Part shown: one piece after another, positions 1 through 64,000 of the stretch
Layout of the letters: each line of letters begins with the position of its first letter
How positions within the stretch are numbered: the first letter of the stretch is position 1
Position numbers and translations under genes: made by a program
Source: Candidatus Baldrarchaeum yapensis
GTDB taxonomy: Archaea > Asgardarchaeota > Baldrarchaeia > Baldrarchaeales > Baldrarchaeaceae
Length of the DNA: 64,000 bases
NCBI GenBank assembly: GCA_016840465.1
Contig: JAEOSH010000003.1
Coordinates: forward strand, 28,176-92,175
Reading direction: 5' to 3'
The notes under the pieces: model-generated
The model's input: the letters and a program-made list of their open reading frames with translations, nothing else
Database searches by the model: none
What the model was told of the DNA's origin: nothing

Positions 1-27
1 AAAGAATTCTTCGTATCGCATAAAGAT

Positions 28-696
28 ATGATAGTTGGGCTAACAGTGAGAAGGTACGATGGCAGACAGGGAAACTTAATATTCCTCGAGGCAGAAGCAA
101 AATTTCCAGTGAAGGAAATTTCAACATTCAAGGTGTTAATACTCTCGAGCCTCGCTCAGCGTGGAATATACTCGATGAAGCACCATGTGCCGTTCGGCGT
201 CCACGCCTATGTGATCATCGACTGCACAGAGATAACCGGATTAGTGATAAAACTTTTGTCAAAACTCGGAGTTGACTGGAGCACCTTGATATTGAGAAGG
301 TCACAAGCAATAGGCGATTGGATCAAAGTGGAATGTACACTCAATAAAAATAATTTGAGAAGCTTTCTCCATCGCAAGTACACGAGCCTCACTGATATCG
401 ATATAAAGGAAATTGTACGCTTTGCCACTAAAAACGGGGGATCAATCGAAGCAGCATTAATAATGGCGGAAATAATCAATAGGCAGAGAAGAAGGGAGTA
501 TAGTCGCGGAGAGTTGCTGGTAGACAGAAGAGTACTCGTGGATATAGCTGCAGCTGCAAGTTTAGCCGCGGATCTCTGCGGAGTTGAAGAAGTAGACACA
601 TCAATATGGCAAGTAGATCAAGAAGAAGTTGAGAGAAGAAAGAAAGAATTCCTAAGAGATTTTGGAAGGCTTCTTGGCCTTGAAGCTGAACAATGA
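28..696 (+). CDS. Uncharacterised archaeal protein, possibly 5'-truncated by the window edge
   Basis: I do not recognise the family. The 222-residue protein has an N-terminal half of alternating hydrophobic stretches and a C-terminal half that is charged and helical, ending in a Lys/Arg/Glu-rich segment. No cysteine cluster, nucleotide-binding loop or membrane segment is visible. The reading frame is open from base 1 with no stop before the ATG at 28, and no ribosome-binding site precedes that ATG, so the true start may lie upstream of the window. It converges on the minus-strand three-gene operon ending at 709, only 12 bases away. Confidence 0.6.
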   Translation: MIVGLTVRRYDGRQGNLIFLEAEAKFPVKEISTFKVLILSSLAQRGIYSMKHHVPFGVHAYVIIDCTEITGLVIKLLSKLGVDWSTLILRRSQAIGDWIKVECTLNKNNLRSFLHRKYTSLTDIDIKEIVRFATKNGGSIEAALIMAEIINRQRRREYSRGELLVDRRVLVDIAAAASLAADLCGVEEVDTSIWQVDQEEVERRKKEFLRDFGRLLGLEAEQ

Positions 697-708
697 CTTC
701 GCCTGTTC

Positions 709-975
709 TCAATAAAGTTTTCTTATATCAAACTTTAATTGTATCTCTCTCGCAGCCCTCCTTAGCAAACTCATAATCCTCGAAATCAAAGTCTCGCCGT
801 ACCTTGTTAGGAATATCGTAACCTGACCCCATTGGGGAAAGAACACAACGACGAATAAGAACTTCTCTCCATTCCCGATGTAAAACTCATATCCGTGCCT
901 TCTGTACTTAAATCCGAGATCTCGCACTCCATGTTCGAAGGCGTCCATTATCGATCTCATAAGGTGACTCCTCAT
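709..975 (-). CDS. Small uncharacterised protein
   Basis: An 88-residue protein of unknown function: a short N-terminal helix, a central run of beta-strand-like hydrophobic and aromatic residues, then a basic C-terminal helix. It is the last gene of a tight operon (NUDIX hydrolase, coiled-coil/winged-helix protein, this gene), starting two bases after the stop of the gene before it. That tight spacing is the main evidence that it is real. No catalytic motif is visible. Confidence 0.55.
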   Translation of the reverse strand: MRSHLMRSIMDAFEHGVRDLGFKYRRHGYEFYIGNGEKFLFVVVFFPQWGQVTIFLTRYGETLISRIMSLLRRAAREIQLKFDIRKLY

Positions 976-977
976 CG

Positions 978-1979
978 TTAATAAGTAACTTGTTCTCTAA
1001 TTCTATCCTTCCAATCAGCAAGCTTTTCTATGAGAGAGTTTATACTTCCATGGCCACTCCTCCAAGCCTTAATTTCACGTCCAATTTCGTATCTTATCCT
1101 ACCGCCGAAAGTCTTGAGCCTAGACTCGAGAATCTCGGATAATACCTCAAGCATCATTGCAATATCCGCTGGATTCTGATTTGTCTGCACAATCTTTGCA
1201 ATCTCATTCAATATGTCGACAGTTCTCATGTCCCTCCATTTCTCGCTCAATTCGTTTCGAGATAAGGTGACGGCTGATGGCCTCATAGGAGGCGGAGGGG
1301 GCGATGGAGGAGCCATAGGAGGGGTTTTTGGTTCCTCCATAACTTTAGTTATAGTCGTGGGAGGAGCTACCTGAACTTCTACTCCCTTGGTCATGTATGG
1401 TAGAAACACACTACGTCCTTCCACTTTTACGCATCCCATTGACATTAATTCTTTTAAATGGTCTAAAAGGGAATCTTCATTCAGTTTTAACGACGAAGCA
1501 AGTTGATCGATGGACTTTGAACCCTCAGAGAGTAATAAAAGAACCTTCACTTTGACATTTTCTGAATTTAAAAGCCTCTCCTCTAGGGTCTTTCTCACAT
1601 TCTTGTCGCCAGTTAGGTATCTCGCAACCAGCAACATTAACTCCTCGACATCTCCTTTTGCTTTTTCGGAGGGGGCCTCTGAAGAAACAACTTGGCCTCT
1701 TTCCGAACCCAATTCAACAACTTCTGGTATCTTTTCAGAAAGTATCCGTTTAAGACTCGCCTGCATGCGTAATTTTGCAATCTCTCTTTCCAAGCTTTTT
1801 ACTTTTTCTTCAAGTTTTTCTCTCTCCTCCTCTAAAAGCTTTATTTTATTATTTGTCTCCTCGAGTCTCTGCTTTAACTTTGAGATCTCTAATTTCTGTT
1901 CCTCTATTATCCTATTTTTCTCCTCTAGTAGACGCTTCACCTTTTGTAAGAGAGAAGCGCTGGTGCTCATCTCAATCAC
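978..1979 (-). CDS. Coiled-coil, winged-helix and proline-rich linker protein
   Basis: A modular 333-residue protein of unknown function. Residues about 8-78 form a long Glu/Lys/Leu coiled coil. Residues about 120-200 look like a winged-helix DNA-binding fold, with the pattern of a helix-turn-helix followed by a wing. Residues about 203-235 are a proline-rich linker with runs of Pro. Residues about 238-333 are a helical C-terminal domain. It starts with a GTG overlapping the stop of the upstream NUDIX gene, or with the ATG nine bases later at 1970. The architecture suggests an oligomeric DNA-associated protein; that is inference. A shorter protein at 62374-62832 has a similar coil, proline linker and tail plan. 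Confidence 0.7.
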   Translation of the reverse strand: MIEMSTSASLLQKVKRLLEEKNRIIEEQKLEISKLKQRLEETNNKIKLLEEEREKLEEKVKSLEREIAKLRMQASLKRILSEKIPEVVELGSERGQVVSSEAPSEKAKGDVEELMLLVARYLTGDKNVRKTLEERLLNSENVKVKVLLLLSEGSKSIDQLASSLKLNEDSLLDHLKELMSMGCVKVEGRSVFLPYMTKGVEVQVAPPTTITKVMEEPKTPPMAPPSPPPPPMRPSAVTLSRNELSEKWRDMRTVDILNEIAKIVQTNQNPADIAMMLEVLSEILESRLKTFGGRIRYEIGREIKAWRSGHGSINSLIEKLADWKDRIREQVTY

Positions 1980-2413
1980 TCACTCCTTAAAAGATGTAGC
2001 TTCTTAAATAATTTTTCGCAGGAACTTGTCAGGGCGTAATTTCTTAACTCCTTAATATCGACCCATCTTGCATCATCTGCATCTGTGGACGGTGATAATT
2101 CCCCACCTTTATAGTCGGCGAGGAAGTCTATTATGACATAATGATACTTCACGTTGCCATCCTTATCGCGTATAATAACATCTATGGCATCGATAACTTC
2201 TCTCGGCTCTATAAAAATTCCCGTTTCCTCAAATATCTCGCGCCTCACGGCATCCCTTAATGTCTCACCGAGTTCAACAACCCCGCCCGGAACACTCCAC
2301 TTCCCCTTTCCCGGATCGTATTTCCTCTTTATCAGTAGGACCTTGTTATCTTTAAACACTACAGCTGCAACGCTCACTATGGGCATTCTCGGGTACTCGC
2401 GCCTCTCGGTCAT
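1976..2413 (-). CDS. NUDIX hydrolase
   Basis: A nucleoside-diphosphate-linked hydrolase. The NUDIX box is clear: the GG..ELGE segment, then RREIFEETG, matching GX5EX7REUXEEXGU, which binds the catalytic Mg2+. The size (about 145 residues) and the N-terminal sequence PIVSVAAVVFKD are typical of archaeal ADP-ribose pyrophosphatase or MutT-like members; the exact substrate cannot be read from sequence. The frame is open to a GTG at 2440; the ATG at 2413, after an AGGGTA-like site, gives a better-fitting N-terminus. It is the first gene of a three-gene minus-strand operon, and its stop overlaps the next start. Confidence 0.88.
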   Translation of the reverse strand: MTERREYPRMPIVSVAAVVFKDNKVLLIKRKYDPGKGKWSVPGGVVELGETLRDAVRREIFEETGIFIEPREVIDAIDVIIRDKDGNVKYHYVIIDFLADYKGGELSPSTDADDARWVDIKELRNYALTSSCEKLFKKLHLLRSE

Positions 2414-2596
2414 TGGTAGTACCCTAACAGTAATTTTCACCGTAAACCTACATCTAGAACGCTTTAAAAGTTTAGATGGCGTTCATAACCTACAATCCCC
2501 CTCGTTAGTATTGAAATCCCAAAACCTCTGATGAAATCTCTACAGAATCGCTGGAGAACGCATAATTAGATGTTGAAAATCACACTAAGACCCACA

Positions 2597-2604
2597 CTTA
2601 TATG
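2597..2604 (+). promoter_or_regulatory. Probable TATA box for the PTPS gene
   Basis: The sequence CTTATATG lies about 40 bases before the TTG start at 2638, in the intergenic space between two divergent genes. It fits an archaeal TATA element and would place the transcript start near 2625, giving a very short leader. Called by eye only. Confidence 0.4.
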
Positions 2605-2637
2605 AACATTTGTTACAATCTTATGTAATTATGTAGT

Positions 2638-3147
2638 TTGAGGAATCAAGTGGGGTGTGTTGAGATATTCAAGGTTACTGTACGTGGAACTGATTTAAAA
2701 TTCTCAGCGGCGCACTTCCTAATAGGGGAAAACGTGAAAGAGGGAATACACGGCCACAATTATGAGGTCGAGGTCTCAGTATGGGGGGCATTAAACGCTG
2801 ATTACATGGTTGTAGATTTTAGGAAACTAAGGGATCTCGTTAAAGAGATTTGCAAATCCATCGATCATAAGGTAATAATCCCAAAAAATAATGGCTGTCT
2901 GAAAGTAAGTACAAATGGCGATAAGGTCGAGGTGAGGACAGAAACTTCCACATATGTCTTTCCGAGGGACGACGTGGCGTTTCTCCCAATAGAGGCGAGC
3001 ACCGCCGAACTTCTTGCAAAATACTTATGCGACAAAATAATCGAGAATCTGCTGGAACATCATGACAACATCTATGGAGTTGAGGTCAAAATATACGAGC
3101 ATGCCGGTAGCTGTGCAACATATACACGGAAAATCCGTGGTGAGTAA
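2638..3147 (+). CDS. 6-pyruvoyl-tetrahydropterin synthase family protein (QueD/PTPS)
   Basis: A member of the T-fold PTPS/QueD family, which acts on dihydroneopterin triphosphate in queuosine/archaeosine or pterin synthesis. The zinc ligands are visible: His in SAAHFL and the HGHNY motif. A Tyr-Thr-Arg near the C-terminus and the conserved Glu of EASTAE fit the family. The residue four before HGH, normally the catalytic Cys in QueD, is Lys, followed by Glu. This resembles Cys-lacking PTPS variants, so the exact reaction is unsure. A TTG start at 2638 follows a TATA box directly. The next gene overlaps its 3' end. Confidence 0.85.
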   Translation: MRNQVGCVEIFKVTVRGTDLKFSAAHFLIGENVKEGIHGHNYEVEVSVWGALNADYMVVDFRKLRDLVKEICKSIDHKVIIPKNNGCLKVSTNGDKVEVRTETSTYVFPRDDVAFLPIEASTAELLAKYLCDKIIENLLEHHDNIYGVEVKIYEHAGSCATYTRKIRGE

Positions 3148-3634
3148 GCTGGGACGTGGAGTTTACACTTTAGTTATCAGGGTTAAACGTCAATTAAGGA
3201 AGAAAATAGGAAAATTTGGCGAGTATGTATTCCCACCAGGCCTGTACGTCTACATCGGATCTGCAATGGGGGAGGGGTCTACAAGTCTAGAAAACCGGTT
3301 AAAAAGACATTTTTCGAGAAATAAGAGGTTAAAATGGCATATAGACTACTTATTGTGCGATCCGAGCGTTGAACTTGTAGGAGCAATCTATGCGTTATCG
3401 GAGCGAAGACTGGAATGCGAATTATCAAAAACAATTGCACAACATCCCGCATCGAGAGTTATTGTCAGGGGATTTGGCTCGTCGGATTGTACAAGCGGAT
3501 GCCCCTCTCATTTGTATAAAATCGAATTGGAGATACACGATCTCCTTAAGATGTTATTTAAGTGTTTCACAAGTGTCGATGTAGAGCCTCATTGGATTGG
3601 CGCTAAAAACCATAAAACCTTCGTAAAGGAGTGA
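3101..3634 (+). CDS. DUF123 GIY-YIG-like domain protein
   Basis: A DUF123-family protein, related to the GIY-YIG nuclease fold and common in archaea, sometimes fused to endonuclease III. Visible signature: RGVYTLVIRV at the start, GLYVYIGSAMG, an RL.RHF helix with LKWHIDYLL after it, and a GCPSHLYK segment near the C-terminus. The function of stand-alone members is not established; a nuclease role is inference. The frame is open upstream within the PTPS gene. Possible starts are ATG 3101 or the GTGs at 3137 and 3140; the domain itself begins just after the latter. It overlaps the PTPS gene and is probably co-transcribed with it. Confidence 0.8.
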   Translation: MPVAVQHIHGKSVVSKLGRGVYTLVIRVKRQLRKKIGKFGEYVFPPGLYVYIGSAMGEGSTSLENRLKRHFSRNKRLKWHIDYLLCDPSVELVGAIYALSERRLECELSKTIAQHPASRVIVRGFGSSDCTSGCPSHLYKIELEIHDLLKMLFKCFTSVDVEPHWIGAKNHKTFVKE

Positions 3635-3700
3635 AACAAATTTATATCACAAATACGTGTTCATCTCTCTACTCAAGAACTTCAGGATCGGTGCTGGATT

Positions 3701-4858
3701 TTGAATAGGGTTTACATAATAGGCGTCGGAATGACAAGAGTCGGAAGACATTATGATAAAACGCTAAAGGTCTTAATATCCGATGCGGCTCTTGAAGCAC
3801 TGAAGGACGCGGGCTTCCCAAAAATAGATGCGATTTATTTCTCAAACGCGTACGCGGGAATCGTGGATCATCAGGAAAACATAGCACCTCTCATCGCGGA
3901 CAGCCTGGGTTGTCACGGGATTCCTGCGGTGAGAATAGAATGCTCATGTAGTAGTGGAGGAGTTGCAGTTCATGAGGGCTTTAAGGCCATAGCATCCGGA
4001 ATACACGACGTAGTTCTGGTCATCGGTGCAGAAAAACTTTCAGATCTCGATCAATGTAGCACGACTAGTACTCTGACATCGAGTGAAGATGTAAGCTACG
4101 AAAGCTTCCAAGGTCTCACGATACCCGGAGCATATGCACTAATGACCCGCCAATACATGCAAACATTCCAAGTATCGGAGGAAGATCTTGCAATATGGCC
4201 CGTGCTCATGCATGAACACGCGTACCATAATCCCTATGCACAAATAAGGCGTAGAATTACCGTTAGAGACGTAATCGAGAGCAATCCGGTTGCAGACCCG
4301 ATAAAATTATTAGATTGCTTCTCGGCCGGTGATGGCGCCGCCGCTATAGTAATGGCAAGTGAAAAAATAGCCAAGGGGGTACGCGACAGGGCAGTTGAAG
4401 TAATAGGGATAGGAGCCGCAACTTCTGCTCTACATATGCATGAGAGGCCGGATCTCACGCGCCTTCAAGGAACCGTGGATGCAGCAAGGCAGGCGTACAC
4501 GATGGCAAAGTTGACACCTAAGGACATCCAAGTTATAGAGCTACATGATGCATTCACCATCACTGGTATAATCTCCCTCGAAGATCTGGGGATCGTCGGG
4601 AAAGGGGAGGGTGTGAAGTTTGTTGCCGAGGGTATGACATCGAAGGACGGAAAAGTGCCGACAAATTTGAGCGGTGGGCTCAAGGCGCGCGGTCACCCGG
4701 TCGGTGCAACTGGGATTTATCAAACCGCAGAGGTCGCTCTACAACTCAGGGGAGAATTTCCGGGATTACAAGCACAAAATGACCCAGAGGTGGGTCTCGT
4801 ACATAATGTTAGCGGAACTGGTGCTCTCACAACAGTCACCATTTTAAGGAAACAGTAG
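3701..4858 (+). CDS. Thiolase family protein (acetyl-CoA C-acetyltransferase / SCP2-type)
   Basis: A 385-residue thiolase of the archaeal SCP2-like group, which condenses or cleaves acyl-CoA thioesters. The nucleophile Cys lies in the RIECSCSSGG region, and the C-terminal catalytic His is in RGHPVGATG. The start IIGVGMTRVGRH is characteristic. In many archaea this enzyme makes acetoacetyl-CoA for mevalonate synthesis with HMG-CoA synthase and a DUF35 OB-fold partner. Neither partner is adjacent here, so the pathway is less sure. The start is TTG at 3701; an alternative GTG ten bases earlier is out of frame. Confidence 0.88.
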   Translation: MNRVYIIGVGMTRVGRHYDKTLKVLISDAALEALKDAGFPKIDAIYFSNAYAGIVDHQENIAPLIADSLGCHGIPAVRIECSCSSGGVAVHEGFKAIASGIHDVVLVIGAEKLSDLDQCSTTSTLTSSEDVSYESFQGLTIPGAYALMTRQYMQTFQVSEEDLAIWPVLMHEHAYHNPYAQIRRRITVRDVIESNPVADPIKLLDCFSAGDGAAAIVMASEKIAKGVRDRAVEVIGIGAATSALHMHERPDLTRLQGTVDAARQAYTMAKLTPKDIQVIELHDAFTITGIISLEDLGIVGKGEGVKFVAEGMTSKDGKVPTNLSGGLKARGHPVGATGIYQTAEVALQLRGEFPGLQAQNDPEVGLVHNVSGTGALTTVTILRKQ

Positions 4859-4906
4859 AATCACCATACTGATACGAATCACCAACAACACAGCGGAAGT
4901 GGTAGG

Positions 4907-5794
4907 TTGTCCGAGGAGAAGTTCTTACTCTATCTTAGGAAATGGATTGAGCATAACGTCGAACATAACAGAAAACACCTGGAGGAACTCAGAAAACTTC
5001 TGCAAAGAGTGAGAGAACATAACCTCAGAGAAGTGGAAGCGGAGTTGAGCGCAAGTGAGATGTTCATGGAAAAAGTTATTAAAAGCTTGGAAGAGGCGCT
5101 AAAGAGGCTAACAAGAGAACGGAGTGAAGTCGTCACCGCACATGAAGAACAAATGCTCGATCTGGAAGTTGAGATCGATATTCTTGAAATAAACAGAAGA
5201 CTCGCAGATGAGAATAGACGAATATTTGACGAACATGGTATAAAGGTTATAGATGTGAGAGGTGCCATTGGTAGTGGGAAAACATCACTAATAGAGGCAA
5301 TTATTGATAAGTTGAAGGGGAAATGTCGAATAGGCGTGATAGCGGGTGATGTGACAACTACAATAGATGCCGATAGAATAAGGCGTCACGGCGTGGACAG
5401 TATATGTGTAAATACGGGAAAGGAATGCCATTTGGATGCTCTACTGATAAGAAAGGCAATATCTAAAATGAATCTGCCAAATTACGATGTGATATTCATA
5501 GAAAACGTTGGAAATCTGATATGTCCGGCCGATTACCCCCTAGGGGCTCACCTGCACGTTGTTGTGGTCAGCGTGACCGAAGGATCAGATATGATCCTCA
5601 AGCACCCTCTGATATTCAAAGATGCAGATGTGATAGTGATTAATAAGACGGATCTCGCGGAAGAAATGAATGTGGATGTAAATAAACTCGTAAAGGACGC
5701 AAGAAGAGCAAACCCCAAGGCGAAAATAGTAACTACAAGTGTAAAGACTGGAAGAGGAATAGAGGAATTGATAAAGGCACTTGGCTTGTCTTAA
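4907..5794 (+). CDS. hypB: HypB nickel-insertion GTPase with N-terminal coiled-coil extension
   Basis: A SIMIBI-class GTPase that loads nickel into [NiFe] hydrogenase with HypA. The GTPase domain starts near residue 107: P-loop GAIGSGKTS, then GDVTTTIDA, the conserved Cys-His pair in GKECHLDA, the metal-site Cys in NLICPADY and NKTDL for guanine recognition. Ahead of it is a roughly 100-residue Glu/Lys/Arg-rich helical region predicted to form coiled coil; archaeal HypB usually lacks this. The start is TTG 4907. No hypA or other maturation gene is adjacent, but a hydrogenase-like large subunit with full Ni ligands is encoded at 46.7 kb. Its end overlaps the convergent nadE by four bases. Confidence 0.92.
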   Translation: MSEEKFLLYLRKWIEHNVEHNRKHLEELRKLLQRVREHNLREVEAELSASEMFMEKVIKSLEEALKRLTRERSEVVTAHEEQMLDLEVEIDILEINRRLADENRRIFDEHGIKVIDVRGAIGSGKTSLIEAIIDKLKGKCRIGVIAGDVTTTIDADRIRRHGVDSICVNTGKECHLDALLIRKAISKMNLPNYDVIFIENVGNLICPADYPLGAHLHVVVVSVTEGSDMILKHPLIFKDADVIVINKTDLAEEMNVDVNKLVKDARRANPKAKIVTTSVKTGRGIEELIKALGLS

Positions 5795-6606
5795 TCCGAT
5801 ATCTTCGCTATCGGTGGTAACTGCCGTTTGTGTTCACTGCTCTCAATCATACGTTTTACGTGAAGCACTCGTTCTAACGGTATTGATAGATCTTCCGCAA
5901 CCTCTTCGGGACTCATGCCTAAATCGACAAGACCATGCAATATTAGATCTAGTAAATCATACGTTATCCCAAGTTCACCCTCATCGGTCTGTCCCGCCCA
6001 TAAACCAGCCGTTGGCACCTTCTTTATTATTCTCTCCGGTATACCAAGGTACCGCGCCAGCTGCCTCACCTGAGTTTTGTATAGATCGCCTATCGGCAGA
6101 AAATCCACTCCCCCGTCTCCATACTTGGTGAAATATCCGACTAAAAGTTCACTCTTGTTTCCAGTCCCTGCAACAACACCATTTAACCTGTTAGCATGGT
6201 AATACAGCGTGATCATACGGATACGTGCCATGACATTGCCTAATGAGATTCTGTCACTTTCGTCAAAGTGCCCACACTTGGAGAATACCTCCTTAAACGT
6301 GTCCACAATGGGAGTTATTTCGATAACTTCGAGATCTATCCCAAGCATTTTCGCCACACTGGAGGCATCCTCGTAATCCTCTTTCTTCGTGACATTCGTC
6401 GGTAGAAAAAGTGCATGAATTTTTTCGGGCCCAACCGCTCTGCTACAAAGACACACCACTACCGAACTGTCGATACCACCGCTCATCCCTATAACTATCA
6501 CTGATGCTCCAGATCTCTCGAAGATCTCCTTAATGAATCCTTCTATCCTTTTAGACACCTTCTCGGGGTCTATGCGCAACGACTCCGGCGTAAGTCTTCG
6601 CCCCAC
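5791..6606 (-). CDS. nadE: NH3-dependent NAD+ synthetase
   Basis: Makes NAD+ from deamido-NAD+, ATP and ammonia. The N-type ATP-pyrophosphatase P-loop SGGIDSSVV is near residue 43, followed by the GNKSELLVGYFTKYGDGGVD substrate-binding stretch, LYKTQVRQLARYLG and the P.AGLW.GQTDE motif. The protein is a single synthetase domain with no glutaminase half, as usual in archaea. An in-frame ATG lies at 6633, but a strong GGAGGTGAT site sits just before the GTG at 6606, which I take as the true start (271 residues). It is convergent with hypB and monocistronic. Confidence 0.95.
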   Translation of the reverse strand: MGRRLTPESLRIDPEKVSKRIEGFIKEIFERSGASVIVIGMSGGIDSSVVVCLCSRAVGPEKIHALFLPTNVTKKEDYEDASSVAKMLGIDLEVIEITPIVDTFKEVFSKCGHFDESDRISLGNVMARIRMITLYYHANRLNGVVAGTGNKSELLVGYFTKYGDGGVDFLPIGDLYKTQVRQLARYLGIPERIIKKVPTAGLWAGQTDEGELGITYDLLDLILHGLVDLGMSPEEVAEDLSIPLERVLHVKRMIESSEHKRQLPPIAKISD

Positions 6607-6725
6607 ATTATCACCTCCTCTGAGGATTGTCATTTCACACCTTTTAAAATGATACGGAAAAGTTCACATTTTACAGGTTTTTCATTAAACATCTTTCGAA
6701 AAATAGCTTAAAATTCGTACATTTT

Positions 6726-6739
6726 TCAATTATAATTGA
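6726..6739. repeat. 14-bp perfect palindrome in a divergent promoter region
   Basis: TCAATTATAATTGA is a perfect palindrome in the AT-rich 239-bp space between nadE (minus) and the GTPBP1-like gene (plus). It could be an operator or just AT-rich promoter sequence. The rest of this space shows no gene. Confidence 0.35.
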
Positions 6740-6845
6740 GAATTTCGAACGATTACCGCACACTAATCGGCGGGACAATACAAGCTTCTCACTCAACCTA
6801 AAAATTATTAGGTCCGTTGCCGTAACCTTAGCCAAAGATGAACCC

Positions 6846-8528
6846 GTGGAGCGTTATGACGTAATGTCGGAAAGAGAAAAAGAGTTGATTGAGAGAATAG
6901 TGGAGATGGGGGAGACTCACAATGTTGAAATAAAGAGGATGCTCTACGAGAAAGACCTTAAGCTGGCAGGCCGCAAAGAAAAACTCATTGCGCAACTTAA
7001 GTACATTACAAGCGATGGACCTGGGGTTTTCATAATAGGGTTGGAAGACATTGATGGAAAGCGCTGGGAAGTTTATGGTCTGAGCAGAAGTCAGCTCGAG
7101 AGCAGTGAAAGAATTCTTAAAGCATTATGCGAGGAGGCGGGAATAAGAATAGTGGAGGAGGAAATATTCGAAACGGAATACGGTTATGTCGGAAAGTATG
7201 TCCTTGAAAGGGCGCCGTTGCAAGGAGTTCAAATATCAATAGGGATAAATGTCGTCGGACGGGTGAACGCAGGCAAATCGACGCTGATAGGGGTCATGGT
7301 TACTGGTAAGCTTGACAACGGTAAAGGGAAGGCAAGAGCCTTTTTGTTGAAGCATCCCCAAGAACTAAAGAAAGGGCAGACAGCGGATCTTCATCAGGCG
7401 GTTTTAGGTATCGATGATGACAACAAACCGATATTTTTAGAGTCACCGTTAAACAAGGAGGAGCTGGCGCTTGCTCTCGACAGATCAAGAAAAATAATAA
7501 TATTTCACGACGCACCGGGACACGCGGAATATGCAAAAACGATGATAAGATCCGTCCTAGGACAAGACGCGCAGTACGGACTTGTCCTCATACCAGCAAA
7601 TGACGAATATAAAATAATAGTGTCGGAAGAGATGAGAACGGGACGCCCGAGGCTCGATGAGATAACAAGGGAGCACATGCTACTCTTGATAAACCAGGGA
7701 TTGCCGTTCATGGTCGCAATTTCGAAAATAGATACTGTGTCGAGAGAAGCCCTCCTTAAGGTCATGACGATAGTCAAAAAGACGCTGAAGGATATAGGAA
7801 AAGTTCCCCTCGTCGTACGTACCCTCCAAGATGTAAATATAGCGGCACGGGAACTGCCGCACGGCTCCATCGTTCCAATATTCCAAATATCGACAACCAC
7901 GGGCATTGGTATAAACCTCCTCAGAGAGTTGATAACCAAACTGCCGCCAACAGTGTCCGATGACCTCCTCTCAAAGCCGGCTCTCGCCTATATAGACAAA
8001 GTGTATAGGGGAATATCCGGTACGAACGTCGTGGTGACCGGAACGGTTCGGTCAGGCGTGTTCAAACCTGGGCAGACGGTAATAGTGGGACCCGACGAGA
8101 ATGGAGAATTCCTTGAAGCAAGAATAGCAACGATCGAGATATTCAAGAAGAGAGTGGAACGTGTAAAGGCGGGCGACGCTTTCGGAATAGATTTGAAAAA
8201 GATCGATCCTAAGATCGTAAGACGAGGACAGGTGATCGCAGATCCCGATTTCCCCGTAAAGGCAGTAAGAACTCTTGAAGCGAATATAGTCGTGACCAGA
8301 CATCCGACAAGGATAGTAGAGGGATACTCCCCCGTATTGCACTGTCATACTGTTTCTCAGACTGTCATTTTCGAGAAAATATACGGAAAAAGATACCTTG
8401 TTGTTGGAGATTTTGCAAGGGTGAGAATGAGGTTTAAATTCCGCCCAGAAATGGTACTTGAGGGAGATAAAATAGTAACCCGTGAGAGCAACACCAGAAC
8501 GATAGGAACAATCATAGCCGTTCACTAA
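6846..8528 (+). CDS. GTPBP1-like translational GTPase
   Basis: An archaeal member of the GTPBP1/2 family, related to EF-Tu/EF-1A. G1 is GRVNAGKST near residue 139, G2 is in KKGQTADL, G3 is DAPGH near 222, and G4 is ISKID. Beta-barrel domains II and III follow, with the conserved SGTNVVVTGTV.SG and RMRF.F.PE regions. An N-terminal domain of about 130 residues precedes the G domain, as in the eukaryotic proteins. Eukaryotic GTPBP1 links translation with mRNA turnover; the archaeal role is not established. The start is GTG 6846, or the in-frame ATG at 6864. Single gene, with no close operon partner. Confidence 0.9.
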   Translation: MERYDVMSEREKELIERIVEMGETHNVEIKRMLYEKDLKLAGRKEKLIAQLKYITSDGPGVFIIGLEDIDGKRWEVYGLSRSQLESSERILKALCEEAGIRIVEEEIFETEYGYVGKYVLERAPLQGVQISIGINVVGRVNAGKSTLIGVMVTGKLDNGKGKARAFLLKHPQELKKGQTADLHQAVLGIDDDNKPIFLESPLNKEELALALDRSRKIIIFHDAPGHAEYAKTMIRSVLGQDAQYGLVLIPANDEYKIIVSEEMRTGRPRLDEITREHMLLLINQGLPFMVAISKIDTVSREALLKVMTIVKKTLKDIGKVPLVVRTLQDVNIAARELPHGSIVPIFQISTTTGIGINLLRELITKLPPTVSDDLLSKPALAYIDKVYRGISGTNVVVTGTVRSGVFKPGQTVIVGPDENGEFLEARIATIEIFKKRVERVKAGDAFGIDLKKIDPKIVRRGQVIADPDFPVKAVRTLEANIVVTRHPTRIVEGYSPVLHCHTVSQTVIFEKIYGKRYLVVGDFARVRMRFKFRPEMVLEGDKIVTRESNTRTIGTIIAVH

Positions 8529-8606
8529 TGATACTATGCTCGTGCTACATCTCTTTATAATCCATCCCGCCGATCTCTTAATGCAGCATGTATCGGAGGG
8601 TAGTTC

Positions 8607-10172
8607 TTGGACGTAAAGCAGTACTTGGAAGTACTAAAGCAGGATCCCATGCCCTTCAAAAGTTTCGTCTCACGAGGAGATGTTCCCGATGAAATAGACA
8701 TTCCAGAGCCAAGAATGGACGCAGAAGAGATGGTTAACGACGCGATTCTCATGGTAAAAATGACTAGGATTCCAAGAATAGTTCCGGTAATAGGAGATGC
8801 GGGAATGGGAAAAACACACTTCTTCTGGGCACTTAAGAAGAGGGAGGAGGAAAATAATACTCTTATCGTGTATGTACCGAGCCCACCGAACCCTGCAAAA
8901 GTGTTTTTGCACTTTTACACGTGCCTAATGGACGAATGCGGCCCTTACCTCATCCAATGTGCATCAAAAAGAATCCTAAATCAAGTGGGCAACACGAATG
9001 GAGAACTGAGCGATATGCTTGCGGCCTTAGCACGAAAATACCCAGGAGTGTACGCGGATGTTGCAAAAGCCATCTTACTTTACACATTAGATGAAAAACT
9101 CAAAAGCCTCGCGGAAAGGTGGCTCTATGGTGAAACTCTGAGCGAGGAGGACATGGAAGCGCTGGGAATAAGAAGACCAATTGAAGAGGAGGACATATGC
9201 TTTGCCGCACTGAAAATGCTCATAGAAAACTGCGACAAGGTCGTCCTACTCTACTTAGATGAGATTGAAAGCCCACTCGTGAACTGGGGAGAGGACGCAG
9301 AACGGAAGTTCCTTGATGCAATAAAAAGAATATACAACGAAGTCGGTGGCGTATGTTTCGTGATCACAGCCCTCCCGTCCACATGGAAGAAAATCACACA
9401 AATAATGGACTCAACACTGTTAAGTAGAATGGATGAGCCTGCACGGCTCAGAAAATTCTCCATGGAAAACATAAAAGAACTCTACAAGAAGGCGATGCTT
9501 AAATACTGGGAACAGAAAGGTATAACCCCACCGGATGATGAATACTTCCCGCTCTCGGAAGAAGAACTGGAAGAGATCTATGAAAGGAGTGGTGGGAATC
9601 CAAGAGAAGCCATAAAACTGATAATGAGGAAAATAGTGCAAATTGCAACCGGAAGGTTGCCAATTGATACAACTCGCCGGGAAATCAGACTCACGCATGC
9701 CGCGCTTGCAGATGCTCTCTTCTTTGCAATAAAGAGCATAGCCGAGGAACTAGGGCTACAGGCAAAACTCGTAATGGCATATTCATTCAGCGTAGGAAGC
9801 AAGAAGCAACATGTGGATGCAATACTAGAGGTAAGTGATACATCGAAATCCGTCAAAATAGGCTTGGAGATACCGAATGTGAGAAATTGGAACAGAAGCG
9901 GCGGTGTTGCAGCATATTATGCTCTCATAAGGTTAAAGAACGCAATATTAGCTGGCTTAGTAAGTAAAGGAATATTATTGGTCCCAAAGGGAACTTCAGG
10001 CGCAAAATACAGAAGGGAAGCCGAGGCCCTGAAAGACAAGGTGCTGATAATAGAAATCTCCGAAGATGACGCAAGAATACTTATCGAAATGGAACAAAGC
10101 AGGGTATTGACAAGAGAAAGGACAAGAATATTGGAGGAGATACGATCCTTTATCTCAAATGTCACGCGATAA
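8607..10172 (+). CDS. Uncharacterised P-loop (AAA/ORC-like) ATPase with a C-terminal alpha/beta domain
   Basis: A 521-residue ATPase of unknown role. Walker A is GDAGMGKTHFFW near residue 68, Walker B is VVLLYLDEIE near 216, and a sensor-like VCFVITALPSTW follows near 250. A helical lid with GGNPREA, typical of ORC/Cdc6-related AAA proteins, sits near residue 330. Residues from about 375 form a separate domain with a VDAILEV strand, an IGLEIP strand and KGILLVPKG, a strand-helix pattern that resembles a restriction-nuclease-like fold without a clear E-x-K. The TTG start at 8607 follows GGAGGG by six bases. It is not a canonical Orc1/Cdc6. It lies next to the histone gene and the AT-rich non-coding region. 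Confidence 0.7.
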   Translation: MDVKQYLEVLKQDPMPFKSFVSRGDVPDEIDIPEPRMDAEEMVNDAILMVKMTRIPRIVPVIGDAGMGKTHFFWALKKREEENNTLIVYVPSPPNPAKVFLHFYTCLMDECGPYLIQCASKRILNQVGNTNGELSDMLAALARKYPGVYADVAKAILLYTLDEKLKSLAERWLYGETLSEEDMEALGIRRPIEEEDICFAALKMLIENCDKVVLLYLDEIESPLVNWGEDAERKFLDAIKRIYNEVGGVCFVITALPSTWKKITQIMDSTLLSRMDEPARLRKFSMENIKELYKKAMLKYWEQKGITPPDDEYFPLSEEELEEIYERSGGNPREAIKLIMRKIVQIATGRLPIDTTRREIRLTHAALADALFFAIKSIAEELGLQAKLVMAYSFSVGSKKQHVDAILEVSDTSKSVKIGLEIPNVRNWNRSGGVAAYYALIRLKNAILAGLVSKGILLVPKGTSGAKYRREAEALKDKVLIIEISEDDARILIEMEQSRVLTRERTRILEEIRSFISNVTR

Positions 10173-10228
10173 TCAGACGCTGGAAACCCAAAAAATTGTA
10201 AAAAGGTGAAAAATTTAAGGCTCTAGAA

Positions 10229-10450
10229 TCAGCCAAAGAGTTGCTTGTATGCAAGCTTAATGTCATCAGCAGTTATGGTTTTTCTTCCTGCATGTTCCGC
10301 GAGTTCTCTCGCTGCGCTCGCAATCTTCAATGTGAGGTCCTCTAACAACTCTCGTAACGTCCTAGTAGCGGTCGCACTGACTCTCTCAGCGCCTCCCTTC
10401 TTAATCAGTCTCTCTATTGGTGCAAGTGGGAATAATCTCTCACGAGGCAT
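10229..10450 (-). CDS. Archaeal histone
   Basis: A histone-fold DNA-packaging protein forming dimers and larger assemblies around which DNA wraps. Hallmarks are FPLAPIERLIKKGGAERVS, a long central helix beginning TATRTLRELLEDL, the RKTITADDIKLAYKQL C-terminal segment, and the TI-T-DD motif that contacts the DNA loops. Length (73 residues) is normal for single-fold archaeal histones, with no tail. The frame extends to a GTG at 10459 immediately after the AGGAGG site; the ATG at 10450 is better spaced and matches family starts. The promoter should lie in the AT-rich region above 10460. Confidence 0.95.
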   Translation of the reverse strand: MPRERLFPLAPIERLIKKGGAERVSATATRTLRELLEDLTLKIASAARELAEHAGRKTITADDIKLAYKQLFG

Positions 10451-10626
10451 ACCACTCACTCCTCCTTGTCTGCTTTCAAATCAACTATACTGCGTTTTTC
10501 AATGTGTAGGTTCTATTGGAGTTCTTTTTAAATCTTACCCTCATTTCCCATTAGAACTCAAGTAGTTGTAGCAAGATATAGCTAATAAGTGGACTCCAAC
10601 GTTGAAGCCCCCCTCTACTTATATGC

Positions 10627-10646
10627 TGATGATGCCCATATCATCA
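10627..10646. repeat. Inverted repeat, 7-bp arms
   Basis: TGATGAT and ATCATCA flank a six-base loop (GCCCAT). It lies about 180 bp upstream of the histone start. It could be an operator or an RNA hairpin; the left arm also resembles a C box, but no paired D box was found. Confidence 0.4.
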
Positions 10647-11204
10647 ATCATTGGTCGCATCAACCAGCAATCGAATATTATTCAGATGTCAATTATGGTG
10701 AGCGCTGATGTCAAATCAAACATGTAGCCACGTTCTTTCTCTCAAATATATTCTCACATTCAACAAAACAGATAAAAAAGAGAAAGGCATGTTTTAGCTA
10801 AATACGATAGTATATATTTGACAAACGATCGGATATATTGCAATTTAAAGAAGAGGAGAATATAAAATGTTGAAATGCATCAAATGAGATAACTACCGGA
10901 AAACCTCCCCTAAAGTTTTTAACTAAATACAATTAGGGGCATCGGAGAAATTATCGAGATTTTTGCGCATACTCAAAAAACAATATCGGAATAAATGAAT
11001 AATTTCAGTAAAATTGCAATATAGAAGATTTGTGAGCTTTCATACTAAGCATTACCATTTATCAAAATAAGTAATTGCAATTGATTGGTGAATTATTGTA
11101 AAATTAAAAATTCCGGCTCCAAATATCAAAATCTGATTATTTAGCAATTATTAACGTCTAAACTCACCAGTCGACAATTGCGTACTGACTAGGACTCCAA
11201 TAAT

Positions 11205-11226
11205 TATTACCTAATTAAAGGTAATA
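11205..11226. repeat. Inverted repeat, 7-bp arms
   Basis: TATTACC and GGTAATA flank an eight-base AT-only spacer, about 80 bp beyond the 3' end of the DNA ligase gene. It may be a protein site. A terminator hairpin is less likely because the arms are AT-rich. Confidence 0.35.
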
Positions 11227-11304
11227 GTGTTGAGGTCCACATCATTGCCATCATTACCTTTTGCAATATAAGTGACGGACAAGCATGCACTTCCTCCATG
11301 CCCA

Positions 11305-13071
11305 TTACTCGGTCTCTATCTTCTTAAGTTGCATCCTGTACATCTCGACTATCTCACTTGTCGTCGTAGCGTCGTACGGCCCCTTGTCATCTCTCCATCT
11401 TCCAGTAAATCGTGGGAATCTCACCGCAATTCCTGCGTCCTTCTTAATAACCCCCCATGCGCATGTGTGCACGGGACTTAACGTCAACTCATCGCCTATT
11501 ATTTCGATCACCTTTGCAGGCTCAAACCATACGTCGGGCTCAAGTTTTGAATCGACATCTTTGGGTTTTCTGTCCACCTTGTAGGGTTCGAGGATATTAG
11601 GTAACGTTTGCAGATCCGCGTCGGTGAATCCCGAGCCAACCTTGCAAATTGTCTCGAAAACCCCACGGTCAGGGTTGTATACTGCACATAGAAGAGCACC
11701 GTAAGTACCTGCACGTTTCCCCTTGCCTGCGAAGCCTCCGACTATAACAACATCTATTGGCTCCGCCATTTTCGATTGATATGATCTCTTTAGCTTTATC
11801 CACAACCATCCTCGTGCCCCAGCTTGATAAATGCTATCGGATCTTATTGATTTCATAACGAGACCTTCACAACCCGCCTCGATTGCTTGCTCGAAGAACC
11901 TCTCTATCTCCTCGACATCATTTGAAATTATCATCTGAGAGAGGCAGAATCTATCAGTTTCCCTAACTATCTGCTCCAATATCTTTCTTCTCTCGGGATA
12001 GGGCTTTGAGGTCAAGTCCTGTCCGTCAACATAGAGCGCATCGAAGAGGAAGACCTTGACGGGGTACTCCTTCATTGCCTTCTCAATATCATATTTACGC
12101 CTTCTGTGCATAAGTTCTTGGAACGGCAGAAACTCCTCGGTGTCGGGGTTTATTGCAACGATTTCTCCCTCGACGATCGCCTCATCCGCCAGAATATTCT
12201 CTCGGATGTACTCCTGTACATCCGGATACTGATCGGTTATGTTTTCAAGCCTCCTTGAAAAGATCCAAACCTGATCCCCCTTCTTATGCATCTGTGCTCG
12301 CTCTCCATCGTACTTCCATTCGCATGCGGCAACTCCGCCCAGTTTACTGAGCACCTCACGCGCCGATGACAACCTTTGGGCAAGCATCGGTCTGATGGGT
12401 CTTCCCACCCTTACAGTGAACTTCCTCAATCCCTCTAATCCTTCCTTCGCTGCAACTCTTGCAACCTCACCCAAGTCACTACATAAGTTGTATGCCCTCT
12501 CCACGATCGGTCTATTTCCCTTACCACCGGCGAATGCCATTGCAAGTGCATCTAAGATCGTCATATCCGCAATACCAAGTCGCAATCTGCCAGTTACCGT
12601 CCTTAAAAGGTATCTTGCTTCCTTGGGCTTCGCACTAGTGAGCAATCCGGAAAGAAGCTTTATTTTCTGGTCTTGCGCTCCCTCTCCCGATGTTTTTGCA
12701 ATTTTTTCAAGCGTACTGAACACCTGGGAAACTGTCAATTCTTTAGCTACAAAAAGCGTCATCTGTTTCTTCATAGAGCTAAGCTTTTCAGCAACCTTAC
12801 CAAGATCCCCAAGTTTCTTAAATAACTCCTCTACATCCCTCAAGGGCTTACCGTAGGCATAAACAAGAGCTCTCATCGCCATTTTCTCGGCAATTCCGAA
12901 CTCGAGCCCGACAAAGTCAGGGCAGATTTTCCCTTGTGTCAGATAAACAACTTTGTCTATTAGATCGGGCGGAGTTTCCTTAAAGAGCGACACTAAAAGG
13001 TTCGTCATGTCTATACGACTGCTTGTCCTCTCTATTTTCTCGTAAAATTCGCAGAGCCTGAGGTACTTCAC
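11305..13071 (-). CDS. lig: ATP-dependent DNA ligase
   Basis: The replicative ligase that seals nicks with ATP through a lysyl-adenylate. Motif I KYDGER is near residue 250 with the nucleotidyl-acceptor Lys; later motifs include a VEGEIVAI segment (IV-like) and GLVMKS (IV), then WIKLKR (V). An N-terminal DNA-binding helical domain and a C-terminal OB fold complete the normal 588-residue length. The frame is open to 13104, but GGAGGAATTCAT directly precedes a GTG at 13071 that begins VKYLRLCEFYEKIE, the usual archaeal start, so I use it. Single gene, read away from the AMP phosphorylase promoter. Confidence 0.95.
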   Translation of the reverse strand: MKYLRLCEFYEKIERTSSRIDMTNLLVSLFKETPPDLIDKVVYLTQGKICPDFVGLEFGIAEKMAMRALVYAYGKPLRDVEELFKKLGDLGKVAEKLSSMKKQMTLFVAKELTVSQVFSTLEKIAKTSGEGAQDQKIKLLSGLLTSAKPKEARYLLRTVTGRLRLGIADMTILDALAMAFAGGKGNRPIVERAYNLCSDLGEVARVAAKEGLEGLRKFTVRVGRPIRPMLAQRLSSAREVLSKLGGVAACEWKYDGERAQMHKKGDQVWIFSRRLENITDQYPDVQEYIRENILADEAIVEGEIVAINPDTEEFLPFQELMHRRRKYDIEKAMKEYPVKVFLFDALYVDGQDLTSKPYPERRKILEQIVRETDRFCLSQMIISNDVEEIERFFEQAIEAGCEGLVMKSIRSDSIYQAGARGWLWIKLKRSYQSKMAEPIDVVIVGGFAGKGKRAGTYGALLCAVYNPDRGVFETICKVGSGFTDADLQTLPNILEPYKVDRKPKDVDSKLEPDVWFEPAKVIEIIGDELTLSPVHTCAWGVIKKDAGIAVRFPRFTGRWRDDKGPYDATTTSEIVEMYRMQLKKIETE

Positions 13072-13234
13072 ATGAATTCCTCCTCTTTTTCCTAGCACTC
13101 TCACATATAAACCACAGCAGACAGTGTTATAAAATGTCCCATTGTGATATTTCGGACTAGAGCAACTTCACACTATTTATTCCTCGCAACCTCTTCTAAA
13201 AATTCGTATAACGATTAGCATCCCCAGGCAGAAG

Positions 13235-13266
13235 TTTTATACCGCTTTCGTGTAGACCACGTGGTC
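13235..13266 (+). promoter_or_regulatory. Promoter with overlapping 12-bp palindrome for AMP phosphorylase
   Basis: TTTTATACC at 13235-13243 fits a TATA box. The perfect palindrome GACCACGTGGTC at 13255-13266 lies where transcription would start, about 25 bases downstream, and CACGTG recurs a few bases later. This placement is what a repressor site would have. The resulting leader to the start codon would be about 125 bases. Confidence 0.45.
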
Positions 13267-13343
13267 GTGATTGCACACGTGACGAGCAAATCTTAACCCT
13301 TGTCGCCGTGTTGCTCTAATGACGGAATCGCTTAAATTCACAT

Positions 13344-13380
13344 AGGGTGTTAAAATCACCCTTAGTGCACCCGTGGGTGA
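13344..13380 (+). promoter_or_regulatory. Two alternative hairpins enclosing the ribosome-binding site of AMP phosphorylase
   Basis: Four segments occur in order: AGGGTG (13344-13349), CACCCT (13357-13362), CACCC (13368-13372) and GGGTG (13375-13379). The first two pair as one hairpin and the last two as another; the second and fourth could also pair. The last segment, GGGTGA, is the ribosome-binding site for the TTG at 13389. This could control translation by hiding or exposing that site. Confidence 0.45.
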
Positions 13381-13388
13381 GCAGTTTG

Positions 13389-14906
13389 TTGAGGTTTCGT
13401 GCTCGTGTGTTAGGGGTACATTTCGGCGGCAATGTTGTCATTCTAAATCCTGATGACATGGAAGAACTTGAAACTTCGATTAACGAGCGGGTAAGGGTCA
13501 AATGTAGTGGCATGGAGTTTTCCGCAACCGTTTGCGGTTCGCGGCAATTAATACAAAGGGGAGAGGTCGGAATTCCGGAAAATATTGCGACATTTTATGG
13601 CATTGCCGATGGGGACATTGTCGAGGTTCGTCCATCATCAATACCCGCTTCAATAGAGTACATTAAGAAGAAGATCGATGGCAAGTCCCTAACGTACGAG
13701 GAGATTTCAAGTATCGTGAAAGATATGGTCAGGGGGAACCTCAGCGACATAGAGATAATAGCATTTATTTTGTCGGAACAGTTTCACGGCATGAGCGTAG
13801 ACGAGATAGAGTATCTTGCGAGGGCCATTGCGGAAAGCGGAGTACAGGCGGATTTCGAGGAGCCAGTCTATGACAAACACTCCATTGGAGGAGTGCCGGG
13901 AAACAAAGTATCGTTGTTGATAGTGCCAATAGTTGCAGCAGCGGGATTGCTCATTCCAAAAACTAGTAGTAAGGCTATTACAAGCCCGGCCGGAACCGCC
14001 GATACGATGGAGGTGCTGGCACCAGTAGAATTCTCGGTAGAAGAACTCGTGAAAATTGTAAAGAAAACAAAAGGCGCAATAGTCTGGGCAGGAGGTTTAA
14101 ACATATGCCCAGCAGACGACATATTTATACGTGTGCAACGACCGTTGATGCTGGATCCGGAACCCCACATGATAGCAAGTATGATGTCTAAGAAAATCGC
14201 ATTAGGTATCGACTTCCTAGTTATAGATATCCCTATGGGAAAGGAAACAAAGGTGGAAACGAAAGAGCACGCCATAAGGCTAGCGAGAAAGTTCACGGAA
14301 CTGGGCGAGAGATTGAATATACACGTAGAATGTGGGATAACTTACGGCGGTCAACCAGTGGGGCACGCAGTGGGTCCAGCTTTAGAAGCAAGAGAAGCGC
14401 TATTGGCACTAGAAGGTAAAGGTCCTTCGAGTCTTATTGAAAAATCCACTGCTCTTGCCGGAATTCTCTTTGAAATGGGAGGACTTGCGCCGCGTGGGAG
14501 AGGAAAAGATCTAGCAAAAAGAATACTTGAAAGCGGAAGGGCCTTGAAAAAGATGAGGGAGATAATAGAAGCACAGGGTGGGAATCCGGACATAAAACCC
14601 GATGATATTCCGGTAGGAGATCACAGGGCGGTAATTGAGGCACCATGTGACGGTTACGTGACTGATGTCAGCAACGCGGCGATAACAAAAATCGCAAGAG
14701 CCGCTGGTGCGCCCAGGGATAAAGGCGCGGGCGTTGTGATTCGATATAAACGGGGACATAAGGTGAAAAAAGGTGAACCCATATTGGAAATATATGCCGA
14801 AAGGGAGAGCAAGTTATCGGAAGCTTACTCCCTTGCAGTAAAGCTGAATCCTATAACAATTGAAGGAATGTTGCTCTACAGGTATCCTGACTTTGAGTTC
14901 AGTTAA
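13389..14906 (+). CDS. AMP phosphorylase (thymidine phosphorylase family)
   Basis: Converts AMP and phosphate to adenine and ribose-1,5-bisphosphate, the entry to the archaeal pentose bisphosphate route that feeds type III RubisCO. The family core is clear: a KKIDGKSLTYEEI helix, DKHSIGGVPGNK phosphate loop, KTSSKAITSPAGTADTME and GGLNICPADD. The archaeal N-terminal domain of about 85 residues separates it from bacterial DeoA. The frame is open from 13347, but GGGTGA precedes tandem TTG codons, and starting at 13389 gives RFRARVLG and the usual 505 residues. No RubisCO or ribose-bisphosphate isomerase gene is nearby. The end overlaps the convergent proteasome gene. Confidence 0.9.
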   Translation: MRFRARVLGVHFGGNVVILNPDDMEELETSINERVRVKCSGMEFSATVCGSRQLIQRGEVGIPENIATFYGIADGDIVEVRPSSIPASIEYIKKKIDGKSLTYEEISSIVKDMVRGNLSDIEIIAFILSEQFHGMSVDEIEYLARAIAESGVQADFEEPVYDKHSIGGVPGNKVSLLIVPIVAAAGLLIPKTSSKAITSPAGTADTMEVLAPVEFSVEELVKIVKKTKGAIVWAGGLNICPADDIFIRVQRPLMLDPEPHMIASMMSKKIALGIDFLVIDIPMGKETKVETKEHAIRLARKFTELGERLNIHVECGITYGGQPVGHAVGPALEAREALLALEGKGPSSLIEKSTALAGILFEMGGLAPRGRGKDLAKRILESGRALKKMREIIEAQGGNPDIKPDDIPVGDHRAVIEAPCDGYVTDVSNAAITKIARAAGAPRDKGAGVVIRYKRGHKVKKGEPILEIYAERESKLSEAYSLAVKLNPITIEGMLLYRYPDFEFS

Positions 14907-15529
14907 TCCGCATACTCTTCAAGCTTTATCCCGTCTTTCGTTATTATCGCTACCTGTATTTTACCTCCCGATGCAGCATCTCGTTTTCTTGCGGCCTTTA
15001 TTGCACGCTTTGCAAGTTCAACTCCCTCTTCTATCGACATTCCGTCCCTATACCCGTCCTCCAGTACACCGTAGGCGATCACGCTACCCGAACCAGTCGC
15101 CGTGAACTTGTCTTCCTCAATCACGCTACCGAGAGGATCAAGTGAGAAGAGGTGAGGACCCTCAGAGTCTATTCCACCAACTATCAGTTGTGTTATGTAC
15201 GGGAATAACCTATTCTGGAATAACAACGCGGCAGTCAGATGGGTCACCGATCTGACGCTCGCCTCATGCTCGGTTTCTAACATTTTCAGATTTATATTTG
15301 CACGAACGAGCCTGACGAGCTGTTGGGCGTCCGCAACTGTCCCAGCAATTGTCATTGCAATTCTGTCAGTAATCTTGTGAATCTTGGCCGCTCTCTCGCT
15401 CGCAATGAGATATCCCATGGTCGCTCTCGACTCCGTAGCTAGGATGACTCCCCCATTGCATATTAGGCCTACAGTTGTTGTTCCGCTTTCGAGGACCTGT
15501 GGTTGCCTCCTTAAGGGCTCCGAGAACAT
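14903..15529 (-). CDS. psmB: Proteasome beta subunit
   Basis: The catalytic subunit of the 20S proteasome core. A propeptide of about 16 residues ends in ESG, and self-cleavage before TTTVG exposes Thr as nucleophile. The catalytic Asp/Lys pattern is visible in ATESRATMG and RAAKIHKI, with the conserved GS.....A.G and Ser-Gly regions further on. The ATG at 15529 follows GGAGG by eight bases. It converges with AMP phosphorylase and is divergent from the regulator at 15730. Confidence 0.95.
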   Translation of the reverse strand: MFSEPLRRQPQVLESGTTTVGLICNGGVILATESRATMGYLIASERAAKIHKITDRIAMTIAGTVADAQQLVRLVRANINLKMLETEHEASVRSVTHLTAALLFQNRLFPYITQLIVGGIDSEGPHLFSLDPLGSVIEEDKFTATGSGSVIAYGVLEDGYRDGMSIEEGVELAKRAIKAARKRDAASGGKIQVAIITKDGIKLEEYAD

Positions 15530-15707
15530 AGCACTCGCCTCCCGAACCTGACATATCCTCCGAACGTTTATACCATTCTCTTTAAAATGATGATGGATAG
15601 ATAACGTTTTTGGAATTTGCCTAAATGGAGAGGACAGGAATCCGCCTTAAATCGAATATTTAGACAACGTTAGAATATAACGGCGTTAACCCTAAATATA
15701 AGGTCAT

Positions 15708-15724
15708 CACCTATTGTATAGGTG
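15708..15724. promoter_or_regulatory. Operator-like inverted repeat before a regulator gene
   Basis: CACCTA, a five-base spacer, then TAGGTG: a perfect 6-bp inverted repeat lying six bases before the ATG at 15730. A TATA-like AAATATAA sits at about 15694-15701, so the repeat covers the expected transcription start. That fits autorepression by the winged-helix protein encoded next. Confidence 0.4.
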
Positions 15725-15729
15725 TTCTG

Positions 15730-16101
15730 ATGATGGAGTTACGAGCGAAGGTCATTGTAGAGGGACTGAGATCGAAAGATATCATAAAGGAGATATTCAA
15801 TCTGAGCAATTTCGAAACTGACATTTACTTCTTTTTGTTGAACGGCATATACTTACTAAAAGACATTATAAACCATTTTGACAAGAGCAAAAGTAGTATA
15901 CAGCGAGCTATTAACTCTTTGATGAAAAAGAAGCTAGTTGAAAGGGTTGCAATAAACGCAGAAGGGGGTTCCCTCCGATATGGCTATAGAGCGGTCTCGT
16001 TGGACGCCCTGAAGGAACGTATAAAGGAACTTCTCCGGAATTGGTACGCCAAAATCATGGAGGCGACCAAGAGTCTAGAACAAGGCAAGATGAGTCCTTA
16101 A
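15730..16101 (+). CDS. Winged-helix transcriptional regulator
   Basis: A 123-residue protein with a winged helix-turn-helix at about residues 25-95: a helix starting NLSNFETDIYFFLL, the recognition-helix region DKSKSSIQRAINSLMKKKLVER, then a two-stranded wing with GYRAVS. This is TrmB/MarR-like in outline. A C-terminal helix could mediate dimers. No ligand domain is present. The start is one of two adjacent ATGs (15730, 15733). An inverted repeat immediately upstream suggests it controls its own promoter. Its target genes cannot be told from context; its end overlaps the convergent CCA enzyme by four bases. Confidence 0.8.
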   Translation: MMELRAKVIVEGLRSKDIIKEIFNLSNFETDIYFFLLNGIYLLKDIINHFDKSKSSIQRAINSLMKKKLVERVAINAEGGSLRYGYRAVSLDALKERIKELLRNWYAKIMEATKSLEQGKMSP

Positions 16102-17567
16102 GAAGAACTGAATTCTATAGGAAGTATAAAACGTACAAGTACGGCTAGAGCCTTTCTACCCACGGTTGTCGTTCCGGTCTTCGAAATCGAAATAATATCA
16201 ACGTCCCTGAGTGAAAACCTCTCTAAACCTTCCACGGAAAGAAGCGATTTTACCAGTGAAAGAGCGGTAGTGTACTTCCTTTTCACACAAGTCCAATAGA
16301 ACCCCCTATCTGCGTAAGCATCTGGATGCTTTCTTAGGAACTCTTTAACATGCTCCTTTGCCCAAACGGGTGGCCCTCTTCTGATAAACGTATCGGGAAT
16401 CTTAGGTTTTTCGATAAAAAACGCCACAGCATAAATGTCCCCATTCTCAAAGTATATTTCAAATATCACCTTGCCAAATCTTTTCTCACCAGTTTCCTCA
16501 CGTTCCAATATCTTTGTCATATAAGATGCGAGCCTGTAGAGTTTATCACGTACAATAACATAATGAACATCACTTTTACATCGAAACTCCACAACTATAG
16601 TGTTTTTCCGGAACCGCCTGTGCTCATCGGCACTCAATGGTTCTATCGGCTTTCTCAGAAAATAATCCACACGAGGATTCTCAAGGAATTCCTTTATCAT
16701 CCTCCTAATGTGCAGATATGCACGTCTATCTATACTAGCGGCAAGATTCCTATTCGGGTCCACGGGATCTATTATTATCAAGAAATCATCCTTGAATCTC
16801 GGGTTGCTTTTGAGTTGAGCGGGTGGTCTATTGAAAAAATCTATAGGTTTTTGCGCAAGTTGATCAAAGTTCAGAAGCACGTTTTCAAATGAACCGTAGT
16901 GGTATACCAGTACCTCGGCACTATAACCAGTAAAACCACACCTTCCGACCGCGCTCTTATCCCCGTATGCGTGATTTGCAATGAAGAATGCCTTAAGAAG
17001 TCTAACATCATTCCGCTGAGCATCATTCAGCGCATCCTTGATAAACCTGCTGTGATGTGGTGTTCTGTCCACCGCCGTTATCGGCCCACAGCTCATCAAC
17101 GCCTCACGGGTTATATAAAAACACCCGACGATGTCTATGTCAAATCGCCCATAACGCGCTGAAAGGTAAGGGTGCTCGGCATATGCTATCTTAATATCTG
17201 AGCATCCCGCCCTGATTGCAGCCTCTTTAAAGCAGTCCTCAACTATTCTTCCGAAGATTCTCCTTATCTCCTCCGCTCTTTTACGTCTACTCATCTTGAA
17301 AATGTGGGAATACGCGGTCGGAGGGAACTCGACGAAAATGTCGATATCGCTGGCACCTCTAAGTTGGGTCTGTTTGATTCCGGTGCTACCATGTGCCTCC
17401 ACACCAACGAACTCGTATCCCTTCTCCTCCAATGTTTTAATGAGGTGGGACTTTAAGCGATCTATGACCCTATTCTGTTCTTCAATCTCTTCTTTCGTCG
17501 GTAAAATAAACTTTAAGGCCTGCTCCTTGACCCTACGTACATCTTCAAGTCTTACCATCACCTTCAA
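16098..17567 (-). CDS. cca: CCA-adding enzyme (archaeal class I tRNA nucleotidyltransferase)
   Basis: Adds CCA to tRNA 3' ends without a template. The class I nucleotidyltransferase signature is GSTGIKQTQLRGASDIDIF near residue 60, with catalytic Asp residues in DID and a third carboxylate in FDIDIVG. The central RLLKAFFIANHAYG segment and the C-terminal tail and body domains make up a length of 489 residues, slightly above the common 440-460. The first start in frame is TTG 17567; ATG 17558 is an alternative. A single gene, divergent from tatD. Confidence 0.93.
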   Translation of the reverse strand: MKVMVRLEDVRRVKEQALKFILPTKEEIEEQNRVIDRLKSHLIKTLEEKGYEFVGVEAHGSTGIKQTQLRGASDIDIFVEFPPTAYSHIFKMSRRKRAEEIRRIFGRIVEDCFKEAAIRAGCSDIKIAYAEHPYLSARYGRFDIDIVGCFYITREALMSCGPITAVDRTPHHSRFIKDALNDAQRNDVRLLKAFFIANHAYGDKSAVGRCGFTGYSAEVLVYHYGSFENVLLNFDQLAQKPIDFFNRPPAQLKSNPRFKDDFLIIIDPVDPNRNLAASIDRRAYLHIRRMIKEFLENPRVDYFLRKPIEPLSADEHRRFRKNTIVVEFRCKSDVHYVIVRDKLYRLASYMTKILEREETGEKRFGKVIFEIYFENGDIYAVAFFIEKPKIPDTFIRRGPPVWAKEHVKEFLRKHPDAYADRGFYWTCVKRKYTTALSLVKSLLSVEGLERFSLRDVDIISISKTGTTTVGRKALAVLVRFILPIEFSSS

Positions 17568-17642
17568 AGCACCGCACTGGCCTTTTCAGCATCTTTTTAT
17601 CCCTTTGCTAAAATTAGGCTATGAAGGAGGTTTGTAAACTTG

Positions 17643-18398
17643 ATGCTTGTGGATGCCCACTGCCACCTCTCGATGGGTCGTCTAGCGAGGAAGTTGCCTG
17701 AAGTTATAAAACGAGCAAAGGAAAGGAACCTTATTGCAATAGTGACCTCTACAATCTCGCCGGAAGACTTCAGCGTAACTAGAAAACTTGTCGAGAAATA
17801 CAAGGGATACGTCTTCATATCTCTCGGCCTGCACCCTCCGGGGGTCAATCCAACAACCTTAATGAAAACGATAGAATTGATAAAAAAGCATCAACGAGAA
17901 ATTGTCGCGATCGGGGAGGTCGGGCTGGACTACTACTGGGTTAAGGACGAGAAGAGAAGAGAGTTCCAAAGAGCGGCATTTAGAGAATTCATAAAGCTGT
18001 CAGATGAGACAAATCTTCCGTTGGTGATTCACAGTCGCGAGGCCGGCCACGATACTTTTAAAATACTCGAGGAATGTGATGCAAAGAGGGTCATGTTGCA
18101 TTGTTTTTCCGATTCTACGGACATGGCAGCATATGCGGTAAAGAAGGGCTGGCTTATCTCGATACCCACAACAGTTACTAGGAGAAAGGTGCATAAAGAC
18201 GCCGCATCGGTAACACCGCTAGATAGCATGCTCGTCGAGACCGATAGCCCCTTCTTATCCCCATTCGGTGGAGTGAATGAACCTGCAAATGTGTACTACG
18301 CAGTTGAAGCAATAGCACGAATTAAGGGAGTTGATATAGAGACCGTTGCAAACAAAACATCGGAAAACGCGTTGAAGTTCTTTGAAATAAGCATATAA
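17643..18398 (+). CDS. TatD family metal-dependent hydrolase
   Basis: A TIM-barrel hydrolase of the TatD DNase family. All metal ligands are present: DAHCHL at the N-terminus, GEVGLDYY with Glu, VIHSREAG with His, LHCFSDS with His and ETDSPFLSP with Asp. The length of 251 residues is typical. Bacterial and eukaryotic members have 3'-5' DNase activity; archaeal function is assumed from this. GGAGG lies 12 bases before the ATG at 17643 and a TTG sits directly before that ATG. Confidence 0.9.
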   Translation: MLVDAHCHLSMGRLARKLPEVIKRAKERNLIAIVTSTISPEDFSVTRKLVEKYKGYVFISLGLHPPGVNPTTLMKTIELIKKHQREIVAIGEVGLDYYWVKDEKRREFQRAAFREFIKLSDETNLPLVIHSREAGHDTFKILEECDAKRVMLHCFSDSTDMAAYAVKKGWLISIPTTVTRRKVHKDAASVTPLDSMLVETDSPFLSPFGGVNEPANVYYAVEAIARIKGVDIETVANKTSENALKFFEISI

Positions 18399-18430
18399 GG
18401 TTGCAATATTTCTTATTATCATGCATTTGC

Positions 18431-19336
18431 CTAAATGGAATGGTACAGCGAAAGCAAGTACTGCGCGTCCTGCTCCTTAAGTGGACTTTCGCAAATTAAT
18501 GTCCCACCTACTCCTCTTTCCTTTAGCACCTTTAATACCAGCTCTGGGCTCGGCCTCCCACTTCTGACTTCTAAGTGCTTTTTCTCAGTACCCTCACTTT
18601 CACTTATCTGTTTGCCTCCACTACCGGTGAATGCGTCGAGAGACCATGATGGATACCTTATTATTGAAAACTCGACCCCGGTGAAGTGCATGTGAAGATC
18701 AAAGAGAATATCACTCCCAAGGATTTCCTCTATTTTCTCCAAAACGTGAATGACATCCTCATTGGTCTTAAGTCTGCCACCACTTCGGGCATAAAGATGA
18801 GCCCAATCCACAACTAGTGTTACTCCTTCACAACTGGAAACAACCTCCAGCAGCTCATCTAACTTCCCGAATTGTCTATGCTTTCCCGTAGTTTCAAGTC
18901 CAAGGAGAATACCACTAATCTCGCTCATGACTTCTCTACAGTTCCGAGTAACAATTCTTATGTGATCATCAATACTGATATTCGGCTGATAGCCACCCGG
19001 ATGGAGAACCACCACTCTACAACCAAAGTTTTTCGCGATTCGTAAGCATTTTAGCAATCTCTTTTTCCCGTAACTTTTGAACTGCTTTTCGTTCGTGAGA
19101 CTTATTGTAAACGGTGCGTGCAGCGAAACGACAACTCCATGATCTTTACAGATAGTTCTAAATTTCTCAAAATATCTCTGCGGAAACACTGGCAATTCGT
19201 ACTGGTATATGGTGAACGGTATCTCAAATGCCTTTAACTCAGGAAAATTTTTTACTAAATACGTTAGCCCATTGAGAGGGTCATTCGTGATTAGTGTACC
19301 ACTCGGGCCGAAACGGAGGAGTGCCATCTCGACCAT
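18431..19336 (-). CDS. Endonuclease IV-like TIM-barrel protein
   Basis: An AP-endonuclease family 2 protein. Metal-site residues expected for endonuclease IV are recognisable: SLHAP, VVLHPGG, a Glu in LLGLETTGK, VDWAHL and FDLHMHF, and a final Glu in LICESP. Spacing differs from bacterial Nfo, and a Ser/Glu/Lys-rich loop near residue 240 interrupts the C-terminal third. It may repair abasic sites or act as a sugar-phosphate isomerase-like enzyme; the metal ligands favour the nuclease. It begins with ATG 19336 or the ATG nine bases later and follows taw1 by four bases, so the two are likely one operon. Confidence 0.78.
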   Translation of the reverse strand: MVEMALLRFGPSGTLITNDPLNGLTYLVKNFPELKAFEIPFTIYQYELPVFPQRYFEKFRTICKDHGVVVSLHAPFTISLTNEKQFKSYGKKRLLKCLRIAKNFGCRVVVLHPGGYQPNISIDDHIRIVTRNCREVMSEISGILLGLETTGKHRQFGKLDELLEVVSSCEGVTLVVDWAHLYARSGGRLKTNEDVIHVLEKIEEILGSDILFDLHMHFTGVEFSIIRYPSWSLDAFTGSGGKQISESEGTEKKHLEVRSGRPSPELVLKVLKERGVGGTLICESPLKEQDAQYLLSLYHSI

Positions 19337-19340
19337 CTGG

Positions 19341-20627
19341 TCATGCTGGTACCAGTTTTGTACTGCGCTTGCCCCAGTTTACATCTATCAGGGTAACAGC
19401 GCTCGGCACGAACTCATTTATTATTTCGAATCCTCCATACTCACATATTTTTCTCGAAAACTCAACGATATCGCTATGACGCGGCTGGAAGAGTTCAAAC
19501 GCCCTCTCACGGGGATAACCCATGCGCTCGCAGTAGTCGCCCATCCTCCTACGCGCCCCTCCTACATACGTAAAGCCCTTGACCTCCACGAAGTGAGGGT
19601 TCGCGTTTTCTATGATCTTCGCATACTCCTCCGGTTTTACCATATTTAGATTCTTGACCGCGGTTATTCTAATAACCGTCCTGCATGATAACGTATCCAA
19701 AAGTTCTAACGTCCGCATAAGCCTCCGCCATCCTCTTTCTATCAGTGGCCTGCATACTTCCAGGTATATCTTCTCGTTGGGAGCAGGTAGCGTTATGTAG
19801 AGTTGCGAAGGCTCTCTCGATATGTTTTCGAGAGCCTCCGGAAGGGTACCATTTGAAACTATGAACGTTGTAAAGCCCCGTCTCCGAAACTCCTCCACAA
19901 GTTCGCCGATCTGCGGATATAAGAGTGGCTCGCCCGCGAGCGATATTGCAGCATGCTTTGGCTCGAGAGCCTCCCTATGCACTCTCCTGATATCTGCTGG
20001 ATTTGCAACTCTGCGTTTTACTAGATCCTCGAGATCATCGGTGCTCTCTGCAACCTCCTCGACATCCTTCGACAGAATATAGCGTCCTCCCCCGGCCTCC
20101 GCAATAAGACCCTCCCTTAGGAGGTGTTCGGCGGCCTCTCTGAATTTCCTCCTGGATATTTCTGCCTTTTCAGCAATCTGCACCCCAGTTATTGCTCTTC
20201 TTTCCTTCAAAAGCACTTCTAGGATCTTTATCATGTTCTCGTAATTTGTCAGAAGCCTATCGATGCTGTAGCGCTCCTGTATCATTCTCTTCTGCGCTGC
20301 TATCATTTCCTCCGCAAGGTGGATTGCATCATCTAATTCGAAACCCTCGAGGGAGGACTCCTTCCATGAGAGCCCCAGGTCGCTTGGTTGCACCCTCCAG
20401 CAGAACAGACATCTGTGCGTACAGAAGTAGAGTACGGGGGTGTTCTGTATGCAGAGGTGGCTCTTAACGCCATAGAATTTCTCTTTATAGCACCCCCTCC
20501 TGCCTGTGAAAAGCTTCTGCTCGAGCCAGTGGCAGGGCTTTATAGCCGCATGCTTTCGCGATCCTACGATTATGTAACCGGGTATGCTTCTGTAGGCGTT
20601 TATGTACTCCCCTGGAATCTTCAACAT
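19341..20627 (-). CDS. taw1: Taw1 / TYW1-like 4-demethylwyosine synthase with an inserted winged-helix domain
   Basis: A radical SAM enzyme that builds the tricyclic base of wyosine at G37 of tRNA-Phe from pyruvate. The CxxxCxxC cluster motif is FCTHRCLFCW near residue 69; EPKHAAISLAGEP, SNGTLPE, LYITLPAPN and VEVKGFTYVGG are family hallmarks. An additional Cys lies before the cluster, as in Taw1. Between the cluster and AISLAGEP about 80 extra residues (about 125-207) form a winged-helix pattern, VLLKERRAITGVQIAEKAEI and on, absent from known Taw1 as far as I recall. The frame is open to 20696, but a GGTGAT site precedes the ATG at 20627 (428 residues). Confidence 0.85.
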   Translation of the reverse strand: MLKIPGEYINAYRSIPGYIIVGSRKHAAIKPCHWLEQKLFTGRRGCYKEKFYGVKSHLCIQNTPVLYFCTHRCLFCWRVQPSDLGLSWKESSLEGFELDDAIHLAEEMIAAQKRMIQERYSIDRLLTNYENMIKILEVLLKERRAITGVQIAEKAEISRRKFREAAEHLLREGLIAEAGGGRYILSKDVEEVAESTDDLEDLVKRRVANPADIRRVHREALEPKHAAISLAGEPLLYPQIGELVEEFRRRGFTTFIVSNGTLPEALENISREPSQLYITLPAPNEKIYLEVCRPLIERGWRRLMRTLELLDTLSCRTVIRITAVKNLNMVKPEEYAKIIENANPHFVEVKGFTYVGGARRRMGDYCERMGYPRERAFELFQPRHSDIVEFSRKICEYGGFEIINEFVPSAVTLIDVNWGKRSTKLVPA

Positions 20628-20776
20628 ATCATCACCGGCCAAGACCACATAAATCGACGGATTCACTATGGAGTATTTGTGATTCCTACATTTCAAAATA
20701 TCTGTTAACGTTATACCATCCTTTTTACAACGTGCTACAAAAATCTTATCTCAAAGAATCTAGCGGTGAGATCACG

Positions 20777-21136
20777 ATGGACAACTACCTCAAGAGATTG
20801 GAGGAGGCTCTTGCCTCGGATCCTGCAAAACGCGCAATCCTCGAAGTCCTCCTCGATGGTGAGTGGCACTCAACTGTCGAAATATGGAGAAAAGTAAGGA
20901 GCACAAGAAAGTTTATAGGGCTTGTCGGAATCGGCACCGCAATCCGTCAAATGGTAAATCTTACTGGGAATGAGATAATAGAATGCAAAAACGGAGTAGA
21001 TATTTCCGAGTGGAGGTTAAAGCCTGAAGTTATCGAGGATGTGAGAAAGCTCTTGGAGAATTTCAAGAAGCCGGATAGACACGAAATTAGCAGGGATTAC
21101 ACGGATCTTATACTGAAGGGGCAAAAGAGCGTATAG
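20777..21136 (+). CDS. Small helix-turn-helix-like protein
   Basis: A 119-residue protein of unknown function. The segment AILEVLLDGEWHSTVEIWRKVRS is typical of a winged-helix start, with a short basic C-terminal tail. It may bind DNA or RNA. The frame is open from 20732, but GGTGAG seven bases before the ATG at 20777 decides the start. It is divergent from taw1. Confidence 0.65.
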   Translation: MDNYLKRLEEALASDPAKRAILEVLLDGEWHSTVEIWRKVRSTRKFIGLVGIGTAIRQMVNLTGNEIIECKNGVDISEWRLKPEVIEDVRKLLENFKKPDRHEISRDYTDLILKGQKSV

Positions 21137-21305
21137 TTTCGTCACAAAATGGGGCATTCTTCTTTCGAACAACCAAGTTTTTAGGAGAGATTCCAATCAC
21201 ACATGGAAAAATAGAGGCCGCATCATCCTCGCCGCGCCTTGTGACCTCGATACTCAACTGTGTTCCCTTGTCCATTAACTTTAAATTTTCAAAATTCTCA
21301 TACAA
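21108..21305 (-). CDS. Possible small protein, uncertain
   Basis: A 65-codon frame with a GAGG site six bases before its ATG and a protein-like mix of residues, including two isolated Cys. It overlaps the end of the preceding plus-strand gene by 29 bases. I do not recognise it. It lies in a 300-bp space before leuS that otherwise shows nothing. Confidence 0.3.
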   Translation of the reverse strand: MYENFENLKLMDKGTQLSIEVTRRGEDDAASIFPCVIGISPKNLVVRKKNAPFCDETIRSFAPSV

Positions 21306-21436
21306 ATCCTCTGACAGGAGGTTCTATGCGTGAGGGGTTCTATTCTCATACAAAGGACACGTCCGTAAATCCGTGAAAACACGCCTAGTTATCATCACCA
21401 GCCCTGCTTCTCCACTAGTTCTGCGGGGTGCTGTTC

Positions 21437-24334
21437 TTGAGTGGAGAGTTTCTAAATCTACTTAGGAGTATCCAGGAAAAATGGCAAAAAGAATGGGAAA
21501 GGAGCCGAATATTCGAAGCAGATCCTGATCCTTCGAAACCAAAGTTCTTCCTAACAGTAGCATACCCATATCCGGATGCGCCGCAGCACATCGGTCACGG
21601 GAGAACTTATAGTCTTGCCGACGCTTACGCGAGATTCAAGAGAATGCAAGGGTACAACGTACTATTCCCTATGGCCTTCCATTACACGGGAACTCCTATC
21701 CTCGCAATTGCAAAGAGACTGGCTCAAGAAGATAAAGAATTGCTGAGGATATTCAGAGATGTCTTCCACATACCAGAGGAGGTAATAAGAACTCTCACTG
21801 AACCCATAAAGCTAGCAAGGTACTTCCACGAGGAGATAAAGCAAGGAATGAAGGAAATGGGGTACTCTATCGACTGGCGGAGGGAATTCACGACAATAGA
21901 TCCGCCGTACAACAAGTTCATCATGTGGCAATTCCACAAACTGCATGAAAAGGGTCTAATAATAAGAGGGCGTCATCCGGTACCTTGGTGCATTTCTTGC
22001 GACAACGCGGTTGGTCAGCATGATACCCTCGGTGATGTGGAACCAGAAATAGAGGAAGTTACACTATTGAAGTTCAAAATGGCGGAGAATGGCATGATAC
22101 TGCCTGTAGTTACCTTTAGACCTGAGACCATATTCGGTGTTACCAACATATGGGTAAACCCGGAGATAGAGTACGTGGTTGCCGATGTGAATGGAGAAAC
22201 TTGGGTAGTATCCGAAGACGCGGCAATGAGGCTGAAATACCAGGGCAGAAAGGTTAAAGAGTTAAGAAGGGTGTCAGGAAGAGAGTTCATCGGAAAAGAG
22301 GCAATAAACCCGGTAACTAATGACAGAATTCCGATACTTCCCGCTACATTCGTAAGCGCCGAGTACGGTACTGGAATAGTAATGTCAGTTCCTGGTCACG
22401 CACCTTATGACTATCTGGCGCTCGAGGACTTGAAGAAAAATGCCGACATGCTAAGAGAGTATGGAGTGGATCCGGAGGTCGTCAAACGCATAGAACCGAT
22501 TTCCATAATATCGATCGAAGGGTTTTCGGATATTCCCGCTAAGGACGCCGTCGAACAGCTTGGGGTCAAAAATCAAAATGATCCGAAAGCCGAAGAAGCG
22601 ACAAAACTAGTCTACGGTAAAGAGTTCCACATGGGTGTTATGAAGAGCAACACAGGAAAATATGCTGGATTGAAGGTTTCAGAGGCCAAAGAGAGAGTGA
22701 GAGAGGACCTGATCGAGGAGGGCATTGCAGAGGAGTTCTACGAAATAGTGAACGGGCCAGTGTACTGCAGATGCATGTCAAGAGTTGTCGTTAAGGTTGT
22801 GGAAGATCAGTGGTTCATCAACTATGGTGACGAGAATTGGAAGGAACTAGCCCGTGAGTGTCTAAGAGAAATGAGAATAGTGCCCGAAGAAATAAGACGA
22901 GAATTCGAGGCGTGCATCGATTGGTTGAAGGCAAAGGCATGTGCACGGAGAAGCGGCCTAGGAACGCCGCTTCCATGGGATCCGAACTGGATAATTGAGA
23001 GCCTCAGCGATTCTACAATATACATGGCGTACTACACAATCGCAAAGTACATCAATCAGTACGGAATTAAAGGCGATAATCTAAACGATGAAGTCTTCGA
23101 TTACATCTTCTTAGGAAAGGGAGATCCTAAAGAAATATCCGAAAGAACCGGAATACCTGCAGATGTACTGAAGGCAATGAGGGAAGAATTCCTATATTGG
23201 TACCCTCTGGACTCGAGACATAGCGGGAGAGACCTCGTGTGGAATCACCTGACGTTCTTCATATTCAATCACGTCGCGATATTTCCGCGAGAACTATGGC
23301 CAAAACAGATAGTTGTAAATGGGTTCGTAGTTGCCGAAGGCGGTCAGAAAATGAGCAAGTCTCTGGGAAATATAATACCGATCAGGGAAGGTCTGAGAGA
23401 GTACTGTGCCGACCCGATCCGTCTATTGCTACTTGGCGGTGCTGAACTGCTATCAGACACAGAATTCAGTCCGAAAATTGCGCGCTCAATACTGGCTCGA
23501 TTGGAGAAGATGTATAGGCTTGCTCAAAGCGTTAAAGACGCACCTAATATTGAGTTCTCTGACATGGAAATGGACATTTGGGATAAGTGGATAGTCTCAC
23601 GGGTTCAACGTCACATCATTGAAGCCACGCGTGCATTGGAAGATTGTCGGATGAGGGATGCCGTCCAACATGCGTTCTATCTGATGGATGCAGATGTATC
23701 GAAATATATCGATGCGGTTGGCGACGTAAAGAGAAAGGCCTCAATGCTGAAGAAAATCCTAGACATATGGGTTCGTCTGCTGGCGCCATTTGCACCGCAT
23801 ATCTCGGAGGAAATCTGGCATATGCTCGGCAACGACACATTCGTATCCGTAGCCAAGTGGCCTGAGGCCGATAAAAGACTAATAAATGATAGAATTGAAA
23901 AGGCGATAGAATTCATTGACGCGGTTATCGAGGATCTAAAAGAGGTAAGAAAGCTTCTAAAGAAGGGCGAGCGCGCACACATATACGTCGCGCATGGATG
24001 GAAATACGAACTGATGAAGAAAATAGAAGAGACGATCGCGGAAACGGGTAAGATGGATCCGAAGATATTGATGCGAAGCGTAATGCGGGAAGCTAAATTC
24101 AAACAATTCGGAAAGGAGGTTACAAAGATTGTGCAACAAATCGCGAAAGGCGGCATGTGGACGTGGCTTGAAAGTCCTGAGGAAGAAATGAAAGTATTGG
24201 AGGAGACAACTACATACATAGAAAAGGCGACGGGACTGAAAATAAACATACAAAGCGCAGAGAAACCAGAGTATGACCCACGCAGAAGATCACAGGTGGC
24301 GCTACCCGGAAAACCAGCAATCTATATAGAGTAA
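21437..24334 (+). CDS. leuS: Leucyl-tRNA synthetase, archaeal type
   Basis: Charges tRNA-Leu with leucine. HIGH lies in QHIGHGRTYSLAD near residue 46, the editing (CP1) domain is at about 170-500 with the FRPETIFGVTN and T-rich motifs, and KMSKS occurs in GGQKMSKSLGN near 640. The anticodon-binding domain and the long archaeal C-terminal tail follow. At 965 residues it has normal archaeal/eukaryotic cytosolic length. The frame is open from a GTG at 21428, but GGGGTG is well spaced for the TTG at 21437. Monocistronic; it converges with a methyltransferase gene. Confidence 0.97.
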   Translation: MSGEFLNLLRSIQEKWQKEWERSRIFEADPDPSKPKFFLTVAYPYPDAPQHIGHGRTYSLADAYARFKRMQGYNVLFPMAFHYTGTPILAIAKRLAQEDKELLRIFRDVFHIPEEVIRTLTEPIKLARYFHEEIKQGMKEMGYSIDWRREFTTIDPPYNKFIMWQFHKLHEKGLIIRGRHPVPWCISCDNAVGQHDTLGDVEPEIEEVTLLKFKMAENGMILPVVTFRPETIFGVTNIWVNPEIEYVVADVNGETWVVSEDAAMRLKYQGRKVKELRRVSGREFIGKEAINPVTNDRIPILPATFVSAEYGTGIVMSVPGHAPYDYLALEDLKKNADMLREYGVDPEVVKRIEPISIISIEGFSDIPAKDAVEQLGVKNQNDPKAEEATKLVYGKEFHMGVMKSNTGKYAGLKVSEAKERVREDLIEEGIAEEFYEIVNGPVYCRCMSRVVVKVVEDQWFINYGDENWKELARECLREMRIVPEEIRREFEACIDWLKAKACARRSGLGTPLPWDPNWIIESLSDSTIYMAYYTIAKYINQYGIKGDNLNDEVFDYIFLGKGDPKEISERTGIPADVLKAMREEFLYWYPLDSRHSGRDLVWNHLTFFIFNHVAIFPRELWPKQIVVNGFVVAEGGQKMSKSLGNIIPIREGLREYCADPIRLLLLGGAELLSDTEFSPKIARSILARLEKMYRLAQSVKDAPNIEFSDMEMDIWDKWIVSRVQRHIIEATRALEDCRMRDAVQHAFYLMDADVSKYIDAVGDVKRKASMLKKILDIWVRLLAPFAPHISEEIWHMLGNDTFVSVAKWPEADKRLINDRIEKAIEFIDAVIEDLKEVRKLLKKGERAHIYVAHGWKYELMKKIEETIAETGKMDPKILMRSVMREAKFKQFGKEVTKIVQQIAKGGMWTWLESPEEEMKVLEETTTYIEKATGLKINIQSAEKPEYDPRRRSQVALPGKPAIYIE

Positions 24335-24345
24335 ACTTTTCTAAA

Positions 24346-25191
24346 CTATTTTTTCTTGCCGATTATGATAATCGATTCCCCAAAATCGCTCAATTTGTTA
24401 TTTCTACATAGCAGATCTTCCAATTTTCCCATAATTTTAAGGTATGCCCTAAGTAGAAATCCACGTGCTTTTCTAAGAAAGCGGGGCGGAATAAGTGGAG
24501 CAAAGACGTGCATACCTTGCATCCTTAGGATCTTACCTCCTTGATCCGATAGCAATCGTCTTATGACGTTCACTGAGAAGTAGTATTGCGAGATAAGAAA
24601 ATCTTTTCCCTGCTCGGAATACACGAACTCCATTATCTTCACTTCATCTTTCTTCAAAAGTTCCCTTATGGTTTTCTTGGCTGCATCCTTCCCATATATT
24701 CCAATCACTCGCCAAAGCGTGTCTATGCATTTCCAGTTTTCAAATTCCAGCATGAACATACCATTCGATCTTAGTATCCTCAGCATCTCTTTTATTCCTT
24801 CGTGGAAAAACTTTAGGTGATTTATAACACCGCCTATGGAAAATGTCATATCAAAAATCCCAGATCTTATTGGGAGACGGTCAGCGGATGCAAGAATTAT
24901 TCCTCCTCTCCTCATTTCAATCCCAGTTTTTCTTATTTTGTCCCGCAGAATGCGCAACATTTCTGCGGATACGTCCAAAAAACAGACATCCTTGCCCTTT
25001 TCAGCGAGAAATATCAACCCCGGAAATCCGGTTCCACAACCTATATCGAGAATGAGGTCACCGGGAGGCTCTATAGACCTGATCTCGCGCTCATAGATCA
25101 TGTAGAGGTCTTCATCGTAAAGAGTACCTGGTAAGTCGTAGAGTTCCGCAACGCTATCATAAAATTCCTTGACCTTTCTTTCCTCGATCAT
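24346..25191 (-). CDS. SAM-dependent methyltransferase, class I
   Basis: A Rossmann-fold methyltransferase. Motif I is LDIGCGTGFPG near residue 47, motif II ends in FLDVSAEML, and the post-I region IRSGIFDMTFSIGGVINHLKF is typical of small-molecule or lipid methylases of the UbiE type. The C-terminal part has basic patches (residues 230-275). Substrate unknown. GGAG five bases before the ATG at 25191 sets the start; the frame begins two codons earlier with GTG. It converges with leuS. Confidence 0.85.
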   Translation of the reverse strand: MIEERKVKEFYDSVAELYDLPGTLYDEDLYMIYEREIRSIEPPGDLILDIGCGTGFPGLIFLAEKGKDVCFLDVSAEMLRILRDKIRKTGIEMRRGGIILASADRLPIRSGIFDMTFSIGGVINHLKFFHEGIKEMLRILRSNGMFMLEFENWKCIDTLWRVIGIYGKDAAKKTIRELLKKDEVKIMEFVYSEQGKDFLISQYYFSVNVIRRLLSDQGGKILRMQGMHVFAPLIPPRFLRKARGFLLRAYLKIMGKLEDLLCRNNKLSDFGESIIIIGKKK

Positions 25192-25264
25192 ACGCACTCC
25201 TCGTGAGAACGCTATTGAAAATCACCAAAAATTGACAATAACGTGGTGCCTTAAAGATAGTGAT

Positions 25265-25282
25265 CGGTGAGAACCCTCACCG
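25265..25282. repeat. Perfect 7-bp hairpin in a divergent intergenic space
   Basis: CGGTGAG and CTCACCG flank a four-base loop. It lies 140 bp before the phosphoesterase start and 75 bp before the divergent methyltransferase. The phrase ATCGGTGA recurs at 25392-25399, where it forms the ribosome-binding site of the phosphoesterase. It may be an operator or leader hairpin. Confidence 0.35.
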
Positions 25283-25404
25283 TCACCCCAACCTCTTTGC
25301 GGTATCACCCATGTACTCCGGCACAAAAATAATATTGAAAATCCCTCATCTACTCGTTAGAATTCCTAAGCCTGGCAGTCCATGTGAGAGATCGGTGATG
25401 CGGC

Positions 25405-26130
25405 TTGCTAACGATTGGTGCCGTTGCTGATGTGCACTCACCGAAATACCTGAAGTTGTTTAGGGAGGCAATGGACACACTTGATGTCAGTGCGATCGAT
25501 CTTATGTTTTTAGCCGGCGATATGATATATAAGGGCAGAGTTGAGGAGATGAACAACATAATTGACATTCTCGAACGAAAGGGCGTTAACTGCCCCATTA
25601 TTGCAGTATTTGGAAATGAAGAATTCGAAGACAGGCATGAAAAAATTAGAAGGTTGTGTGAAGGAAAAATAATATTCTTGGATGATGAAAGCGTTGTTTT
25701 AAACTTAAAAGGCCTCAAGGTTGGTATAGTGGGAACTAAGGGCTCACTCGACAAACCCACAACTTGGCAGGCGCGCAATATACCGAATATTCAACAGATA
25801 TATTCCGAAAGGATAAAGAAAGTGGACAATCTGCTTGCAAATTTGAATTCCGACGTTAAGATATTACTAATGCACTATGCGCCGACATATAAGACGCTAA
25901 AAGGCGAAAAGACTTCAATATATCCTCTTCTCGGGTCAAAAAAGTTTGAAGAAGTAATACTCAGGAGGCGCCCTGACCTCGTAATTCATGCTCACGCGCA
26001 TAACGGGTCGGAATTTGCATCTCTGAACGGTATACCCGTATATAACGTATCTCTCCCGCTCACGAGGAAAATCTGCATAATAAAGTTGAAGGGTGCCCGA
26101 GGCCTCGACGCCTTTATATCGAGGGGATGA
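25405..26130 (+). CDS. Calcineurin-like metallophosphoesterase
   Basis: A binuclear-metal phosphoesterase. The motif set is complete: ADVHSP, AGDMIYKG, FGNEE (N-E in place of the common N-H-D), LMHYAPT and HAHAH near the C-terminus. The small size (241 residues) suggests a simple phosphodiesterase; its substrate is unknown. The TTG start at 25405 follows GGTGAT by five bases. It heads a run of three genes (phosphoesterase, a small protein, YjbQ) with overlapping ends, so they are probably co-transcribed. Confidence 0.85.
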   Translation: MLTIGAVADVHSPKYLKLFREAMDTLDVSAIDLMFLAGDMIYKGRVEEMNNIIDILERKGVNCPIIAVFGNEEFEDRHEKIRRLCEGKIIFLDDESVVLNLKGLKVGIVGTKGSLDKPTTWQARNIPNIQQIYSERIKKVDNLLANLNSDVKILLMHYAPTYKTLKGEKTSIYPLLGSKKFEEVILRRRPDLVIHAHAHNGSEFASLNGIPVYNVSLPLTRKICIIKLKGARGLDAFISRG

Positions 26131-26411
26131 GTTTGAGGGAGTTCTTAGAAGTTGAAAACTGGGAAGACTTCGTAAAAATAGCCCAGGCCTCGAATCTCGT
26201 CATACGCATCGATCCGTACGTGTTTGTTTACCTTTACGGCCTCATATTCTTCATAGACCTGGGTAAGTTGACATCCGAGGATGTAAAGAACCTATTCCAG
26301 GCGTTAAAGGAGAAACTAGTACTGGTGAAGGGGGTTAAGGTGAGCAGATCGATCTATGAGTTCATCAAGAGGCAATCGGATAAGGGGGATATGAATGAAG
26401 GCAATCAGTAA
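26127..26411 (+). CDS. Small uncharacterised protein
   Basis: A 94-residue protein of unknown function with helical segments and a hydrophobic central strand region, ending in a polar tail. No motif is recognised. Its ATG overlaps the stop of the phosphoesterase (ATGA), and its 3' end overlaps the YjbQ gene by 17 bases. That coupling is the support for it being real. Confidence 0.6.
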   Translation: MSLREFLEVENWEDFVKIAQASNLVIRIDPYVFVYLYGLIFFIDLGKLTSEDVKNLFQALKEKLVLVKGVKVSRSIYEFIKRQSDKGDMNEGNQ

Positions 26412-26820
26412 GATGATTACTATAAGAACTAGGAGCAGATTCGAGATAATAGACATAACCGCTGAAGTCGAGAAAATCGTAAGAGAAGCAGATGTTGACA
26501 ACGGCTTCGTGCTAATCCATGAACCACACACCACGGCCGCTGTGACAATAAACGAGAACGATCCCTCTCTTTTCACAGATTTCATAAACATTTACACAAA
26601 AATAGCCCCACCAAACGGCGAATATGAGCATAATAGGAAATATATGGGAATTCCCTCGGAGCAAAACGCCCATGCTCACATAATTTCATCATTGATAAAA
26701 CCATCGGTGGTGATTCCGGTGATCAATGGGAGAATTATGTTAGGGACGTGGCAAAGGGTACTTTTCATCGAGTTGGACGGCCCGAGAACGAGAGAGGTCA
26801 ACATAATAGTTTATTACTAG
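26395..26820 (+). CDS. YjbQ / UPF0047 family protein
   Basis: A small conserved protein of the YjbQ family, members of which have been assigned a thiamin-phosphate synthase side activity. Hallmarks: HTTAAVTINEN, a HNRKYMGIPSEQNAHAHI stretch with clustered His, and GTWQRVLFIELDGPR. The His/Glu set probably binds a metal. At 141 residues it is of normal length. Third gene of a three-gene run; its stop overlaps the convergent DTD2 gene. The physiological role is uncertain. Confidence 0.85.
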   Translation: MKAISKMITIRTRSRFEIIDITAEVEKIVREADVDNGFVLIHEPHTTAAVTINENDPSLFTDFINIYTKIAPPNGEYEHNRKYMGIPSEQNAHAHIISSLIKPSVVIPVINGRIMLGTWQRVLFIELDGPRTREVNIIVYY

Positions 26821-27653
26821 CCCTTAAGTAGCCTCTGAGTTCTCTCAACCGAGAGTCCCAATCTTTCGAGTACCGGAAGGATAGCATCCTTGTGCTCCTT
26901 TTTCATACCTTTCCAGTCCAAAATTGCATATTTGACCTCTTCCACAGTCTTTGAAACGGCCATTTTTATCATGTCCTCTTCCAGTTCGTCGAGCACATAT
27001 CTAGGAGCTATGTGACTAAGTGCAAAATCGGTTCTTAAAACAACCTTCGTAAACTGGGGAGCATAATGTGGGCCTCCAAACCCTATAGCTACTTTATACG
27101 TTTTTTTCCCAAAGTTCATGCAGGCACGCATCACAGCATGTGCAACGGCCTCTGCGGCCTTCTTATCGGACCATTGTTTTTCGGAGCTCCCGAGTTCCAC
27201 GAAAACCACCGGACTTGAAAGAGAAGTGGGTCCATGATGAGAAACCTCAAGTGTGACATCATACTCCGACAAATTAAGCCTCTCTTTCTGCTCGGCCAAC
27301 TCAAGTAACGCCTCCTTGATGGCTACAGCCGAGGTGTATGCCAACTCCTTGGCCCTACCTCCCAATGGGGCATTAATGGTCCAATTTCCCGGTGCGTGCA
27401 CCAGGAGAGCGGGCACTTCCATTTCCGACTTGTGTCTACTCGCAAAAATAAGCAAATCCGATTTTAGAATGTTATCTATATGCTCCGCCTCCACTAAGTC
27501 CTCATTTATGGTCACTAACTCTATTCCCTCGCACTCGTAAACCGGATGACCTTCTATAACTCTTGTCGTTTCCTTGAAGTCGTATAACTCGATCAAGCGC
27601 TCCTTGATGTTCATGCTTGCAATATCAGCTGTTGAAGTTATAATTGTCGGCAT
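26817..27653 (-). CDS. dtdA: D-aminoacyl-tRNA deacylase, DTD2 type
   Basis: Removes D-amino acids mischarged to tRNA. The archaeal/plant DTD2 family is recognised from SHHGPTSLSSPVVFVELGS and GFGGPHYAPQFTK, which hold the conserved His residues, plus a LLVHAPGNW region. The frame is open to 27722, but an AGGAGATGA site precedes the ATG at 27653, whose product starts PTIITSTADIAS as family members do; this gives 278 residues. It is divergent from the SHMT-like gene at 27753. Confidence 0.9.
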   Translation of the reverse strand: MPTIITSTADIASMNIKERLIELYDFKETTRVIEGHPVYECEGIELVTINEDLVEAEHIDNILKSDLLIFASRHKSEMEVPALLVHAPGNWTINAPLGGRAKELAYTSAVAIKEALLELAEQKERLNLSEYDVTLEVSHHGPTSLSSPVVFVELGSSEKQWSDKKAAEAVAHAVMRACMNFGKKTYKVAIGFGGPHYAPQFTKVVLRTDFALSHIAPRYVLDELEEDMIKMAVSKTVEEVKYAILDWKGMKKEHKDAILPVLERLGLSVERTQRLLKG

Positions 27654-27752
27654 CGTAACTTCATCTCCTGACCTATGGGCATCTATATTATCTAGATGTA
27701 GAGATATATGTGGTGTGCGCATTCCGCGTCAGAGCATTAGGAGAGTGGTCAT

Positions 27753-28931
27753 ATGAGTAAAAGCCACATTATGGACATCGTTAAAAGACATGAGGACTGG
27801 CGGTCCCAGTGCATAAATTTAATTCCCAGCGAGAACATCATGAGCCCCCTTGCGAGGAAAGCCATTGCCTCCGACCTTGGCCATAGGTACACAAATCCCG
27901 AAGGCTTTTATCGCGGAACGAAATTTTCCGATGAATTGATAGAAGAAGTCGAAAAACTGGCATGCAGGTTATTTGGAGCGAAAGTCGCATTTGTTAACGT
28001 TCTGAGTGGTCACATGGCCGTGTTATCCGCATTGTTCGCATTATCAGAAACAAGAGATGTAATAATGATGCCATCTCCCGAAGACGGAGGTTATCCCCTG
28101 AATGTAGCCCCGCTTGCTCGTAAGCTTGTCTACTTTCCATTCGACAAGGAAAACATGAATATAGATGTTGACGCCGCGGTGGAAAGAATTTCCGAGACGA
28201 AGCCGAAGTTGATCTTCCTTGGTGCAAGTCTCTTCCTCTTTCCACATCCCGTCAGAGAGATCTGCAAAGTTGCAAACGAGGTAGAAGCAACAGTGGTATA
28301 TGACGGATCTCACGTTCTTGGGTTAATAGCAGGTGGGGAGTTTCAAAAGCCGTTTACTGAGGGTGCTTCCGTGCTTCTTGGAAGCACCCATAAGTCCTTA
28401 CCGGGCCCCCAAGGCGGAATCGTGTTGTTAAAAGATGATGAACTAGCTGAACGGTTCAAAGAGGTCCTAGGATTCCCTCCAGTTCTCGTCGACAACATAC
28501 ATCTACATAGGCTTGCAGCGCTAGGCATAACATTGGAAGAAATGCTCGTCTACGGAAAAGAATATGCAAAGCAGATCGTTAAGAACGCAAAAGCGCTTGC
28601 TGAAACCCTATATAAAGGTGGGATTGATGTTGCATGTCCTCATCTGGGCTTTACGAGATCTCATCAAATCCTCATAAGGGCAGGAGGTAGGGAGCGAGAA
28701 ATTGCCAATTTACTAGAGCGTGCAAACATAATCGTCGATGAAGAAATCAGGTTAGGAACGCAAGAGGTCACAAGAAGGGGGATGAAAGAGCGAGAAATGA
28801 AAATATTAGGAGAAGTAATTTCGGAGTTGATAAATGGAGAAAGAAAGCCTGAAGACGTCAGGGATTACGTAATAGAACTTTCAAAGGAGTTTCAAGACGT
28901 GCACTATTGCTTCAAAGGTGATTTTCCTTGA
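27753..28931 (+). CDS. Serine hydroxymethyltransferase-like PLP enzyme (divergent)
   Basis: A fold-type I PLP enzyme close to SHMT. It shares LIPSENIMSP near the start, the HRY.NPEG.YRGTK region, the PLP aspartate in DGSHVLGL and the Schiff-base Lys in GSTHKSLPGPQGG. Three positions normally strict in SHMT differ: the GGHLTHG loop reads GGYPLN, and LRGPRGG reads LPGPQGG. At 392 residues it is shorter than the usual 420-430. It could be a glycine/serine enzyme with another one-carbon carrier or a different aldolase. The nitrilase-family gene downstream overlaps its stop, so the two are co-transcribed. Confidence 0.75.
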   Translation: MSKSHIMDIVKRHEDWRSQCINLIPSENIMSPLARKAIASDLGHRYTNPEGFYRGTKFSDELIEEVEKLACRLFGAKVAFVNVLSGHMAVLSALFALSETRDVIMMPSPEDGGYPLNVAPLARKLVYFPFDKENMNIDVDAAVERISETKPKLIFLGASLFLFPHPVREICKVANEVEATVVYDGSHVLGLIAGGEFQKPFTEGASVLLGSTHKSLPGPQGGIVLLKDDELAERFKEVLGFPPVLVDNIHLHRLAALGITLEEMLVYGKEYAKQIVKNAKALAETLYKGGIDVACPHLGFTRSHQILIRAGGREREIANLLERANIIVDEEIRLGTQEVTRRGMKEREMKILGEVISELINGERKPEDVRDYVIELSKEFQDVHYCFKGDFP

Positions 28932-29737
28932 ATACAGAAACTATCAGGGTTGCAGCAATTCAGATGAACATAGAACCGGGAAATAAGCACAAAAATTTAA
29001 CAGAGGCGTTAAAAAGAATAGAGGAAGCAAAAGCCCTTGAAGTGGATATTGCATGTCTTCCCGAACTATTCCTCACCGGATATTCCCTTGATAACATTCA
29101 GGAACTAGCGGAGGAAATTCCAGGACCCTCCATTCAACAATTATGCGAGATTGCGCGCAAACTCGATATTAATATCGTTGCTGGAAGTATCCCTGAGAAG
29201 GCAGGTAATAAACTCTTCAACACATCGGTCATCATAGATGGTGGCGGCAAAATTAAAGGTGTTTACCGGAAAGTCCACTTATTTGAACCCTTTGACGAAC
29301 CGAAATATTTCTCAGCGGGGAGTTCAATTGATGTGTTTGATCTTTCCACGGTGCGTATTGGAGTGGAAATATGCTATGATATCAGATTTCCCGAAATCAG
29401 CCGAATTTTATGCCTAAAAGGTGCTCAAATAATCTTTGTACCCGCAGAATTTCCGCATCCACGCGTCGAACACTGGGAACTGCTCGTGAGGACACGAGCA
29501 TTAGAAAATCAGTTGTACGTAGTAGCAGTAAATAGAGTGGGGTCGGATGATAGAGCAAGCTATTTTGGTTTAAGCATGATAGTGAACCCATGGGGTCGTG
29601 TATTAGCCCGTGCTGGTAGCGATGAGGAAATAGTAACTGCAGATATCAGGCTATCGCAAATAGAAGAAGTCAGATCGAGCATTCCATGTCTGAGGGATAG
29701 AAGACCGGACGTTTATAAACTTTCTCTGTATAAATGA
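28928..29737 (+). CDS. Carbon-nitrogen hydrolase (nitrilase superfamily)
   Basis: An amidase-like enzyme with the Glu-Lys-Cys triad: Glu in CLPELFLTGY near residue 45, Lys in YRKVHLFEP near 114 and Cys in EICYDIRFPE near 147. The pattern is close to omega-amidase/Nit2 and similar small amidases; its substrate is unknown. Length (269 residues) is standard. The TTG start overlaps the stop of the SHMT-like gene. The next gene, a flavin reductase-like protein, follows after 22 bases and may share the transcript. Confidence 0.88.
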   Translation: MNTETIRVAAIQMNIEPGNKHKNLTEALKRIEEAKALEVDIACLPELFLTGYSLDNIQELAEEIPGPSIQQLCEIARKLDINIVAGSIPEKAGNKLFNTSVIIDGGGKIKGVYRKVHLFEPFDEPKYFSAGSSIDVFDLSTVRIGVEICYDIRFPEISRILCLKGAQIIFVPAEFPHPRVEHWELLVRTRALENQLYVVAVNRVGSDDRASYFGLSMIVNPWGRVLARAGSDEEIVTADIRLSQIEEVRSSIPCLRDRRPDVYKLSLYK

Positions 29738-29759
29738 AAATCACCTGAGGGTGATGCTC

Positions 29760-30329
29760 ATGAAGAGAGAAGTGGACTTGAGTCTGGCGTATCGACTAAT
29801 AGCCCCCCGTCCTGTCGTGATAATAACAACCGTGGACAGCAATGGGAGAATAAACGCAGCACCTTTCAGTTTAGTATGTCCGGTTTCATTTGATCCTCCT
29901 CGTGTGATGTTTTGCACGGATCCCGAGCATGATACTTATCTGAACGTCAAGGAGACAAAAGAATTCGTAATAAACGTACCACCCGCGGATATTCTTGATA
30001 AGGTATGGGAGACAGCAAGGGATTATCCACGCGGTGTTAATGAACTAGAAAAAGCGGGACTTAAATGGGAGCCCTCCCTTAAAGTCAAACCACCAAGGGT
30101 TGTTGAGTGTGTTGCTCATCTAGAGTGTGTATATGCATGGGAACGTGAGGTAGGCGACCACGTAATGATAGTGGGTGATGTTGTGGCTGCTTTTGTAAAT
30201 GAGGACTGCATCGATAGGAGTAATGTCCTTGATGTCAGAACGGCTAAACCCCTTTTACATGTCGGAAGAAACGTTTTCGTTATCGGGGATAAGAGGATAT
30301 CTGCAAAAATAACAAGATCGCGCGGCTAA
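29760..30329 (+). CDS. Flavin reductase-like FMN-binding protein
   Basis: A split-barrel flavoprotein of the flavin reductase-like family. It begins with LAYRLIAPRPVVIITTVD, contains NAAPFSLVCPVSFDPPRVMF for FMN binding, and FVINVPPADILD. Archaeal members are often flavoredoxins, passing electrons from flavodoxins or ferredoxins. The frame is open from 29751; GGGTGAT four bases before the ATG at 29760 sets the start. It is third in the SHMT-like/amidase run and converges with the DNA glycosylase. Confidence 0.85.
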   Translation: MKREVDLSLAYRLIAPRPVVIITTVDSNGRINAAPFSLVCPVSFDPPRVMFCTDPEHDTYLNVKETKEFVINVPPADILDKVWETARDYPRGVNELEKAGLKWEPSLKVKPPRVVECVAHLECVYAWEREVGDHVMIVGDVVAAFVNEDCIDRSNVLDVRTAKPLLHVGRNVFVIGDKRISAKITRSRG

Positions 30330-30985
30330 CTTTTTCCACTCTCACAAATCGAGGATATTGGACACAAGTCGCATAATGGAGACCTCTTGCATATCTTGCG
30401 ACCATGAGTGACCATGAGGGCATGAAACTCCTTATATACGTCAATGTTTCGCGGCAGCGATTCCATAAGAAACTCTCTCCACCGATCATATCCTCCTTTA
30501 TTTTTAATACCGATCCTTGTCAGAACCCTGACCGTATACTCACTCACGGGTAAGGAGAGTTTGTTTGCGGCATATAAGATGATGGAATCTGCAGTTTCGG
30601 GCCCTATTCCGTTTACTGATAGGAGAAATGATCTCAGTTCTGTAACCGGACAGGAAAATGCCTTTTCTAAGGAGCCGTATTTCGACAAAATGCCTCTGCA
30701 CAAATTAATAATTCTCTGGGCCTTCTGTCTATAATAATTAACTCCTTTGAGATATTTTTCTAGAATTAAGGGTTGCATGTTTGCAAGAATCCTCAGATCA
30801 AGCAAGCCATTATTCTTCAATCTAACAATAACCCGTGCGGATGCCTCCCAGCGGGTACGCTGAACCAAGATGGCCCCCACCACTATTTCTAGGGAACTCT
30901 CTCCAGGCCACCATCCCTGCCTCCCATAATGCGTGAGTAAGGCTTTAAATACCGTTAAAATCTTACTCTTCTCGTTCTCGTCCAT
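30326..30985 (-). CDS. HhH-GPD DNA glycosylase, endonuclease III-like with altered active site
   Basis: A base-excision repair glycosylase fold. The helix-hairpin-helix is in VNGIGPETADSI and the [4Fe-4S] loop is CKRSPLCDLCPISSIC at the C-terminus. The lyase Lys of endonuclease III is Glu here, as in monofunctional MpgII-type glycosylases. The catalytic Asp position, VDAYTRR in relatives, reads VSEYTVR, so Asp is replaced by Ser with Glu beside it. I checked this codon by codon. Substrate preference is probably alkylated bases if active. Length 219. Single gene, converging with the flavin reductase-like gene by four bases. Confidence 0.85.
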   Translation of the reverse strand: MDENEKSKILTVFKALLTHYGRQGWWPGESSLEIVVGAILVQRTRWEASARVIVRLKNNGLLDLRILANMQPLILEKYLKGVNYYRQKAQRIINLCRGILSKYGSLEKAFSCPVTELRSFLLSVNGIGPETADSIILYAANKLSLPVSEYTVRVLTRIGIKNKGGYDRWREFLMESLPRNIDVYKEFHALMVTHGRKICKRSPLCDLCPISSICESGKS

Positions 30986-31092
30986 ATGTCACCACTTTTA
31001 TATCGCTAATCTCCCTGATACCGATTCCATGCCTACTTTAAAAGGTTACATTTATTTTAGTGAGAGAAGTTGAGAACGTAGAGGTGCCATTC

Positions 31093-31236
31093 ATGCCTTA
31101 CATGTGTACGAAATGCGGGCACATAGTGAAGATCGAGGAGACAGAGCGGTTGCTGGGAGTCAGATGTCCCAAATGCAACTGCAGAATACTGATAAAGGTT
31201 AGACCGCCGATAATAAAGAAAGTGGATGCCGTCTGA
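31093..31236 (+). CDS. rpo12: RNA polymerase subunit Rpo12 (RpoP)
   Basis: The smallest zinc-ribbon subunit of archaeal RNA polymerase, equal to eukaryotic Rpb12. The 47-residue protein holds CTKCG, then CPKCNC, and the family signature RILIKVRPPIIKKVDA at the C-terminus. GAGGTG stands six bases before the ATG. In many archaea it follows the L37Ae ribosomal protein gene; here no such gene is adjacent, and glyS follows after 50 bases. Confidence 0.92.
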   Translation: MPYMCTKCGHIVKIEETERLLGVRCPKCNCRILIKVRPPIIKKVDAV

Positions 31237-31286
31237 ACCCCCGGAATAATCATCGTTATCCTCAATCTGCAAAGAGGTGCACCGAT

Positions 31287-33041
31287 TTGGACTTATATGA
31301 GAAAGTTATGGAGATGGCAAGGAGAAGGGGTTTCCTGTGGCCAAGCTTCGAAATATACGGTGGGGTTAGCGGTTTTATAACATATGGCCCCCTCGGCGCG
31401 GTCCTTAAGAGAAAGATTGAAGATAAATGGAGGGAATGGTTCGTACATAAGCAGGATTTTGTGGAAATAGAAACCCCCATAATAATGCCGGAAATAGTCT
31501 TTAAGGCGAGTGGGCACCTCGAGCATTTCACTGATGCAATCACCGAGTGCCTAAAATGCAGGAGGAAGTTCAGGGCGGATCATTTAATAGAGGACGCCAT
31601 AGGCGAGACCGTCGAGGGTCTGAGTACAGAAGAATTAACAAAAATAATCATGGAGAAAAACATAAAGTGCCCCGAATGCGGGGGAGATCTAGATCAAGTC
31701 AAGGAATTCAATCTCATGTTCCAGACAACCATAGGACCCTACAGCGATAACATTGGCTTTGCGAGACCGGAAGCCGCGCAGGGAATGTTCGTAGAGTTCA
31801 AAAGGGTGTATATAGCGGAAAGGGAAAGACTTCCACTTGGAATCGCGCAGATAGGGAAGGTCCTAAGAAATGAAATCAGTCCGCGAAAAGGTCCAATCAG
31901 GCTGAGAGAATTCACAATAATGGAGGTAGAAGTGTTCATAGATCCCGAGAACATAAACTCGTGTCCCTATTTTGACGAAGTAAAGGATGAAGAGCTAAGA
32001 TTACTGACCGCTGATATGCGTATGAAGAACGAGAAGGAGCCCATCGAGGTCACAGCAGAAGAGGCCGTAAAGAAAGGCCTCATACTTACCGAATGGCAGG
32101 CGTACTTTATGGTTATTTCCAAGTTCTTCTTGCTGGATCTAGGAATTCCTTGGGAGAAGCAGAGATTCAAAGAACAGTTGCCGTGGGAGAAGGCCCACTA
32201 TTCGAAGCAGACATACGACCATGAGGTACTTTTACAAAGATTTGGGTGGGTTGAAGTCGCGGGGCATGCCTACAGAACAGATTATGATCTCTCCAGACAC
32301 ATACAACATAGCAAAGAAGACCTCTACGCTTTTAAAGAATTTCCTGAGCCTAAAATCGTAGAAAAGACTGTAGTGAAACCACTTAAGCATGTTATCGGGA
32401 AGGAGTTCAGAAAAGATGCTGCAAAGGTCATCGAGGCTATTTCTAAAACTCCCCCTGAGGAGATAATCAAGGCGTTTGAAACAAAGGGCTACTTTGAAGT
32501 TGACGGCATAAAAGTAGAGCCGCGGCATGTGAGTATAGAAAAAGTCAAAGAGAAGATAAGTGGGAAGAAGTTCATCCCACATGTGGTGGAGCCAAGTTTC
32601 GGTGCAGATAGACTGGTATACGCAACATTAGAACACGCGTACACAGAGAAGGATGGAAGGGTGGTTCTGAGATTACCTATTGATTTGGCACCAATACAGG
32701 TTGCTGTATTCCCACTGGTATCAAAGGATGGACTTCCCGAGGTTGCGAAGAGGGTCTACCGTATGTTAAAGGACGAGGGCTTCACGGCAATTTATGACGA
32801 GACGGGGTCCATCGGCAGAAGATATGCCCGTGTTGACGAAATAGGTGTGCCTATCGCAGTAACCGTTGATTATATGACCCTAGAGGATAATACAGTGACA
32901 TTAAGAAATAGAGATACTTGGAGCCAGGTTAGAACCCGTATTAATGACCTTCCCGAACTCCTGCATAAGTACTTCCGCAAGAAGATAAAATTCGAAAATC
33001 TGGGGATCCCGTACACACCGACCGAAGAAGGGGGTGGTTAG
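31287..33041 (+). CDS. glyS: Glycyl-tRNA synthetase, archaeal/eukaryotic alpha2 type
   Basis: Charges tRNA-Gly. A class II synthetase: the N-terminal FLWPSFEIYGGVSGFITYGP, motif 2 around RNEISPRKGPIRLREFT and motif 3 EPSFGADR are all present, followed by the anticodon-binding domain starting LAPIQVAVFPL. An insertion with two CxxC pairs, CLKCRRK and CPECGG, near residues 88-135 probably holds zinc, as in archaeal members. The TTG start at 31287 follows GAGGTG by seven bases. The next gene begins on the base after its stop. Confidence 0.96.
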   Translation: MDLYEKVMEMARRRGFLWPSFEIYGGVSGFITYGPLGAVLKRKIEDKWREWFVHKQDFVEIETPIIMPEIVFKASGHLEHFTDAITECLKCRRKFRADHLIEDAIGETVEGLSTEELTKIIMEKNIKCPECGGDLDQVKEFNLMFQTTIGPYSDNIGFARPEAAQGMFVEFKRVYIAERERLPLGIAQIGKVLRNEISPRKGPIRLREFTIMEVEVFIDPENINSCPYFDEVKDEELRLLTADMRMKNEKEPIEVTAEEAVKKGLILTEWQAYFMVISKFFLLDLGIPWEKQRFKEQLPWEKAHYSKQTYDHEVLLQRFGWVEVAGHAYRTDYDLSRHIQHSKEDLYAFKEFPEPKIVEKTVVKPLKHVIGKEFRKDAAKVIEAISKTPPEEIIKAFETKGYFEVDGIKVEPRHVSIEKVKEKISGKKFIPHVVEPSFGADRLVYATLEHAYTEKDGRVVLRLPIDLAPIQVAVFPLVSKDGLPEVAKRVYRMLKDEGFTAIYDETGSIGRRYARVDEIGVPIAVTVDYMTLEDNTVTLRNRDTWSQVRTRINDLPELLHKYFRKKIKFENLGIPYTPTEEGGG

Positions 33042-33317
33042 ATGGGAGTTCCGCAGAGGAGATTGAGATTACGATATAAGGATGTCAAGGAAGGCGAGGC
33101 GTATATGAACCCTGAAATGATGAAGATGCTTGGTCTCGAAGATGGCGATGAGATAGAAGTCGTGGTTGCAAAGAGAAAGTGGTTTACCTTCAAGGCACAT
33201 CCGAGAGAAGAGGTTCCTAGAAACGAGGTCTGGACAAATCCCGACATTCTAAGGTCAAACGGAATTGCAGACAATTCGATAGCAACCGTTAGGAAATACG
33301 TACCAGAATCGGATTAG
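33042..33317 (+). CDS. Small protein with a beta-barrel-like motif
   Basis: A 91-residue protein. The segment MNPEMMKMLGLEDGDEIEVVVA resembles double-psi beta-barrel or AbrB-like folds, such as the N-domains of Cdc48/VAT, and a second half repeats a similar NPDILRSNGIADNSIATV pattern. Function unknown. It starts directly at the stop of glyS, so it is co-transcribed, and converges with the aCPSF2 gene with a four-base overlap. Confidence 0.65.
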   Translation: MGVPQRRLRLRYKDVKEGEAYMNPEMMKMLGLEDGDEIEVVVAKRKWFTFKAHPREEVPRNEVWTNPDILRSNGIADNSIATVRKYVPESD

Positions 33318-34642
33318 ATTTCAAAAACCTCCCCCATCTTCGGCGCTTGCGCGTTTATATTTCTTTGCCTCAGTCTTTCGCTTAAATCCTCAACCTTATG
33401 TTCTTCCCCATGTATGCAGAAAACATACTCCAGATCTTCAAACATTGTGACAAACCTGAAGAGATTAGGCTGATCTGCGTGAGCACTGAATTCGAAAAGC
33501 TTAACATCCGCGTTCACGTCAATAGAGGTGCCATCCGGAAGAGTTACGCGTTTGTTCCTGTTCAGTAATTGCCAGCCTATGGTTCCGGGAACTTGATAAC
33601 CTGTAAGGCAAATCAGGTTGTTGGGATCTTCACCAAATTCCTTCAAGTAGAAAAGTGCAGGCCCTCCCTCAAGCATTCCAGAAGTTGTAACTATAACGAG
33701 GGGTTCCTCACTCCGGACGATGTCTTCCCTTCGGCCAACATACCTAAAAATCTCGGATCTGAAAGGATCATACCCCGTATACCTTATTGAATTCCTTATT
33801 TCCCTGCTGAGGTAAATCCAATACCTTCGATAAAGGTCATTCACCTGCTTTATCATTCCATCTATGAAAACCGATCGCAATTTCGTATTTTCCTGAGAAG
33901 TACACCTAATTCTCGACTCTAAAACCAGCATCACCTCCTGAGCGCGGCCGACCGCAAACGCGGGAATTAATACTTTACCCCCAGACTCCACAACCTCCAT
34001 CACACTTCTGAAAAACTCCTGCTCTATTCTCTTTCTGCTCGGATGCCTGTCAGTGTGATGACCGTATGTCGATTCCATAAGCAATATATCAACATCGCCA
34101 ACTGCAGTATCTGCCTTCTCTAGAGTTTTAGTATTCGTAACCGAGAAATCCCCAGTATACAGCACCGAAACGTCGCCAACCTTAATTTTTATCATAGAGG
34201 ATCCCAATATGTGCCCCGATCTGAAAAAAGTAATGCAAACATCGTCATTAAGCCTGTAGGGTACACGATACTCGGCATCGAGAAAATACTTCCTCAAGTC
34301 CATGATGTCCTGATTCGAATATGGAGGCTCCAAACCGCGCTCCTTGTATAATTTAAGCATATCTCTATTTAATAGCTCAGCGAGGTCCTGCGTCGGCATC
34401 GTTGCCAATACGGTGCATCTATACTTTTTCACAAGAGCGGGTAAATACCCGACATGATCGAGATGTGCATGTGATATTAGGACGACATCTGGAGGGACCG
34501 GCGGATCGAGGGGAAAAATATCATCGCCTCCTCCCAGCTTGACTCCGCAGTCGATAAGTATGTTCAAGGACCTGGTTTCGAGTAATATAGAAACCCTACC
34601 GACTTCCCTCGCACCCCCTAGGAAGTGTATTCGCATTCTCAA
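33314..34642 (-). CDS. Archaeal beta-CASP ribonuclease, aCPSF2-like
   Basis: A metallo-beta-lactamase/beta-CASP RNA nuclease related to eukaryotic CPSF73. Metal motifs: HAHLDH near residue 58, a His in SGHILG, D in YTGDF, and later His in FSAHAD and CIHGE. Beta-CASP motifs include the E of MESTYG and TTSGMLEGG. It begins at the lactamase domain with no N-terminal KH domains, so it fits aCPSF2 rather than aCPSF1; length 442. The TTG at 34642 is seven bases after GGTGGGTG, which lies in a hairpin at the end of the upstream get3 gene. Likely co-transcribed with get3. Confidence 0.9.
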   Translation of the reverse strand: MRMRIHFLGGAREVGRVSILLETRSLNILIDCGVKLGGGDDIFPLDPPVPPDVVLISHAHLDHVGYLPALVKKYRCTVLATMPTQDLAELLNRDMLKLYKERGLEPPYSNQDIMDLRKYFLDAEYRVPYRLNDDVCITFFRSGHILGSSMIKIKVGDVSVLYTGDFSVTNTKTLEKADTAVGDVDILLMESTYGHHTDRHPSRKRIEQEFFRSVMEVVESGGKVLIPAFAVGRAQEVMLVLESRIRCTSQENTKLRSVFIDGMIKQVNDLYRRYWIYLSREIRNSIRYTGYDPFRSEIFRYVGRREDIVRSEEPLVIVTTSGMLEGGPALFYLKEFGEDPNNLICLTGYQVPGTIGWQLLNRNKRVTLPDGTSIDVNADVKLFEFSAHADQPNLFRFVTMFEDLEYVFCIHGEEHKVEDLSERLRQRNINAQAPKMGEVFEI

Positions 34643-34650
34643 ATATCGAC

Positions 34651-34669
34651 ACCCACCGCTCAGGTGGGT
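34651..34669 (-). promoter_or_regulatory. Hairpin covering the get3 stop and the aCPSF2 ribosome-binding site
   Basis: ACCCACC and GGTGGGT are perfect 7-bp arms around a five-base loop. On the minus-strand transcript the second arm is the ribosome-binding site of the beta-CASP gene and the first arm is in the last codons of get3. Ribosomes finishing get3 would open it, which would couple translation of the two genes. Confidence 0.5.
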
Positions 34670-35637
34670 ATGAACTCCTCTTCAAATAAGTATCTTGCAA
34701 CTTTCCTCAGCTGCTCAAGTCCTCTTACCTCGTTGGGAAACAAAGGTAAGTACACTATTGAAAAGTCATCGTAATATTTTACGATTTTCTCTAGGTTCCT
34801 ACGTTGCATCTCATACCTTGACCTACAAAAACTGCAGTCCGGAACCTTGGGATGTATCATGTTCACAATCACGTGTGTCACCGGGATTTCGTACTCATAC
34901 AATGATCTTAACAGCCTCTCGGTCTCGTAAATTGCCATCATCTCCGGAATCATCACAGGAACGAATCGTGTCTTCTTAAGATCACTAAGTTCCTCCTTTG
35001 CCCGTCTTATGGTTTCTTTTAACGCCTCAAGAACTTCAAGTGAGCGATCCTCTTCCTCCTCCCTTCTGCTAAATAGCCTTTTTATGAAAGAAGCCGCCTT
35101 CGAGAACCAAAGGCGAATTTTTATTAATTTGCCGATCCAACTATCCAAAACATCAGGTAAACTCAGAAGTCTTAATGTGTGTCCAGTTGGCGCAGTGTCA
35201 AACACGATCACGTCATACTCGGGCTTCTCTATGAATTCAAGAACCTTAGCAAATGCGAGTGCCTCGTCAACTCCCGGCGCGGTTACCGAAAACATATCCT
35301 CAAACTCTTCTATCCCCATACCCATACTCATTGACAATTCAGCTTCCGCGTACCCGCTCATCTTGCTCCTAAAGTCCTTCATTGCCTTGTTTGGGTCCAC
35401 TTCTAACGCATATAAGTTTTTTATTCCGCTTATTTTCCTAATCTCTCCTCCTATTTTTTGGTCAAAGCTGTCAGAAAGGCTATGAGCCGGATCCGTGCTT
35501 ATAACAAGTGTCTCCATGCCCCGCTCTGCTAACCACAGTGCAGTTGCTGCAGCACATGTTGTCTTCCCTACACCTCCCTTTCCTCCGAATAGAACGAATC
35601 TTATTTTCTCCTCAAATATTGGCGATAGGAGCCCCAT
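34660..35637 (-). CDS. ArsA/Get3-family ATPase
   Basis: A tail-anchored membrane protein targeting ATPase or its archaeal equivalent. It shows the deviant P-loop GGKGGVGKTTC near residue 17, switch I STDPAHSLSDSF, an A-loop DTAPTGHTLRLL and a CSFCRSR zinc-type CxxC near the C-terminus as in Get3 dimers. A single ATPase unit of 325 residues, not a double ArsA. A Lys/Arg/Glu-rich segment around residues 190-215 corresponds to the helical client-binding subdomain. No arsenite pump is nearby, which favours Get3. Likely first gene of an operon with aCPSF2. Confidence 0.9.
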   Translation of the reverse strand: MGLLSPIFEEKIRFVLFGGKGGVGKTTCAAATALWLAERGMETLVISTDPAHSLSDSFDQKIGGEIRKISGIKNLYALEVDPNKAMKDFRSKMSGYAEAELSMSMGMGIEEFEDMFSVTAPGVDEALAFAKVLEFIEKPEYDVIVFDTAPTGHTLRLLSLPDVLDSWIGKLIKIRLWFSKAASFIKRLFSRREEEEDRSLEVLEALKETIRRAKEELSDLKKTRFVPVMIPEMMAIYETERLLRSLYEYEIPVTHVIVNMIHPKVPDCSFCRSRYEMQRRNLEKIVKYYDDFSIVYLPLFPNEVRGLEQLRKVARYLFEEEFIPT

Positions 35638-35897
35638 ACCGATCCTCTCGATAGTTTCTACACCAGTGAAAAGTCGATGGCCACTAGTATCACATAAGTT
35701 CAGACACCCTCTAAAATGCTTTGTTTAAAGTAGTATGCGATCTCATGTCCTTCATTTGAAGTGCACGGGAGTGGTCACCCGCATGGTCGGAGCATTTCTC
35801 GGCATCTGTAATCAGAAGCGTCACGAGCCCGAATCTTGATAGCGTTAAAAATAAGTGATAATGTGTAAAGTGCACTTTGAGACGAGGTGGATAAAAG

Positions 35898-36218
35898 TTG
35901 GCACTGGATGTGCTCGAAGCTATTAGGGCGGCGGAAAAGGAGGCGGAACAAATAATACAAAAGGCAGAGGAGGACGCGAAGAAAATTATAGAGGAAGCAA
36001 AAAGAAAGGCAATGGAAGAAGAGAAAAAGATAGTCGAGGAAGCGAAGAAGAAAGTCGATGGGATGATGAATGCCGCGGTGAAGGAGGCAGAGGAGGAGAT
36101 TAAGAAAATAGAGACAGAAACGAAGGATAAAATAGAAAAACTCGCAAAAAGTGCAGAAGGCAGGTTGCCTGATGCTGTGAATTTAATTGTAAGAACAATA
36201 ACGGGGGGAGTGTTATGA
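35898..36218 (+). CDS. ahaH: A-type ATP synthase subunit H (peripheral stalk)
   Basis: A 106-residue almost wholly helical protein, rich in Glu, Lys and Ala with an 11-residue-type coiled-coil pattern, ending in a short hydrophobic tail. This matches subunit H, which pairs with E in the peripheral stalk of the archaeal A1Ao ATP synthase. The TTG start follows GAGGTGG by seven bases. The next gene, subunit E, overlaps its stop. No subunits I, K, C, F, A, B or D follow, which is unusual. Confidence 0.82.
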   Translation: MALDVLEAIRAAEKEAEQIIQKAEEDAKKIIEEAKRKAMEEEKKIVEEAKKKVDGMMNAAVKEAEEEIKKIETETKDKIEKLAKSAEGRLPDAVNLIVRTITGGVL

Positions 36219-36835
36219 GCGAGGAGGAGAAAATAAAGAAAATTAGAGACAGGATAATTGCGCAGGCGAAGAAGAAGGCCGATGAAATAATAAATGAGGC
36301 TGAGCGTGAGGCAAAAAGGATAATCGAGGAGGCAATCTCCGAAGCAAAGCATAAGGCTGAAGTTATTCTCAGAAGGGGGGTCGAGGAATCCCAGGCATAT
36401 AAACGTAGAAAGATAGCGGAGGCAACACTGAAGTGGAGGATCGAATACATAAAGTCTCGTGAGAAGTTCATAGAGGAAGTCTTCAGAAAGGCAAATGAGG
36501 AACTTCAGAATCTCGTCAGGACCGACAAATATCGCAAAGTGATCAAGAACCTGATACTTGATGCGCTTAATGTTCTCGGCAGCGGCGAATATGAGGTAAT
36601 AATTGCAGGAGACACCGCGGTCAGCATAGATTTGAATGAAATAGCCAGATTATCCAAAGAGAAACTGGGAATCGATGTAAAGTTGTCGATGGCAAGCGAA
36701 CGCGTAAGATCGATGGGAGGCGTCATCGTCAGAACAAAGGACTTGTCATTCGTGGTGGACAATACGTTTGAGGCAAGATTAAAGAGAATGTATGAGCCTC
36801 TTAGAGTCCAAGTGGCTCGAATGCTCTTTAAATAA
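36215..36835 (+). CDS. atpE: A-type ATP synthase subunit E (peripheral stalk)
   Basis: The second stalk subunit. The N-terminal half (residues 1-100) is a long charged helix, and the C-terminal half is a small alpha/beta domain ending with GGVIVRTKDLSFVVDNTFEARL, the family signature. At 206 residues it is normal. It starts by overlapping subunit H. Instead of the other ATPase genes, nuoJ-type genes follow after a 238-bp non-coding gap that contains nothing recognisable besides promoter-like sequence. Confidence 0.88.
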   Translation: MSEEEKIKKIRDRIIAQAKKKADEIINEAEREAKRIIEEAISEAKHKAEVILRRGVEESQAYKRRKIAEATLKWRIEYIKSREKFIEEVFRKANEELQNLVRTDKYRKVIKNLILDALNVLGSGEYEVIIAGDTAVSIDLNEIARLSKEKLGIDVKLSMASERVRSMGGVIVRTKDLSFVVDNTFEARLKRMYEPLRVQVARMLFK

Positions 36836-37073
36836 AGACTTGCATGATAATATCGTTTGATATTCATCGATGAAGATAACAAGCTTCCGCAAATGATTAT
36901 ACTTGGTTGGAGTTTTGTCTATCTCAATCCAATTTTTAACACAAATTAATGACTGGAAGGTTGGTTTATTTTCCCAAATCGTTCACTCTCGACCCGGTAG
37001 GGGTTCTCGAAAAGCTTAAACGCCTATGTTATCTAAAAACGACCGCCGAGAAAGAATAATGGGGAGCACACCA

Positions 37074-37319
37074 ATGTACGAACTGTTACATATAACACTG
37101 TTAGTGGCGGCAATAATTTTCGCACTGCTATCTATCGAGGCAAAGAGGTTGCATCGCGCGGCAATGGCTTTTTGCATTTTCAGTGTGATACTTGGAATAA
37201 TTTTCTACATGCTAGCAGCTCCATACGTCGCTGTGGCTCAACTGGTAATCTATGCGGGTGCGGTGACCGTTCTCCTGCTGGTTGTAATAAGTTTGACTAG
37301 GGGTGGGTGGGAAGAATGA
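37074..37319 (+). CDS. Nuo/Fpo-like subunit J, N-terminal half
   Basis: A membrane subunit of the proton channel region of complex I-like enzymes. Three membrane segments are visible, with AVAQLVIYAGAVTVLLLVVI being the conserved J motif with its helix-breaking region. The second half of J is the next gene, as in methanogen Fpo clusters with split J. In-frame starts also exist at 37026 and 37059; GGGGAG seven bases before the ATG at 37074 favours that start (81 residues). The next gene overlaps by four bases. Confidence 0.85.
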   Translation: MYELLHITLLVAAIIFALLSIEAKRLHRAAMAFCIFSVILGIIFYMLAAPYVAVAQLVIYAGAVTVLLLVVISLTRGGWEE

Positions 37320-37588
37320 AGATAAGCGCAACTGGGGCGTTCTTCACGATAGTGTTCCTCATAGTTGTACTATGGACACTACTAATGGTAAAACCCGTAT
37401 TAGAGCCCGGAGCTTTCCTTGCACTTCCGCATTTCGTTAAAAGCACAGAAATCTCGGCGATAGTCCAAGATACAAGTATGCTACTGTGGAACGAGAGAGG
37501 ATTGGATGTTCTGGCGCAGGCAGCAATGTTACTAGCAACCGCCGCCGGAGTATCCGCTTTGTTTAGAAGAAAGGAAGTTAGAGAGTAG
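37316..37588 (+). CDS. Nuo/Fpo-like subunit J, C-terminal half
   Basis: A small membrane protein with one N-terminal transmembrane helix, a soluble loop, and a second helix in VLAQAAMLLATAAGVSALF. That last segment matches the C-terminal portion of subunit J. Its ATG overlaps the stop of the N-terminal half, so the two halves are translated together. I take this as a natural split, not a frameshift, because each half has its own start site and the same split is known in archaeal Fpo. Confidence 0.8.
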   Translation: MKISATGAFFTIVFLIVVLWTLLMVKPVLEPGAFLALPHFVKSTEISAIVQDTSMLLWNERGLDVLAQAAMLLATAAGVSALFRRKEVRE

Positions 37589-37601
37589 TGGAGGTGGTTA
37601 G

Positions 37602-37922
37602 ATGGCCATAGATTTATTCTCTTGGTATATTGGAACCGTAGTAGTACTGTATTCAATAGGCCTCTACTGCCTAGCATCTAAGAGAAATCTGGTGAAGATG
37701 GTCATAGCAATAGAAATACTGCTGGCTGCGGCAAACCTGAACTTCATCGTGATGAGCTACTTCATGAGAACAGGATACGTACACACACTGGCTCATGCCA
37801 TAGTCATAATCTCGATGGCAATCGGCGCATGTGTGGCCGCAATAGCCCTTTCGCTTGTTATGAACGCGTATAGGCATTATAAGACTCTGGATACCCGTAA
37901 GATGAGCAGACTCAGATGGTGA
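37602..37922 (+). CDS. Nuo/Fpo-like subunit K (MrpC-like)
   Basis: A membrane subunit with three helices. Buried Glu residues for proton transfer lie in VIAIEILLAAANLNFIV, and the family pattern of Ala-rich helix AIVIISMAIGACVAAIALSL is present. Length 106 is typical. It follows subunit J after 13 bases with GGAGGTGG as ribosome-binding site, and subunit L overlaps its end. Confidence 0.92.
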   Translation: MAIDLFSWYIGTVVVLYSIGLYCLASKRNLVKMVIAIEILLAAANLNFIVMSYFMRTGYVHTLAHAIVIISMAIGACVAAIALSLVMNAYRHYKTLDTRKMSRLRW

Positions 37923-37936
37923 GGGGTGGTCGGGAG

Positions 37937-39958
37937 ATGTTACCGTACGCCCCTTGGTTGTGCTGGTTAATTCCACTCGGATTTGCAGTACTCATACCGC
38001 TGGCGGATAAAATTCACCCAAGAGTAAGAGATGGACTTGCAATACTCGGATCGTTCTTAGCGATGGTGTTTGCTGCCTCTATGATACCGGATGTGTTCGC
38101 AGGAAAAGTAACCATTTGGCCGGATGGAAAAGTCGTAGGCGAAATACCATATGGCCAATCAGTTTCTTGGATCAATGCGACCGTCTATGTGAATGGAAAT
38201 GAAACCAGAATAACACTTGGCGCGGGAGTTCTGGTCGATCCATTGAGTGTGTTCATGGCAAACATTGTTGGAATAATAGGGTTCCTCATAATGGTCTATA
38301 GCCTCGGATACATGGCTGGAGAGCCAGATATGCGACGATACTGGTTCTGGATGTCGACGTTCATAGGCTCCATGATCCTCCTAGTGATGGCTGATAACCT
38401 AATACAGATGTTCGTCGGATGGGAGTTAGTAGGTCTATGCAGCTGGCAGTTGATCGCTTTCTGGTTCAAGGCAACAACGCCCAGCCCAGTGCCCGACTTT
38501 AAGACCGAAGGCGAATACAATGCACATTGTGGAATGAAAGCATGGATAATGACAAGAGCTGGTGACATATGCCTCCTAATAGCAATTGCAGCAATTGGTT
38601 GGGCACAATTAAAGGCCGGTCAGCCGTTAACATTCAAGTTCATGGACCTTCAGGAATCTACTGGCTGGCTGAGGGTACTAGCAGACGTGGGATTGCTTGT
38701 ACCTATTAGTGTGTTGATGTTTGGAGGACCAGTGGGTAAGAGTGCACAATTCCCGTTACACGAGTGGCTACCTGAGGCTATGGCGGGTCCCACAACCGTT
38801 AGTGCACTGATACATGCCGCCACGATGGTTAAGGCTGGAGTATACCTAGTGGCAAGAATGGTACAAGTGTTCTACCTTGCCGGAGAAAGTGCCGGTATGT
38901 TGGTTGCACTCAAGCCGCTCTTCATAACCGTCGCGTGGATAGGTTGCTTCACGGCATTTCTGGCCGCAACACAGGCAATGGTTTCTATGGAGCTTAAGAA
39001 AGTCCTCGCATACTCGACAATAAGCCAAATAGGGTATATGATGCTGGGTCTTGGTGCTGGCGCGTTGCTACTGATACCAGCCCATGGTTATGTTGCCGGA
39101 ACATTCCATCTCATGTCTCATGCTGTCTTTAAGGCATTACTCTTCCTCTGTGCAGGATCGGTACTTCATGCGACCGAGACAAAGTACATGTATGAAATGG
39201 GCGGCCTTAAGGAGGATATGCCTATAACCTACTGGACAATGGTTATAGGTGCGGCCTCTCTTGCCGCAGTTCCCGGACTGGCAGGATTCTTCAGCAAAGA
39301 ACTAATACTTGAAATATTATGGAAGGAAGGACAACTTGCGCTCTTCACTCTCGCGACGGTCACCGCCGCATTGACCGCATTCTACAGCTTCAGAATGATA
39401 GGACTTACTTTCCACGGACCGAAGAGCGAGTACATAAAGAAGAGAGAGGAGGAAGGAAAACACGTCCACGAGGCTCCTCCAGTCATGTGGGTACCATTGG
39501 TGATACTTGCCGTAGCATCGATAGTCCTAGGATGGCTGGGTCCGTACTACGAGGCCTTTGCAACGAGCGGCAGATTCTGGGTAGCTCATGAGCTTGGTTC
39601 CGAAGTAACGCTCGAGAAGTATGCTCACTATTTGACAGAGGTCTTCGCAACACCAACTGCGGCCCTCTCGCTACTCATGCTAGTGATCGGAATAGTTCCC
39701 GCGTACTACATTTACATAAAGCGTAAGATCGATCCTGCCGAACTAGTAAGTAAGAACGTCGTACTAAGAGCGCTTTACACGTTCTTGTACAACAGATGGT
39801 ACATCAATCCGTTCTACTACAAGGTGTTCCTTAATGGAACTCAGGCATTCTCCCAGAGATTCCGAAAGTTGCAGACAGGGATACTCAATGTCAACGTTAT
39901 CCTGATGCTCATAGGATTTGTGGCCTTCATTGCGTATCTGGTGTTTTACCTCCTGTGA
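37937..39958 (+). CDS. Nuo/Fpo-like subunit L (antiporter-like)
   Basis: A large proton-pumping membrane subunit, about 16 helices. Key residues: Glu in FVGWELVGLCSW, Lys in GPVGKSAQFPLHEWLPEAMAGPT, and Lys in ATMVKAGVYLVAR. The C-terminal extension beyond the antiporter core includes the long lateral helix and final helix typical of NuoL, ending at residue 673. The N-terminus begins LPYAPWLCWLIPLGF. The frame opens at 37916 overlapping K, but GGGGTGG is spaced for the ATG at 37937. It likely pumps ions using energy from the hydrogenase-like arm encoded at 45.5-49.3 kb. Confidence 0.94.
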   Translation: MLPYAPWLCWLIPLGFAVLIPLADKIHPRVRDGLAILGSFLAMVFAASMIPDVFAGKVTIWPDGKVVGEIPYGQSVSWINATVYVNGNETRITLGAGVLVDPLSVFMANIVGIIGFLIMVYSLGYMAGEPDMRRYWFWMSTFIGSMILLVMADNLIQMFVGWELVGLCSWQLIAFWFKATTPSPVPDFKTEGEYNAHCGMKAWIMTRAGDICLLIAIAAIGWAQLKAGQPLTFKFMDLQESTGWLRVLADVGLLVPISVLMFGGPVGKSAQFPLHEWLPEAMAGPTTVSALIHAATMVKAGVYLVARMVQVFYLAGESAGMLVALKPLFITVAWIGCFTAFLAATQAMVSMELKKVLAYSTISQIGYMMLGLGAGALLLIPAHGYVAGTFHLMSHAVFKALLFLCAGSVLHATETKYMYEMGGLKEDMPITYWTMVIGAASLAAVPGLAGFFSKELILEILWKEGQLALFTLATVTAALTAFYSFRMIGLTFHGPKSEYIKKREEEGKHVHEAPPVMWVPLVILAVASIVLGWLGPYYEAFATSGRFWVAHELGSEVTLEKYAHYLTEVFATPTAALSLLMLVIGIVPAYYIYIKRKIDPAELVSKNVVLRALYTFLYNRWYINPFYYKVFLNGTQAFSQRFRKLQTGILNVNVILMLIGFVAFIAYLVFYLL

Positions 39959-39969
39959 GGTGATTTGTC

Positions 39970-41493
39970 ATGTGGGGTCAAATAGCTGGCAAATATTTGC
40001 CGGCGGCTCCCATTATGGTACCAGTGGCGTTTGCGATTCTGGTATTCATAGTAGGGTATTTTGCCGAGGAAACTCGTGCTAGAAAGGTAGTAGACTGGCT
40101 TGCAACACTAGGAATGTTCTGCACTCTTGCGATCGCGATCAAAATTCTATACAAGGTGGTGTTCGGGGGATTTGTGCTCCAGTTCACGTACCCAATCGCA
40201 ACTCTTTCCATGCTCGGAACGGGCTTAAAGGTAGATGCTCTCAGCGCATTCATGGCAGTTATATTCTCCTCAATAGGTTTCGCCGCATCTCTTTACAGCG
40301 TGAGATACATGGAACACGACACAGGTCTGACACAGTACTATGTGCTACTGCTACTCCTAGTAGCATCGCTGAACGGCGTAGCATACGCTGCTGACCTGTT
40401 TACACTGTTCGTGTTCTATGAGATGATGGGCATATCCTCATATTCGCTGGTTGCCTTTAGAAAACACCAGTGGGAACCTGTCGAGGCAGCAATGAAGTAC
40501 CTCTTCATGGCAGCAATTGGAAGCACGGCTGTCCTCTTAGCAATGTCCATGCTCTATGGACTCACGGGAACGTTAAACTTCGAGGGGATAGCCAATGCCC
40601 TTAAGAACGCGGAGGCACCAACGGGTTACTTATACCTAGTAATTGCTCTACTGATAGGAGGATTTGGAGTAAAGGCGGCAATTGTGCCTATGCACTCATG
40701 GCTGATCGACGCACACCCTGCCGCACCGACAAGCATAAGTGCAATGCTGTCAGGAGTTGTGATAAAGGGCGGAGTATACGCACTGGTCAGAACGCTATTT
40801 ATGTTCTTCCCAGTCACGGTCTACCATTGGGACTGGATGCTCGCGGTAATAGGCGTCGTCACGATGACGGTCGCAAACATAATCGCCCTCGTGCAGGAGG
40901 ATATCAAGAGACTACTGGCGTACTCCAGTATATACAACATAGGCCTGATAATGCTGGGCGTATCAATAGGACACGTGAGCGTCCTTGGACTCACGGGTGC
41001 CATGTTCCATGTGCTGAACCACGCAATCATGAAAGCACTCGCTTTCTTATGTGCAGGGTGCTTCCTTCACGTTGTAGGCACTAGGATGCTCTCTGATCTT
41101 AAGGGAGTTGCGAGAAGAATGCCAATAACTGGAACATGCTTCGGAATAAGCCTACTGGCTCTGATGGGAGTTCCGCCGCTGAACGGGTTCTGGTCAAAGT
41201 TCTGGATAATACTCGCAGTGTTCCTACTACCAGACCCCGTGTACGGTGGAATCCTTGGAATGCTCGCGCTAATCAACGTGCTCCTGGCGACGGGCTATTA
41301 TGCGAAGGTTCTAAGGATAGTGTGGATGGATCCGGAGTCCGAAAAAGTCAAGGAGGCGAAAGAGGCACCACCCGAGATGCTAATCGCACTGATAATACTG
41401 ACACTGGCGATACTCGTGATAGGAGTATATCCGCAACCGTTCTTCGAAATCTCAGAAAAGGCAGCAGAAAGCGTTATAGGAGTACTCGGCTAA
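39970..41493 (+). CDS. Antiporter-like subunit M/N (MrpD-like)
   Basis: The second antiporter-type subunit, about 14 helices and 507 residues. Key residues are Glu in FYEMMGISSYSLVAF, Lys in GGFGVKAAIVPMHSWLIDAHPAAPTS and Lys in SGVVIKGGVYALVR. The sequence is as close to MrpD/Mbh as to NuoM/N. Only two large antiporter-like subunits (this and L) are present in the window, against three in most complex I. GAGGTGAT precedes its ATG, and T-rich sequence after its stop ends the operon. Confidence 0.9.
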   Translation: MWGQIAGKYLPAAPIMVPVAFAILVFIVGYFAEETRARKVVDWLATLGMFCTLAIAIKILYKVVFGGFVLQFTYPIATLSMLGTGLKVDALSAFMAVIFSSIGFAASLYSVRYMEHDTGLTQYYVLLLLLVASLNGVAYAADLFTLFVFYEMMGISSYSLVAFRKHQWEPVEAAMKYLFMAAIGSTAVLLAMSMLYGLTGTLNFEGIANALKNAEAPTGYLYLVIALLIGGFGVKAAIVPMHSWLIDAHPAAPTSISAMLSGVVIKGGVYALVRTLFMFFPVTVYHWDWMLAVIGVVTMTVANIIALVQEDIKRLLAYSSIYNIGLIMLGVSIGHVSVLGLTGAMFHVLNHAIMKALAFLCAGCFLHVVGTRMLSDLKGVARRMPITGTCFGISLLALMGVPPLNGFWSKFWIILAVFLLPDPVYGGILGMLALINVLLATGYYAKVLRIVWMDPESEKVKEAKEAPPEMLIALIILTLAILVIGVYPQPFFEISEKAAESVIGVLG

Positions 41494-41502
41494 CAAAAAA
41501 TA

Positions 41503-41550
41503 ACAATTTTTTCCTTTTGTTTGTCTTATTCTTTCTGCTTTTTATTTTGT
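41503..41550. terminator. T-rich bidirectional terminator
   Basis: A run of T clusters follows the antiporter-subunit operon on the plus strand; on the minus strand, T-runs from AACAAAAAATAAC serve the convergent gene ending at 41526. The region overlaps the Lys-rich 3' end of that gene. This matches archaeal U-tract termination. Confidence 0.55.
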
Positions 41551-42098
41551 GCAAAGAATCTTTTTGAAATGACGTCAAGAGCCCTTTTGACAAACTCCTT
41601 TTTGCCAGAAATCCTAATAGTATTTTCACTTTCTGCCTCAATCATCGCTCCCGTCTTTTTTTCAATACCCTTAAGCTCGTCGAAACTAGCTGCTCTCGGC
41701 AGTACTATCCTCACAAAGTCGACGTCTTTATCTCGTGGAATTCCCGGTATAAATGTCCCACCAAGTTGTGGTAGTGGTACGCGGAATTCCCCGCTCTTGG
41801 CCTTCCTTAAAAGCTCCTTCCATTTATTAACGTAGTCTTCTCCAAGAACCGTAGATGCATGTTCAAAGAGAATCTTCCTTGCACTATCTAAGAGCATATC
41901 AATATCTGCAATGAATGCCTCCTCCGTGGCTTTACCCCTCGCGAGATGAAGTTGCCAATGAGAAATTAAAAGACGAGAGTGGCGAAGATCTGCATTCACC
42001 TGTAGTGATGGTGGAACTCCCTTTGAGGTAAGATCTCCCAGCATCTTATTCAAAACAGTCCATATGGAGTATCTTATTTCAAGGTCCCTCTGAGACAA
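41526..42098 (-). CDS. Conserved archaeal protein, possibly DUF2096-like
   Basis: A 190-residue protein of unknown function. The N-terminal half is helical (a SIWTVLNKMLGDLTSKGVP start and a DIDMLLDSARKILFEHAS helix); then comes a VPLPQLGGTFIPGIPRDKDVDF stretch and a C-terminal KH-like alpha/beta segment with IEAESENTIRISGK. I think it belongs with an archaeal family such as DUF2096, but from memory only. GGTGAT precedes the TTG start. It follows hdrB after nine bases and is probably the last gene of the lipoyl-hdr operon. Confidence 0.6.
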   Translation of the reverse strand: MSQRDLEIRYSIWTVLNKMLGDLTSKGVPPSLQVNADLRHSRLLISHWQLHLARGKATEEAFIADIDMLLDSARKILFEHASTVLGEDYVNKWKELLRKAKSGEFRVPLPQLGGTFIPGIPRDKDVDFVRIVLPRAASFDELKGIEKKTGAMIEAESENTIRISGKKEFVKRALDVISKRFFAQNKKQKE

Positions 42099-42107
42099 GG
42101 TATCACC

Positions 42108-42998
42108 TTAGAGACCGATTTTTCTCAATAGAGGTCTCACGGGTATAATATTGTACTGAAGACCTAATACATGTGGCGATGCACCAAGTGCCAACATTAT
42201 CAACTGGGTTATAAACACAACCGGAAGTCCTAACTTCACTCCCATACGGTCCTCTATTTCCTTCTGTCCCCTATCGAATTGCAGGTGGCAGAACACGCAA
42301 GGTGTGGTCAGGCAATCGGCGCCTGCTCTCATCATGTTCTGAACTTTTTCCCTCGTCATGTCTAAACTCACATCTATCGATCCTGCTCTCACCCCGCCAC
42401 CCGCTCCACAGCACATAAGCTTATCCCTGTAATCTATACTTATGGCGTTCGTGGTTTCGATAATCCTGTCAAGGATCGTTGGTCGCTCGGGATGCTCATG
42501 CCGCCTAACCTCTCTGGGCTTTAAGAAGTGGCAACCATAATGAGCGGCCACTTTCAAGCCGCTGAGATCTCTTTCTATCTCGCTCCTTATTCTATTCAGC
42601 CCTATGTCATGCTCTATCACTTCAATTACATGCTTGACCTCTATGGTCCCCTTAAACTCTTTGTCGATGTTCTTTAGGATTTCATTAACCCACTCCCTGA
42701 GTTCCTTGTTCTCCTTTAAAAGATGATTTGCCTCCTGCAAACTTCCATAGCAGCCGTTACAACATGTTACTATGTCAGCGCCTAGACTCTCGGCAATGCA
42801 CAGGTTTCTTGCAGCTATAACGATCCAAGTGTAGAGATCAAAGGATCCAAACACTCCGGGTGCTGGGCAGCAGGAGGCTCCCTTCATATCTAGAAGTTCT
42901 ATGCCATATCTTGTCATAAGGTATCTTGTCGAGGCCTCAACGCCCGGGTACCTGTTGGGCATTATGCATCCGAGGAAAAACGCATATTTCTTCGCCAT
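42108..42998 (-). CDS. hdrB: Heterodisulfide reductase subunit B homologue (first copy)
   Basis: The catalytic subunit with two CCG domains, each binding a non-cubane iron-sulfur cluster. CCG domain 1: a Cys in GCIMPNRYPG, CC in ASCCPAPG and CCNGC. Domain 2: YGCHFLKP, CCGAGGG and TPCVFCH. All Cys are present, so it should be active. The start is the base after the stop of hdrC. Methanogen HdrB reduces CoM-CoB disulfide; without other evidence of those thiols, another disulfide, a sulfane or a lipoyl-bound sulfur could be the substrate here. The adjacency to lipoate genes favours the last; that is inference. Confidence 0.93.
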   Translation of the reverse strand: MAKKYAFFLGCIMPNRYPGVEASTRYLMTRYGIELLDMKGASCCPAPGVFGSFDLYTWIVIAARNLCIAESLGADIVTCCNGCYGSLQEANHLLKENKELREWVNEILKNIDKEFKGTIEVKHVIEVIEHDIGLNRIRSEIERDLSGLKVAAHYGCHFLKPREVRRHEHPERPTILDRIIETTNAISIDYRDKLMCCGAGGGVRAGSIDVSLDMTREKVQNMMRAGADCLTTPCVFCHLQFDRGQKEIEDRMGVKLGLPVVFITQLIMLALGASPHVLGLQYNIIPVRPLLRKIGL

Positions 42999-43559
42999 TT
43001 AACCACTCTCCTGATAACCAACCATTTGATCGAATTTCATAATTTTTATCAACTTTCTGACTTCATCCAGCGCCTCGGGATAAGAATGAACCGTGGGTGG
43101 CAATTCACTTAAACCTAAAGCCTTTCTGATCTCTTTAAACTCGTCGGTGATCGGAACTGCGTGACCAAATCTTATAAGAAGCCTTGCAACTCGTTTGTGT
43201 TGCTCTTTCATCCTGCCGCTTTTTGCAGCAATGTTTCTGATCACTCTGATGATGTCCGTAGTTCTGACGCCGCGCGGACACCTCTCATAACACGTATAAC
43301 AGGTGGTGCAGTACCAGAGCTCTTCACTTGAAAGCACCTCATCCTTGAGCCCAAGAAGAGCCTTGCGCATAACTAGACGCGTCCTATAAGCAGTTCTTCT
43401 GCCAGATGGGCAACTTCCACTGCACGTTCCGCACTGGAAACATGCAGTGATGGTTTCCATATGTTCTCTTCCGAAAATCTTGGACCCGTACTCTATTATC
43501 TCCTCAACAAACTTAGGATCGGTTTTTTCGAGTTGTATGACCTGTTCGGAAGCACTCAT
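42999..43559 (-). CDS. hdrC: Heterodisulfide reductase subunit C homologue (first copy)
   Basis: An iron-sulfur electron carrier with two [4Fe-4S] motifs: CFQCGTCSGSCP near residue 40 and CTTCYTCYERCP near 84, then a helical C-terminal region. It transfers electrons between HdrA and HdrB. GGGTG before the ATG at 43559 sets the start; a GTG three codons earlier also exists. It lies 120 bp downstream of lplA, with hdrB directly following. Confidence 0.93.
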   Translation of the reverse strand: MSASEQVIQLEKTDPKFVEEIIEYGSKIFGREHMETITACFQCGTCSGSCPSGRRTAYRTRLVMRKALLGLKDEVLSSEELWYCTTCYTCYERCPRGVRTTDIIRVIRNIAAKSGRMKEQHKRVARLLIRFGHAVPITDEFKEIRKALGLSELPPTVHSYPEALDEVRKLIKIMKFDQMVGYQESG

Positions 43560-43679
43560 CGCGGACACCCATTACGGATCAGCCGGGAATTACATACCCG
43601 GTGTCCTTTATTTGTTCTTTCCCAAGAAAAGAGGTATCCTCCAGTTATTCTGGTTATTACGTAAAAAATGTATTGGGGG

Positions 43680-44774
43680 TCAATGCGCATTATACGCGGT
43701 CAAAATCGCGTTAACAAAGTCTTCAGGTGAGGTGCCGCTAGTTCTTATTTTTTTACTCTCAAAGACTTCCACAAGTGCGGACTTTAGGAGGTTCTTATCT
43801 AAGCGTAGACCCTTTAATGAGTTTTCCAAATCGGCTATTGCATCTCGAGGCTCGAGCCAAAAGTCCCCGCTTATCAAAATATCCCTGATCACTTCATCCT
43901 CCATCTCGAAAGTCACCCTGATTAAACCACCAGGGGACTTATAGACCCCCTCAACGATGTAAGTATCGCCTGCCACCTTAACTTTCCTTGTAGCAAGATT
44001 CGGATGTCTCTCCTCGTGTATAAATAGCCACTCATGCGAAAGATACTGCTCTCTGAGTTCCCGTATGATTTCCTCCTCTCTTCTCGTCAATTCACCTCTT
44101 TCAAGCTTAACATTGAGGTACTTCTCAAAATTCTTCACTAACAAGTCAACAACTCTGCTTCTATCCGGTACGTACCCTAACTCTCTCCTCAATGAGGTGA
44201 CCCTTTCCTTCAGACTTTTTGCAAACTTGTCCCTGAACTTCTCACTGGGTACCCTGAGAACCTTAACCATTATATCGTAATTAAAGTCGAGAATTATGTT
44301 GCCGACGAAGACAAATGCTTTCTCTATTTCCCCACCGCCGTTTCCACTGATCTTCCTACCGTTAACCTCTATGTCATTAACGGGTCTAAAGTACGCGTCG
44401 ACCCCTAACTCCCTATACGTTTGCACAGGAGCCCTTAAGAAGTACTCAAATCTACCAACGGTGTCCGCGGGGACATCTGACCAGTCCTGGGGAATCACCA
44501 GTTGATAAAATATCTGATTTTCGTCTAAGTATACGGCCCCGCCGCCAATAACTCTCCTCACTATTGGTATTCCCATTTTCCTGCAAAATTCTATGTCTAC
44601 CTCCTTTGAAACCTCCTGAAAATACCCGCAGGAAACCAGAGGTGATGCCGGCCAGTCTATGAAAAGTGTCGGTGGAATGTCCCCCTCGCTTAGAGCAATC
44701 GCCGCTGCATGCCATATTACCTGCGTCAAAACGGGATCTATCGGCCCAAGAAAAACGTATCGCAGCTTCTTCAT
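43680..44774 (-). CDS. lplA: Lipoate-protein ligase (LplA with fused C-terminal accessory domain)
   Basis: Attaches lipoate or octanoate to a lipoyl carrier. The catalytic domain has RRVIGGGAVYLDENQIFYQL near residue 75, the lipoyl-AMP loop; NGRKISGNGGGEIEKAF; and a Lys in GRKISG as expected for activation. From about residue 250 the accessory domain follows with HPNLATRKVKV and ILISGDFWLEP. In many archaea these are two proteins (LplA and LplB); here they are one of 364 residues. Its ATG overlaps the stop of the lipoyl-protein gene, so enzyme and probable substrate are made together. hdrC and hdrB follow. Confidence 0.9.
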   Translation of the reverse strand: MKKLRYVFLGPIDPVLTQVIWHAAAIALSEGDIPPTLFIDWPASPLVSCGYFQEVSKEVDIEFCRKMGIPIVRRVIGGGAVYLDENQIFYQLVIPQDWSDVPADTVGRFEYFLRAPVQTYRELGVDAYFRPVNDIEVNGRKISGNGGGEIEKAFVFVGNIILDFNYDIMVKVLRVPSEKFRDKFAKSLKERVTSLRRELGYVPDRSRVVDLLVKNFEKYLNVKLERGELTRREEEIIRELREQYLSHEWLFIHEERHPNLATRKVKVAGDTYIVEGVYKSPGGLIRVTFEMEDEVIRDILISGDFWLEPRDAIADLENSLKGLRLDKNLLKSALVEVFESKKIRTSGTSPEDFVNAILTAYNAH

Positions 44775-45217
44775 CTCAACTCTCCCTTCTTAAGCTTCTC
44801 CTCGTCCTCCTTGATCCACTTCTCTATGTTCTCGACACCATGAATTAGATTTTTCAAGTCCTCCTCTAAGTTCGTCGGTTCTATTACCGCGATCCACCCC
44901 TCACCGTACGGATCCTCATTTAATAACTCGACTCTTTTCTCCTTAACGAGTTTTTCATTCACCTCTATGATCTTCCCGCTGACTGGCGAATACAGAGTTC
45001 CGCGCCATTTCCCACTCTCAACAACCGCAAGAGGCTTTCCTTGCTCGACATGCCGCCCAACGGGGAGTACTCGTATTGCTATTGCTCGCCCTAAGGCCTG
45101 TTGCCCCCAGTCATCTATTCCCACACGAACCTTCCCATTTTCAATACGTGCCCACGTGTGCCTTGGATGATAGTAGAGATCCTCGGGGAATTCATATTTT
45201 CCGAGTATTTTTACCAA
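44771..45217 (-). CDS. GcvH/LbpA-like lipoyl carrier protein
   Basis: A lipoyl-domain protein of the glycine-cleavage H fold. The lipoylated Lys is residue 70 in VVESGKWRG, followed by LYSPVSGKIIEVN, the hinge and second hairpin of the fold. The Gly-Lys-Trp context differs from the usual VESVKA of GcvH and recalls lipoate-binding proteins (LbpA) of the sulfur-oxidising Hdr-like system. A charged helix follows residue 125. GGAGGT seven bases before a TTG at 45217 sets the start; a GTG at 45232 is the alternative. First gene of the operon with lplA, hdrC and hdrB; no gcvT or gcvP is nearby. Confidence 0.85.
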   Translation of the reverse strand: MVKILGKYEFPEDLYYHPRHTWARIENGKVRVGIDDWGQQALGRAIAIRVLPVGRHVEQGKPLAVVESGKWRGTLYSPVSGKIIEVNEKLVKEKRVELLNEDPYGEGWIAVIEPTNLEEDLKNLIHGVENIEKWIKEDEEKLKKGELR

Positions 45218-45453
45218 TATGCCGACCTCCACAATTTCTGAAGAGAAGTCACCGCATTGAGAATATAAATGATGTACAGAGACTTGTTAGGGTGTATCAT
45301 CCCAATATGCTTTTTCCAAAATAAAACGCAAAGTTGCTGGAAAAATCGAAATTTTGTCCCTGTGGGTTTATTGTTTAAACCCTTTTAATTGACGTATGAT
45401 TTATATTGGGTACCTTTCGAATAGTTAGCGACTCGCGGAACGAGGGAAGACGG

Positions 45454-45777
45454 ATGAGCGACGCGCTAACTGTCATAATAGCGTTTGTGGTCTGCCTTCT
45501 GACTTCAGCGTTCCTTTACGCGCTCGGACGGAAATTGGCACCACGGGGCAAAGAGAATGACGAGAAAGTAACACCATACGCATGCGGAGAAGACTACCCG
45601 GTCGAATACATACAGTATTACATCCACTGGTTCTACTACGCGGTCTTCTTCACAATACTTGAGGTTGCAGCGATACTCATAGCGTTCTCGCTGTTCGCAC
45701 CAAGCGTGGCGCTCGTGGTGGTAATAATATACACGATTATGGCCCTAATTGCCGCGTTTATGGCACCGCGTGAGTAG
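45454..45777 (+). CDS. Nuo/Fpo-like subunit A
   Basis: A three-helix membrane subunit at the quinone-site region of complex I. The hallmark loop is YACGEDYPVEYIQYYIHWFYYAVFF, with the conserved Cys in ACGEDYP. The frame is open from 45406, but GAGGGA before the ATG at 45454 sets the start (107 residues). Group 4 hydrogenases generally lack this subunit, so finding it beside a hydrogenase-type catalytic pair matters. It heads a six-gene operon with B, C, D, H and I. About 235 bp of non-coding promoter region precede it. Confidence 0.92.
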   Translation: MSDALTVIIAFVVCLLTSAFLYALGRKLAPRGKENDEKVTPYACGEDYPVEYIQYYIHWFYYAVFFTILEVAAILIAFSLFAPSVALVVVIIYTIMALIAAFMAPRE

Positions 45778-45787
45778 GTGATGTGAT

Positions 45788-46225
45788 ATGGGAATACTAG
45801 ATCGTATGGTCAAGTGGGCGCGTATAAGATCACCCTGGATACTCCACTTCAACACGGGAGGATGCAACGCGTGTGACATAGAGGTACTAGCAGTATTAAC
45901 TCCAAGATTTGATGTTGAGAGGTTCGGAATACTCCTAAAGGGAAGCCCCAGACATGCTGATGTGCTCGTAGTAACAGGTCCCGTGACGAGACAAGTTGCT
46001 AAGCGGCTAAAAAGAATTTATTATCAAATGCCTGAGCCTAAATTCGTAATGGCAGTAGGTGCATGCGCAGTCAGCGGTGGGGTCTTCAGGGGGGCTTATA
46101 ACGTACATATGGGACTCGACCAAGTACTTCCGGTCGATGTATACGTTCCCGGATGCCCACCAAAGCCGGAGGCCATCATTGATGGTGTTGTTAAGTTGTT
46201 AAAGAAGTTGGAGGAGGGTGGTTAG
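45788..46225 (+). CDS. Small subunit of group 4 [NiFe] hydrogenase / NuoB-like
   Basis: Carries the single proximal [4Fe-4S] cluster. Ligand Cys are in GGCNACDIEV (CxxC near residue 26), GACAVSGG and GCPPKPEA. NuoB and FpoB have two adjacent Cys in the first motif; the CxxC pattern and the HFNTGGCN context are those of energy-converting hydrogenases (Ech, Mbh, Mbx). Length 145 is typical. GTGATGTGAT stands before the ATG. It is followed by the C subunit with two bases between. Confidence 0.92.
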   Translation: MGILDRMVKWARIRSPWILHFNTGGCNACDIEVLAVLTPRFDVERFGILLKGSPRHADVLVVTGPVTRQVAKRLKRIYYQMPEPKFVMAVGACAVSGGVFRGAYNVHMGLDQVLPVDVYVPGCPPKPEAIIDGVVKLLKKLEEGG

Positions 46226-46226
46226 T

Positions 46227-46724
46227 GTGAGCGAACTAAAAGCGGAACAGGAACTCGTCGAGGATGTAAAGAAACAGCTCGGTGACAAAATTGTGGACAC
46301 CAAGATCCAGAGGGCAAAGAGGGTGTATATAAGGGTAAAGGCTGGAGATCACCGTGACGTTATAAAGTACCTCAAGGAGAAATGGGACGCATATCACGTA
46401 TCGACAATCACTGGCGTTGACTTGGGCGAAAATATAGAACTTCTTTATCACCTGTTCGCCTATCGGGGAAATGTTACGGTCACCGTGCGAACCGAGGTTC
46501 CAAAGTCGGATCCCAAGATACAGACAATTGTTGACATAATTCCGGGCGCAACGCTCTATGAGAGAGAAGTTCATGACTTGCTGGGTGTGGTTTTTGAGGG
46601 ACATCCTGAGCTTGAACGTTTAATATTACCGGATGACTGGCCAGAGGGGGTATATCCCCTAAGAAAAGAATACAAACTCGAAGTTGAGGAAGTTGAAGAG
46701 GTTAAGGAGGAGGGTGAGGCATGA
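46227..46724 (+). CDS. Nuo/Fpo-like subunit C
   Basis: A soluble structural subunit next to the catalytic pair. The diagnostic segment is PGATLYEREVHDLLGVVFEGHPELERLILPDDWPEGVYPLR. The length of 165 residues is normal, with an acidic C-terminal tail. GGAGGGTGG precedes the GTG at 46227 by five bases, so I use it rather than the earlier GTG at 46218. Its stop overlaps the ATG of the large subunit. Confidence 0.92.
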   Translation: MSELKAEQELVEDVKKQLGDKIVDTKIQRAKRVYIRVKAGDHRDVIKYLKEKWDAYHVSTITGVDLGENIELLYHLFAYRGNVTVTVRTEVPKSDPKIQTIVDIIPGATLYEREVHDLLGVVFEGHPELERLILPDDWPEGVYPLRKEYKLEVEEVEEVKEEGEA

Positions 46725-47935
46725 GCGAGGAGAGGATGTTTAGAATTCCCGTTGGTCCTCAGCATCCCGCTCTTAAAGAACCGATAAACTTCACATTCAT
46801 AGTTGATGGAGAAAGGGTCGTGGATGTCAAGCCACGGATAGGATACAATCACCGCGGAATAGAGAAACTCATGGAATCGAAGACGTACATTCAAGGGCTT
46901 TATCTCATCGAGAGAATTTGCGGAATATGCTCGGCGGCGCATCAGGGATGTTACGCTCAGAACATAGAGGAGGCCGCAGGCATCGAGGCACCCCCACGTG
47001 GTGTATACCTCAGAACGCTAATCTGGGAGTTAGAAAGAATTCACAGCCATCTCCTGTGGGTAGGTGTCGCATACCACGAGATAGGGTTTGATACGCTATT
47101 CATGTATGTATGGCGTGACAGAGAGCGGGTTATGGACATATTGGAGATGATATCGGGTAACAGGGTCAACTACGCAATGAACACCATAGGTGGAGTTCGT
47201 AGGGATGTTACTCCCGAAATTGTAGACAATGCCCTAAAGGCCCTCGACTACTTGGAAGAGAGAACGAAGTACTACAAGAAGGTCACCGAAGAGGACGACA
47301 GCATCCTTGCAAGGACCGTCAACGTCGGAATACTGAAGACAGAAGATGCTAAGAGATTATGCGCCGTCGGCCCGACGGCAAGGGCATCAGGACTGAAGGT
47401 TGATGTGAGAAGAGACGACCCATACGGTGCTTACGACGAGTTGGACTTCGACGTCGTAGTTTATGACACCTGCGACCTTACCGCGAGAGTACTCGTACGT
47501 ATAGACGAGGTTCTCGAAAGTATAAAAATGTGCCGCCAGATTCTCCAGAACCTCCCATCTGGGCCCGTTAGAGTGAAATTCAAGAGAAAGGTTCCAGAAG
47601 GAGAGTCAATAAGCAAGGTGGAGGCCCCTCGTGGAGAGGACTTACACTATGTCAAGGCAAATGGCACTGAAAAACCGGAGAGGTACAAGGTGAGAGCACC
47701 TACACTTGCGAATATACCGTCGGTCTGCGAGATGCTAAAGGGAGGATACATTGCCGACATCCCAATAGTATTCGCTGGTATCGATCCCTGTATTGCGTGC
47801 ACCGACAGGATGTTGTTCATAGATGTGAATACTGAGCGAAAGTGGATGTGGACGGAAGAGGAGTTGAGGATGTACGCGCGTAAGTGGTATAAGAAACATC
47901 TTAAGGAAGTGGTGAGGGAAAGATGGAAGTGCTAG
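46721..47935 (+). CDS. Catalytic large subunit: group 4 [NiFe] hydrogenase / NuoD-like, with intact Ni ligands
   Basis: The large subunit keeps both nickel motifs: RICGICSAAH (Cys67 and Cys70) and GIDPCIACTDR (Cys357 and Cys360). NuoD and FpoD have lost these. The rest, from VGPQHPALKEP through GYNHRGIEKLMESKTYIQG and LERIHSHLLW, is common to both groups. A C-terminal extension of about 41 residues follows the second motif, starting MLFIDVNTE; such extensions are removed by a protease in HycE-like hydrogenases. Expected to reduce protons or oxidise H2 with ferredoxin. Overlaps subunit H downstream by 13 bases. HypB is encoded at 4.9 kb. Confidence 0.92.
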   Translation: MSEERMFRIPVGPQHPALKEPINFTFIVDGERVVDVKPRIGYNHRGIEKLMESKTYIQGLYLIERICGICSAAHQGCYAQNIEEAAGIEAPPRGVYLRTLIWELERIHSHLLWVGVAYHEIGFDTLFMYVWRDRERVMDILEMISGNRVNYAMNTIGGVRRDVTPEIVDNALKALDYLEERTKYYKKVTEEDDSILARTVNVGILKTEDAKRLCAVGPTARASGLKVDVRRDDPYGAYDELDFDVVVYDTCDLTARVLVRIDEVLESIKMCRQILQNLPSGPVRVKFKRKVPEGESISKVEAPRGEDLHYVKANGTEKPERYKVRAPTLANIPSVCEMLKGGYIADIPIVFAGIDPCIACTDRMLFIDVNTERKWMWTEEELRMYARKWYKKHLKEVVRERWKC

Positions 47936-48939
47936 AACTCATACTCCTTATATTGGCAACTGTGTTGTTCCCCGGTGTTGTGTTCTGCACGTATTACGCC
48001 CTATTTCTAGAGTGGGTTGATCGAAAGTTCTTTGCAAGGCTCCAGAACAGAGTGGGGCCTTGGATAACTGGGCCAAAAGGAATACTGCAGCCCATTGCGG
48101 ATATAATAAAGTTACTCGCAAAAGAGGACATAACTCCAAATGGGGTTGATAGAGCCGGTTTCGTCGGTGCACCTTTCTTCGCATTAACCTTAGCGCTGTT
48201 CTCATTGATGTTCGTGCCAATAGCATCAACAAGCGGAATACTCTCATTTAAAGGAGATCTGCTCATAGTGCTGTTCATATCCACGGTATTCGGCATCATA
48301 ATAATATTCGCCGGGTACGTCTCTGCAAGCAGATTCTCGATAGTCGGCACTGCAAGAGCGGGGCTCCAGTTCGTGGGGTACGAAATCCCGCTCTTTGTGT
48401 CAGCAATTATTCCCGCACTTATAGCCAGGTCTCTGACATTGAAGGAAATAGTGGAGTGGCAGATTGCACATTACCCACTGATACTATGCTTCCCTGCAAT
48501 GATAGCATTCGGAATCTTCATAGTATGTTCCCTTGCGAAACTCGAAAAACTGCCGTTTGACATACCCGAAGCAGAAACGGAGATAGTTGCAGGGTGGGCA
48601 ACAGAGTTCAGCGGAAAGAAGTTGGCCCTCTTTAGACTTTCAACGGACCTGAAAATGTTGCTTCTTGCCGGATTGGCGACTGCATTGTTCCTTGGTGGAC
48701 CTGCACCCTGGGGCTTCACACTTCCGGCAGATCTAAATCCGTACCTTGCGGCGCTCATATACTCGATATGGTTCGTGATAAAGACAATAATCGTTGTGCT
48801 TATAATGTCCACGTTGAAAGCGGCATTTGCAAGGTACAGGATAGATCAGGCACTTAGGGGCTTCTGGAGATATCTAACGCCCCTATCGCTTGCAATACTA
48901 ATACTTACGCCTATAGTCGCCTATCATTTCTACTGGTAG
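47923..48939 (+). CDS. Nuo/Fpo-like subunit H (membrane anchor)
   Basis: The membrane subunit linking the catalytic arm to the antiporter subunits, about eight helices. Signatures: ALFLEWVDRKFFARLQNRVGP near the start, GLQFVGYEIPLF, and LPFDIPEAETEIVAGWATEFSG, which has the acidic residues of the E-channel. Length 338 is normal. The ATG lies inside the end of the large-subunit gene, so translation is coupled. Confidence 0.95.
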   Translation: MEVLELILLILATVLFPGVVFCTYYALFLEWVDRKFFARLQNRVGPWITGPKGILQPIADIIKLLAKEDITPNGVDRAGFVGAPFFALTLALFSLMFVPIASTSGILSFKGDLLIVLFISTVFGIIIIFAGYVSASRFSIVGTARAGLQFVGYEIPLFVSAIIPALIARSLTLKEIVEWQIAHYPLILCFPAMIAFGIFIVCSLAKLEKLPFDIPEAETEIVAGWATEFSGKKLALFRLSTDLKMLLLAGLATALFLGGPAPWGFTLPADLNPYLAALIYSIWFVIKTIIVVLIMSTLKAAFARYRIDQALRGFWRYLTPLSLAILILTPIVAYHFYW

Positions 48940-48949
48940 GTGATGTAAG

Positions 48950-49306
48950 ATGAGATTACCCGCAAGGTTCTCACCCGAATTGCTGAGGCATGTGCCGCGC
49001 AAGCCGGCAACAGTAATGTATCCGTTTGTCCCCGTGGAAGCACCGGAGGGCTTCAGGGGAAAACATGAATTTGATATAGAGAAGTGCGTTGGATGCGGCC
49101 TGTGCGCAAGGGATTGCCCCTCAGGAGCAATAGAAATGGTTCCCGATGAGAGAACAAAGGGCAAAAAGCGTCCTGTGATCCACTTGGACAGATGCCTCTT
49201 CTGTGCCCAGTGCGAGGAGTCATGCCCAAGAGGGGCGATAAAGCTAACAAAAGTGTACGAAATGGCGGGCTACAAGAGGGAAGAAATGGTAGTCACCGCC
49301 CCCTGA
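48950..49306 (+). CDS. Nuo/Fpo-like subunit I (two [4Fe-4S] ferredoxin-like subunit)
   Basis: The electron-input iron-sulfur subunit. Two complete motifs are present: CVGCGLCARDCPSG near residue 46 and CLFCAQCEESCPRG near 85. N-terminal RFSPELLRHVPRKPATVMYPF matches subunit I of Fpo and Mbh. At 118 residues it ends soon after the second cluster. No F (FpoF) or NuoEFG genes follow, so reduced ferredoxin is the likely partner. GGTGATG precedes the ATG. Last gene of the operon. Confidence 0.93.
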   Translation: MRLPARFSPELLRHVPRKPATVMYPFVPVEAPEGFRGKHEFDIEKCVGCGLCARDCPSGAIEMVPDERTKGKKRPVIHLDRCLFCAQCEESCPRGAIKLTKVYEMAGYKREEMVVTAP

Positions 49307-49308
49307 TG

Positions 49309-49345
49309 CTTTTCCTCAAATATTATCCATTTTCTTATTTTTATC
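49309..49345 (+). terminator. T-rich terminator after the nuoA-I operon
   Basis: Directly after the subunit I stop come several T-runs (CTTTTCC, CCATTTTC, TTATTTTTATCC) without a hairpin, as expected for archaeal U-tract termination. Confidence 0.45.
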
Positions 49346-49448
49346 CTAAGACTGACATATTCTTCCCTCCTCGAAGGCCTAATGGTTAGATTTATTCACA
49401 TTACGGTCAGGATTTTTCCAGTATCCACACCCCCCGCGGACAGAGAGA

Positions 49449-50471
49449 GTGCTCCACATGTGTAAAAAGGAGAGTTTGTACAGGCTTGCAAAGGAAATAA
49501 AGGAATTCGTTGGAGTTTCTAGAAAGAGGCCAATCATAAGAGTGACTTCCGCATTAACCGATACCCTAGAATTTTCCGATGCAAAGATTATAAGAAGCTT
49601 CGGGGAGGATGCAGCAATACTCGACATAGGTAATGGAAGACTCCTCTTATTTGCGGCAGACGGAATATGGTATAAGTTGGTATCAGCGGACCCATTCTTT
49701 GCTGGATATTGCGCGGTATTGGTTAACGTGAATGATATTGTGTGTAAAGGCGGGGATCCTTTAGCGCTGGTCGATATACTCGGCGTTCCGAAGGAGTGCG
49801 ATATCGATAAAGTTGTGAGGGGAATAATACGGGGATGCAAGAAGTTTGGTGTTTCCTGCGTAGGAGGGCATTTGCACCCGGATCATCCGATCCCCGAAAT
49901 CTCCGCCGCAATCATAGGAGTTGCGGAATATAATAAGGTGATATTCAGCGATCTTGCAAGACCCGGTGACCTAATAATCATAGGGATAGATCTGGACGGG
50001 AAGTTTCATGAAAAGTTCAAATTGGCGTGGGACACAACATCGCACAAGTCTCCTAAGCAGATCAGAGATATGTTCCAAGCAATGTATATAATAGCGGACG
50101 AGGGACTAGCAACCGCAAGCAAGGATATAAGCAATCCTGGAGTCCTCGGATCTCTCGGGATGTTGCTCGAAGCAAGCCAAGTTGGCGGATACGTGTATCC
50201 TGATAAGATACCTATTCCGGAAAACGTGTCAATATATACATGGGTCAAGACGTACCCCGGATTTGGGGTTGTGCTCACATCACCCGAGGATCTTGCAAAT
50301 AAATGTGTGAAAATACTGGAAGACCATGGAATATCAGCATCCATAGTCGGAAAGGTGATCTCTGATCCTCTTCTTCTCCTAAAAAGCGATAATGAAATGG
50401 CTGAGGTCTTTAACTTCTCAAGAGACAAAATTTCGGGGAGACCTAACAGAGGGCAATTAAAACAAATTTAA
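49449..50471 (+). CDS. AIR synthase-related protein (PurM/HypE/SelD fold; methanogenesis-marker-2-like)
   Basis: An ATP-binding protein of the PurM superfamily. Recognised from FGEDAAILDI near residue 55, VNVNDIVCKGGDPLALVDIL near 95, VSCVGGHLHPD near 140, and DISNPGVLGSLGMLLEAS in the second domain. The order resembles COG2144 and methanogenesis marker 2 proteins. It is not HypE: the C-terminal Cys for carbamoyl transfer is absent, ending instead in KQI. Reaction unknown. The frame starts GTG 49449 or ATG 49458. It lies 142 bp after the hydrogenase-like operon, with a possible functional link, and is followed by tRNA-Arg. Confidence 0.8.
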   Translation: MLHMCKKESLYRLAKEIKEFVGVSRKRPIIRVTSALTDTLEFSDAKIIRSFGEDAAILDIGNGRLLLFAADGIWYKLVSADPFFAGYCAVLVNVNDIVCKGGDPLALVDILGVPKECDIDKVVRGIIRGCKKFGVSCVGGHLHPDHPIPEISAAIIGVAEYNKVIFSDLARPGDLIIIGIDLDGKFHEKFKLAWDTTSHKSPKQIRDMFQAMYIIADEGLATASKDISNPGVLGSLGMLLEASQVGGYVYPDKIPIPENVSIYTWVKTYPGFGVVLTSPEDLANKCVKILEDHGISASIVGKVISDPLLLLKSDNEMAEVFNFSRDKISGRPNRGQLKQI

Positions 50472-50501
50472 ATTTAAAATCATATAGATAAATTGGGCCG
50501 T

Positions 50502-50596
50502 GGGCCCGTGGCCTAGTCTGGATAGGGCGCCGGCCTCCGGTCAAATTGTTGGGAGAAAGCCGGAGGTCCCGGGTTCAAATCCCGGCGGGCCCGCCA
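50502..50596 (+). tRNA. tRNA-Arg (CCG anticodon), with 17-nt intron
   Basis: Acceptor GGGCCCG (50502-50508) pairs with CGGGCCC (50586-50592), followed by discriminator G and encoded CCA (50594-50596). The D stem is GCCT/GGGC, the anticodon stem CCGGC/GCCGG (50530-50534 and 50559-50563), and the T arm CCGGG-TTCAAAT-CCCGG (50569-50585). The loop reads C, T, then CCG (50537-50539), G, intron, A, so the anticodon is CCG. The intron sits at the canonical 37/38 position. All stems are perfect apart from one G-T in the D stem. A TTTAAAAT-like promoter lies about 30 bases upstream. Confidence 0.95.
50541..50557 (+). other. tRNA-Arg intron at position 37/38
   Basis: Seventeen bases between G37 (50540) and A38 (50558). 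Removing them gives a normal seven-base anticodon loop. It sits where the archaeal splicing endonuclease cuts a bulge-helix-bulge; the exact ends could shift by one base because A repeats at the 3' edge. Confidence 0.8.
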
Positions 50597-50662
50597 CGCA
50601 ATATAGAGCTCATCATCGGCCATTTAAATACTTGAACGAAGCTATGCAGATGAGGTACTTAT

Positions 50663-51499
50663 TTAAGGATATGCGAAGATCCACGTTCTAGTTCTAATAA
50701 TTCTATAACCAAGTCTCCTGTAGACCCTTATAGCGGGCTCGTTACCTACCTCTACGTGGAGGCCTGCAGGGATGCTCGAAGCCATCGCTTCCCTTGTCAA
50801 CGCTGAGGTTACGGCCTTAGCAAAACCCTTTCCTCTGTACTCTTTCCTCGTGAATACACCACCTATTACATGGATTTGTGGAAGGGTTATGTATCTCGCA
50901 GCTATAGAGGCAAGAGCATTATCGATTATTACACCATAATGGGTGTACTCTCTAATGATTTCTCTGGCCTCATCCACGCTCATCTCTGTCCCCCTTTCCA
51001 ACTCCAAGTCCCTATATAGGAGTGCATGCTCCTCCTTCAGCCTCACAGCCATCCTTTCAAGGGGACTAGGCCTGAAATTTTCTGGATCACAGATCATATC
51101 ATGGAACTCCTCGACATTAAACCTTTTAAAACCGAGACTTCTAAAGTGATCGGTAATCATTTCTATATCGCTAGAAGTGCTATTATATAGCTGTATATCC
51201 GCCATCTTACTTGGAGAGATCTTGATTTCCAATATTATGTCGCTAGTAGGATTCCATATGTGGATCTCGTAAATATCTTGAATAGTGAACCTACCACCAT
51301 GCCATATGAGGGCATAGGACTTGATGTCGTCATGCGAAGCAAGCAATAATACCTCGGTTTTATCAGGCTCACGCGTGAGGTAGTAGGTGGCGTAGCAGTG
51401 TGCTGATAAGGGGTCACTCCTACAGAGATCGCTTAGTGCGTTCATCAATCGATTTTGGGCAGAAAGTTGCAAGCCTTTAAATCTAAGTACGGTATTCAT
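50663..51499 (-). CDS. GNAT family acetyltransferase
   Basis: A 278-residue protein whose C-terminal half is a GNAT acetyltransferase of the FR47 type: IHVIGGVFTRKEYRGKGFAKAV holds the acetyl-CoA loop (RGKGFA), followed by GLHVEVGNEPAIRVYRRLGY. The N-terminal half (residues 1-130) is less clear and may be a second degenerate GNAT unit. The acceptor is unknown. It lies alone on the minus strand between tRNA-Arg and a decayed copy of that tRNA's 3' end, so it may be passenger DNA. Confidence 0.82.
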   Translation of the reverse strand: MNTVLRFKGLQLSAQNRLMNALSDLCRSDPLSAHCYATYYLTREPDKTEVLLLASHDDIKSYALIWHGGRFTIQDIYEIHIWNPTSDIILEIKISPSKMADIQLYNSTSSDIEMITDHFRSLGFKRFNVEEFHDMICDPENFRPSPLERMAVRLKEEHALLYRDLELERGTEMSVDEAREIIREYTHYGVIIDNALASIAARYITLPQIHVIGGVFTRKEYRGKGFAKAVTSALTREAMASSIPAGLHVEVGNEPAIRVYRRLGYRIIRTRTWIFAYP

Positions 51500-51908
51500 A
51501 CCGATTCACTTCCGCCAGTCTGCCTGGTCCTGCTTGCTGATGCGCTCCTAACAATTTGTAAAGCAAATCTTCGTCTTTTTACATTTTCTGCTTATTCTGC
51601 TTATTATTTTAGCAATCTTCACAAATAACTGAATTGCCTAAAGAACTTCTCATAATATTCGATGAAACTTAGTACCTCTAAACTACTTACCAGTGTATGG
51701 ACTCTTTACGGGGAGTACTGGCTTTGTATGTCAAGTCGAACCCTAATAACTTCAGTAACCATTCTCCTATCAGCTATAAGGCGTGCACTGCACATCCATT
51801 GTAGTTCATTTATAGCGGATAGGATGGCCATAGAAAATAGTGCGTTGAGAACAAGCGTCATACGCCAAATAGGTCTCTAAAATGTTTATTTTTAGTTTCG
51901 GGTTTCTA

Positions 51909-51947
51909 AGCTGGAAGTCCTAGGTTTAAATTCCAACAAGCTCACCG
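51909..51947 (+). pseudogene. Decayed 3' end of tRNA-Arg
   Basis: These 39 bases align without gaps to tRNA-Arg positions 50557-50595 (anticodon stem 3' side, variable loop, T arm, acceptor 3' strand). 27 of 39 match; all 12 differences are C to T (five) or G to A (seven). The changes break the T stem, and no matching 5' half is present upstream, so this is not a working tRNA. It lies in a 506-bp non-coding region (51500-52005) that shows nothing else convincing. Confidence 0.6.
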
Positions 51948-52005
51948 ATTTGTTTAGGGAGTTTAAATAAAAGGAAAATATGAAATTTGCACTGCTAGAA
52001 AGATA

Positions 52006-52944
52006 TTAAATTTTCACCCAGATTTCTTTAATCTTTTCGAGCAGAGGTTGCGTACTTATTGCGTGTAGATGTAAGCATAACTGGGTACGAGGATTTAATC
52101 CCAAAACTAGTCCTATTAACTGGCTGAGGTGGAGAACGGGTATTTGAAAATCTATCTTCCCACTTTTGTACAGATCTCTTTGGCAAATATCAAGCCTGTA
52201 CATACACGCAGGGCACCACACGACTATCATATCTGCACCGACTCTATGGATACTTTCTAACTTCCTTATGCATATATTTTCCGATAACTCGTAATGGACT
52301 CGTGACTGTATGCCGGATCCCCCGCAACACAAGTTTTTCTCCGAGTAATCCACGACCTCGGCCCCTAAATCGCTTAATAACTCGTCTACAAATCTTGGGT
52401 TCTTGTGGTCATCGAATTTCCTGAACATCAACTCGCGACGATAATGACATCCATAATGCACTGCAACTCTCAGCCCTTCTAGCGAGAATCTCATCCGACG
52501 CAGAATTTCATCCTTAAATGCATAAAACATCTCAGGTACATGGAAGATGTCAACATCTAAGTCGTTTACATCATCGGGAGTCCGACCAATTATCTCAGCT
52601 ATCCTCCGAGCCAGATCCTCGTTATTACTTAGTTCTCGAAGAGCATGATTAAACGCAGTGTAGCATGCGTTACAAACAACAAGTACTGCCTTGCAAGCGA
52701 GACTCTTTGCTAGGAGCATATTTCGGGCGCAGAGGGAAACCATGACTTCGGGTGGCGACATATTCCAAAAGAATGTGGGAAAGCCGCAACATGTCTGGTC
52801 ATCTGACATCAGGAAGGGTATGTCGAGAAACTTGAGCACAAAGTACGTGGCCACCTCTATCCCAGGATGGGCCTGCACGCAAGGCCGGAAGAGGAAGAAG
52901 GGCACCGTCTCTCTAATAATGCTGAAGTCCCTATCATTAGACAT
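52006..52944 (-). CDS. Heterodisulfide reductase subunit B homologue (second copy)
   Basis: A second HdrB with two CCG domains. Domain 1: a Cys in RPCVQAHPG, CCGFP and CNACYTAF. Domain 2: YGCHYRRE, CCGGSG and CPACMYRL. All cluster Cys are present. It differs clearly from the first copy at 42.1 kb, with an N-terminal segment before the first Cys and different loops, so it is not a recent duplicate. It overlaps hdrC2 by eight bases. Near the Fwd-like genes it may serve electron transfer or bifurcation with the HdrA-MvhD fusion at 56.9 kb. Confidence 0.9.
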   Translation of the reverse strand: MSNDRDFSIIRETVPFFLFRPCVQAHPGIEVATYFVLKFLDIPFLMSDDQTCCGFPTFFWNMSPPEVMVSLCARNMLLAKSLACKAVLVVCNACYTAFNHALRELSNNEDLARRIAEIIGRTPDDVNDLDVDIFHVPEMFYAFKDEILRRMRFSLEGLRVAVHYGCHYRRELMFRKFDDHKNPRFVDELLSDLGAEVVDYSEKNLCCGGSGIQSRVHYELSENICIRKLESIHRVGADMIVVWCPACMYRLDICQRDLYKSGKIDFQIPVLHLSQLIGLVLGLNPRTQLCLHLHAISTQPLLEKIKEIWVKI

Positions 52945-53470
52945 TTCTACTCACCTTTTTCATGTATTCTAAGGCTTCTGACTTCTCAAATATGCGCTTA
53001 ACGTCTCTAAGCGCATCTTCTGAAACAGACCTTGGTGGTATACCGACCTCCCTCTGGAGATTTATCAGATTATCTGTTAGCGGAACAGAAAGCCCCGTTT
53101 CCATGATGTTTTCCGCGAATTTTATTATCTTGCTCATCTTTAATAGCGTGTTTATGTCCTGTAAGAGCACGCCAGCGTATCTGAGATTTATTATGAACAA
53201 CGCCGGGTTTATCGACCGCGGGCACTTCATCGCGCATTCAAAACACAGCAGGCAGTCCCAAATGTTCTCACGTTCAAATATATCACCTAATGAGCATAAA
53301 AGGAAACGCCCGACGATCCTTCGGATATTAAAGTTGGAAAAGCGTGCCGCTGGGCAATCGCCGACGCACATCCCACACTGGTAGCAGGTTTCTATATTGC
53401 CCGCTCTTTTTCTCAAGTCCTCCTTTATTGCCCGTTCCACGGATTCGGGGATCGTCTGCGATCCTCTCAA
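52937..53470 (-). CDS. Heterodisulfide reductase subunit C homologue (second copy)
   Basis: Two [4Fe-4S] motifs: CYQCGMCVGDCP near residue 29 and CLLCFECAMKCP near 73, then a helical C-terminal region. The TTG start at 53470 follows AAGGTGTGAAG. It is the first gene of the hdrC2-hdrB2 pair and is divergent from fwdD; the 180-bp space between them should hold both promoters. Confidence 0.9.
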   Translation of the reverse strand: MRGSQTIPESVERAIKEDLRKRAGNIETCYQCGMCVGDCPAARFSNFNIRRIVGRFLLCSLGDIFERENIWDCLLCFECAMKCPRSINPALFIINLRYAGVLLQDINTLLKMSKIIKFAENIMETGLSVPLTDNLINLQREVGIPPRSVSEDALRDVKRIFEKSEALEYMKKVSRNV

Positions 53471-53650
53471 TACACTTCACACCTTAAGGGGGCGTCGTGA
53501 TATAGTTACATAACGCAATTTAAATAATATGGCATGATTGAAAGTATGCTTAGCGGAATATGAGGCGATTTGCGTGATTACTCTCGCATGTACAAAGTTT
53601 TTCGTAGGATCTCCAAGAATTTGTGAGAGAAGATTATAGGAGGTGTCCAT

Positions 53651-54046
53651 TTGTCAATTTTCAAATACTTAAAGCCAAAAATCACGTATAGGGTCATTAT
53701 AGCTAGAATGCGTCCGAAAGAGGAACGTTCCGAGTACGATAGACTCTCAAATGGATATATGGAAATTGCCGCAGTTGCATATTTTAATCCGAGTGATTAC
53801 GACTCCCTGATAGGTAAGGAGGGTGGTAATGTTAAGGTGAAGGGCAGGGGAGGGGAGGTAGTACTTAAACCGCTAAAGGACGAAAGAGTTCCCAAGAACA
53901 CAATAATCATACCGCCGGGACCTTGGGCTAATGCGTTGATCGATGAGAGTGGCCATGGCGGCATTCCTCATTTTAAGTCCTTAAATGTCGAAGTGATGGT
54001 TGTCAAAGAGCCCGTTACCAAGGTAGAAGAGATTTTAAAAAGGTGA
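53651..54046 (+). CDS. fwdD: Formylmethanofuran dehydrogenase subunit D-like (molybdopterin dinucleotide binding)
   Basis: A small double-psi beta-barrel protein that helps hold the molybdo- or tungstopterin next to FwdB. The NPSDYDSLIGKEGGNVKVKGRGGEV stretch and IIPPGPWANALI are the family marks; the latter contacts the dinucleotide cofactor. Length 131 is standard. GGAGGTG precedes the TTG start. The fwdA-like gene follows after four bases. Confidence 0.85.
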   Translation: MSIFKYLKPKITYRVIIARMRPKEERSEYDRLSNGYMEIAAVAYFNPSDYDSLIGKEGGNVKVKGRGGEVVLKPLKDERVPKNTIIIPPGPWANALIDESGHGGIPHFKSLNVEVMVVKEPVTKVEEILKR

Positions 54047-54050
54047 TGAT

Positions 54051-55601
54051 ATGTCATCTGGAGCGCCTGAAAAGCTTATTATAAAAGGCGGCGTGGTCGT
54101 GGATCCGATTAATGAAATTCGAGGAGATAAACTCGATATTTTCGTTTCTAATGGAAAGATTTGTGAAGAATTCGATGAAAAGAATGCAAAGATAATAGAT
54201 GCGGCTGGAAACATCGTTGTTGCCGGGGCCATCGACCCTCATGCTCATCTCATCACAACAGGATCATTTCTGAGATACTTGGTTCCTGTAGCCCGCAAAG
54301 CACCAACTTATGAAATAATAAGAGAGTATGTGAGGCTGGGATGGACGACGATATCGCTGGTCGGTCCCTCGATTCCCGAAGTACTGCATGTACACACGAT
54401 CTTACGTAATATTGGTTTCATGGATTACGCGATATTTCCCCGCATCGACAATGATCAGATGTTTCTTTCTCTTGTCAGAACGCTGGACATCGCCGGACTT
54501 GCGACCTATTTGAGCATCATCGCTAAGAACTTACAAACGCTCGGTTTTTACATGGTACCGCCTGGCATCCTAGAGGGACAGGTCGCAGGACAAGATATAA
54601 AATCCTTGAAAGAAAAAATCAGAGTGCTGGACATCTCTCCCCTCGAAGCAATTATGGCACTTTTCGATTCCATAAAGAGAATAGGGTCTTTTGTTCCGGT
54701 GCAAATAGAGGCGCCTGGACTGACAAATAGCCCCATCGAAGAATTAAAGGAGATAATTGACGTACTTGGTGATGCAAGTATATTTGTGCCTCATTTATCG
54801 TATCATCTTCTGGGAGAGGACATCAGCACTGAGGAATTGCTGAAGCTTTTCGAGGGTGGCAAAATCTTCGGGGACATCGGAGTGTGCGTAGATAGAAGTA
54901 TTTCGGTAGCGCCCATAAAAAGGGTAGATGGATACAAGAATATACGGTGGTTTGCATCTTATGCTTGTGAAATGGAATCGTTTTCCCTCTATGGTCTTTT
55001 GGACGAAGAGTTTGCAGAGAAGCAGTCTTATGAAATTCTCAAAAACGCCTTAATGCTAGCAATTAAGGGAGGTAGGAAGGATAATTTGTCAATTTCAGGA
55101 GATATTCCACTATGCTCAGAACCTAAAGACCTTGCGATATTTATGTGTTCAATTCTTAGTAAGGAGTGCAGAAAGGAGGTTATAGGTCGGCATGCCACAG
55201 ATGACCTGTCAGCATTACCGGATGTCAATCTTATAGACGTCATACAAATGACCAGGGCGTCTCCTGCTAAAGCTTTAGGAATCGTAGAGAAAAAGGGACA
55301 TTTAGGAATCGGCGCAGATGCAGATATCGTAATCTATGACTTTGACATAGAGAGGCAGGACCCGTCGAGAGACTGGAAGGCATTCATGAAAGCGCTCCTG
55401 AAGCCGAAATATGTCATAAAGAGTGGTCAAGTAGTAGTGGTGGACGGCGAAATTACGAGTTCCGCCAATTCTTCTCCCATAATTGGCCGGGCAAAAGATA
55501 TCGACCAAAAAGAGTTCGAAGAATTTATTAACAGAGTGAGGAGAACCACAGGCCTTTACTACTCTTGCGTCGTTGAGAATAGATACAGAAGTGTCATGTG
55601 A
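54051..55601 (+). CDS. FwdA-like amidohydrolase with degraded metal site
   Basis: A homologue of formylmethanofuran dehydrogenase subunit A, which in methanogens uses two zinc ions to condense formate and methanofuran. The entry motif IDPHAHL (His64, His66) and Asp351 in ISGDIP are kept, and HLSYHLLG (His248, His252) is partly kept. The carboxylated Lys, in a GIKVVNPGG context in FwdA, reads GFYMVPPG, giving Tyr167. The next metal His, in HLHCNNLG, reads VQIEAPGL. So the binuclear centre looks incomplete. Length 516, about 50 shorter than FwdA. It may be inactive, scaffold-like, or use another substrate. Co-transcribed with fwdD. Confidence 0.8.
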   Translation: MSSGAPEKLIIKGGVVVDPINEIRGDKLDIFVSNGKICEEFDEKNAKIIDAAGNIVVAGAIDPHAHLITTGSFLRYLVPVARKAPTYEIIREYVRLGWTTISLVGPSIPEVLHVHTILRNIGFMDYAIFPRIDNDQMFLSLVRTLDIAGLATYLSIIAKNLQTLGFYMVPPGILEGQVAGQDIKSLKEKIRVLDISPLEAIMALFDSIKRIGSFVPVQIEAPGLTNSPIEELKEIIDVLGDASIFVPHLSYHLLGEDISTEELLKLFEGGKIFGDIGVCVDRSISVAPIKRVDGYKNIRWFASYACEMESFSLYGLLDEEFAEKQSYEILKNALMLAIKGGRKDNLSISGDIPLCSEPKDLAIFMCSILSKECRKEVIGRHATDDLSALPDVNLIDVIQMTRASPAKALGIVEKKGHLGIGADADIVIYDFDIERQDPSRDWKAFMKALLKPKYVIKSGQVVVVDGEITSSANSSPIIGRAKDIDQKEFEEFINRVRRTTGLYYSCVVENRYRSVM

Positions 55602-56901
55602 GTTTTTTGAATTTCCCCCGCTCTATAAGTCTTCTTATTCCTATTTTCGATATCTCGTCCTCTAGACGCTTTAACCTCTGTTGTAACTCGTCTTTGACAT
55701 CTTCAGGTACACTTGGAACTTCTCGTAACTCTTCCGCTGGAATTCTCTCCTCAATTTCAATTTTCGCATACCGCTGATGCTTTGGTGTTTCACGATTGAT
55801 AGTTGCATCTATTATTGCTCTTTTCCTAGACCCTGCCCACAGAGATGGAACCTCCGGATCAATAATGTTCACCGATGTTATCTCGACTTTAATTATATTT
55901 TCCGGGCATGCTCTCTCACAAGACCCGCAGAATATGCATAGACTCTCATTAACGGCTATCTTGCCTTCCCTTTCTGGGTCCTTTGGAATATACCAGCAAT
56001 TTACGGGACATATGTTTATACAGGCCTTACAACCAAGCGGATCGCACTTCTCTATATGGAAAAGCTTTATCTTTCCCTCGAAGCGCTTTTTTACCTCAAT
56101 GGCGTTTCTGGGACAAGTATTGGTACACCATCCGCAGTAAATGCAGTTTTCCTCGTTTATAACCACGTCTCCCGTGATGCGTGGTATTTCTATTTCTCTT
56201 TCAACTGGTGTTATGCACTTCACCTCTATTGCCTCATCAGGACAAATCTCTGCACAGAGGCCACAAAAATCACATTTCTCCAAGTTCACACTTATTGAGG
56301 AGGCAAAAGTGAGATCTGAGGGATCCGGCTTTTTCCACTCAATTACTATTGCATCGCACAATTCTGCACAAATACCACAAAATGTGCACTTTTCTTCGTT
56401 TATTTTTATTTCACCTTCGATTTTTTCGGGCATCTTCTTATATCTTACCAGATCTTCCTTCTTTTTAAGTTGAATTCTGACCTCTATACACCTCGTTGGG
56501 CAAATAGTCTCGCAAATCCTACAAGGAATGCACTTCTCTTTATCAATTCTTATACTTCCTACAATCCTCGGATACTCTTTCAGTGTCTCGATTCTCTGAC
56601 CATTTATTTCGAAAATTATCGCATTGATAGGACAGATTTCGGCACAAAGACCGCAAAACTGACATTTATCTTGATCAAAGGTTATTTTCGCAAATTTTCC
56701 ATCCATTTTCCCTGTAGCTATCTGGGGTATCGGTCCAAGAGAAATAGCACCCGTTGGGCATACCTCTACACATAATCCACATCCGACACACGTGTCCGTA
56801 TTGTAAATTAGCCTTTTCTTATAATTACGCCCAATCCACGTAACTATCATTTCGTTCTCCGTGAAGTCCAATAATATTTGGGGAGAAAACTCATCCGGCA
56901 C
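55594..56901 (-). CDS. Polyferredoxin with eight [4Fe-4S] motifs (FwdF-like)
   Basis: An electron-wire protein. Eight cluster motifs can be counted, starting CVGCGLCVEVCP and CQFCGLCAEICP and ending CIFCGSCERACP; the seventh is irregular (CDPLGCKACINICP) and the fourth ends in CDA, lacking the usual Pro. FwdF of methanogens joins Fwd units to Hdr with similar arrays. The C-terminal 80 residues are a charged coil. A GTG start overlaps the end of hdrA by 11 bases with GGTGAT before it, so the two form one operon. It converges with the fwdA-like gene by eight bases. Confidence 0.9.
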   Translation of the reverse strand: MPDEFSPQILLDFTENEMIVTWIGRNYKKRLIYNTDTCVGCGLCVEVCPTGAISLGPIPQIATGKMDGKFAKITFDQDKCQFCGLCAEICPINAIIFEINGQRIETLKEYPRIVGSIRIDKEKCIPCRICETICPTRCIEVRIQLKKKEDLVRYKKMPEKIEGEIKINEEKCTFCGICAELCDAIVIEWKKPDPSDLTFASSISVNLEKCDFCGLCAEICPDEAIEVKCITPVEREIEIPRITGDVVINEENCIYCGWCTNTCPRNAIEVKKRFEGKIKLFHIEKCDPLGCKACINICPVNCWYIPKDPEREGKIAVNESLCIFCGSCERACPENIIKVEITSVNIIDPEVPSLWAGSRKRAIIDATINRETPKHQRYAKIEIEERIPAEELREVPSVPEDVKDELQQRLKRLEDEISKIGIRRLIERGKFKKLT

Positions 56902-59272
56902 TTTTCATCACCAACTCGGAACCTATCGGACCCAACTTCTTGAGTTCTTCAACAAACTCCCTGACTATGTTTGCGAATCTCTCTCCTTCGGATGCCGAAG
57001 TGCTTGCGATTTTCAATCTGCGTGGATTAATCCCCACATTCTCAAGATACTTTTTGAGCGCAGAAATTCGTCTCTCGGCCTTTGAAAAACCTGTCCTGTA
57101 ATGGCAATCCTGAGGATGACAACCAACCACAAGGACTCCATCAGCTCCCGCCTTAAACGCCTCTAATATCATGAGGGGACTGACCCTTGCTGTGCACATG
57201 ACCCTTATCGGTCTAATGTTGGTTGGGTATTGTATTTTTGTGGTTCCTGCGAAATCAGCAGCCGCATAACCACACCAATTGCATAAGAATGCAACTATGA
57301 GGGGGAATTCGCATTTGTTTTCCAATGTTGCATGTATTTGGGCAATTATCTGTTGATTTGTGAAGTAAGGCATATCTAACGCGCCTGTGGGACAAGCGGC
57401 AACACAGGCGCCACATCCCAAGCAGGCACTTGAGTTTATGATAACCCCTTTCTCTTTATCGAATGTCAAAGCCCCCCAATCGCAGGCCTCCTCACAAAGC
57501 CTGCATCGCTTACATAGATCTGGATTATACGTCGGGACGTAGGGATCCAATTCTATTTTTTCGTGTAGCACAAAGTTCGCTGCATCGAGTGCGGCAGATT
57601 TGGAGTGTGCAACCGTGTCCTGAATGTCCTTAGGACCTTGAATTGTACCCGCAATGTAAATTCCCTGTATCATGGTCTCTGAAGGGGCAAGCTTCGGATG
57701 CCGCTCGAGGAGAAACCCATCAGAGGATTGAGAAATTCCTAGCATTCGTGCCAAGTCCTCGGTATCAGAGGGAGGAACCAGTCCCACGGACAATACCACG
57801 AGATCAGCATTTATTTCCATGATTTCCCCAGTAAGCGTGTTCTCTGCTCTAACTATGAGATCATCGCCGTTTTCATTTGCGGTGACCGAACTCGCCCTAC
57901 CTCTTATTATCTTTATTCCGAAATCTCTCATTGCTTTCAGCAAGAACTCCTCATACCCCTTTCCATACGTTCGTATATCCTGGAAGAGTATGAACACCTC
58001 GGCATCAGGTATCCTTTCCTTAATGCAAATAGCCTCCTTTATGCTGGCCGTACAACAGATCCTAGAACAATAGGGGTTGCCTACGCTTTCGTCCCTACTC
58101 CCAACACACTGGATGAACACGATCCTTCTGGGTTCCTTTCCGTTCGATAACCTGACCACACGTCCGCGCGTTGGGCCACTGGGGCTGAGCAACCTTTCGA
58201 GTTCTAGTGATGTTATAACATCGGGATACCTTCCGTAGCCGTACTCGCTCTTAAGTCGGGCATCAAAGGTTTCATAACCCGTGGCCACAATAATTGCACC
58301 AACATGAATCCTTATCCTTTCTGGCGTTTGATTGAAATCTATTGCATCGCGTTCACACGCATCTTCACAGTTTCTACAACCTATGCAATGATCTGGGTCT
58401 ATCACCGCGAGCAGAGGGACTGCTTGCGGAAACGGTAGATATATTGCCTTTCTTGGCCTCAGTCCCATGTCAAACTCGTTAGGGACCTCCACAGGACATG
58501 TTTTTGAACAAATTTCTATGCATCCGACGCATTTCTCCTCATTTACGTAACGTGGTCGTTTCAGTATCTCTACCTCGAAGTCCCCCGGTCTTCCCTTAAT
58601 GCTTGTTACCTCCGATAACGTTAGGACTTTTATCATAGGATGCTCCGAAACCTCGCTCATGAGAGGGGCCAGTATGCAAATTGAGCAGTCAAGAGTCGGG
58701 AAAAGCTTGTCGAGCATAGCCATATGCCCGCCCAGCGTCGGTTGCTTTTCGACGAGATAAACCTCAATTCCGAGACTTGCAAGGGAGAGTGCAGCCGTTA
58801 TTCCAGCGACTCCTCCGCCTATTACTAGAACTCTTTTCTTCGCACGTGCGTATCTGCGCTGTATTGGGGTTAGAAGCCTTGCCTTTTCGATTCCCATCTT
58901 TATCAGAGCAATAGCCTTGTTTGTCGCGGCGGTTGGAGAATACATGTGAGGCCAAGAGCATTGTTCACGAATATTCACAAATTCTACCAGAAACGGATTC
59001 AAACCCGCCTCTTCTGCTGCTCTTCTAAAAAGTCTCTCATGAAGCCGCGGGCTGCATGCCGCTATTACAACTTTTGATAATTTTTCCTCTGCTATTTTCC
59101 TTTTCAACTCATTAAGCCCTTCCTTGCTACATAGGTACGTGTGATCCATCACGAAAACGTTGGGGGCCCTCGCTATTTCGTTTAGAACCCGCTTGATGTC
59201 TATTACTCCGGCAATGTTCGATCCGCAATGGCATATGAAAACTCCTATTTTGTCGCTGTCCATATACTTCAT
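56891..59272 (-). CDS. hdrA: HdrA-MvhD fusion: flavin-based electron bifurcating subunit
   Basis: The FAD subunit of heterodisulfide reductase. N-terminal domain: VFICHCGSNI. FAD loop: VLVIGGGVAGITAALSLASLGI near residue 149. Iron-sulfur motifs: CVGCIEICSKTCP, CIGCRNCEDACE, CKRCRLCEEACD, and CLGCGACVAACP. From about residue 655, FLCNWCGYAAADFAG, MCTARVSP and GCHPQDCHYRTG form an MvhD domain, normally separate, linking Hdr to a hydrogenase or formate dehydrogenase. Length 793, as in fused HdrA types. Likely receives or gives electrons to Fwd-like proteins and HdrBC pairs. First gene of an operon with the polyferredoxin. Confidence 0.93.
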   Translation of the reverse strand: MKYMDSDKIGVFICHCGSNIAGVIDIKRVLNEIARAPNVFVMDHTYLCSKEGLNELKRKIAEEKLSKVVIAACSPRLHERLFRRAAEEAGLNPFLVEFVNIREQCSWPHMYSPTAATNKAIALIKMGIEKARLLTPIQRRYARAKKRVLVIGGGVAGITAALSLASLGIEVYLVEKQPTLGGHMAMLDKLFPTLDCSICILAPLMSEVSEHPMIKVLTLSEVTSIKGRPGDFEVEILKRPRYVNEEKCVGCIEICSKTCPVEVPNEFDMGLRPRKAIYLPFPQAVPLLAVIDPDHCIGCRNCEDACERDAIDFNQTPERIRIHVGAIIVATGYETFDARLKSEYGYGRYPDVITSLELERLLSPSGPTRGRVVRLSNGKEPRRIVFIQCVGSRDESVGNPYCSRICCTASIKEAICIKERIPDAEVFILFQDIRTYGKGYEEFLLKAMRDFGIKIIRGRASSVTANENGDDLIVRAENTLTGEIMEINADLVVLSVGLVPPSDTEDLARMLGISQSSDGFLLERHPKLAPSETMIQGIYIAGTIQGPKDIQDTVAHSKSAALDAANFVLHEKIELDPYVPTYNPDLCKRCRLCEEACDWGALTFDKEKGVIINSSACLGCGACVAACPTGALDMPYFTNQQIIAQIHATLENKCEFPLIVAFLCNWCGYAAADFAGTTKIQYPTNIRPIRVMCTARVSPLMILEAFKAGADGVLVVGCHPQDCHYRTGFSKAERRISALKKYLENVGINPRRLKIASTSASEGERFANIVREFVEELKKLGPIGSELVMKSAG

Positions 59273-59379
59273 CTCTTGAAAATAGTGGATTGTGTGCCAC
59301 CTTGTTGAAAGTAAATAAATGGAACCATATACGTATTTCTGACACTGACCTCCGGTTCATATTCCAGAGGTGTAAGAGT

Positions 59380-59844
59380 TTGAAGCCGTCTCCTCTCGAG
59401 ATATATAAACTACTTCCGAAGACAAATTGCAAAAAATGTGGTTTGCCAAACTGTATGGCATTTGCCGTGAGATTACTGAGCGGTCAGGCAAAAATAGAGG
59501 ACTGCCCCGACCTCGTAGAGAGGGAGGAGTTCAGAGAGAATTATGAAAAACTTAAGGAGTTGCTGGGAGAAAGACCAGCAGCAGAAGTATCATTACCGAG
59601 AATAGATAATGAGGAGGCATGCAATGGATGTGGTATCTGTGTGGTGGTTTGCCCTGCGAATGCTAGGGCAGACCCGGAGGTTGGTAGCGGAAAGGGGGCA
59701 TCCCGAAAGGAAGGTCTCATTTTCGTGGTTGTTAATGGAAAAGTCAAGATAATGGATATAAGTAAGTGCAGGAGACAGGAAGATTTGACAACGTGTCGTG
59801 TGTGCGAGGAGTTCTGCCCAAATAATGTCATAAAAATAGGTTAA
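59380..59844 (+). CDS. Iron-sulfur protein with CODH/ACS-gamma-type cluster domain and ferredoxin motifs
   Basis: Residues 12-45 hold a four-Cys domain (Cys17, 20, 25, 42 in KTNCKKCGLPNC ... DCPDL), the kind found in corrinoid iron-sulfur and related proteins. A ferredoxin motif CNGCGICVVVCP follows near residue 80, then an irregular set CRRQEDLTTCRVCEEFCP near the end. Probably an electron carrier for FwdB, which follows after 22 bases. The frame is open from 59290, but GAGGTG seven bases before the TTG at 59380 sets the start (154 residues). Confidence 0.82.
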   Translation: MKPSPLEIYKLLPKTNCKKCGLPNCMAFAVRLLSGQAKIEDCPDLVEREEFRENYEKLKELLGERPAAEVSLPRIDNEEACNGCGICVVVCPANARADPEVGSGKGASRKEGLIFVVVNGKVKIMDISKCRRQEDLTTCRVCEEFCPNNVIKIG

Positions 59845-59866
59845 AACATAGGAGGTATGCAAAAAT

Positions 59867-61159
59867 ATGAGATCATTTCACAATGTCATATGTACGGGCT
59901 GTTCTCTCCTCTGTGATGACATACAGGTCACTGTCGAGGGCTCGCACATAAAAGAGATTTTAAACGCATGTTCAAAAGGATGCTCAAGGTTCGTTTCGGA
60001 TCCAAAAGAGGGCAGATTATTGTCTCCCTTAATAAAGAGGAATGGTCGAGCCGAAAAGGCAAGCCTCGAGGACGCCGTAAAAGAGACCGTTGAAATACTA
60101 AAGACTTCCGATAGACCTCTGCTTTATGGCTGGAGCAACTGCGTATCGGAAGCTCAAATACTGGGGATAAAAATAGCACGAAAAATCAGAGGAGCAATAG
60201 ACGCAACATCCAGCTTTTGCCAAGGCGTCGTATACCTCGCAGCGTGCGAGGCAAAGGGGTATCACACAGTATCCTTGGGCGAGGTATTTAACAGAGCGGA
60301 TCTACTCGTGTTTTGGGGATGTAACCCTGCTGATGCTCATCTCAGGCACTTCAGTAGGTATACTTTCTTTCCACGTGGTAGATACAGACAAACGGGGTTT
60401 GAAGAGCGAGATAGTATCCTTATCGACGTTAGGGAAAGCGGATCAGCAAAAATTGCAAGGACACCATTGATCATAGAGCCAGAAACTGATTACGAGTTAA
60501 TACAGACAATAAGGGCGATTATTAAGGGACACGAAATTCTACATGGAAAAGTCTCCGGTGTAGACTTTGAAAAAGTAAAATCCATTGCGGATAAAATGGT
60601 CAACTCCAGATTTTGTGTAATATTCTATGGGCTGGGCCTATCCGGAACGAAAGGTACTTATAGAAACGTCTCCGCCCTTCTCTCCCTCGTTGACGACATA
60701 AACAGGAGAGGAACCCGTTGCGCAGTAATTCCTATGGCGGGGCATTTTAACATGGTTGGATTTAACAGGGTGCTCCTCGAGTTGACCGGATACCCGTATG
60801 GTGTGGACTTTCATGACGGTAGCGCTTACTGGAACCCAGGTGAAACCACCGCTTTTGATCTATTGAAAAAGGAAGAAGTCGATGCTCTCGTGGTCGTAGG
60901 TGCGGATCCTGTCTCCCACTTTCCGCGGAAAATTGCAAAGTACATATCAGAAATTCCAACTATCTACATAGGGCCTCACGTGACGCCCACCTCAGCCGTA
61001 AGCAGAGTCTCTATACCGGCGACAATAGCCGGTATAGAACAGGAGGGGGTTGCGTATAGACTCGATGGTCTTCCGCTAAAACTTAAAAAGATAGCAGATC
61101 CGCCGGATGGCGTAATTCCCGACGTAGCCATACTTGAGGCGATCCTTAAGCGCCTATAG
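59867..61159 (+). CDS. fwdB: Formylmethanofuran dehydrogenase subunit B-like (tungsto/molybdopterin subunit)
   Basis: The pterin-binding subunit that reduces CO2 to formate in Fwd complexes. The [4Fe-4S] ligands are CTGCSLLCDDI (Cys9, 12, 16) and a Cys at 35 or 39. The metal-ligand Cys118 is kept in TSSFCQGVV, but the next residue, His119 in known FwdB (CHG), is Gln here. That His is believed to take part in proton transfer, so activity may differ. FWGCNPADAHLRH and VVGADPVSHFPRK follow the family. Length 430. It follows the iron-sulfur gene, with a radical SAM gene next. Confidence 0.88.
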   Translation: MRSFHNVICTGCSLLCDDIQVTVEGSHIKEILNACSKGCSRFVSDPKEGRLLSPLIKRNGRAEKASLEDAVKETVEILKTSDRPLLYGWSNCVSEAQILGIKIARKIRGAIDATSSFCQGVVYLAACEAKGYHTVSLGEVFNRADLLVFWGCNPADAHLRHFSRYTFFPRGRYRQTGFEERDSILIDVRESGSAKIARTPLIIEPETDYELIQTIRAIIKGHEILHGKVSGVDFEKVKSIADKMVNSRFCVIFYGLGLSGTKGTYRNVSALLSLVDDINRRGTRCAVIPMAGHFNMVGFNRVLLELTGYPYGVDFHDGSAYWNPGETTAFDLLKKEEVDALVVVGADPVSHFPRKIAKYISEIPTIYIGPHVTPTSAVSRVSIPATIAGIEQEGVAYRLDGLPLKLKKIADPPDGVIPDVAILEAILKRL

Positions 61160-61181
61160 GTAACATTGCACGGGAACGAAA

Positions 61182-62144
61182 ATGAAGCTAAATCCCCCAA
61201 TAAGTATTAAAGATGCTAAGAAGATTCTGTCTGCACCGGATCAGGAGTTAAAGGCTCTCATGGAACATGCGAGGAAAGTCGCGGAGGATATCCATGGGCC
61301 GAACATTACTTTCTATGTACCAGGTAATAGCTTCCCAGCAATTTCGATAACTGGAACGAAGTGCTGGCTGCTATGTAAGCATTGTGTTGGGCATTACTTA
61401 AAGGGAATGATACCAGCAACAACTCCAGACGAGTTTCGAGAACTCTGTGTAAGACTCTGGAAAAGGGGGGCAAAGGGCTGTCTCATAAGTGGTGGTTACA
61501 CACGCTTCGGTGCACTTCCAATAGAATCTTTCTTTGAGGCAATAAAGTATGTGAAGAAAAACACAAAATTGCTACTAAATGTCCATCCCGGGTTTTTATC
61601 ACGTAATTCAATAATGCGTTTGGTGCAATGCGGCATCGATGCGGCATCGATAGATGTTGTGGGAAGTGAAGAAACAACAAAACAAGTATATGGCATCAGT
61701 AAGGATCCTCAAAGCTATGATAAATTATTATGCGAATTTAAAACGGCAGGAGTACCAATATTAGCCCCACACGTCTGTATAGGATTACATTTTGGTAAGC
61801 TACTCGGGGAACTTCATGCTCTTTCAATAATAAGGAATCATGAACCATCGGTTCTCGTATTCATAATCTTTACACCGACTCGTGGAACTCCCATGGAGGC
61901 GTGCAGTCCTCCGAACATTAAGGATGTTATCAGGCTCATTGTAGCCGCACGTCTGATGATGCCAGGTGTTCCGATATCCCTAGGATGTATGAGACCTAAG
62001 GGAACGTATAGAAGGGTTCTAGACGAAGTGTGCATGAGGGCAGGCGTTAACAGAATAGTTATACCGAGTGGGGTTGCATTAGATGTGGCTCGCGATCTGG
62101 GCTATGAGGTGTTAAGTAAAGATTTATGTTGTGTTTTCGCATGA
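61182..62144 (+). CDS. Radical SAM protein of COG1856 type (LipS2-like candidate)
   Basis: A radical SAM enzyme with the cluster motif CWLLCKHC (CxxxCxxC) near residue 60 in the context ISITGTKCWLLCKHCVGHYL, then CLISGGYTRFG, NVHPGFL, SIDVVGSEE, and ISLGCMRPKGTYR. This order matches biotin-synthase-like proteins of COG1856, to which I believe the LipS2 lipoyl synthase of archaea belongs. A lipoate role fits the lipoyl protein and LplA at 44-45 kb but is not proven; a LipS1 partner is not in the window. It follows fwdB after 22 bases and overlaps the convergent ferredoxin by 43 bases. Confidence 0.8.
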   Translation: MKLNPPISIKDAKKILSAPDQELKALMEHARKVAEDIHGPNITFYVPGNSFPAISITGTKCWLLCKHCVGHYLKGMIPATTPDEFRELCVRLWKRGAKGCLISGGYTRFGALPIESFFEAIKYVKKNTKLLLNVHPGFLSRNSIMRLVQCGIDAASIDVVGSEETTKQVYGISKDPQSYDKLLCEFKTAGVPILAPHVCIGLHFGKLLGELHALSIIRNHEPSVLVFIIFTPTRGTPMEACSPPNIKDVIRLIVAARLMMPGVPISLGCMRPKGTYRRVLDEVCMRAGVNRIVIPSGVALDVARDLGYEVLSKDLCCVFA

Positions 62145-62350
62145 GGCCTCGAAGACGGTTCTCCGAATAAAATAACCGCATCCGTTGGGCAAACAGCCTT
62201 ACACACTCCGCATTCTAAACATGCATCTGGTTCTTTCACAACCGCCTTTGACGGGCATCCGACAAGTTTAATTGCCGGAGGAACTGATGGACAAAGGTCT
62301 ACGCACTTACCGCATCCGGAGCACTTCTCTGGTATTATGATTGGTGGCAA
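62102..62350 (-). CDS. Ferredoxin, 2x[4Fe-4S]
   Basis: An 82-residue electron carrier with motifs CSGCGKCVDLCP near residue 10 and CLECGVCKAVCP near 44; an insert of about 15 residues including a Cys in VGCPSKA separates them. The C-terminal tail is basic. GAGGTAT precedes the TTG start. Its 3' end overlaps the radical SAM gene on the other strand. Partners may be the Fwd/Hdr or hydrogenase-like complexes. Confidence 0.88.
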   Translation of the reverse strand: MPPIIIPEKCSGCGKCVDLCPSVPPAIKLVGCPSKAVVKEPDACLECGVCKAVCPTDAVILFGEPSSRPHAKTQHKSLLNTS

Positions 62351-62373
62351 GGGTTATACCTCTAATTTAAGCA

Positions 62374-62832
62374 CTACGTTTTTCCGAGAAGTTGCTTAAA
62401 CTCTTTTAACAGGTCCTTGTATAGTTGCCCTCTAGAGGGAGATGGAGGAGCTTTAGGAGCTGGAGGTGGTGAGGGTTGAGGCGCTGCTGGCGGGGGTGAA
62501 GGCGTAGTGGTTTGAGAAGATTGTGTTTGTGCAGGGCTCATGGAAGCAGGTGAAGCGGATGGAGAAGGTGGAATCGTGACTTGGCTTTGAGCCCGAGGCA
62601 TTGCCGGTGCTGTGGCATATTGAGGTGTAGCTTGTGGCTGGGGTGATTGTTGCGGCGATACTCTAGTTTCGAGCCCTCTCAACCTCTTCTCTATGGAATC
62701 TATCCTTTGGGAAAATTCATTGCGCATTTCCATCATTATTTCTCCGAGTAATGGTACGATTATATTTCTAACTACCTCCAACATCTGTTCCATCACTATT
62801 TTCTGTACCCTTTTTTCTAGATCCTCGGACAT
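62374..62832 (-). CDS. Coiled-coil protein with long Pro/Ser/Gln-rich linker
   Basis: A 152-residue protein of unknown function. Residues 1-58 are a charged coiled coil, residues 59-130 a low-complexity Pro/Ser/Gln/Ala linker, and residues 131-152 a short helix ending LLKEFKQLLGKT. The plan suggests a tethering protein that oligomerises at one end and binds a partner at the other; that is inference. Compare the protein at 978-1979. It lies 23 bases before the ferredoxin and may be co-transcribed with it. Confidence 0.65.
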   Translation of the reverse strand: MSEDLEKRVQKIVMEQMLEVVRNIIVPLLGEIMMEMRNEFSQRIDSIEKRLRGLETRVSPQQSPQPQATPQYATAPAMPRAQSQVTIPPSPSASPASMSPAQTQSSQTTTPSPPPAAPQPSPPPAPKAPPSPSRGQLYKDLLKEFKQLLGKT

Positions 62833-63135
62833 TTATAACAGACTCCATTCACTTGGATAAGCCAGCAAACATCGATTTAATGGGGTTACTCCAACTGTAA
62901 AATATAATGCTATTCGCCTAATTAATTTTCTCCAAGTGAACGAGATTGTAAACTGAAGAATCTGGGGCCGCTAGTAGGTAATAAGATCCAGCATTAAAGT
63001 GTCTAAATGACAAAATGAGTCGATGTGCCACCTCTTCACTTCGTAAAAATCTTTTAAAGCCGTTTGTCACAATTTCGATTTGCGCGCGGAACAACGATTG
63101 TAAAAGAAAAATAAGCAGATGCTTGGGAGTGTGAA

Positions 63136-63936
63136 ATGACGCACAAGGAATGTTTTTCACATGAAAAGCACGACATATACTCGAATTTCAAAAAATTCGA
63201 AATGTTTTCGGTCATTTATGCACCACCAGACACCCCGTGTATTGTGAGATGTGACGGTAGAAACTTCCATCGACTGACAGATGAGGTTGGATTCTCGAAG
63301 CCGTATGACCTGAAATTCATGAAGATAATGGTTGAAAGTGCAAAAGCCGTGTTTAAAGAGGGCTTCAACCCGATACTCGCTTATATTTTCTCGGATGAGA
63401 TAAATTTCCTCTTTCGAGATCTTCCCTTTAATAGAAGAGTTGAGAAAATAGATAGCATCTTGGCAAGTATTGTAAGTAGTGCCTTCTCACTAAAATTACT
63501 TGAATCTATGAGCATTAGGAAGATAATAAGTTTTGACGCACGTATAGTACCTCTGCCCGAAGAATTAGTACCTGCATACTTTATATGGCGGCAATCAGAA
63601 TGCTGGCGGAACCTTCTAAATTCATACGCCTTCTATTCTCTCTTAAAACTCGGATACAGCAAAAGAAAGGCAGCAAACACACTAAAGGGTATGAAGAGCG
63701 ACAAACTTCACGAAATAATATTCAAAACCTCTGGAATAAACCCGGCACGAACCCCCCTGTGGCAACGAAGAGGAGTTATGCTACACTATGTAAAAGTAAT
63801 AAGACGGGCTCTTGACAAGAGGACCGGAGAAGAAGTGCTTTGTACACGTAAGGTTCTTGTAGAAAACTGGAACGTCCCGCTATTTTCAAGTGAACCCGGC
63901 AGGAAGTTCTTGGAAAAAATAATACGCATTTTGTAA
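63136..63936 (+). CDS. tRNA-His guanylyltransferase family protein (Thg1-like)
   Basis: Adds G to the 5' end of tRNA (3'-5' polymerisation). The Thg1 palm motif is IVRCDGRNFHRLT near residue 38, and the second metal motif is FSDEINFLF near 92. WRQSECWRNLLNSYAFY and an LHEIIFKTSGINPARTPLWQRRG stretch are further hallmarks. Archaeal members are often repair-type TLPs; length 266 and the HINPARTPLW region do not settle which. GGAG precedes the ATG. A 300-bp space before it shows no gene. Confidence 0.9.
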   Translation: MTHKECFSHEKHDIYSNFKKFEMFSVIYAPPDTPCIVRCDGRNFHRLTDEVGFSKPYDLKFMKIMVESAKAVFKEGFNPILAYIFSDEINFLFRDLPFNRRVEKIDSILASIVSSAFSLKLLESMSIRKIISFDARIVPLPEELVPAYFIWRQSECWRNLLNSYAFYSLLKLGYSKRKAANTLKGMKSDKLHEIIFKTSGINPARTPLWQRRGVMLHYVKVIRRALDKRTGEEVLCTRKVLVENWNVPLFSSEPGRKFLEKIIRIL

Positions 63937-64000
63937 TCTGCTAGCCGCTAAGATCACGATCTACGCTCTATCGCGAGCTCGTACTTTAACTTCACAATGC

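Follow-up and report, generated by a model that had tools for sequence, protein, structure and literature searches.

A FwdB paralogue with an altered active site in an Asgard archaeon and its possible role in an Hdr-linked electron-transfer complex

Structures of formylmethanofuran dehydrogenase (FMD) revealed four His, one Asp and a carboxylysine as conserved residues of the FwdA site, and the residues surrounding the metal are common to FMD and FDH (PMC11656701). In the Elp-Hdr complex the electron-donor arm of Hdr contains ElpA, an FdhA homologue to which no molybdopterin is bound (PMC12350162). The locus described here combines FMD-like with Hdr-like genes. It lies in a stretch of 64,000 nucleotides from Candidatus Baldrarchaeum yapensis (the window), whose 3′ end is the end of contig C84 (92,175 bp); the genome comprises 2.27 Mb. 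The module and its 3′ neighbour consist of the following genes:

52006..52944, minus strand: hdrB-like subunit with two CCG domains, probable part of the module's Hdr unit
52937..53470, minus strand: hdrC-like iron-sulfur subunit, probable part of the module's Hdr unit
53651..54046, plus strand: fwdD2, FwdD-like pterin-dinucleotide-binding subunit (NF042908, PF01568; 2ki8, 5t5i_D)
54051..55601, plus strand: fwdA2, FwdA-like amidohydrolase paralogue with a degraded binuclear site (alignment, model)
55594..56901, minus strand: fwdF2, FwdF-like polyferredoxin (NF042909, 293 bits, below the cut-off of 375; many Fer4)
56891..59272, minus strand: hdrA2, electron-bifurcating HdrA2 with a fused FlpD/MvhD domain (NF040770, PF02662)
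59290..59844, plus strand: FeSG2, Fe-S protein of 184 aa, PF04060 domain and FwdG-like two-cluster ferredoxin (profile matches)
59867..61159, plus strand: fwdB2, FwdB paralogue (TIGR03129, 5t5i_B, residue alignment, AlphaFold model)
61182..62144, plus strand: LipS1-type lipoyl synthase (NF053742, 270 bits), 23 bp 3′ of fwdB2 and co-directional with it

The fwdB2 reading frame is intact and full-length (430 aa). Its product matched TIGR03129 over residues 6-430 with 480 bits (cut-off 328) and 5t5i_B with an E value of 1.6e-113. The AlphaFold model (pLDDT 86), which we used for fold only and not for cofactor binding, had 5t5m_B as its best PDB match (TM 0.94) and also matched chain 8rvy_D of the Elp-Hdr complex. 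The active-site stretch, D-A-T-S-S-F-C118-Q119-G, could be aligned unambiguously: the CHG of M. wolfei FwdB is CQG in the window protein, with the W/Mo ligand position Cys118 present (codon TGC, 60218-60220) and the second-sphere His119 replaced by Gln (codon CAA, 60221-60223), as the first-pass annotation had stated. That annotation missed a second change. The M-R288-G-H290 motif of M. wolfei FwdB reads M-A-G-H, so that His290 is retained and the second-sphere Arg288 is replaced by Ala (A291 in window numbering; codon GCG, 60737-60739). All four N-terminal [4Fe-4S] cysteines (C9, C12, C16, C35) are in place.

We defined as near-invariant the 49 columns conserved in at least 98% of 110 canonical FwdB proteins. 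The window protein retains 42 of them and differs in seven (E105R, H119Q, T257S, L276I, R288A, V293M, M396L). This count, together with the conservation of the metal site between FMD and FDH, indicates a pocket that is largely retained and has lost two second-sphere residues. Judged from the alignment, the losses of His119 and Arg288 stand out against the otherwise conserved pocket more than chance would explain. W/Mo-bis-PGD is probably still bound by the protein, with Cys118 as the ligand, and this inherited cofactor would serve as a relay or have a structural role. A sequencing error at 119 and 288 is unlikely, because R288A requires two base changes and the His to Gln change recurs independently in other genomes. 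The first-pass annotation had assigned His119 to proton transfer; this is one of several proposals, and the equivalent FDH residue is a possible gate (2024 FMD review, PMC11656701).

A separate, complete canonical fwd set on contig C56 identifies the window gene as a paralogue. It comprises fwdF, fwdG, fwdD, fwdB and hdrA, then fwdA and fwdC, and adjoins cdh, ftr and mtd-like genes; several of these names were assigned by us from the sequence, and the identity of cdhC was confirmed separately. The canonical fwdB (648 bits) has CHG and MRGH intact, and the canonical FwdA (860 bits) has all four His, the carboxylysine and the Asp. FwdA2 of the window retains the HxH pair and the Asp; its carboxylysine is replaced by Tyr, the third His position is lost and the fourth is changed, which bears out the earlier remark that the FwdA-like neighbour is altered. 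The FwdA2 model matched 5t5i_A/5t61_G best (TM about 0.8). Elsewhere, metal ligands or the Asp are lost, or the gene is absent, in most lineages, and the Loki FwdA2 has Asp replaced by Asn. A mixed state was seen in a Borrarchaeum-type module (L044:2597-4321), where FwdA2 (583 bits, TIGR03121) has its binuclear site complete and stands beside an Arg288-less FwdB2. No FwdC was found at the window module: the only full FwdC of the genome belongs to the canonical set on C56, and a partial match on contig C25 (96 bits) was below the cut-off. The window module also contains no Ftr/FhcD partner.

HdrABC, FwdF and FwdB/D genes lie together within 52006-61159 of the window, which as far as genes alone can tell is the set of the Fdh-Hdr-Fmd type, and the same set occurs in other families. 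The hdrA2 product scored 1106 bits with NF040770 (cut-off 1100), the fwdD2 product 67 bits with NF042908, below the cut-off of 175. FeSG2 ends 23 bp before the start of fwdB2. The cluster around fwdB2 is conserved across many families, and HdrB/HdrC genes also adjoin the module at loci L056, L215, L218-L220 and L294-L297. We considered a link of fwdB2 to lipoate and rejected it: LipS1 adjoins fwdB2 in the window genome only, the other module loci lack it, and it is probably not part of the FwdB2 complex.

Some neighbouring genes deserve mention. A lipoate-protein ligase gene (43680-44774) lies 15 kb from LipS1, which places archaeal lipoate metabolism near the Hdr cluster. A second HdrB-like/HdrC-like gene pair (42108-43568) resembles the pair at 52006-53470. 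A membrane hydrogenase or a Nuo-like complex could be encoded by Nuo-like genes at 45406-48939 and 49449-50471, whose Pfam types are chain 3, 20 kDa, 30 kDa, 49 kDa and NADH dehydrogenase; an AIRS-family gene comes next.

FeSG2 served as the marker of the module. Its profile matched the structures of the CFeSP gamma subunit (2h9a, 4djd_C) at positions 4-50 and FwdG (5t5i_G) at positions 73-129, and the C-terminal half of the window protein is 35% identical to the canonical FwdG of its own genome. By these matches FeSG2 is a FwdG preceded by a [4Fe-4S] domain of the CdhE/AcsC type. Separation from CdhE was clean (full-length matches of at least 148 bits, CdhE matches of at most 91 bits). By our count in the profile survey, FeSG2 occurs in 103 of 228 Asgard genomes; full-length matches were obtained in 38 of 41 Methanotrichaceae genomes. 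In the phylum that contains the Bathyarchaeota, 6 of 300 genomes had matches, and Hecatellales and Archaeoglobaceae supplied more cases.

The residues of FwdB were recorded by alignment in two sets: 95 proteins encoded directly downstream of FeSG2 (Asgard, Methanotrichaceae and a few Thermoproteota) and the others, a canonical set that was gathered by similarity to the surveyed proteins and is almost wholly archaeal and not exhaustive. The combination Cys118-His119-Arg288 was found in none of the 95 FeSG2-linked proteins (FwdB2), whereas all 110 complete FwdB elsewhere had it. The exceptions among FwdB not adjoining FeSG2 were a module copy at a contig end (L009) and split Methanocaldococcus genes; one module member (L195) has Arg in column 288 but is poorly aligned there. 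The four [4Fe-4S] cysteines are kept in 95/95, including the 38 proteins that have lost Cys118. Among the 57 that retain it, residue 119 follows as Gln in 29 and as His in 19, the rest having Leu, Arg or Glu, and residue 288 is Ala, Ile, Gly, Thr, Val or others. Gln119 always occurs without Arg288.

The survey of CHG versus CQG that the first-pass annotation had called for thus found no Gln119 in ordinary FwdB, so that the finding which that annotation had named as refuting its view, a common Gln119 in proven formylmethanofuran dehydrogenases, did not turn up. The CQG motif is real, but it is not unique to the window protein and Cys118-His119 persists in part of the family; the alignments make loss of Arg288 the defining change of the FwdB2 family, of which the His119 change is only a part. 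On the evidence of the surveyed members, FeSG2/FwdB2 is an archaeal family that is widespread but unrecognised, and none of its members has an intact CO2-reducing site. Our literature search, in which subscription journals were thinly covered, found no paper describing it. The split Methanocaldococcus FwdB (L112:7983-9290, L116:4031-5338) consists of two reading frames separated by a stop at residue 118, as expected for selenocysteine at this position. In the Methanotrichaceae loci L286-L293 and L298-L301, FeSG2 is followed, where read, by FwdB2 and mostly by FwdD too. FwdB2 of this family is often CQG with Val at 288, and Cys118 is lost in L272, L276, L286 and L288; annotated Methanothrix fwd copies may include non-canonical FwdB2.

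In a careful tree the canonical FwdB lay on one side of a branch with 100/99 support and the paralogous FwdB on the other, and a larger quick tree kept this split (support 98). Whether the paralogues are a single clade would depend on the position of the root in these unrooted trees. That CQG arose only once was rejected: supported branches of the careful tree require the window lineage and Lokiarchaeia to have acquired it independently, and the larger tree adds Methanotrichaceae, which gives at least three origins of Cys-Gln. Pairwise dN/dS among relatives of FwdB2 was 0.06-0.33, pairs without Cys118 included; the window gene has no near relative in the set. Such values denote purifying selection, and the relatives are therefore not dying genes.

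To our knowledge, neither the way in which low-potential electrons reach archaeal CODH/ACS nor the re-reduction of its corrinoid protein is settled. Where HdrA2 accompanies FeSG2/FwdB2, CooC and cdh genes are frequent neighbours. The genomes of family f4, which in the careful tree groups with FwdB of named Thorarchaeota, carry CooC and cdhA-C-D-E after FeSG2-FwdB2, all on one strand; CooC matched 3kje with an E value of 2e-38. At L226 fwdB2 shares 4 bp with cooC, and HdrA2, FwdF2 and FwdD2 lie on its other side. Similar neighbourhoods were found in f10, Culexmicrobium and Hecatellales. Altogether, cdh genes or CooC were near 26 of 101 representative FeSG2 loci; 22 of these had FwdB, and 21 of the 22 also HdrA. 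Among the 228 Asgard genomes, 91 had both FeSG2 and cdhC, 12 FeSG2 alone, 16 cdhC alone and 109 neither, counts that are confounded by phylogeny and MAG completeness. In the window genome, module and cdh are apart: the cdh genes are on another contig with the canonical fwd set. Neither HdrA nor directly adjacent cdh genes were found in the Lokiarchaeal and Methanotrichaceae modules examined. We did not accept the proximity of cdh in several Methanothrix genomes (about 10 kb) as evidence, the intervening genes being unrelated and family synteny a possible explanation.

In Hydrothermarchaeota and other archaea a FeSG2-like gene, encoding a CFeSP-type Fe-S domain and a FwdG-like ferredoxin, lies between cdhD and cdhE with no FwdB nearby (L266:4769-5239, L267:6107-6568, L268:3559-4038, L269:329-793). 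Its product is possibly an extra CODH/ACS subunit.

We propose that a second complex derived from Fwd, with FwdB2 as its B subunit and a predicted link to Hdr, transfers electrons, is no longer a formylmethanofuran dehydrogenase and probably serves CODH/ACS, a reading to which we give an even chance of being right. The complex would consist of FeSG2-FwdB2-FwdD2-FwdF2 with HdrA2/HdrB/HdrC and, in the window organism, a degraded FwdA2. HdrA2 would bifurcate electrons, and those of low potential may reach the FwdB2 cluster through FwdF2 and the FwdG half of FeSG2, as through FwdF/FwdG in Fwd. The CFeSP-type domain of FeSG2 could then be the exit or entry port to CODH/ACS, where the electrons might drive CO2/CO conversion or reduce the corrinoid protein CdhE again; flow in the opposite direction, during acetyl-CoA oxidation, would be equally possible. 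Read in the simplest way, the Fwd scaffold would be retained as an electron-transfer unit on a bifurcating Hdr, with FeSG2 as the connector to CODH/ACS; in lineages without Cys118 the W/Mo ligand is gone.

Electron transfer is favoured because the Fe-S wiring is invariant while the CO2-reducing and amidohydrolase sites vary or vanish. The proposal is supported by the residue survey (the Cys118-His119-Arg288 contrast, the invariant cluster cysteines, the repeated loss of Cys118), by the branch separating canonical from paralogous FwdB, the dN/dS values and the FwdA2 losses, and by the cdh/CooC neighbours, operons of the L226 type, the L266-L269 genes and the co-occurrence of FeSG2 with cdhC. 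The Elp-Hdr precedent and the fold match to 8rvy_D also speak for it. It is weakened by the position of the window module away from cdh, by the Lokiarchaeal and Methanotrichaceae modules without HdrA or directly adjacent cdh, and by the 42 of 49 columns and the FwdD partner that the window protein keeps, which is more than a pure scaffold needs.

This last observation suits the idea of changed chemistry put forward in the first-pass annotation: the FwdB2 proteins with Cys118, that of the window included, would be W/Mo oxidoreductases for a substrate other than CO2/formate, in which Gln or His at 119, together with a small side chain at 288, would open up space or do away with the Arg that binds carboxylate. 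His290 is kept as well, Cys118 is present in most relatives (57/95), and the repeated origin of Gln119, always without Arg288, resembles a recurrent solution rather than noise. However, residues 119 and 288 vary within the Cys118-keeping set, Cys118-less proteins fill the equivalent operon slot elsewhere, and the loci have no substrate-specific neighbour in common. We regard this alternative as possible but rather doubtful. The loss of Cys118 in 38 relatives, all with the [4Fe-4S] cysteines, points to electron transfer or a scaffold instead of a new substrate; the earlier interpretation is thus partly supported, the evidence favouring conversion to electron transfer.

The remaining explanations are less probable. 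An isoenzyme of formylmethanofuran dehydrogenase that tolerates Gln119 and Ala288 would agree with the overall resemblance to FwdB, which is high (480 bits with TIGR03129, exceeding its cut-off), and CO2 reduction without the Arg is possible in principle; it is improbable in view of the invariance of His119 and Arg288 in 110/110 ordinary FwdB, the absence of the carboxylysine and one His ligand from the window FwdA2, the locus without FwdC and the existence of a complete canonical set. Equally improbable is an inert FwdB2 scaffold with FwdA2 hydrolysing or transferring formyl groups, as in the formyltransferase/hydrolase complex of methylotrophs, although FhcB is a FwdB homologue without metallopterin (PMC11656701, PMC10100899) and Borrarchaeum-type modules such as L044 have a complete FwdA site: at least two metal-ligand positions are missing from FwdA2 of the window, the Loki FwdA2 has its Asp replaced, most modules lack FwdA2, and that of the window lacks FhcD/Ftr and FwdC. 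Ordinary decay of a redundant copy could account for several changed near-invariant residues and a degraded FwdA2, but the intact reading frames, the cluster conserved across many families, the invariant cluster cysteines and the dN/dS of 0.06-0.33 in relatives (a test in which the window gene had no near relative) make it very improbable. The earlier statement that the loss was not random agrees with the purifying selection in relatives, the conserved operon and the parallel alteration of FwdA.

A wider form of the proposed electron-transfer role, which we offer tentatively, is that FeSG2-FwdB2 is an ancient archaeal complex in which Fwd was re-used as an HdrA-driven bifurcating reductase for CODH/ACS, its W site turning from catalyst to relay. 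If true, Asgard archaea would couple bifurcation directly to acetyl-CoA synthase, for CO2 to CO conversion or corrinoid reactivation, and aceticlastic Methanothrix would have a reduced version. The electron supply of CODH/ACS would become testable through a dedicated, Hdr-linked module whose genes lie with cdhA-E, and as Methanothrix is in culture the family can be tested outside metagenomes. A count of fwdB genes taken as evidence of CO2 reduction can mislead in Asgard and Methanothrix genomes, because FwdB2 genes score as FwdB (one copy from Methanothrix and that of the window passed the TIGR03129 cut-off) although none has an intact CO2-reducing site.

Compared with W/Mo formylmethanofuran dehydrogenase (Fwd/Fmd; 5T5I, 7BKB, 8RJA), the module shares the FwdB fold (TM 0.94) and most of the pocket, FwdD, FwdF, FwdG-like and FwdA-like subunits and, at the level of genes, the HdrABC partner of the Fdh-Hdr-Fmd supercomplex. 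It differs in lacking His119 and Arg288, in its degraded FwdA site, in having no FwdC at the locus and in the fusion of FwdG to a CFeSP-type domain. Fhc (6S6Y) also has a FwdB-derived non-redox subunit, FhcB, but it operates together with FhcD and an active FhcA and has no Hdr link, whereas FwdB2 keeps all four cluster cysteines, FwdA2 is degraded and the module has no Ftr. Elp-Hdr of Methanothermobacter marburgensis (PMC12350162; 8rvy) resembles the module in being Hdr-linked, with an FDH-like subunit without formate chemistry in the electron-transfer arm; unlike FwdB2, ElpA derives from FdhA and lacks the whole molybdopterin-binding region, and we found nothing in the module that corresponds to ElpB (F420). 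The HdrA-linked, Cys118-less 'Molybdop' clade of ANME-2/3 and Methanosarcinaceae (PMC12054007) likewise places a MopB protein, proposed to be non-catalytic and structural, in an hdrA cluster. That clade, however, is near FdhG/FhcB, clusters with FdhB and MvhD, always lacks Cys118 and is not described as linked to FeSG2 or CODH/ACS.
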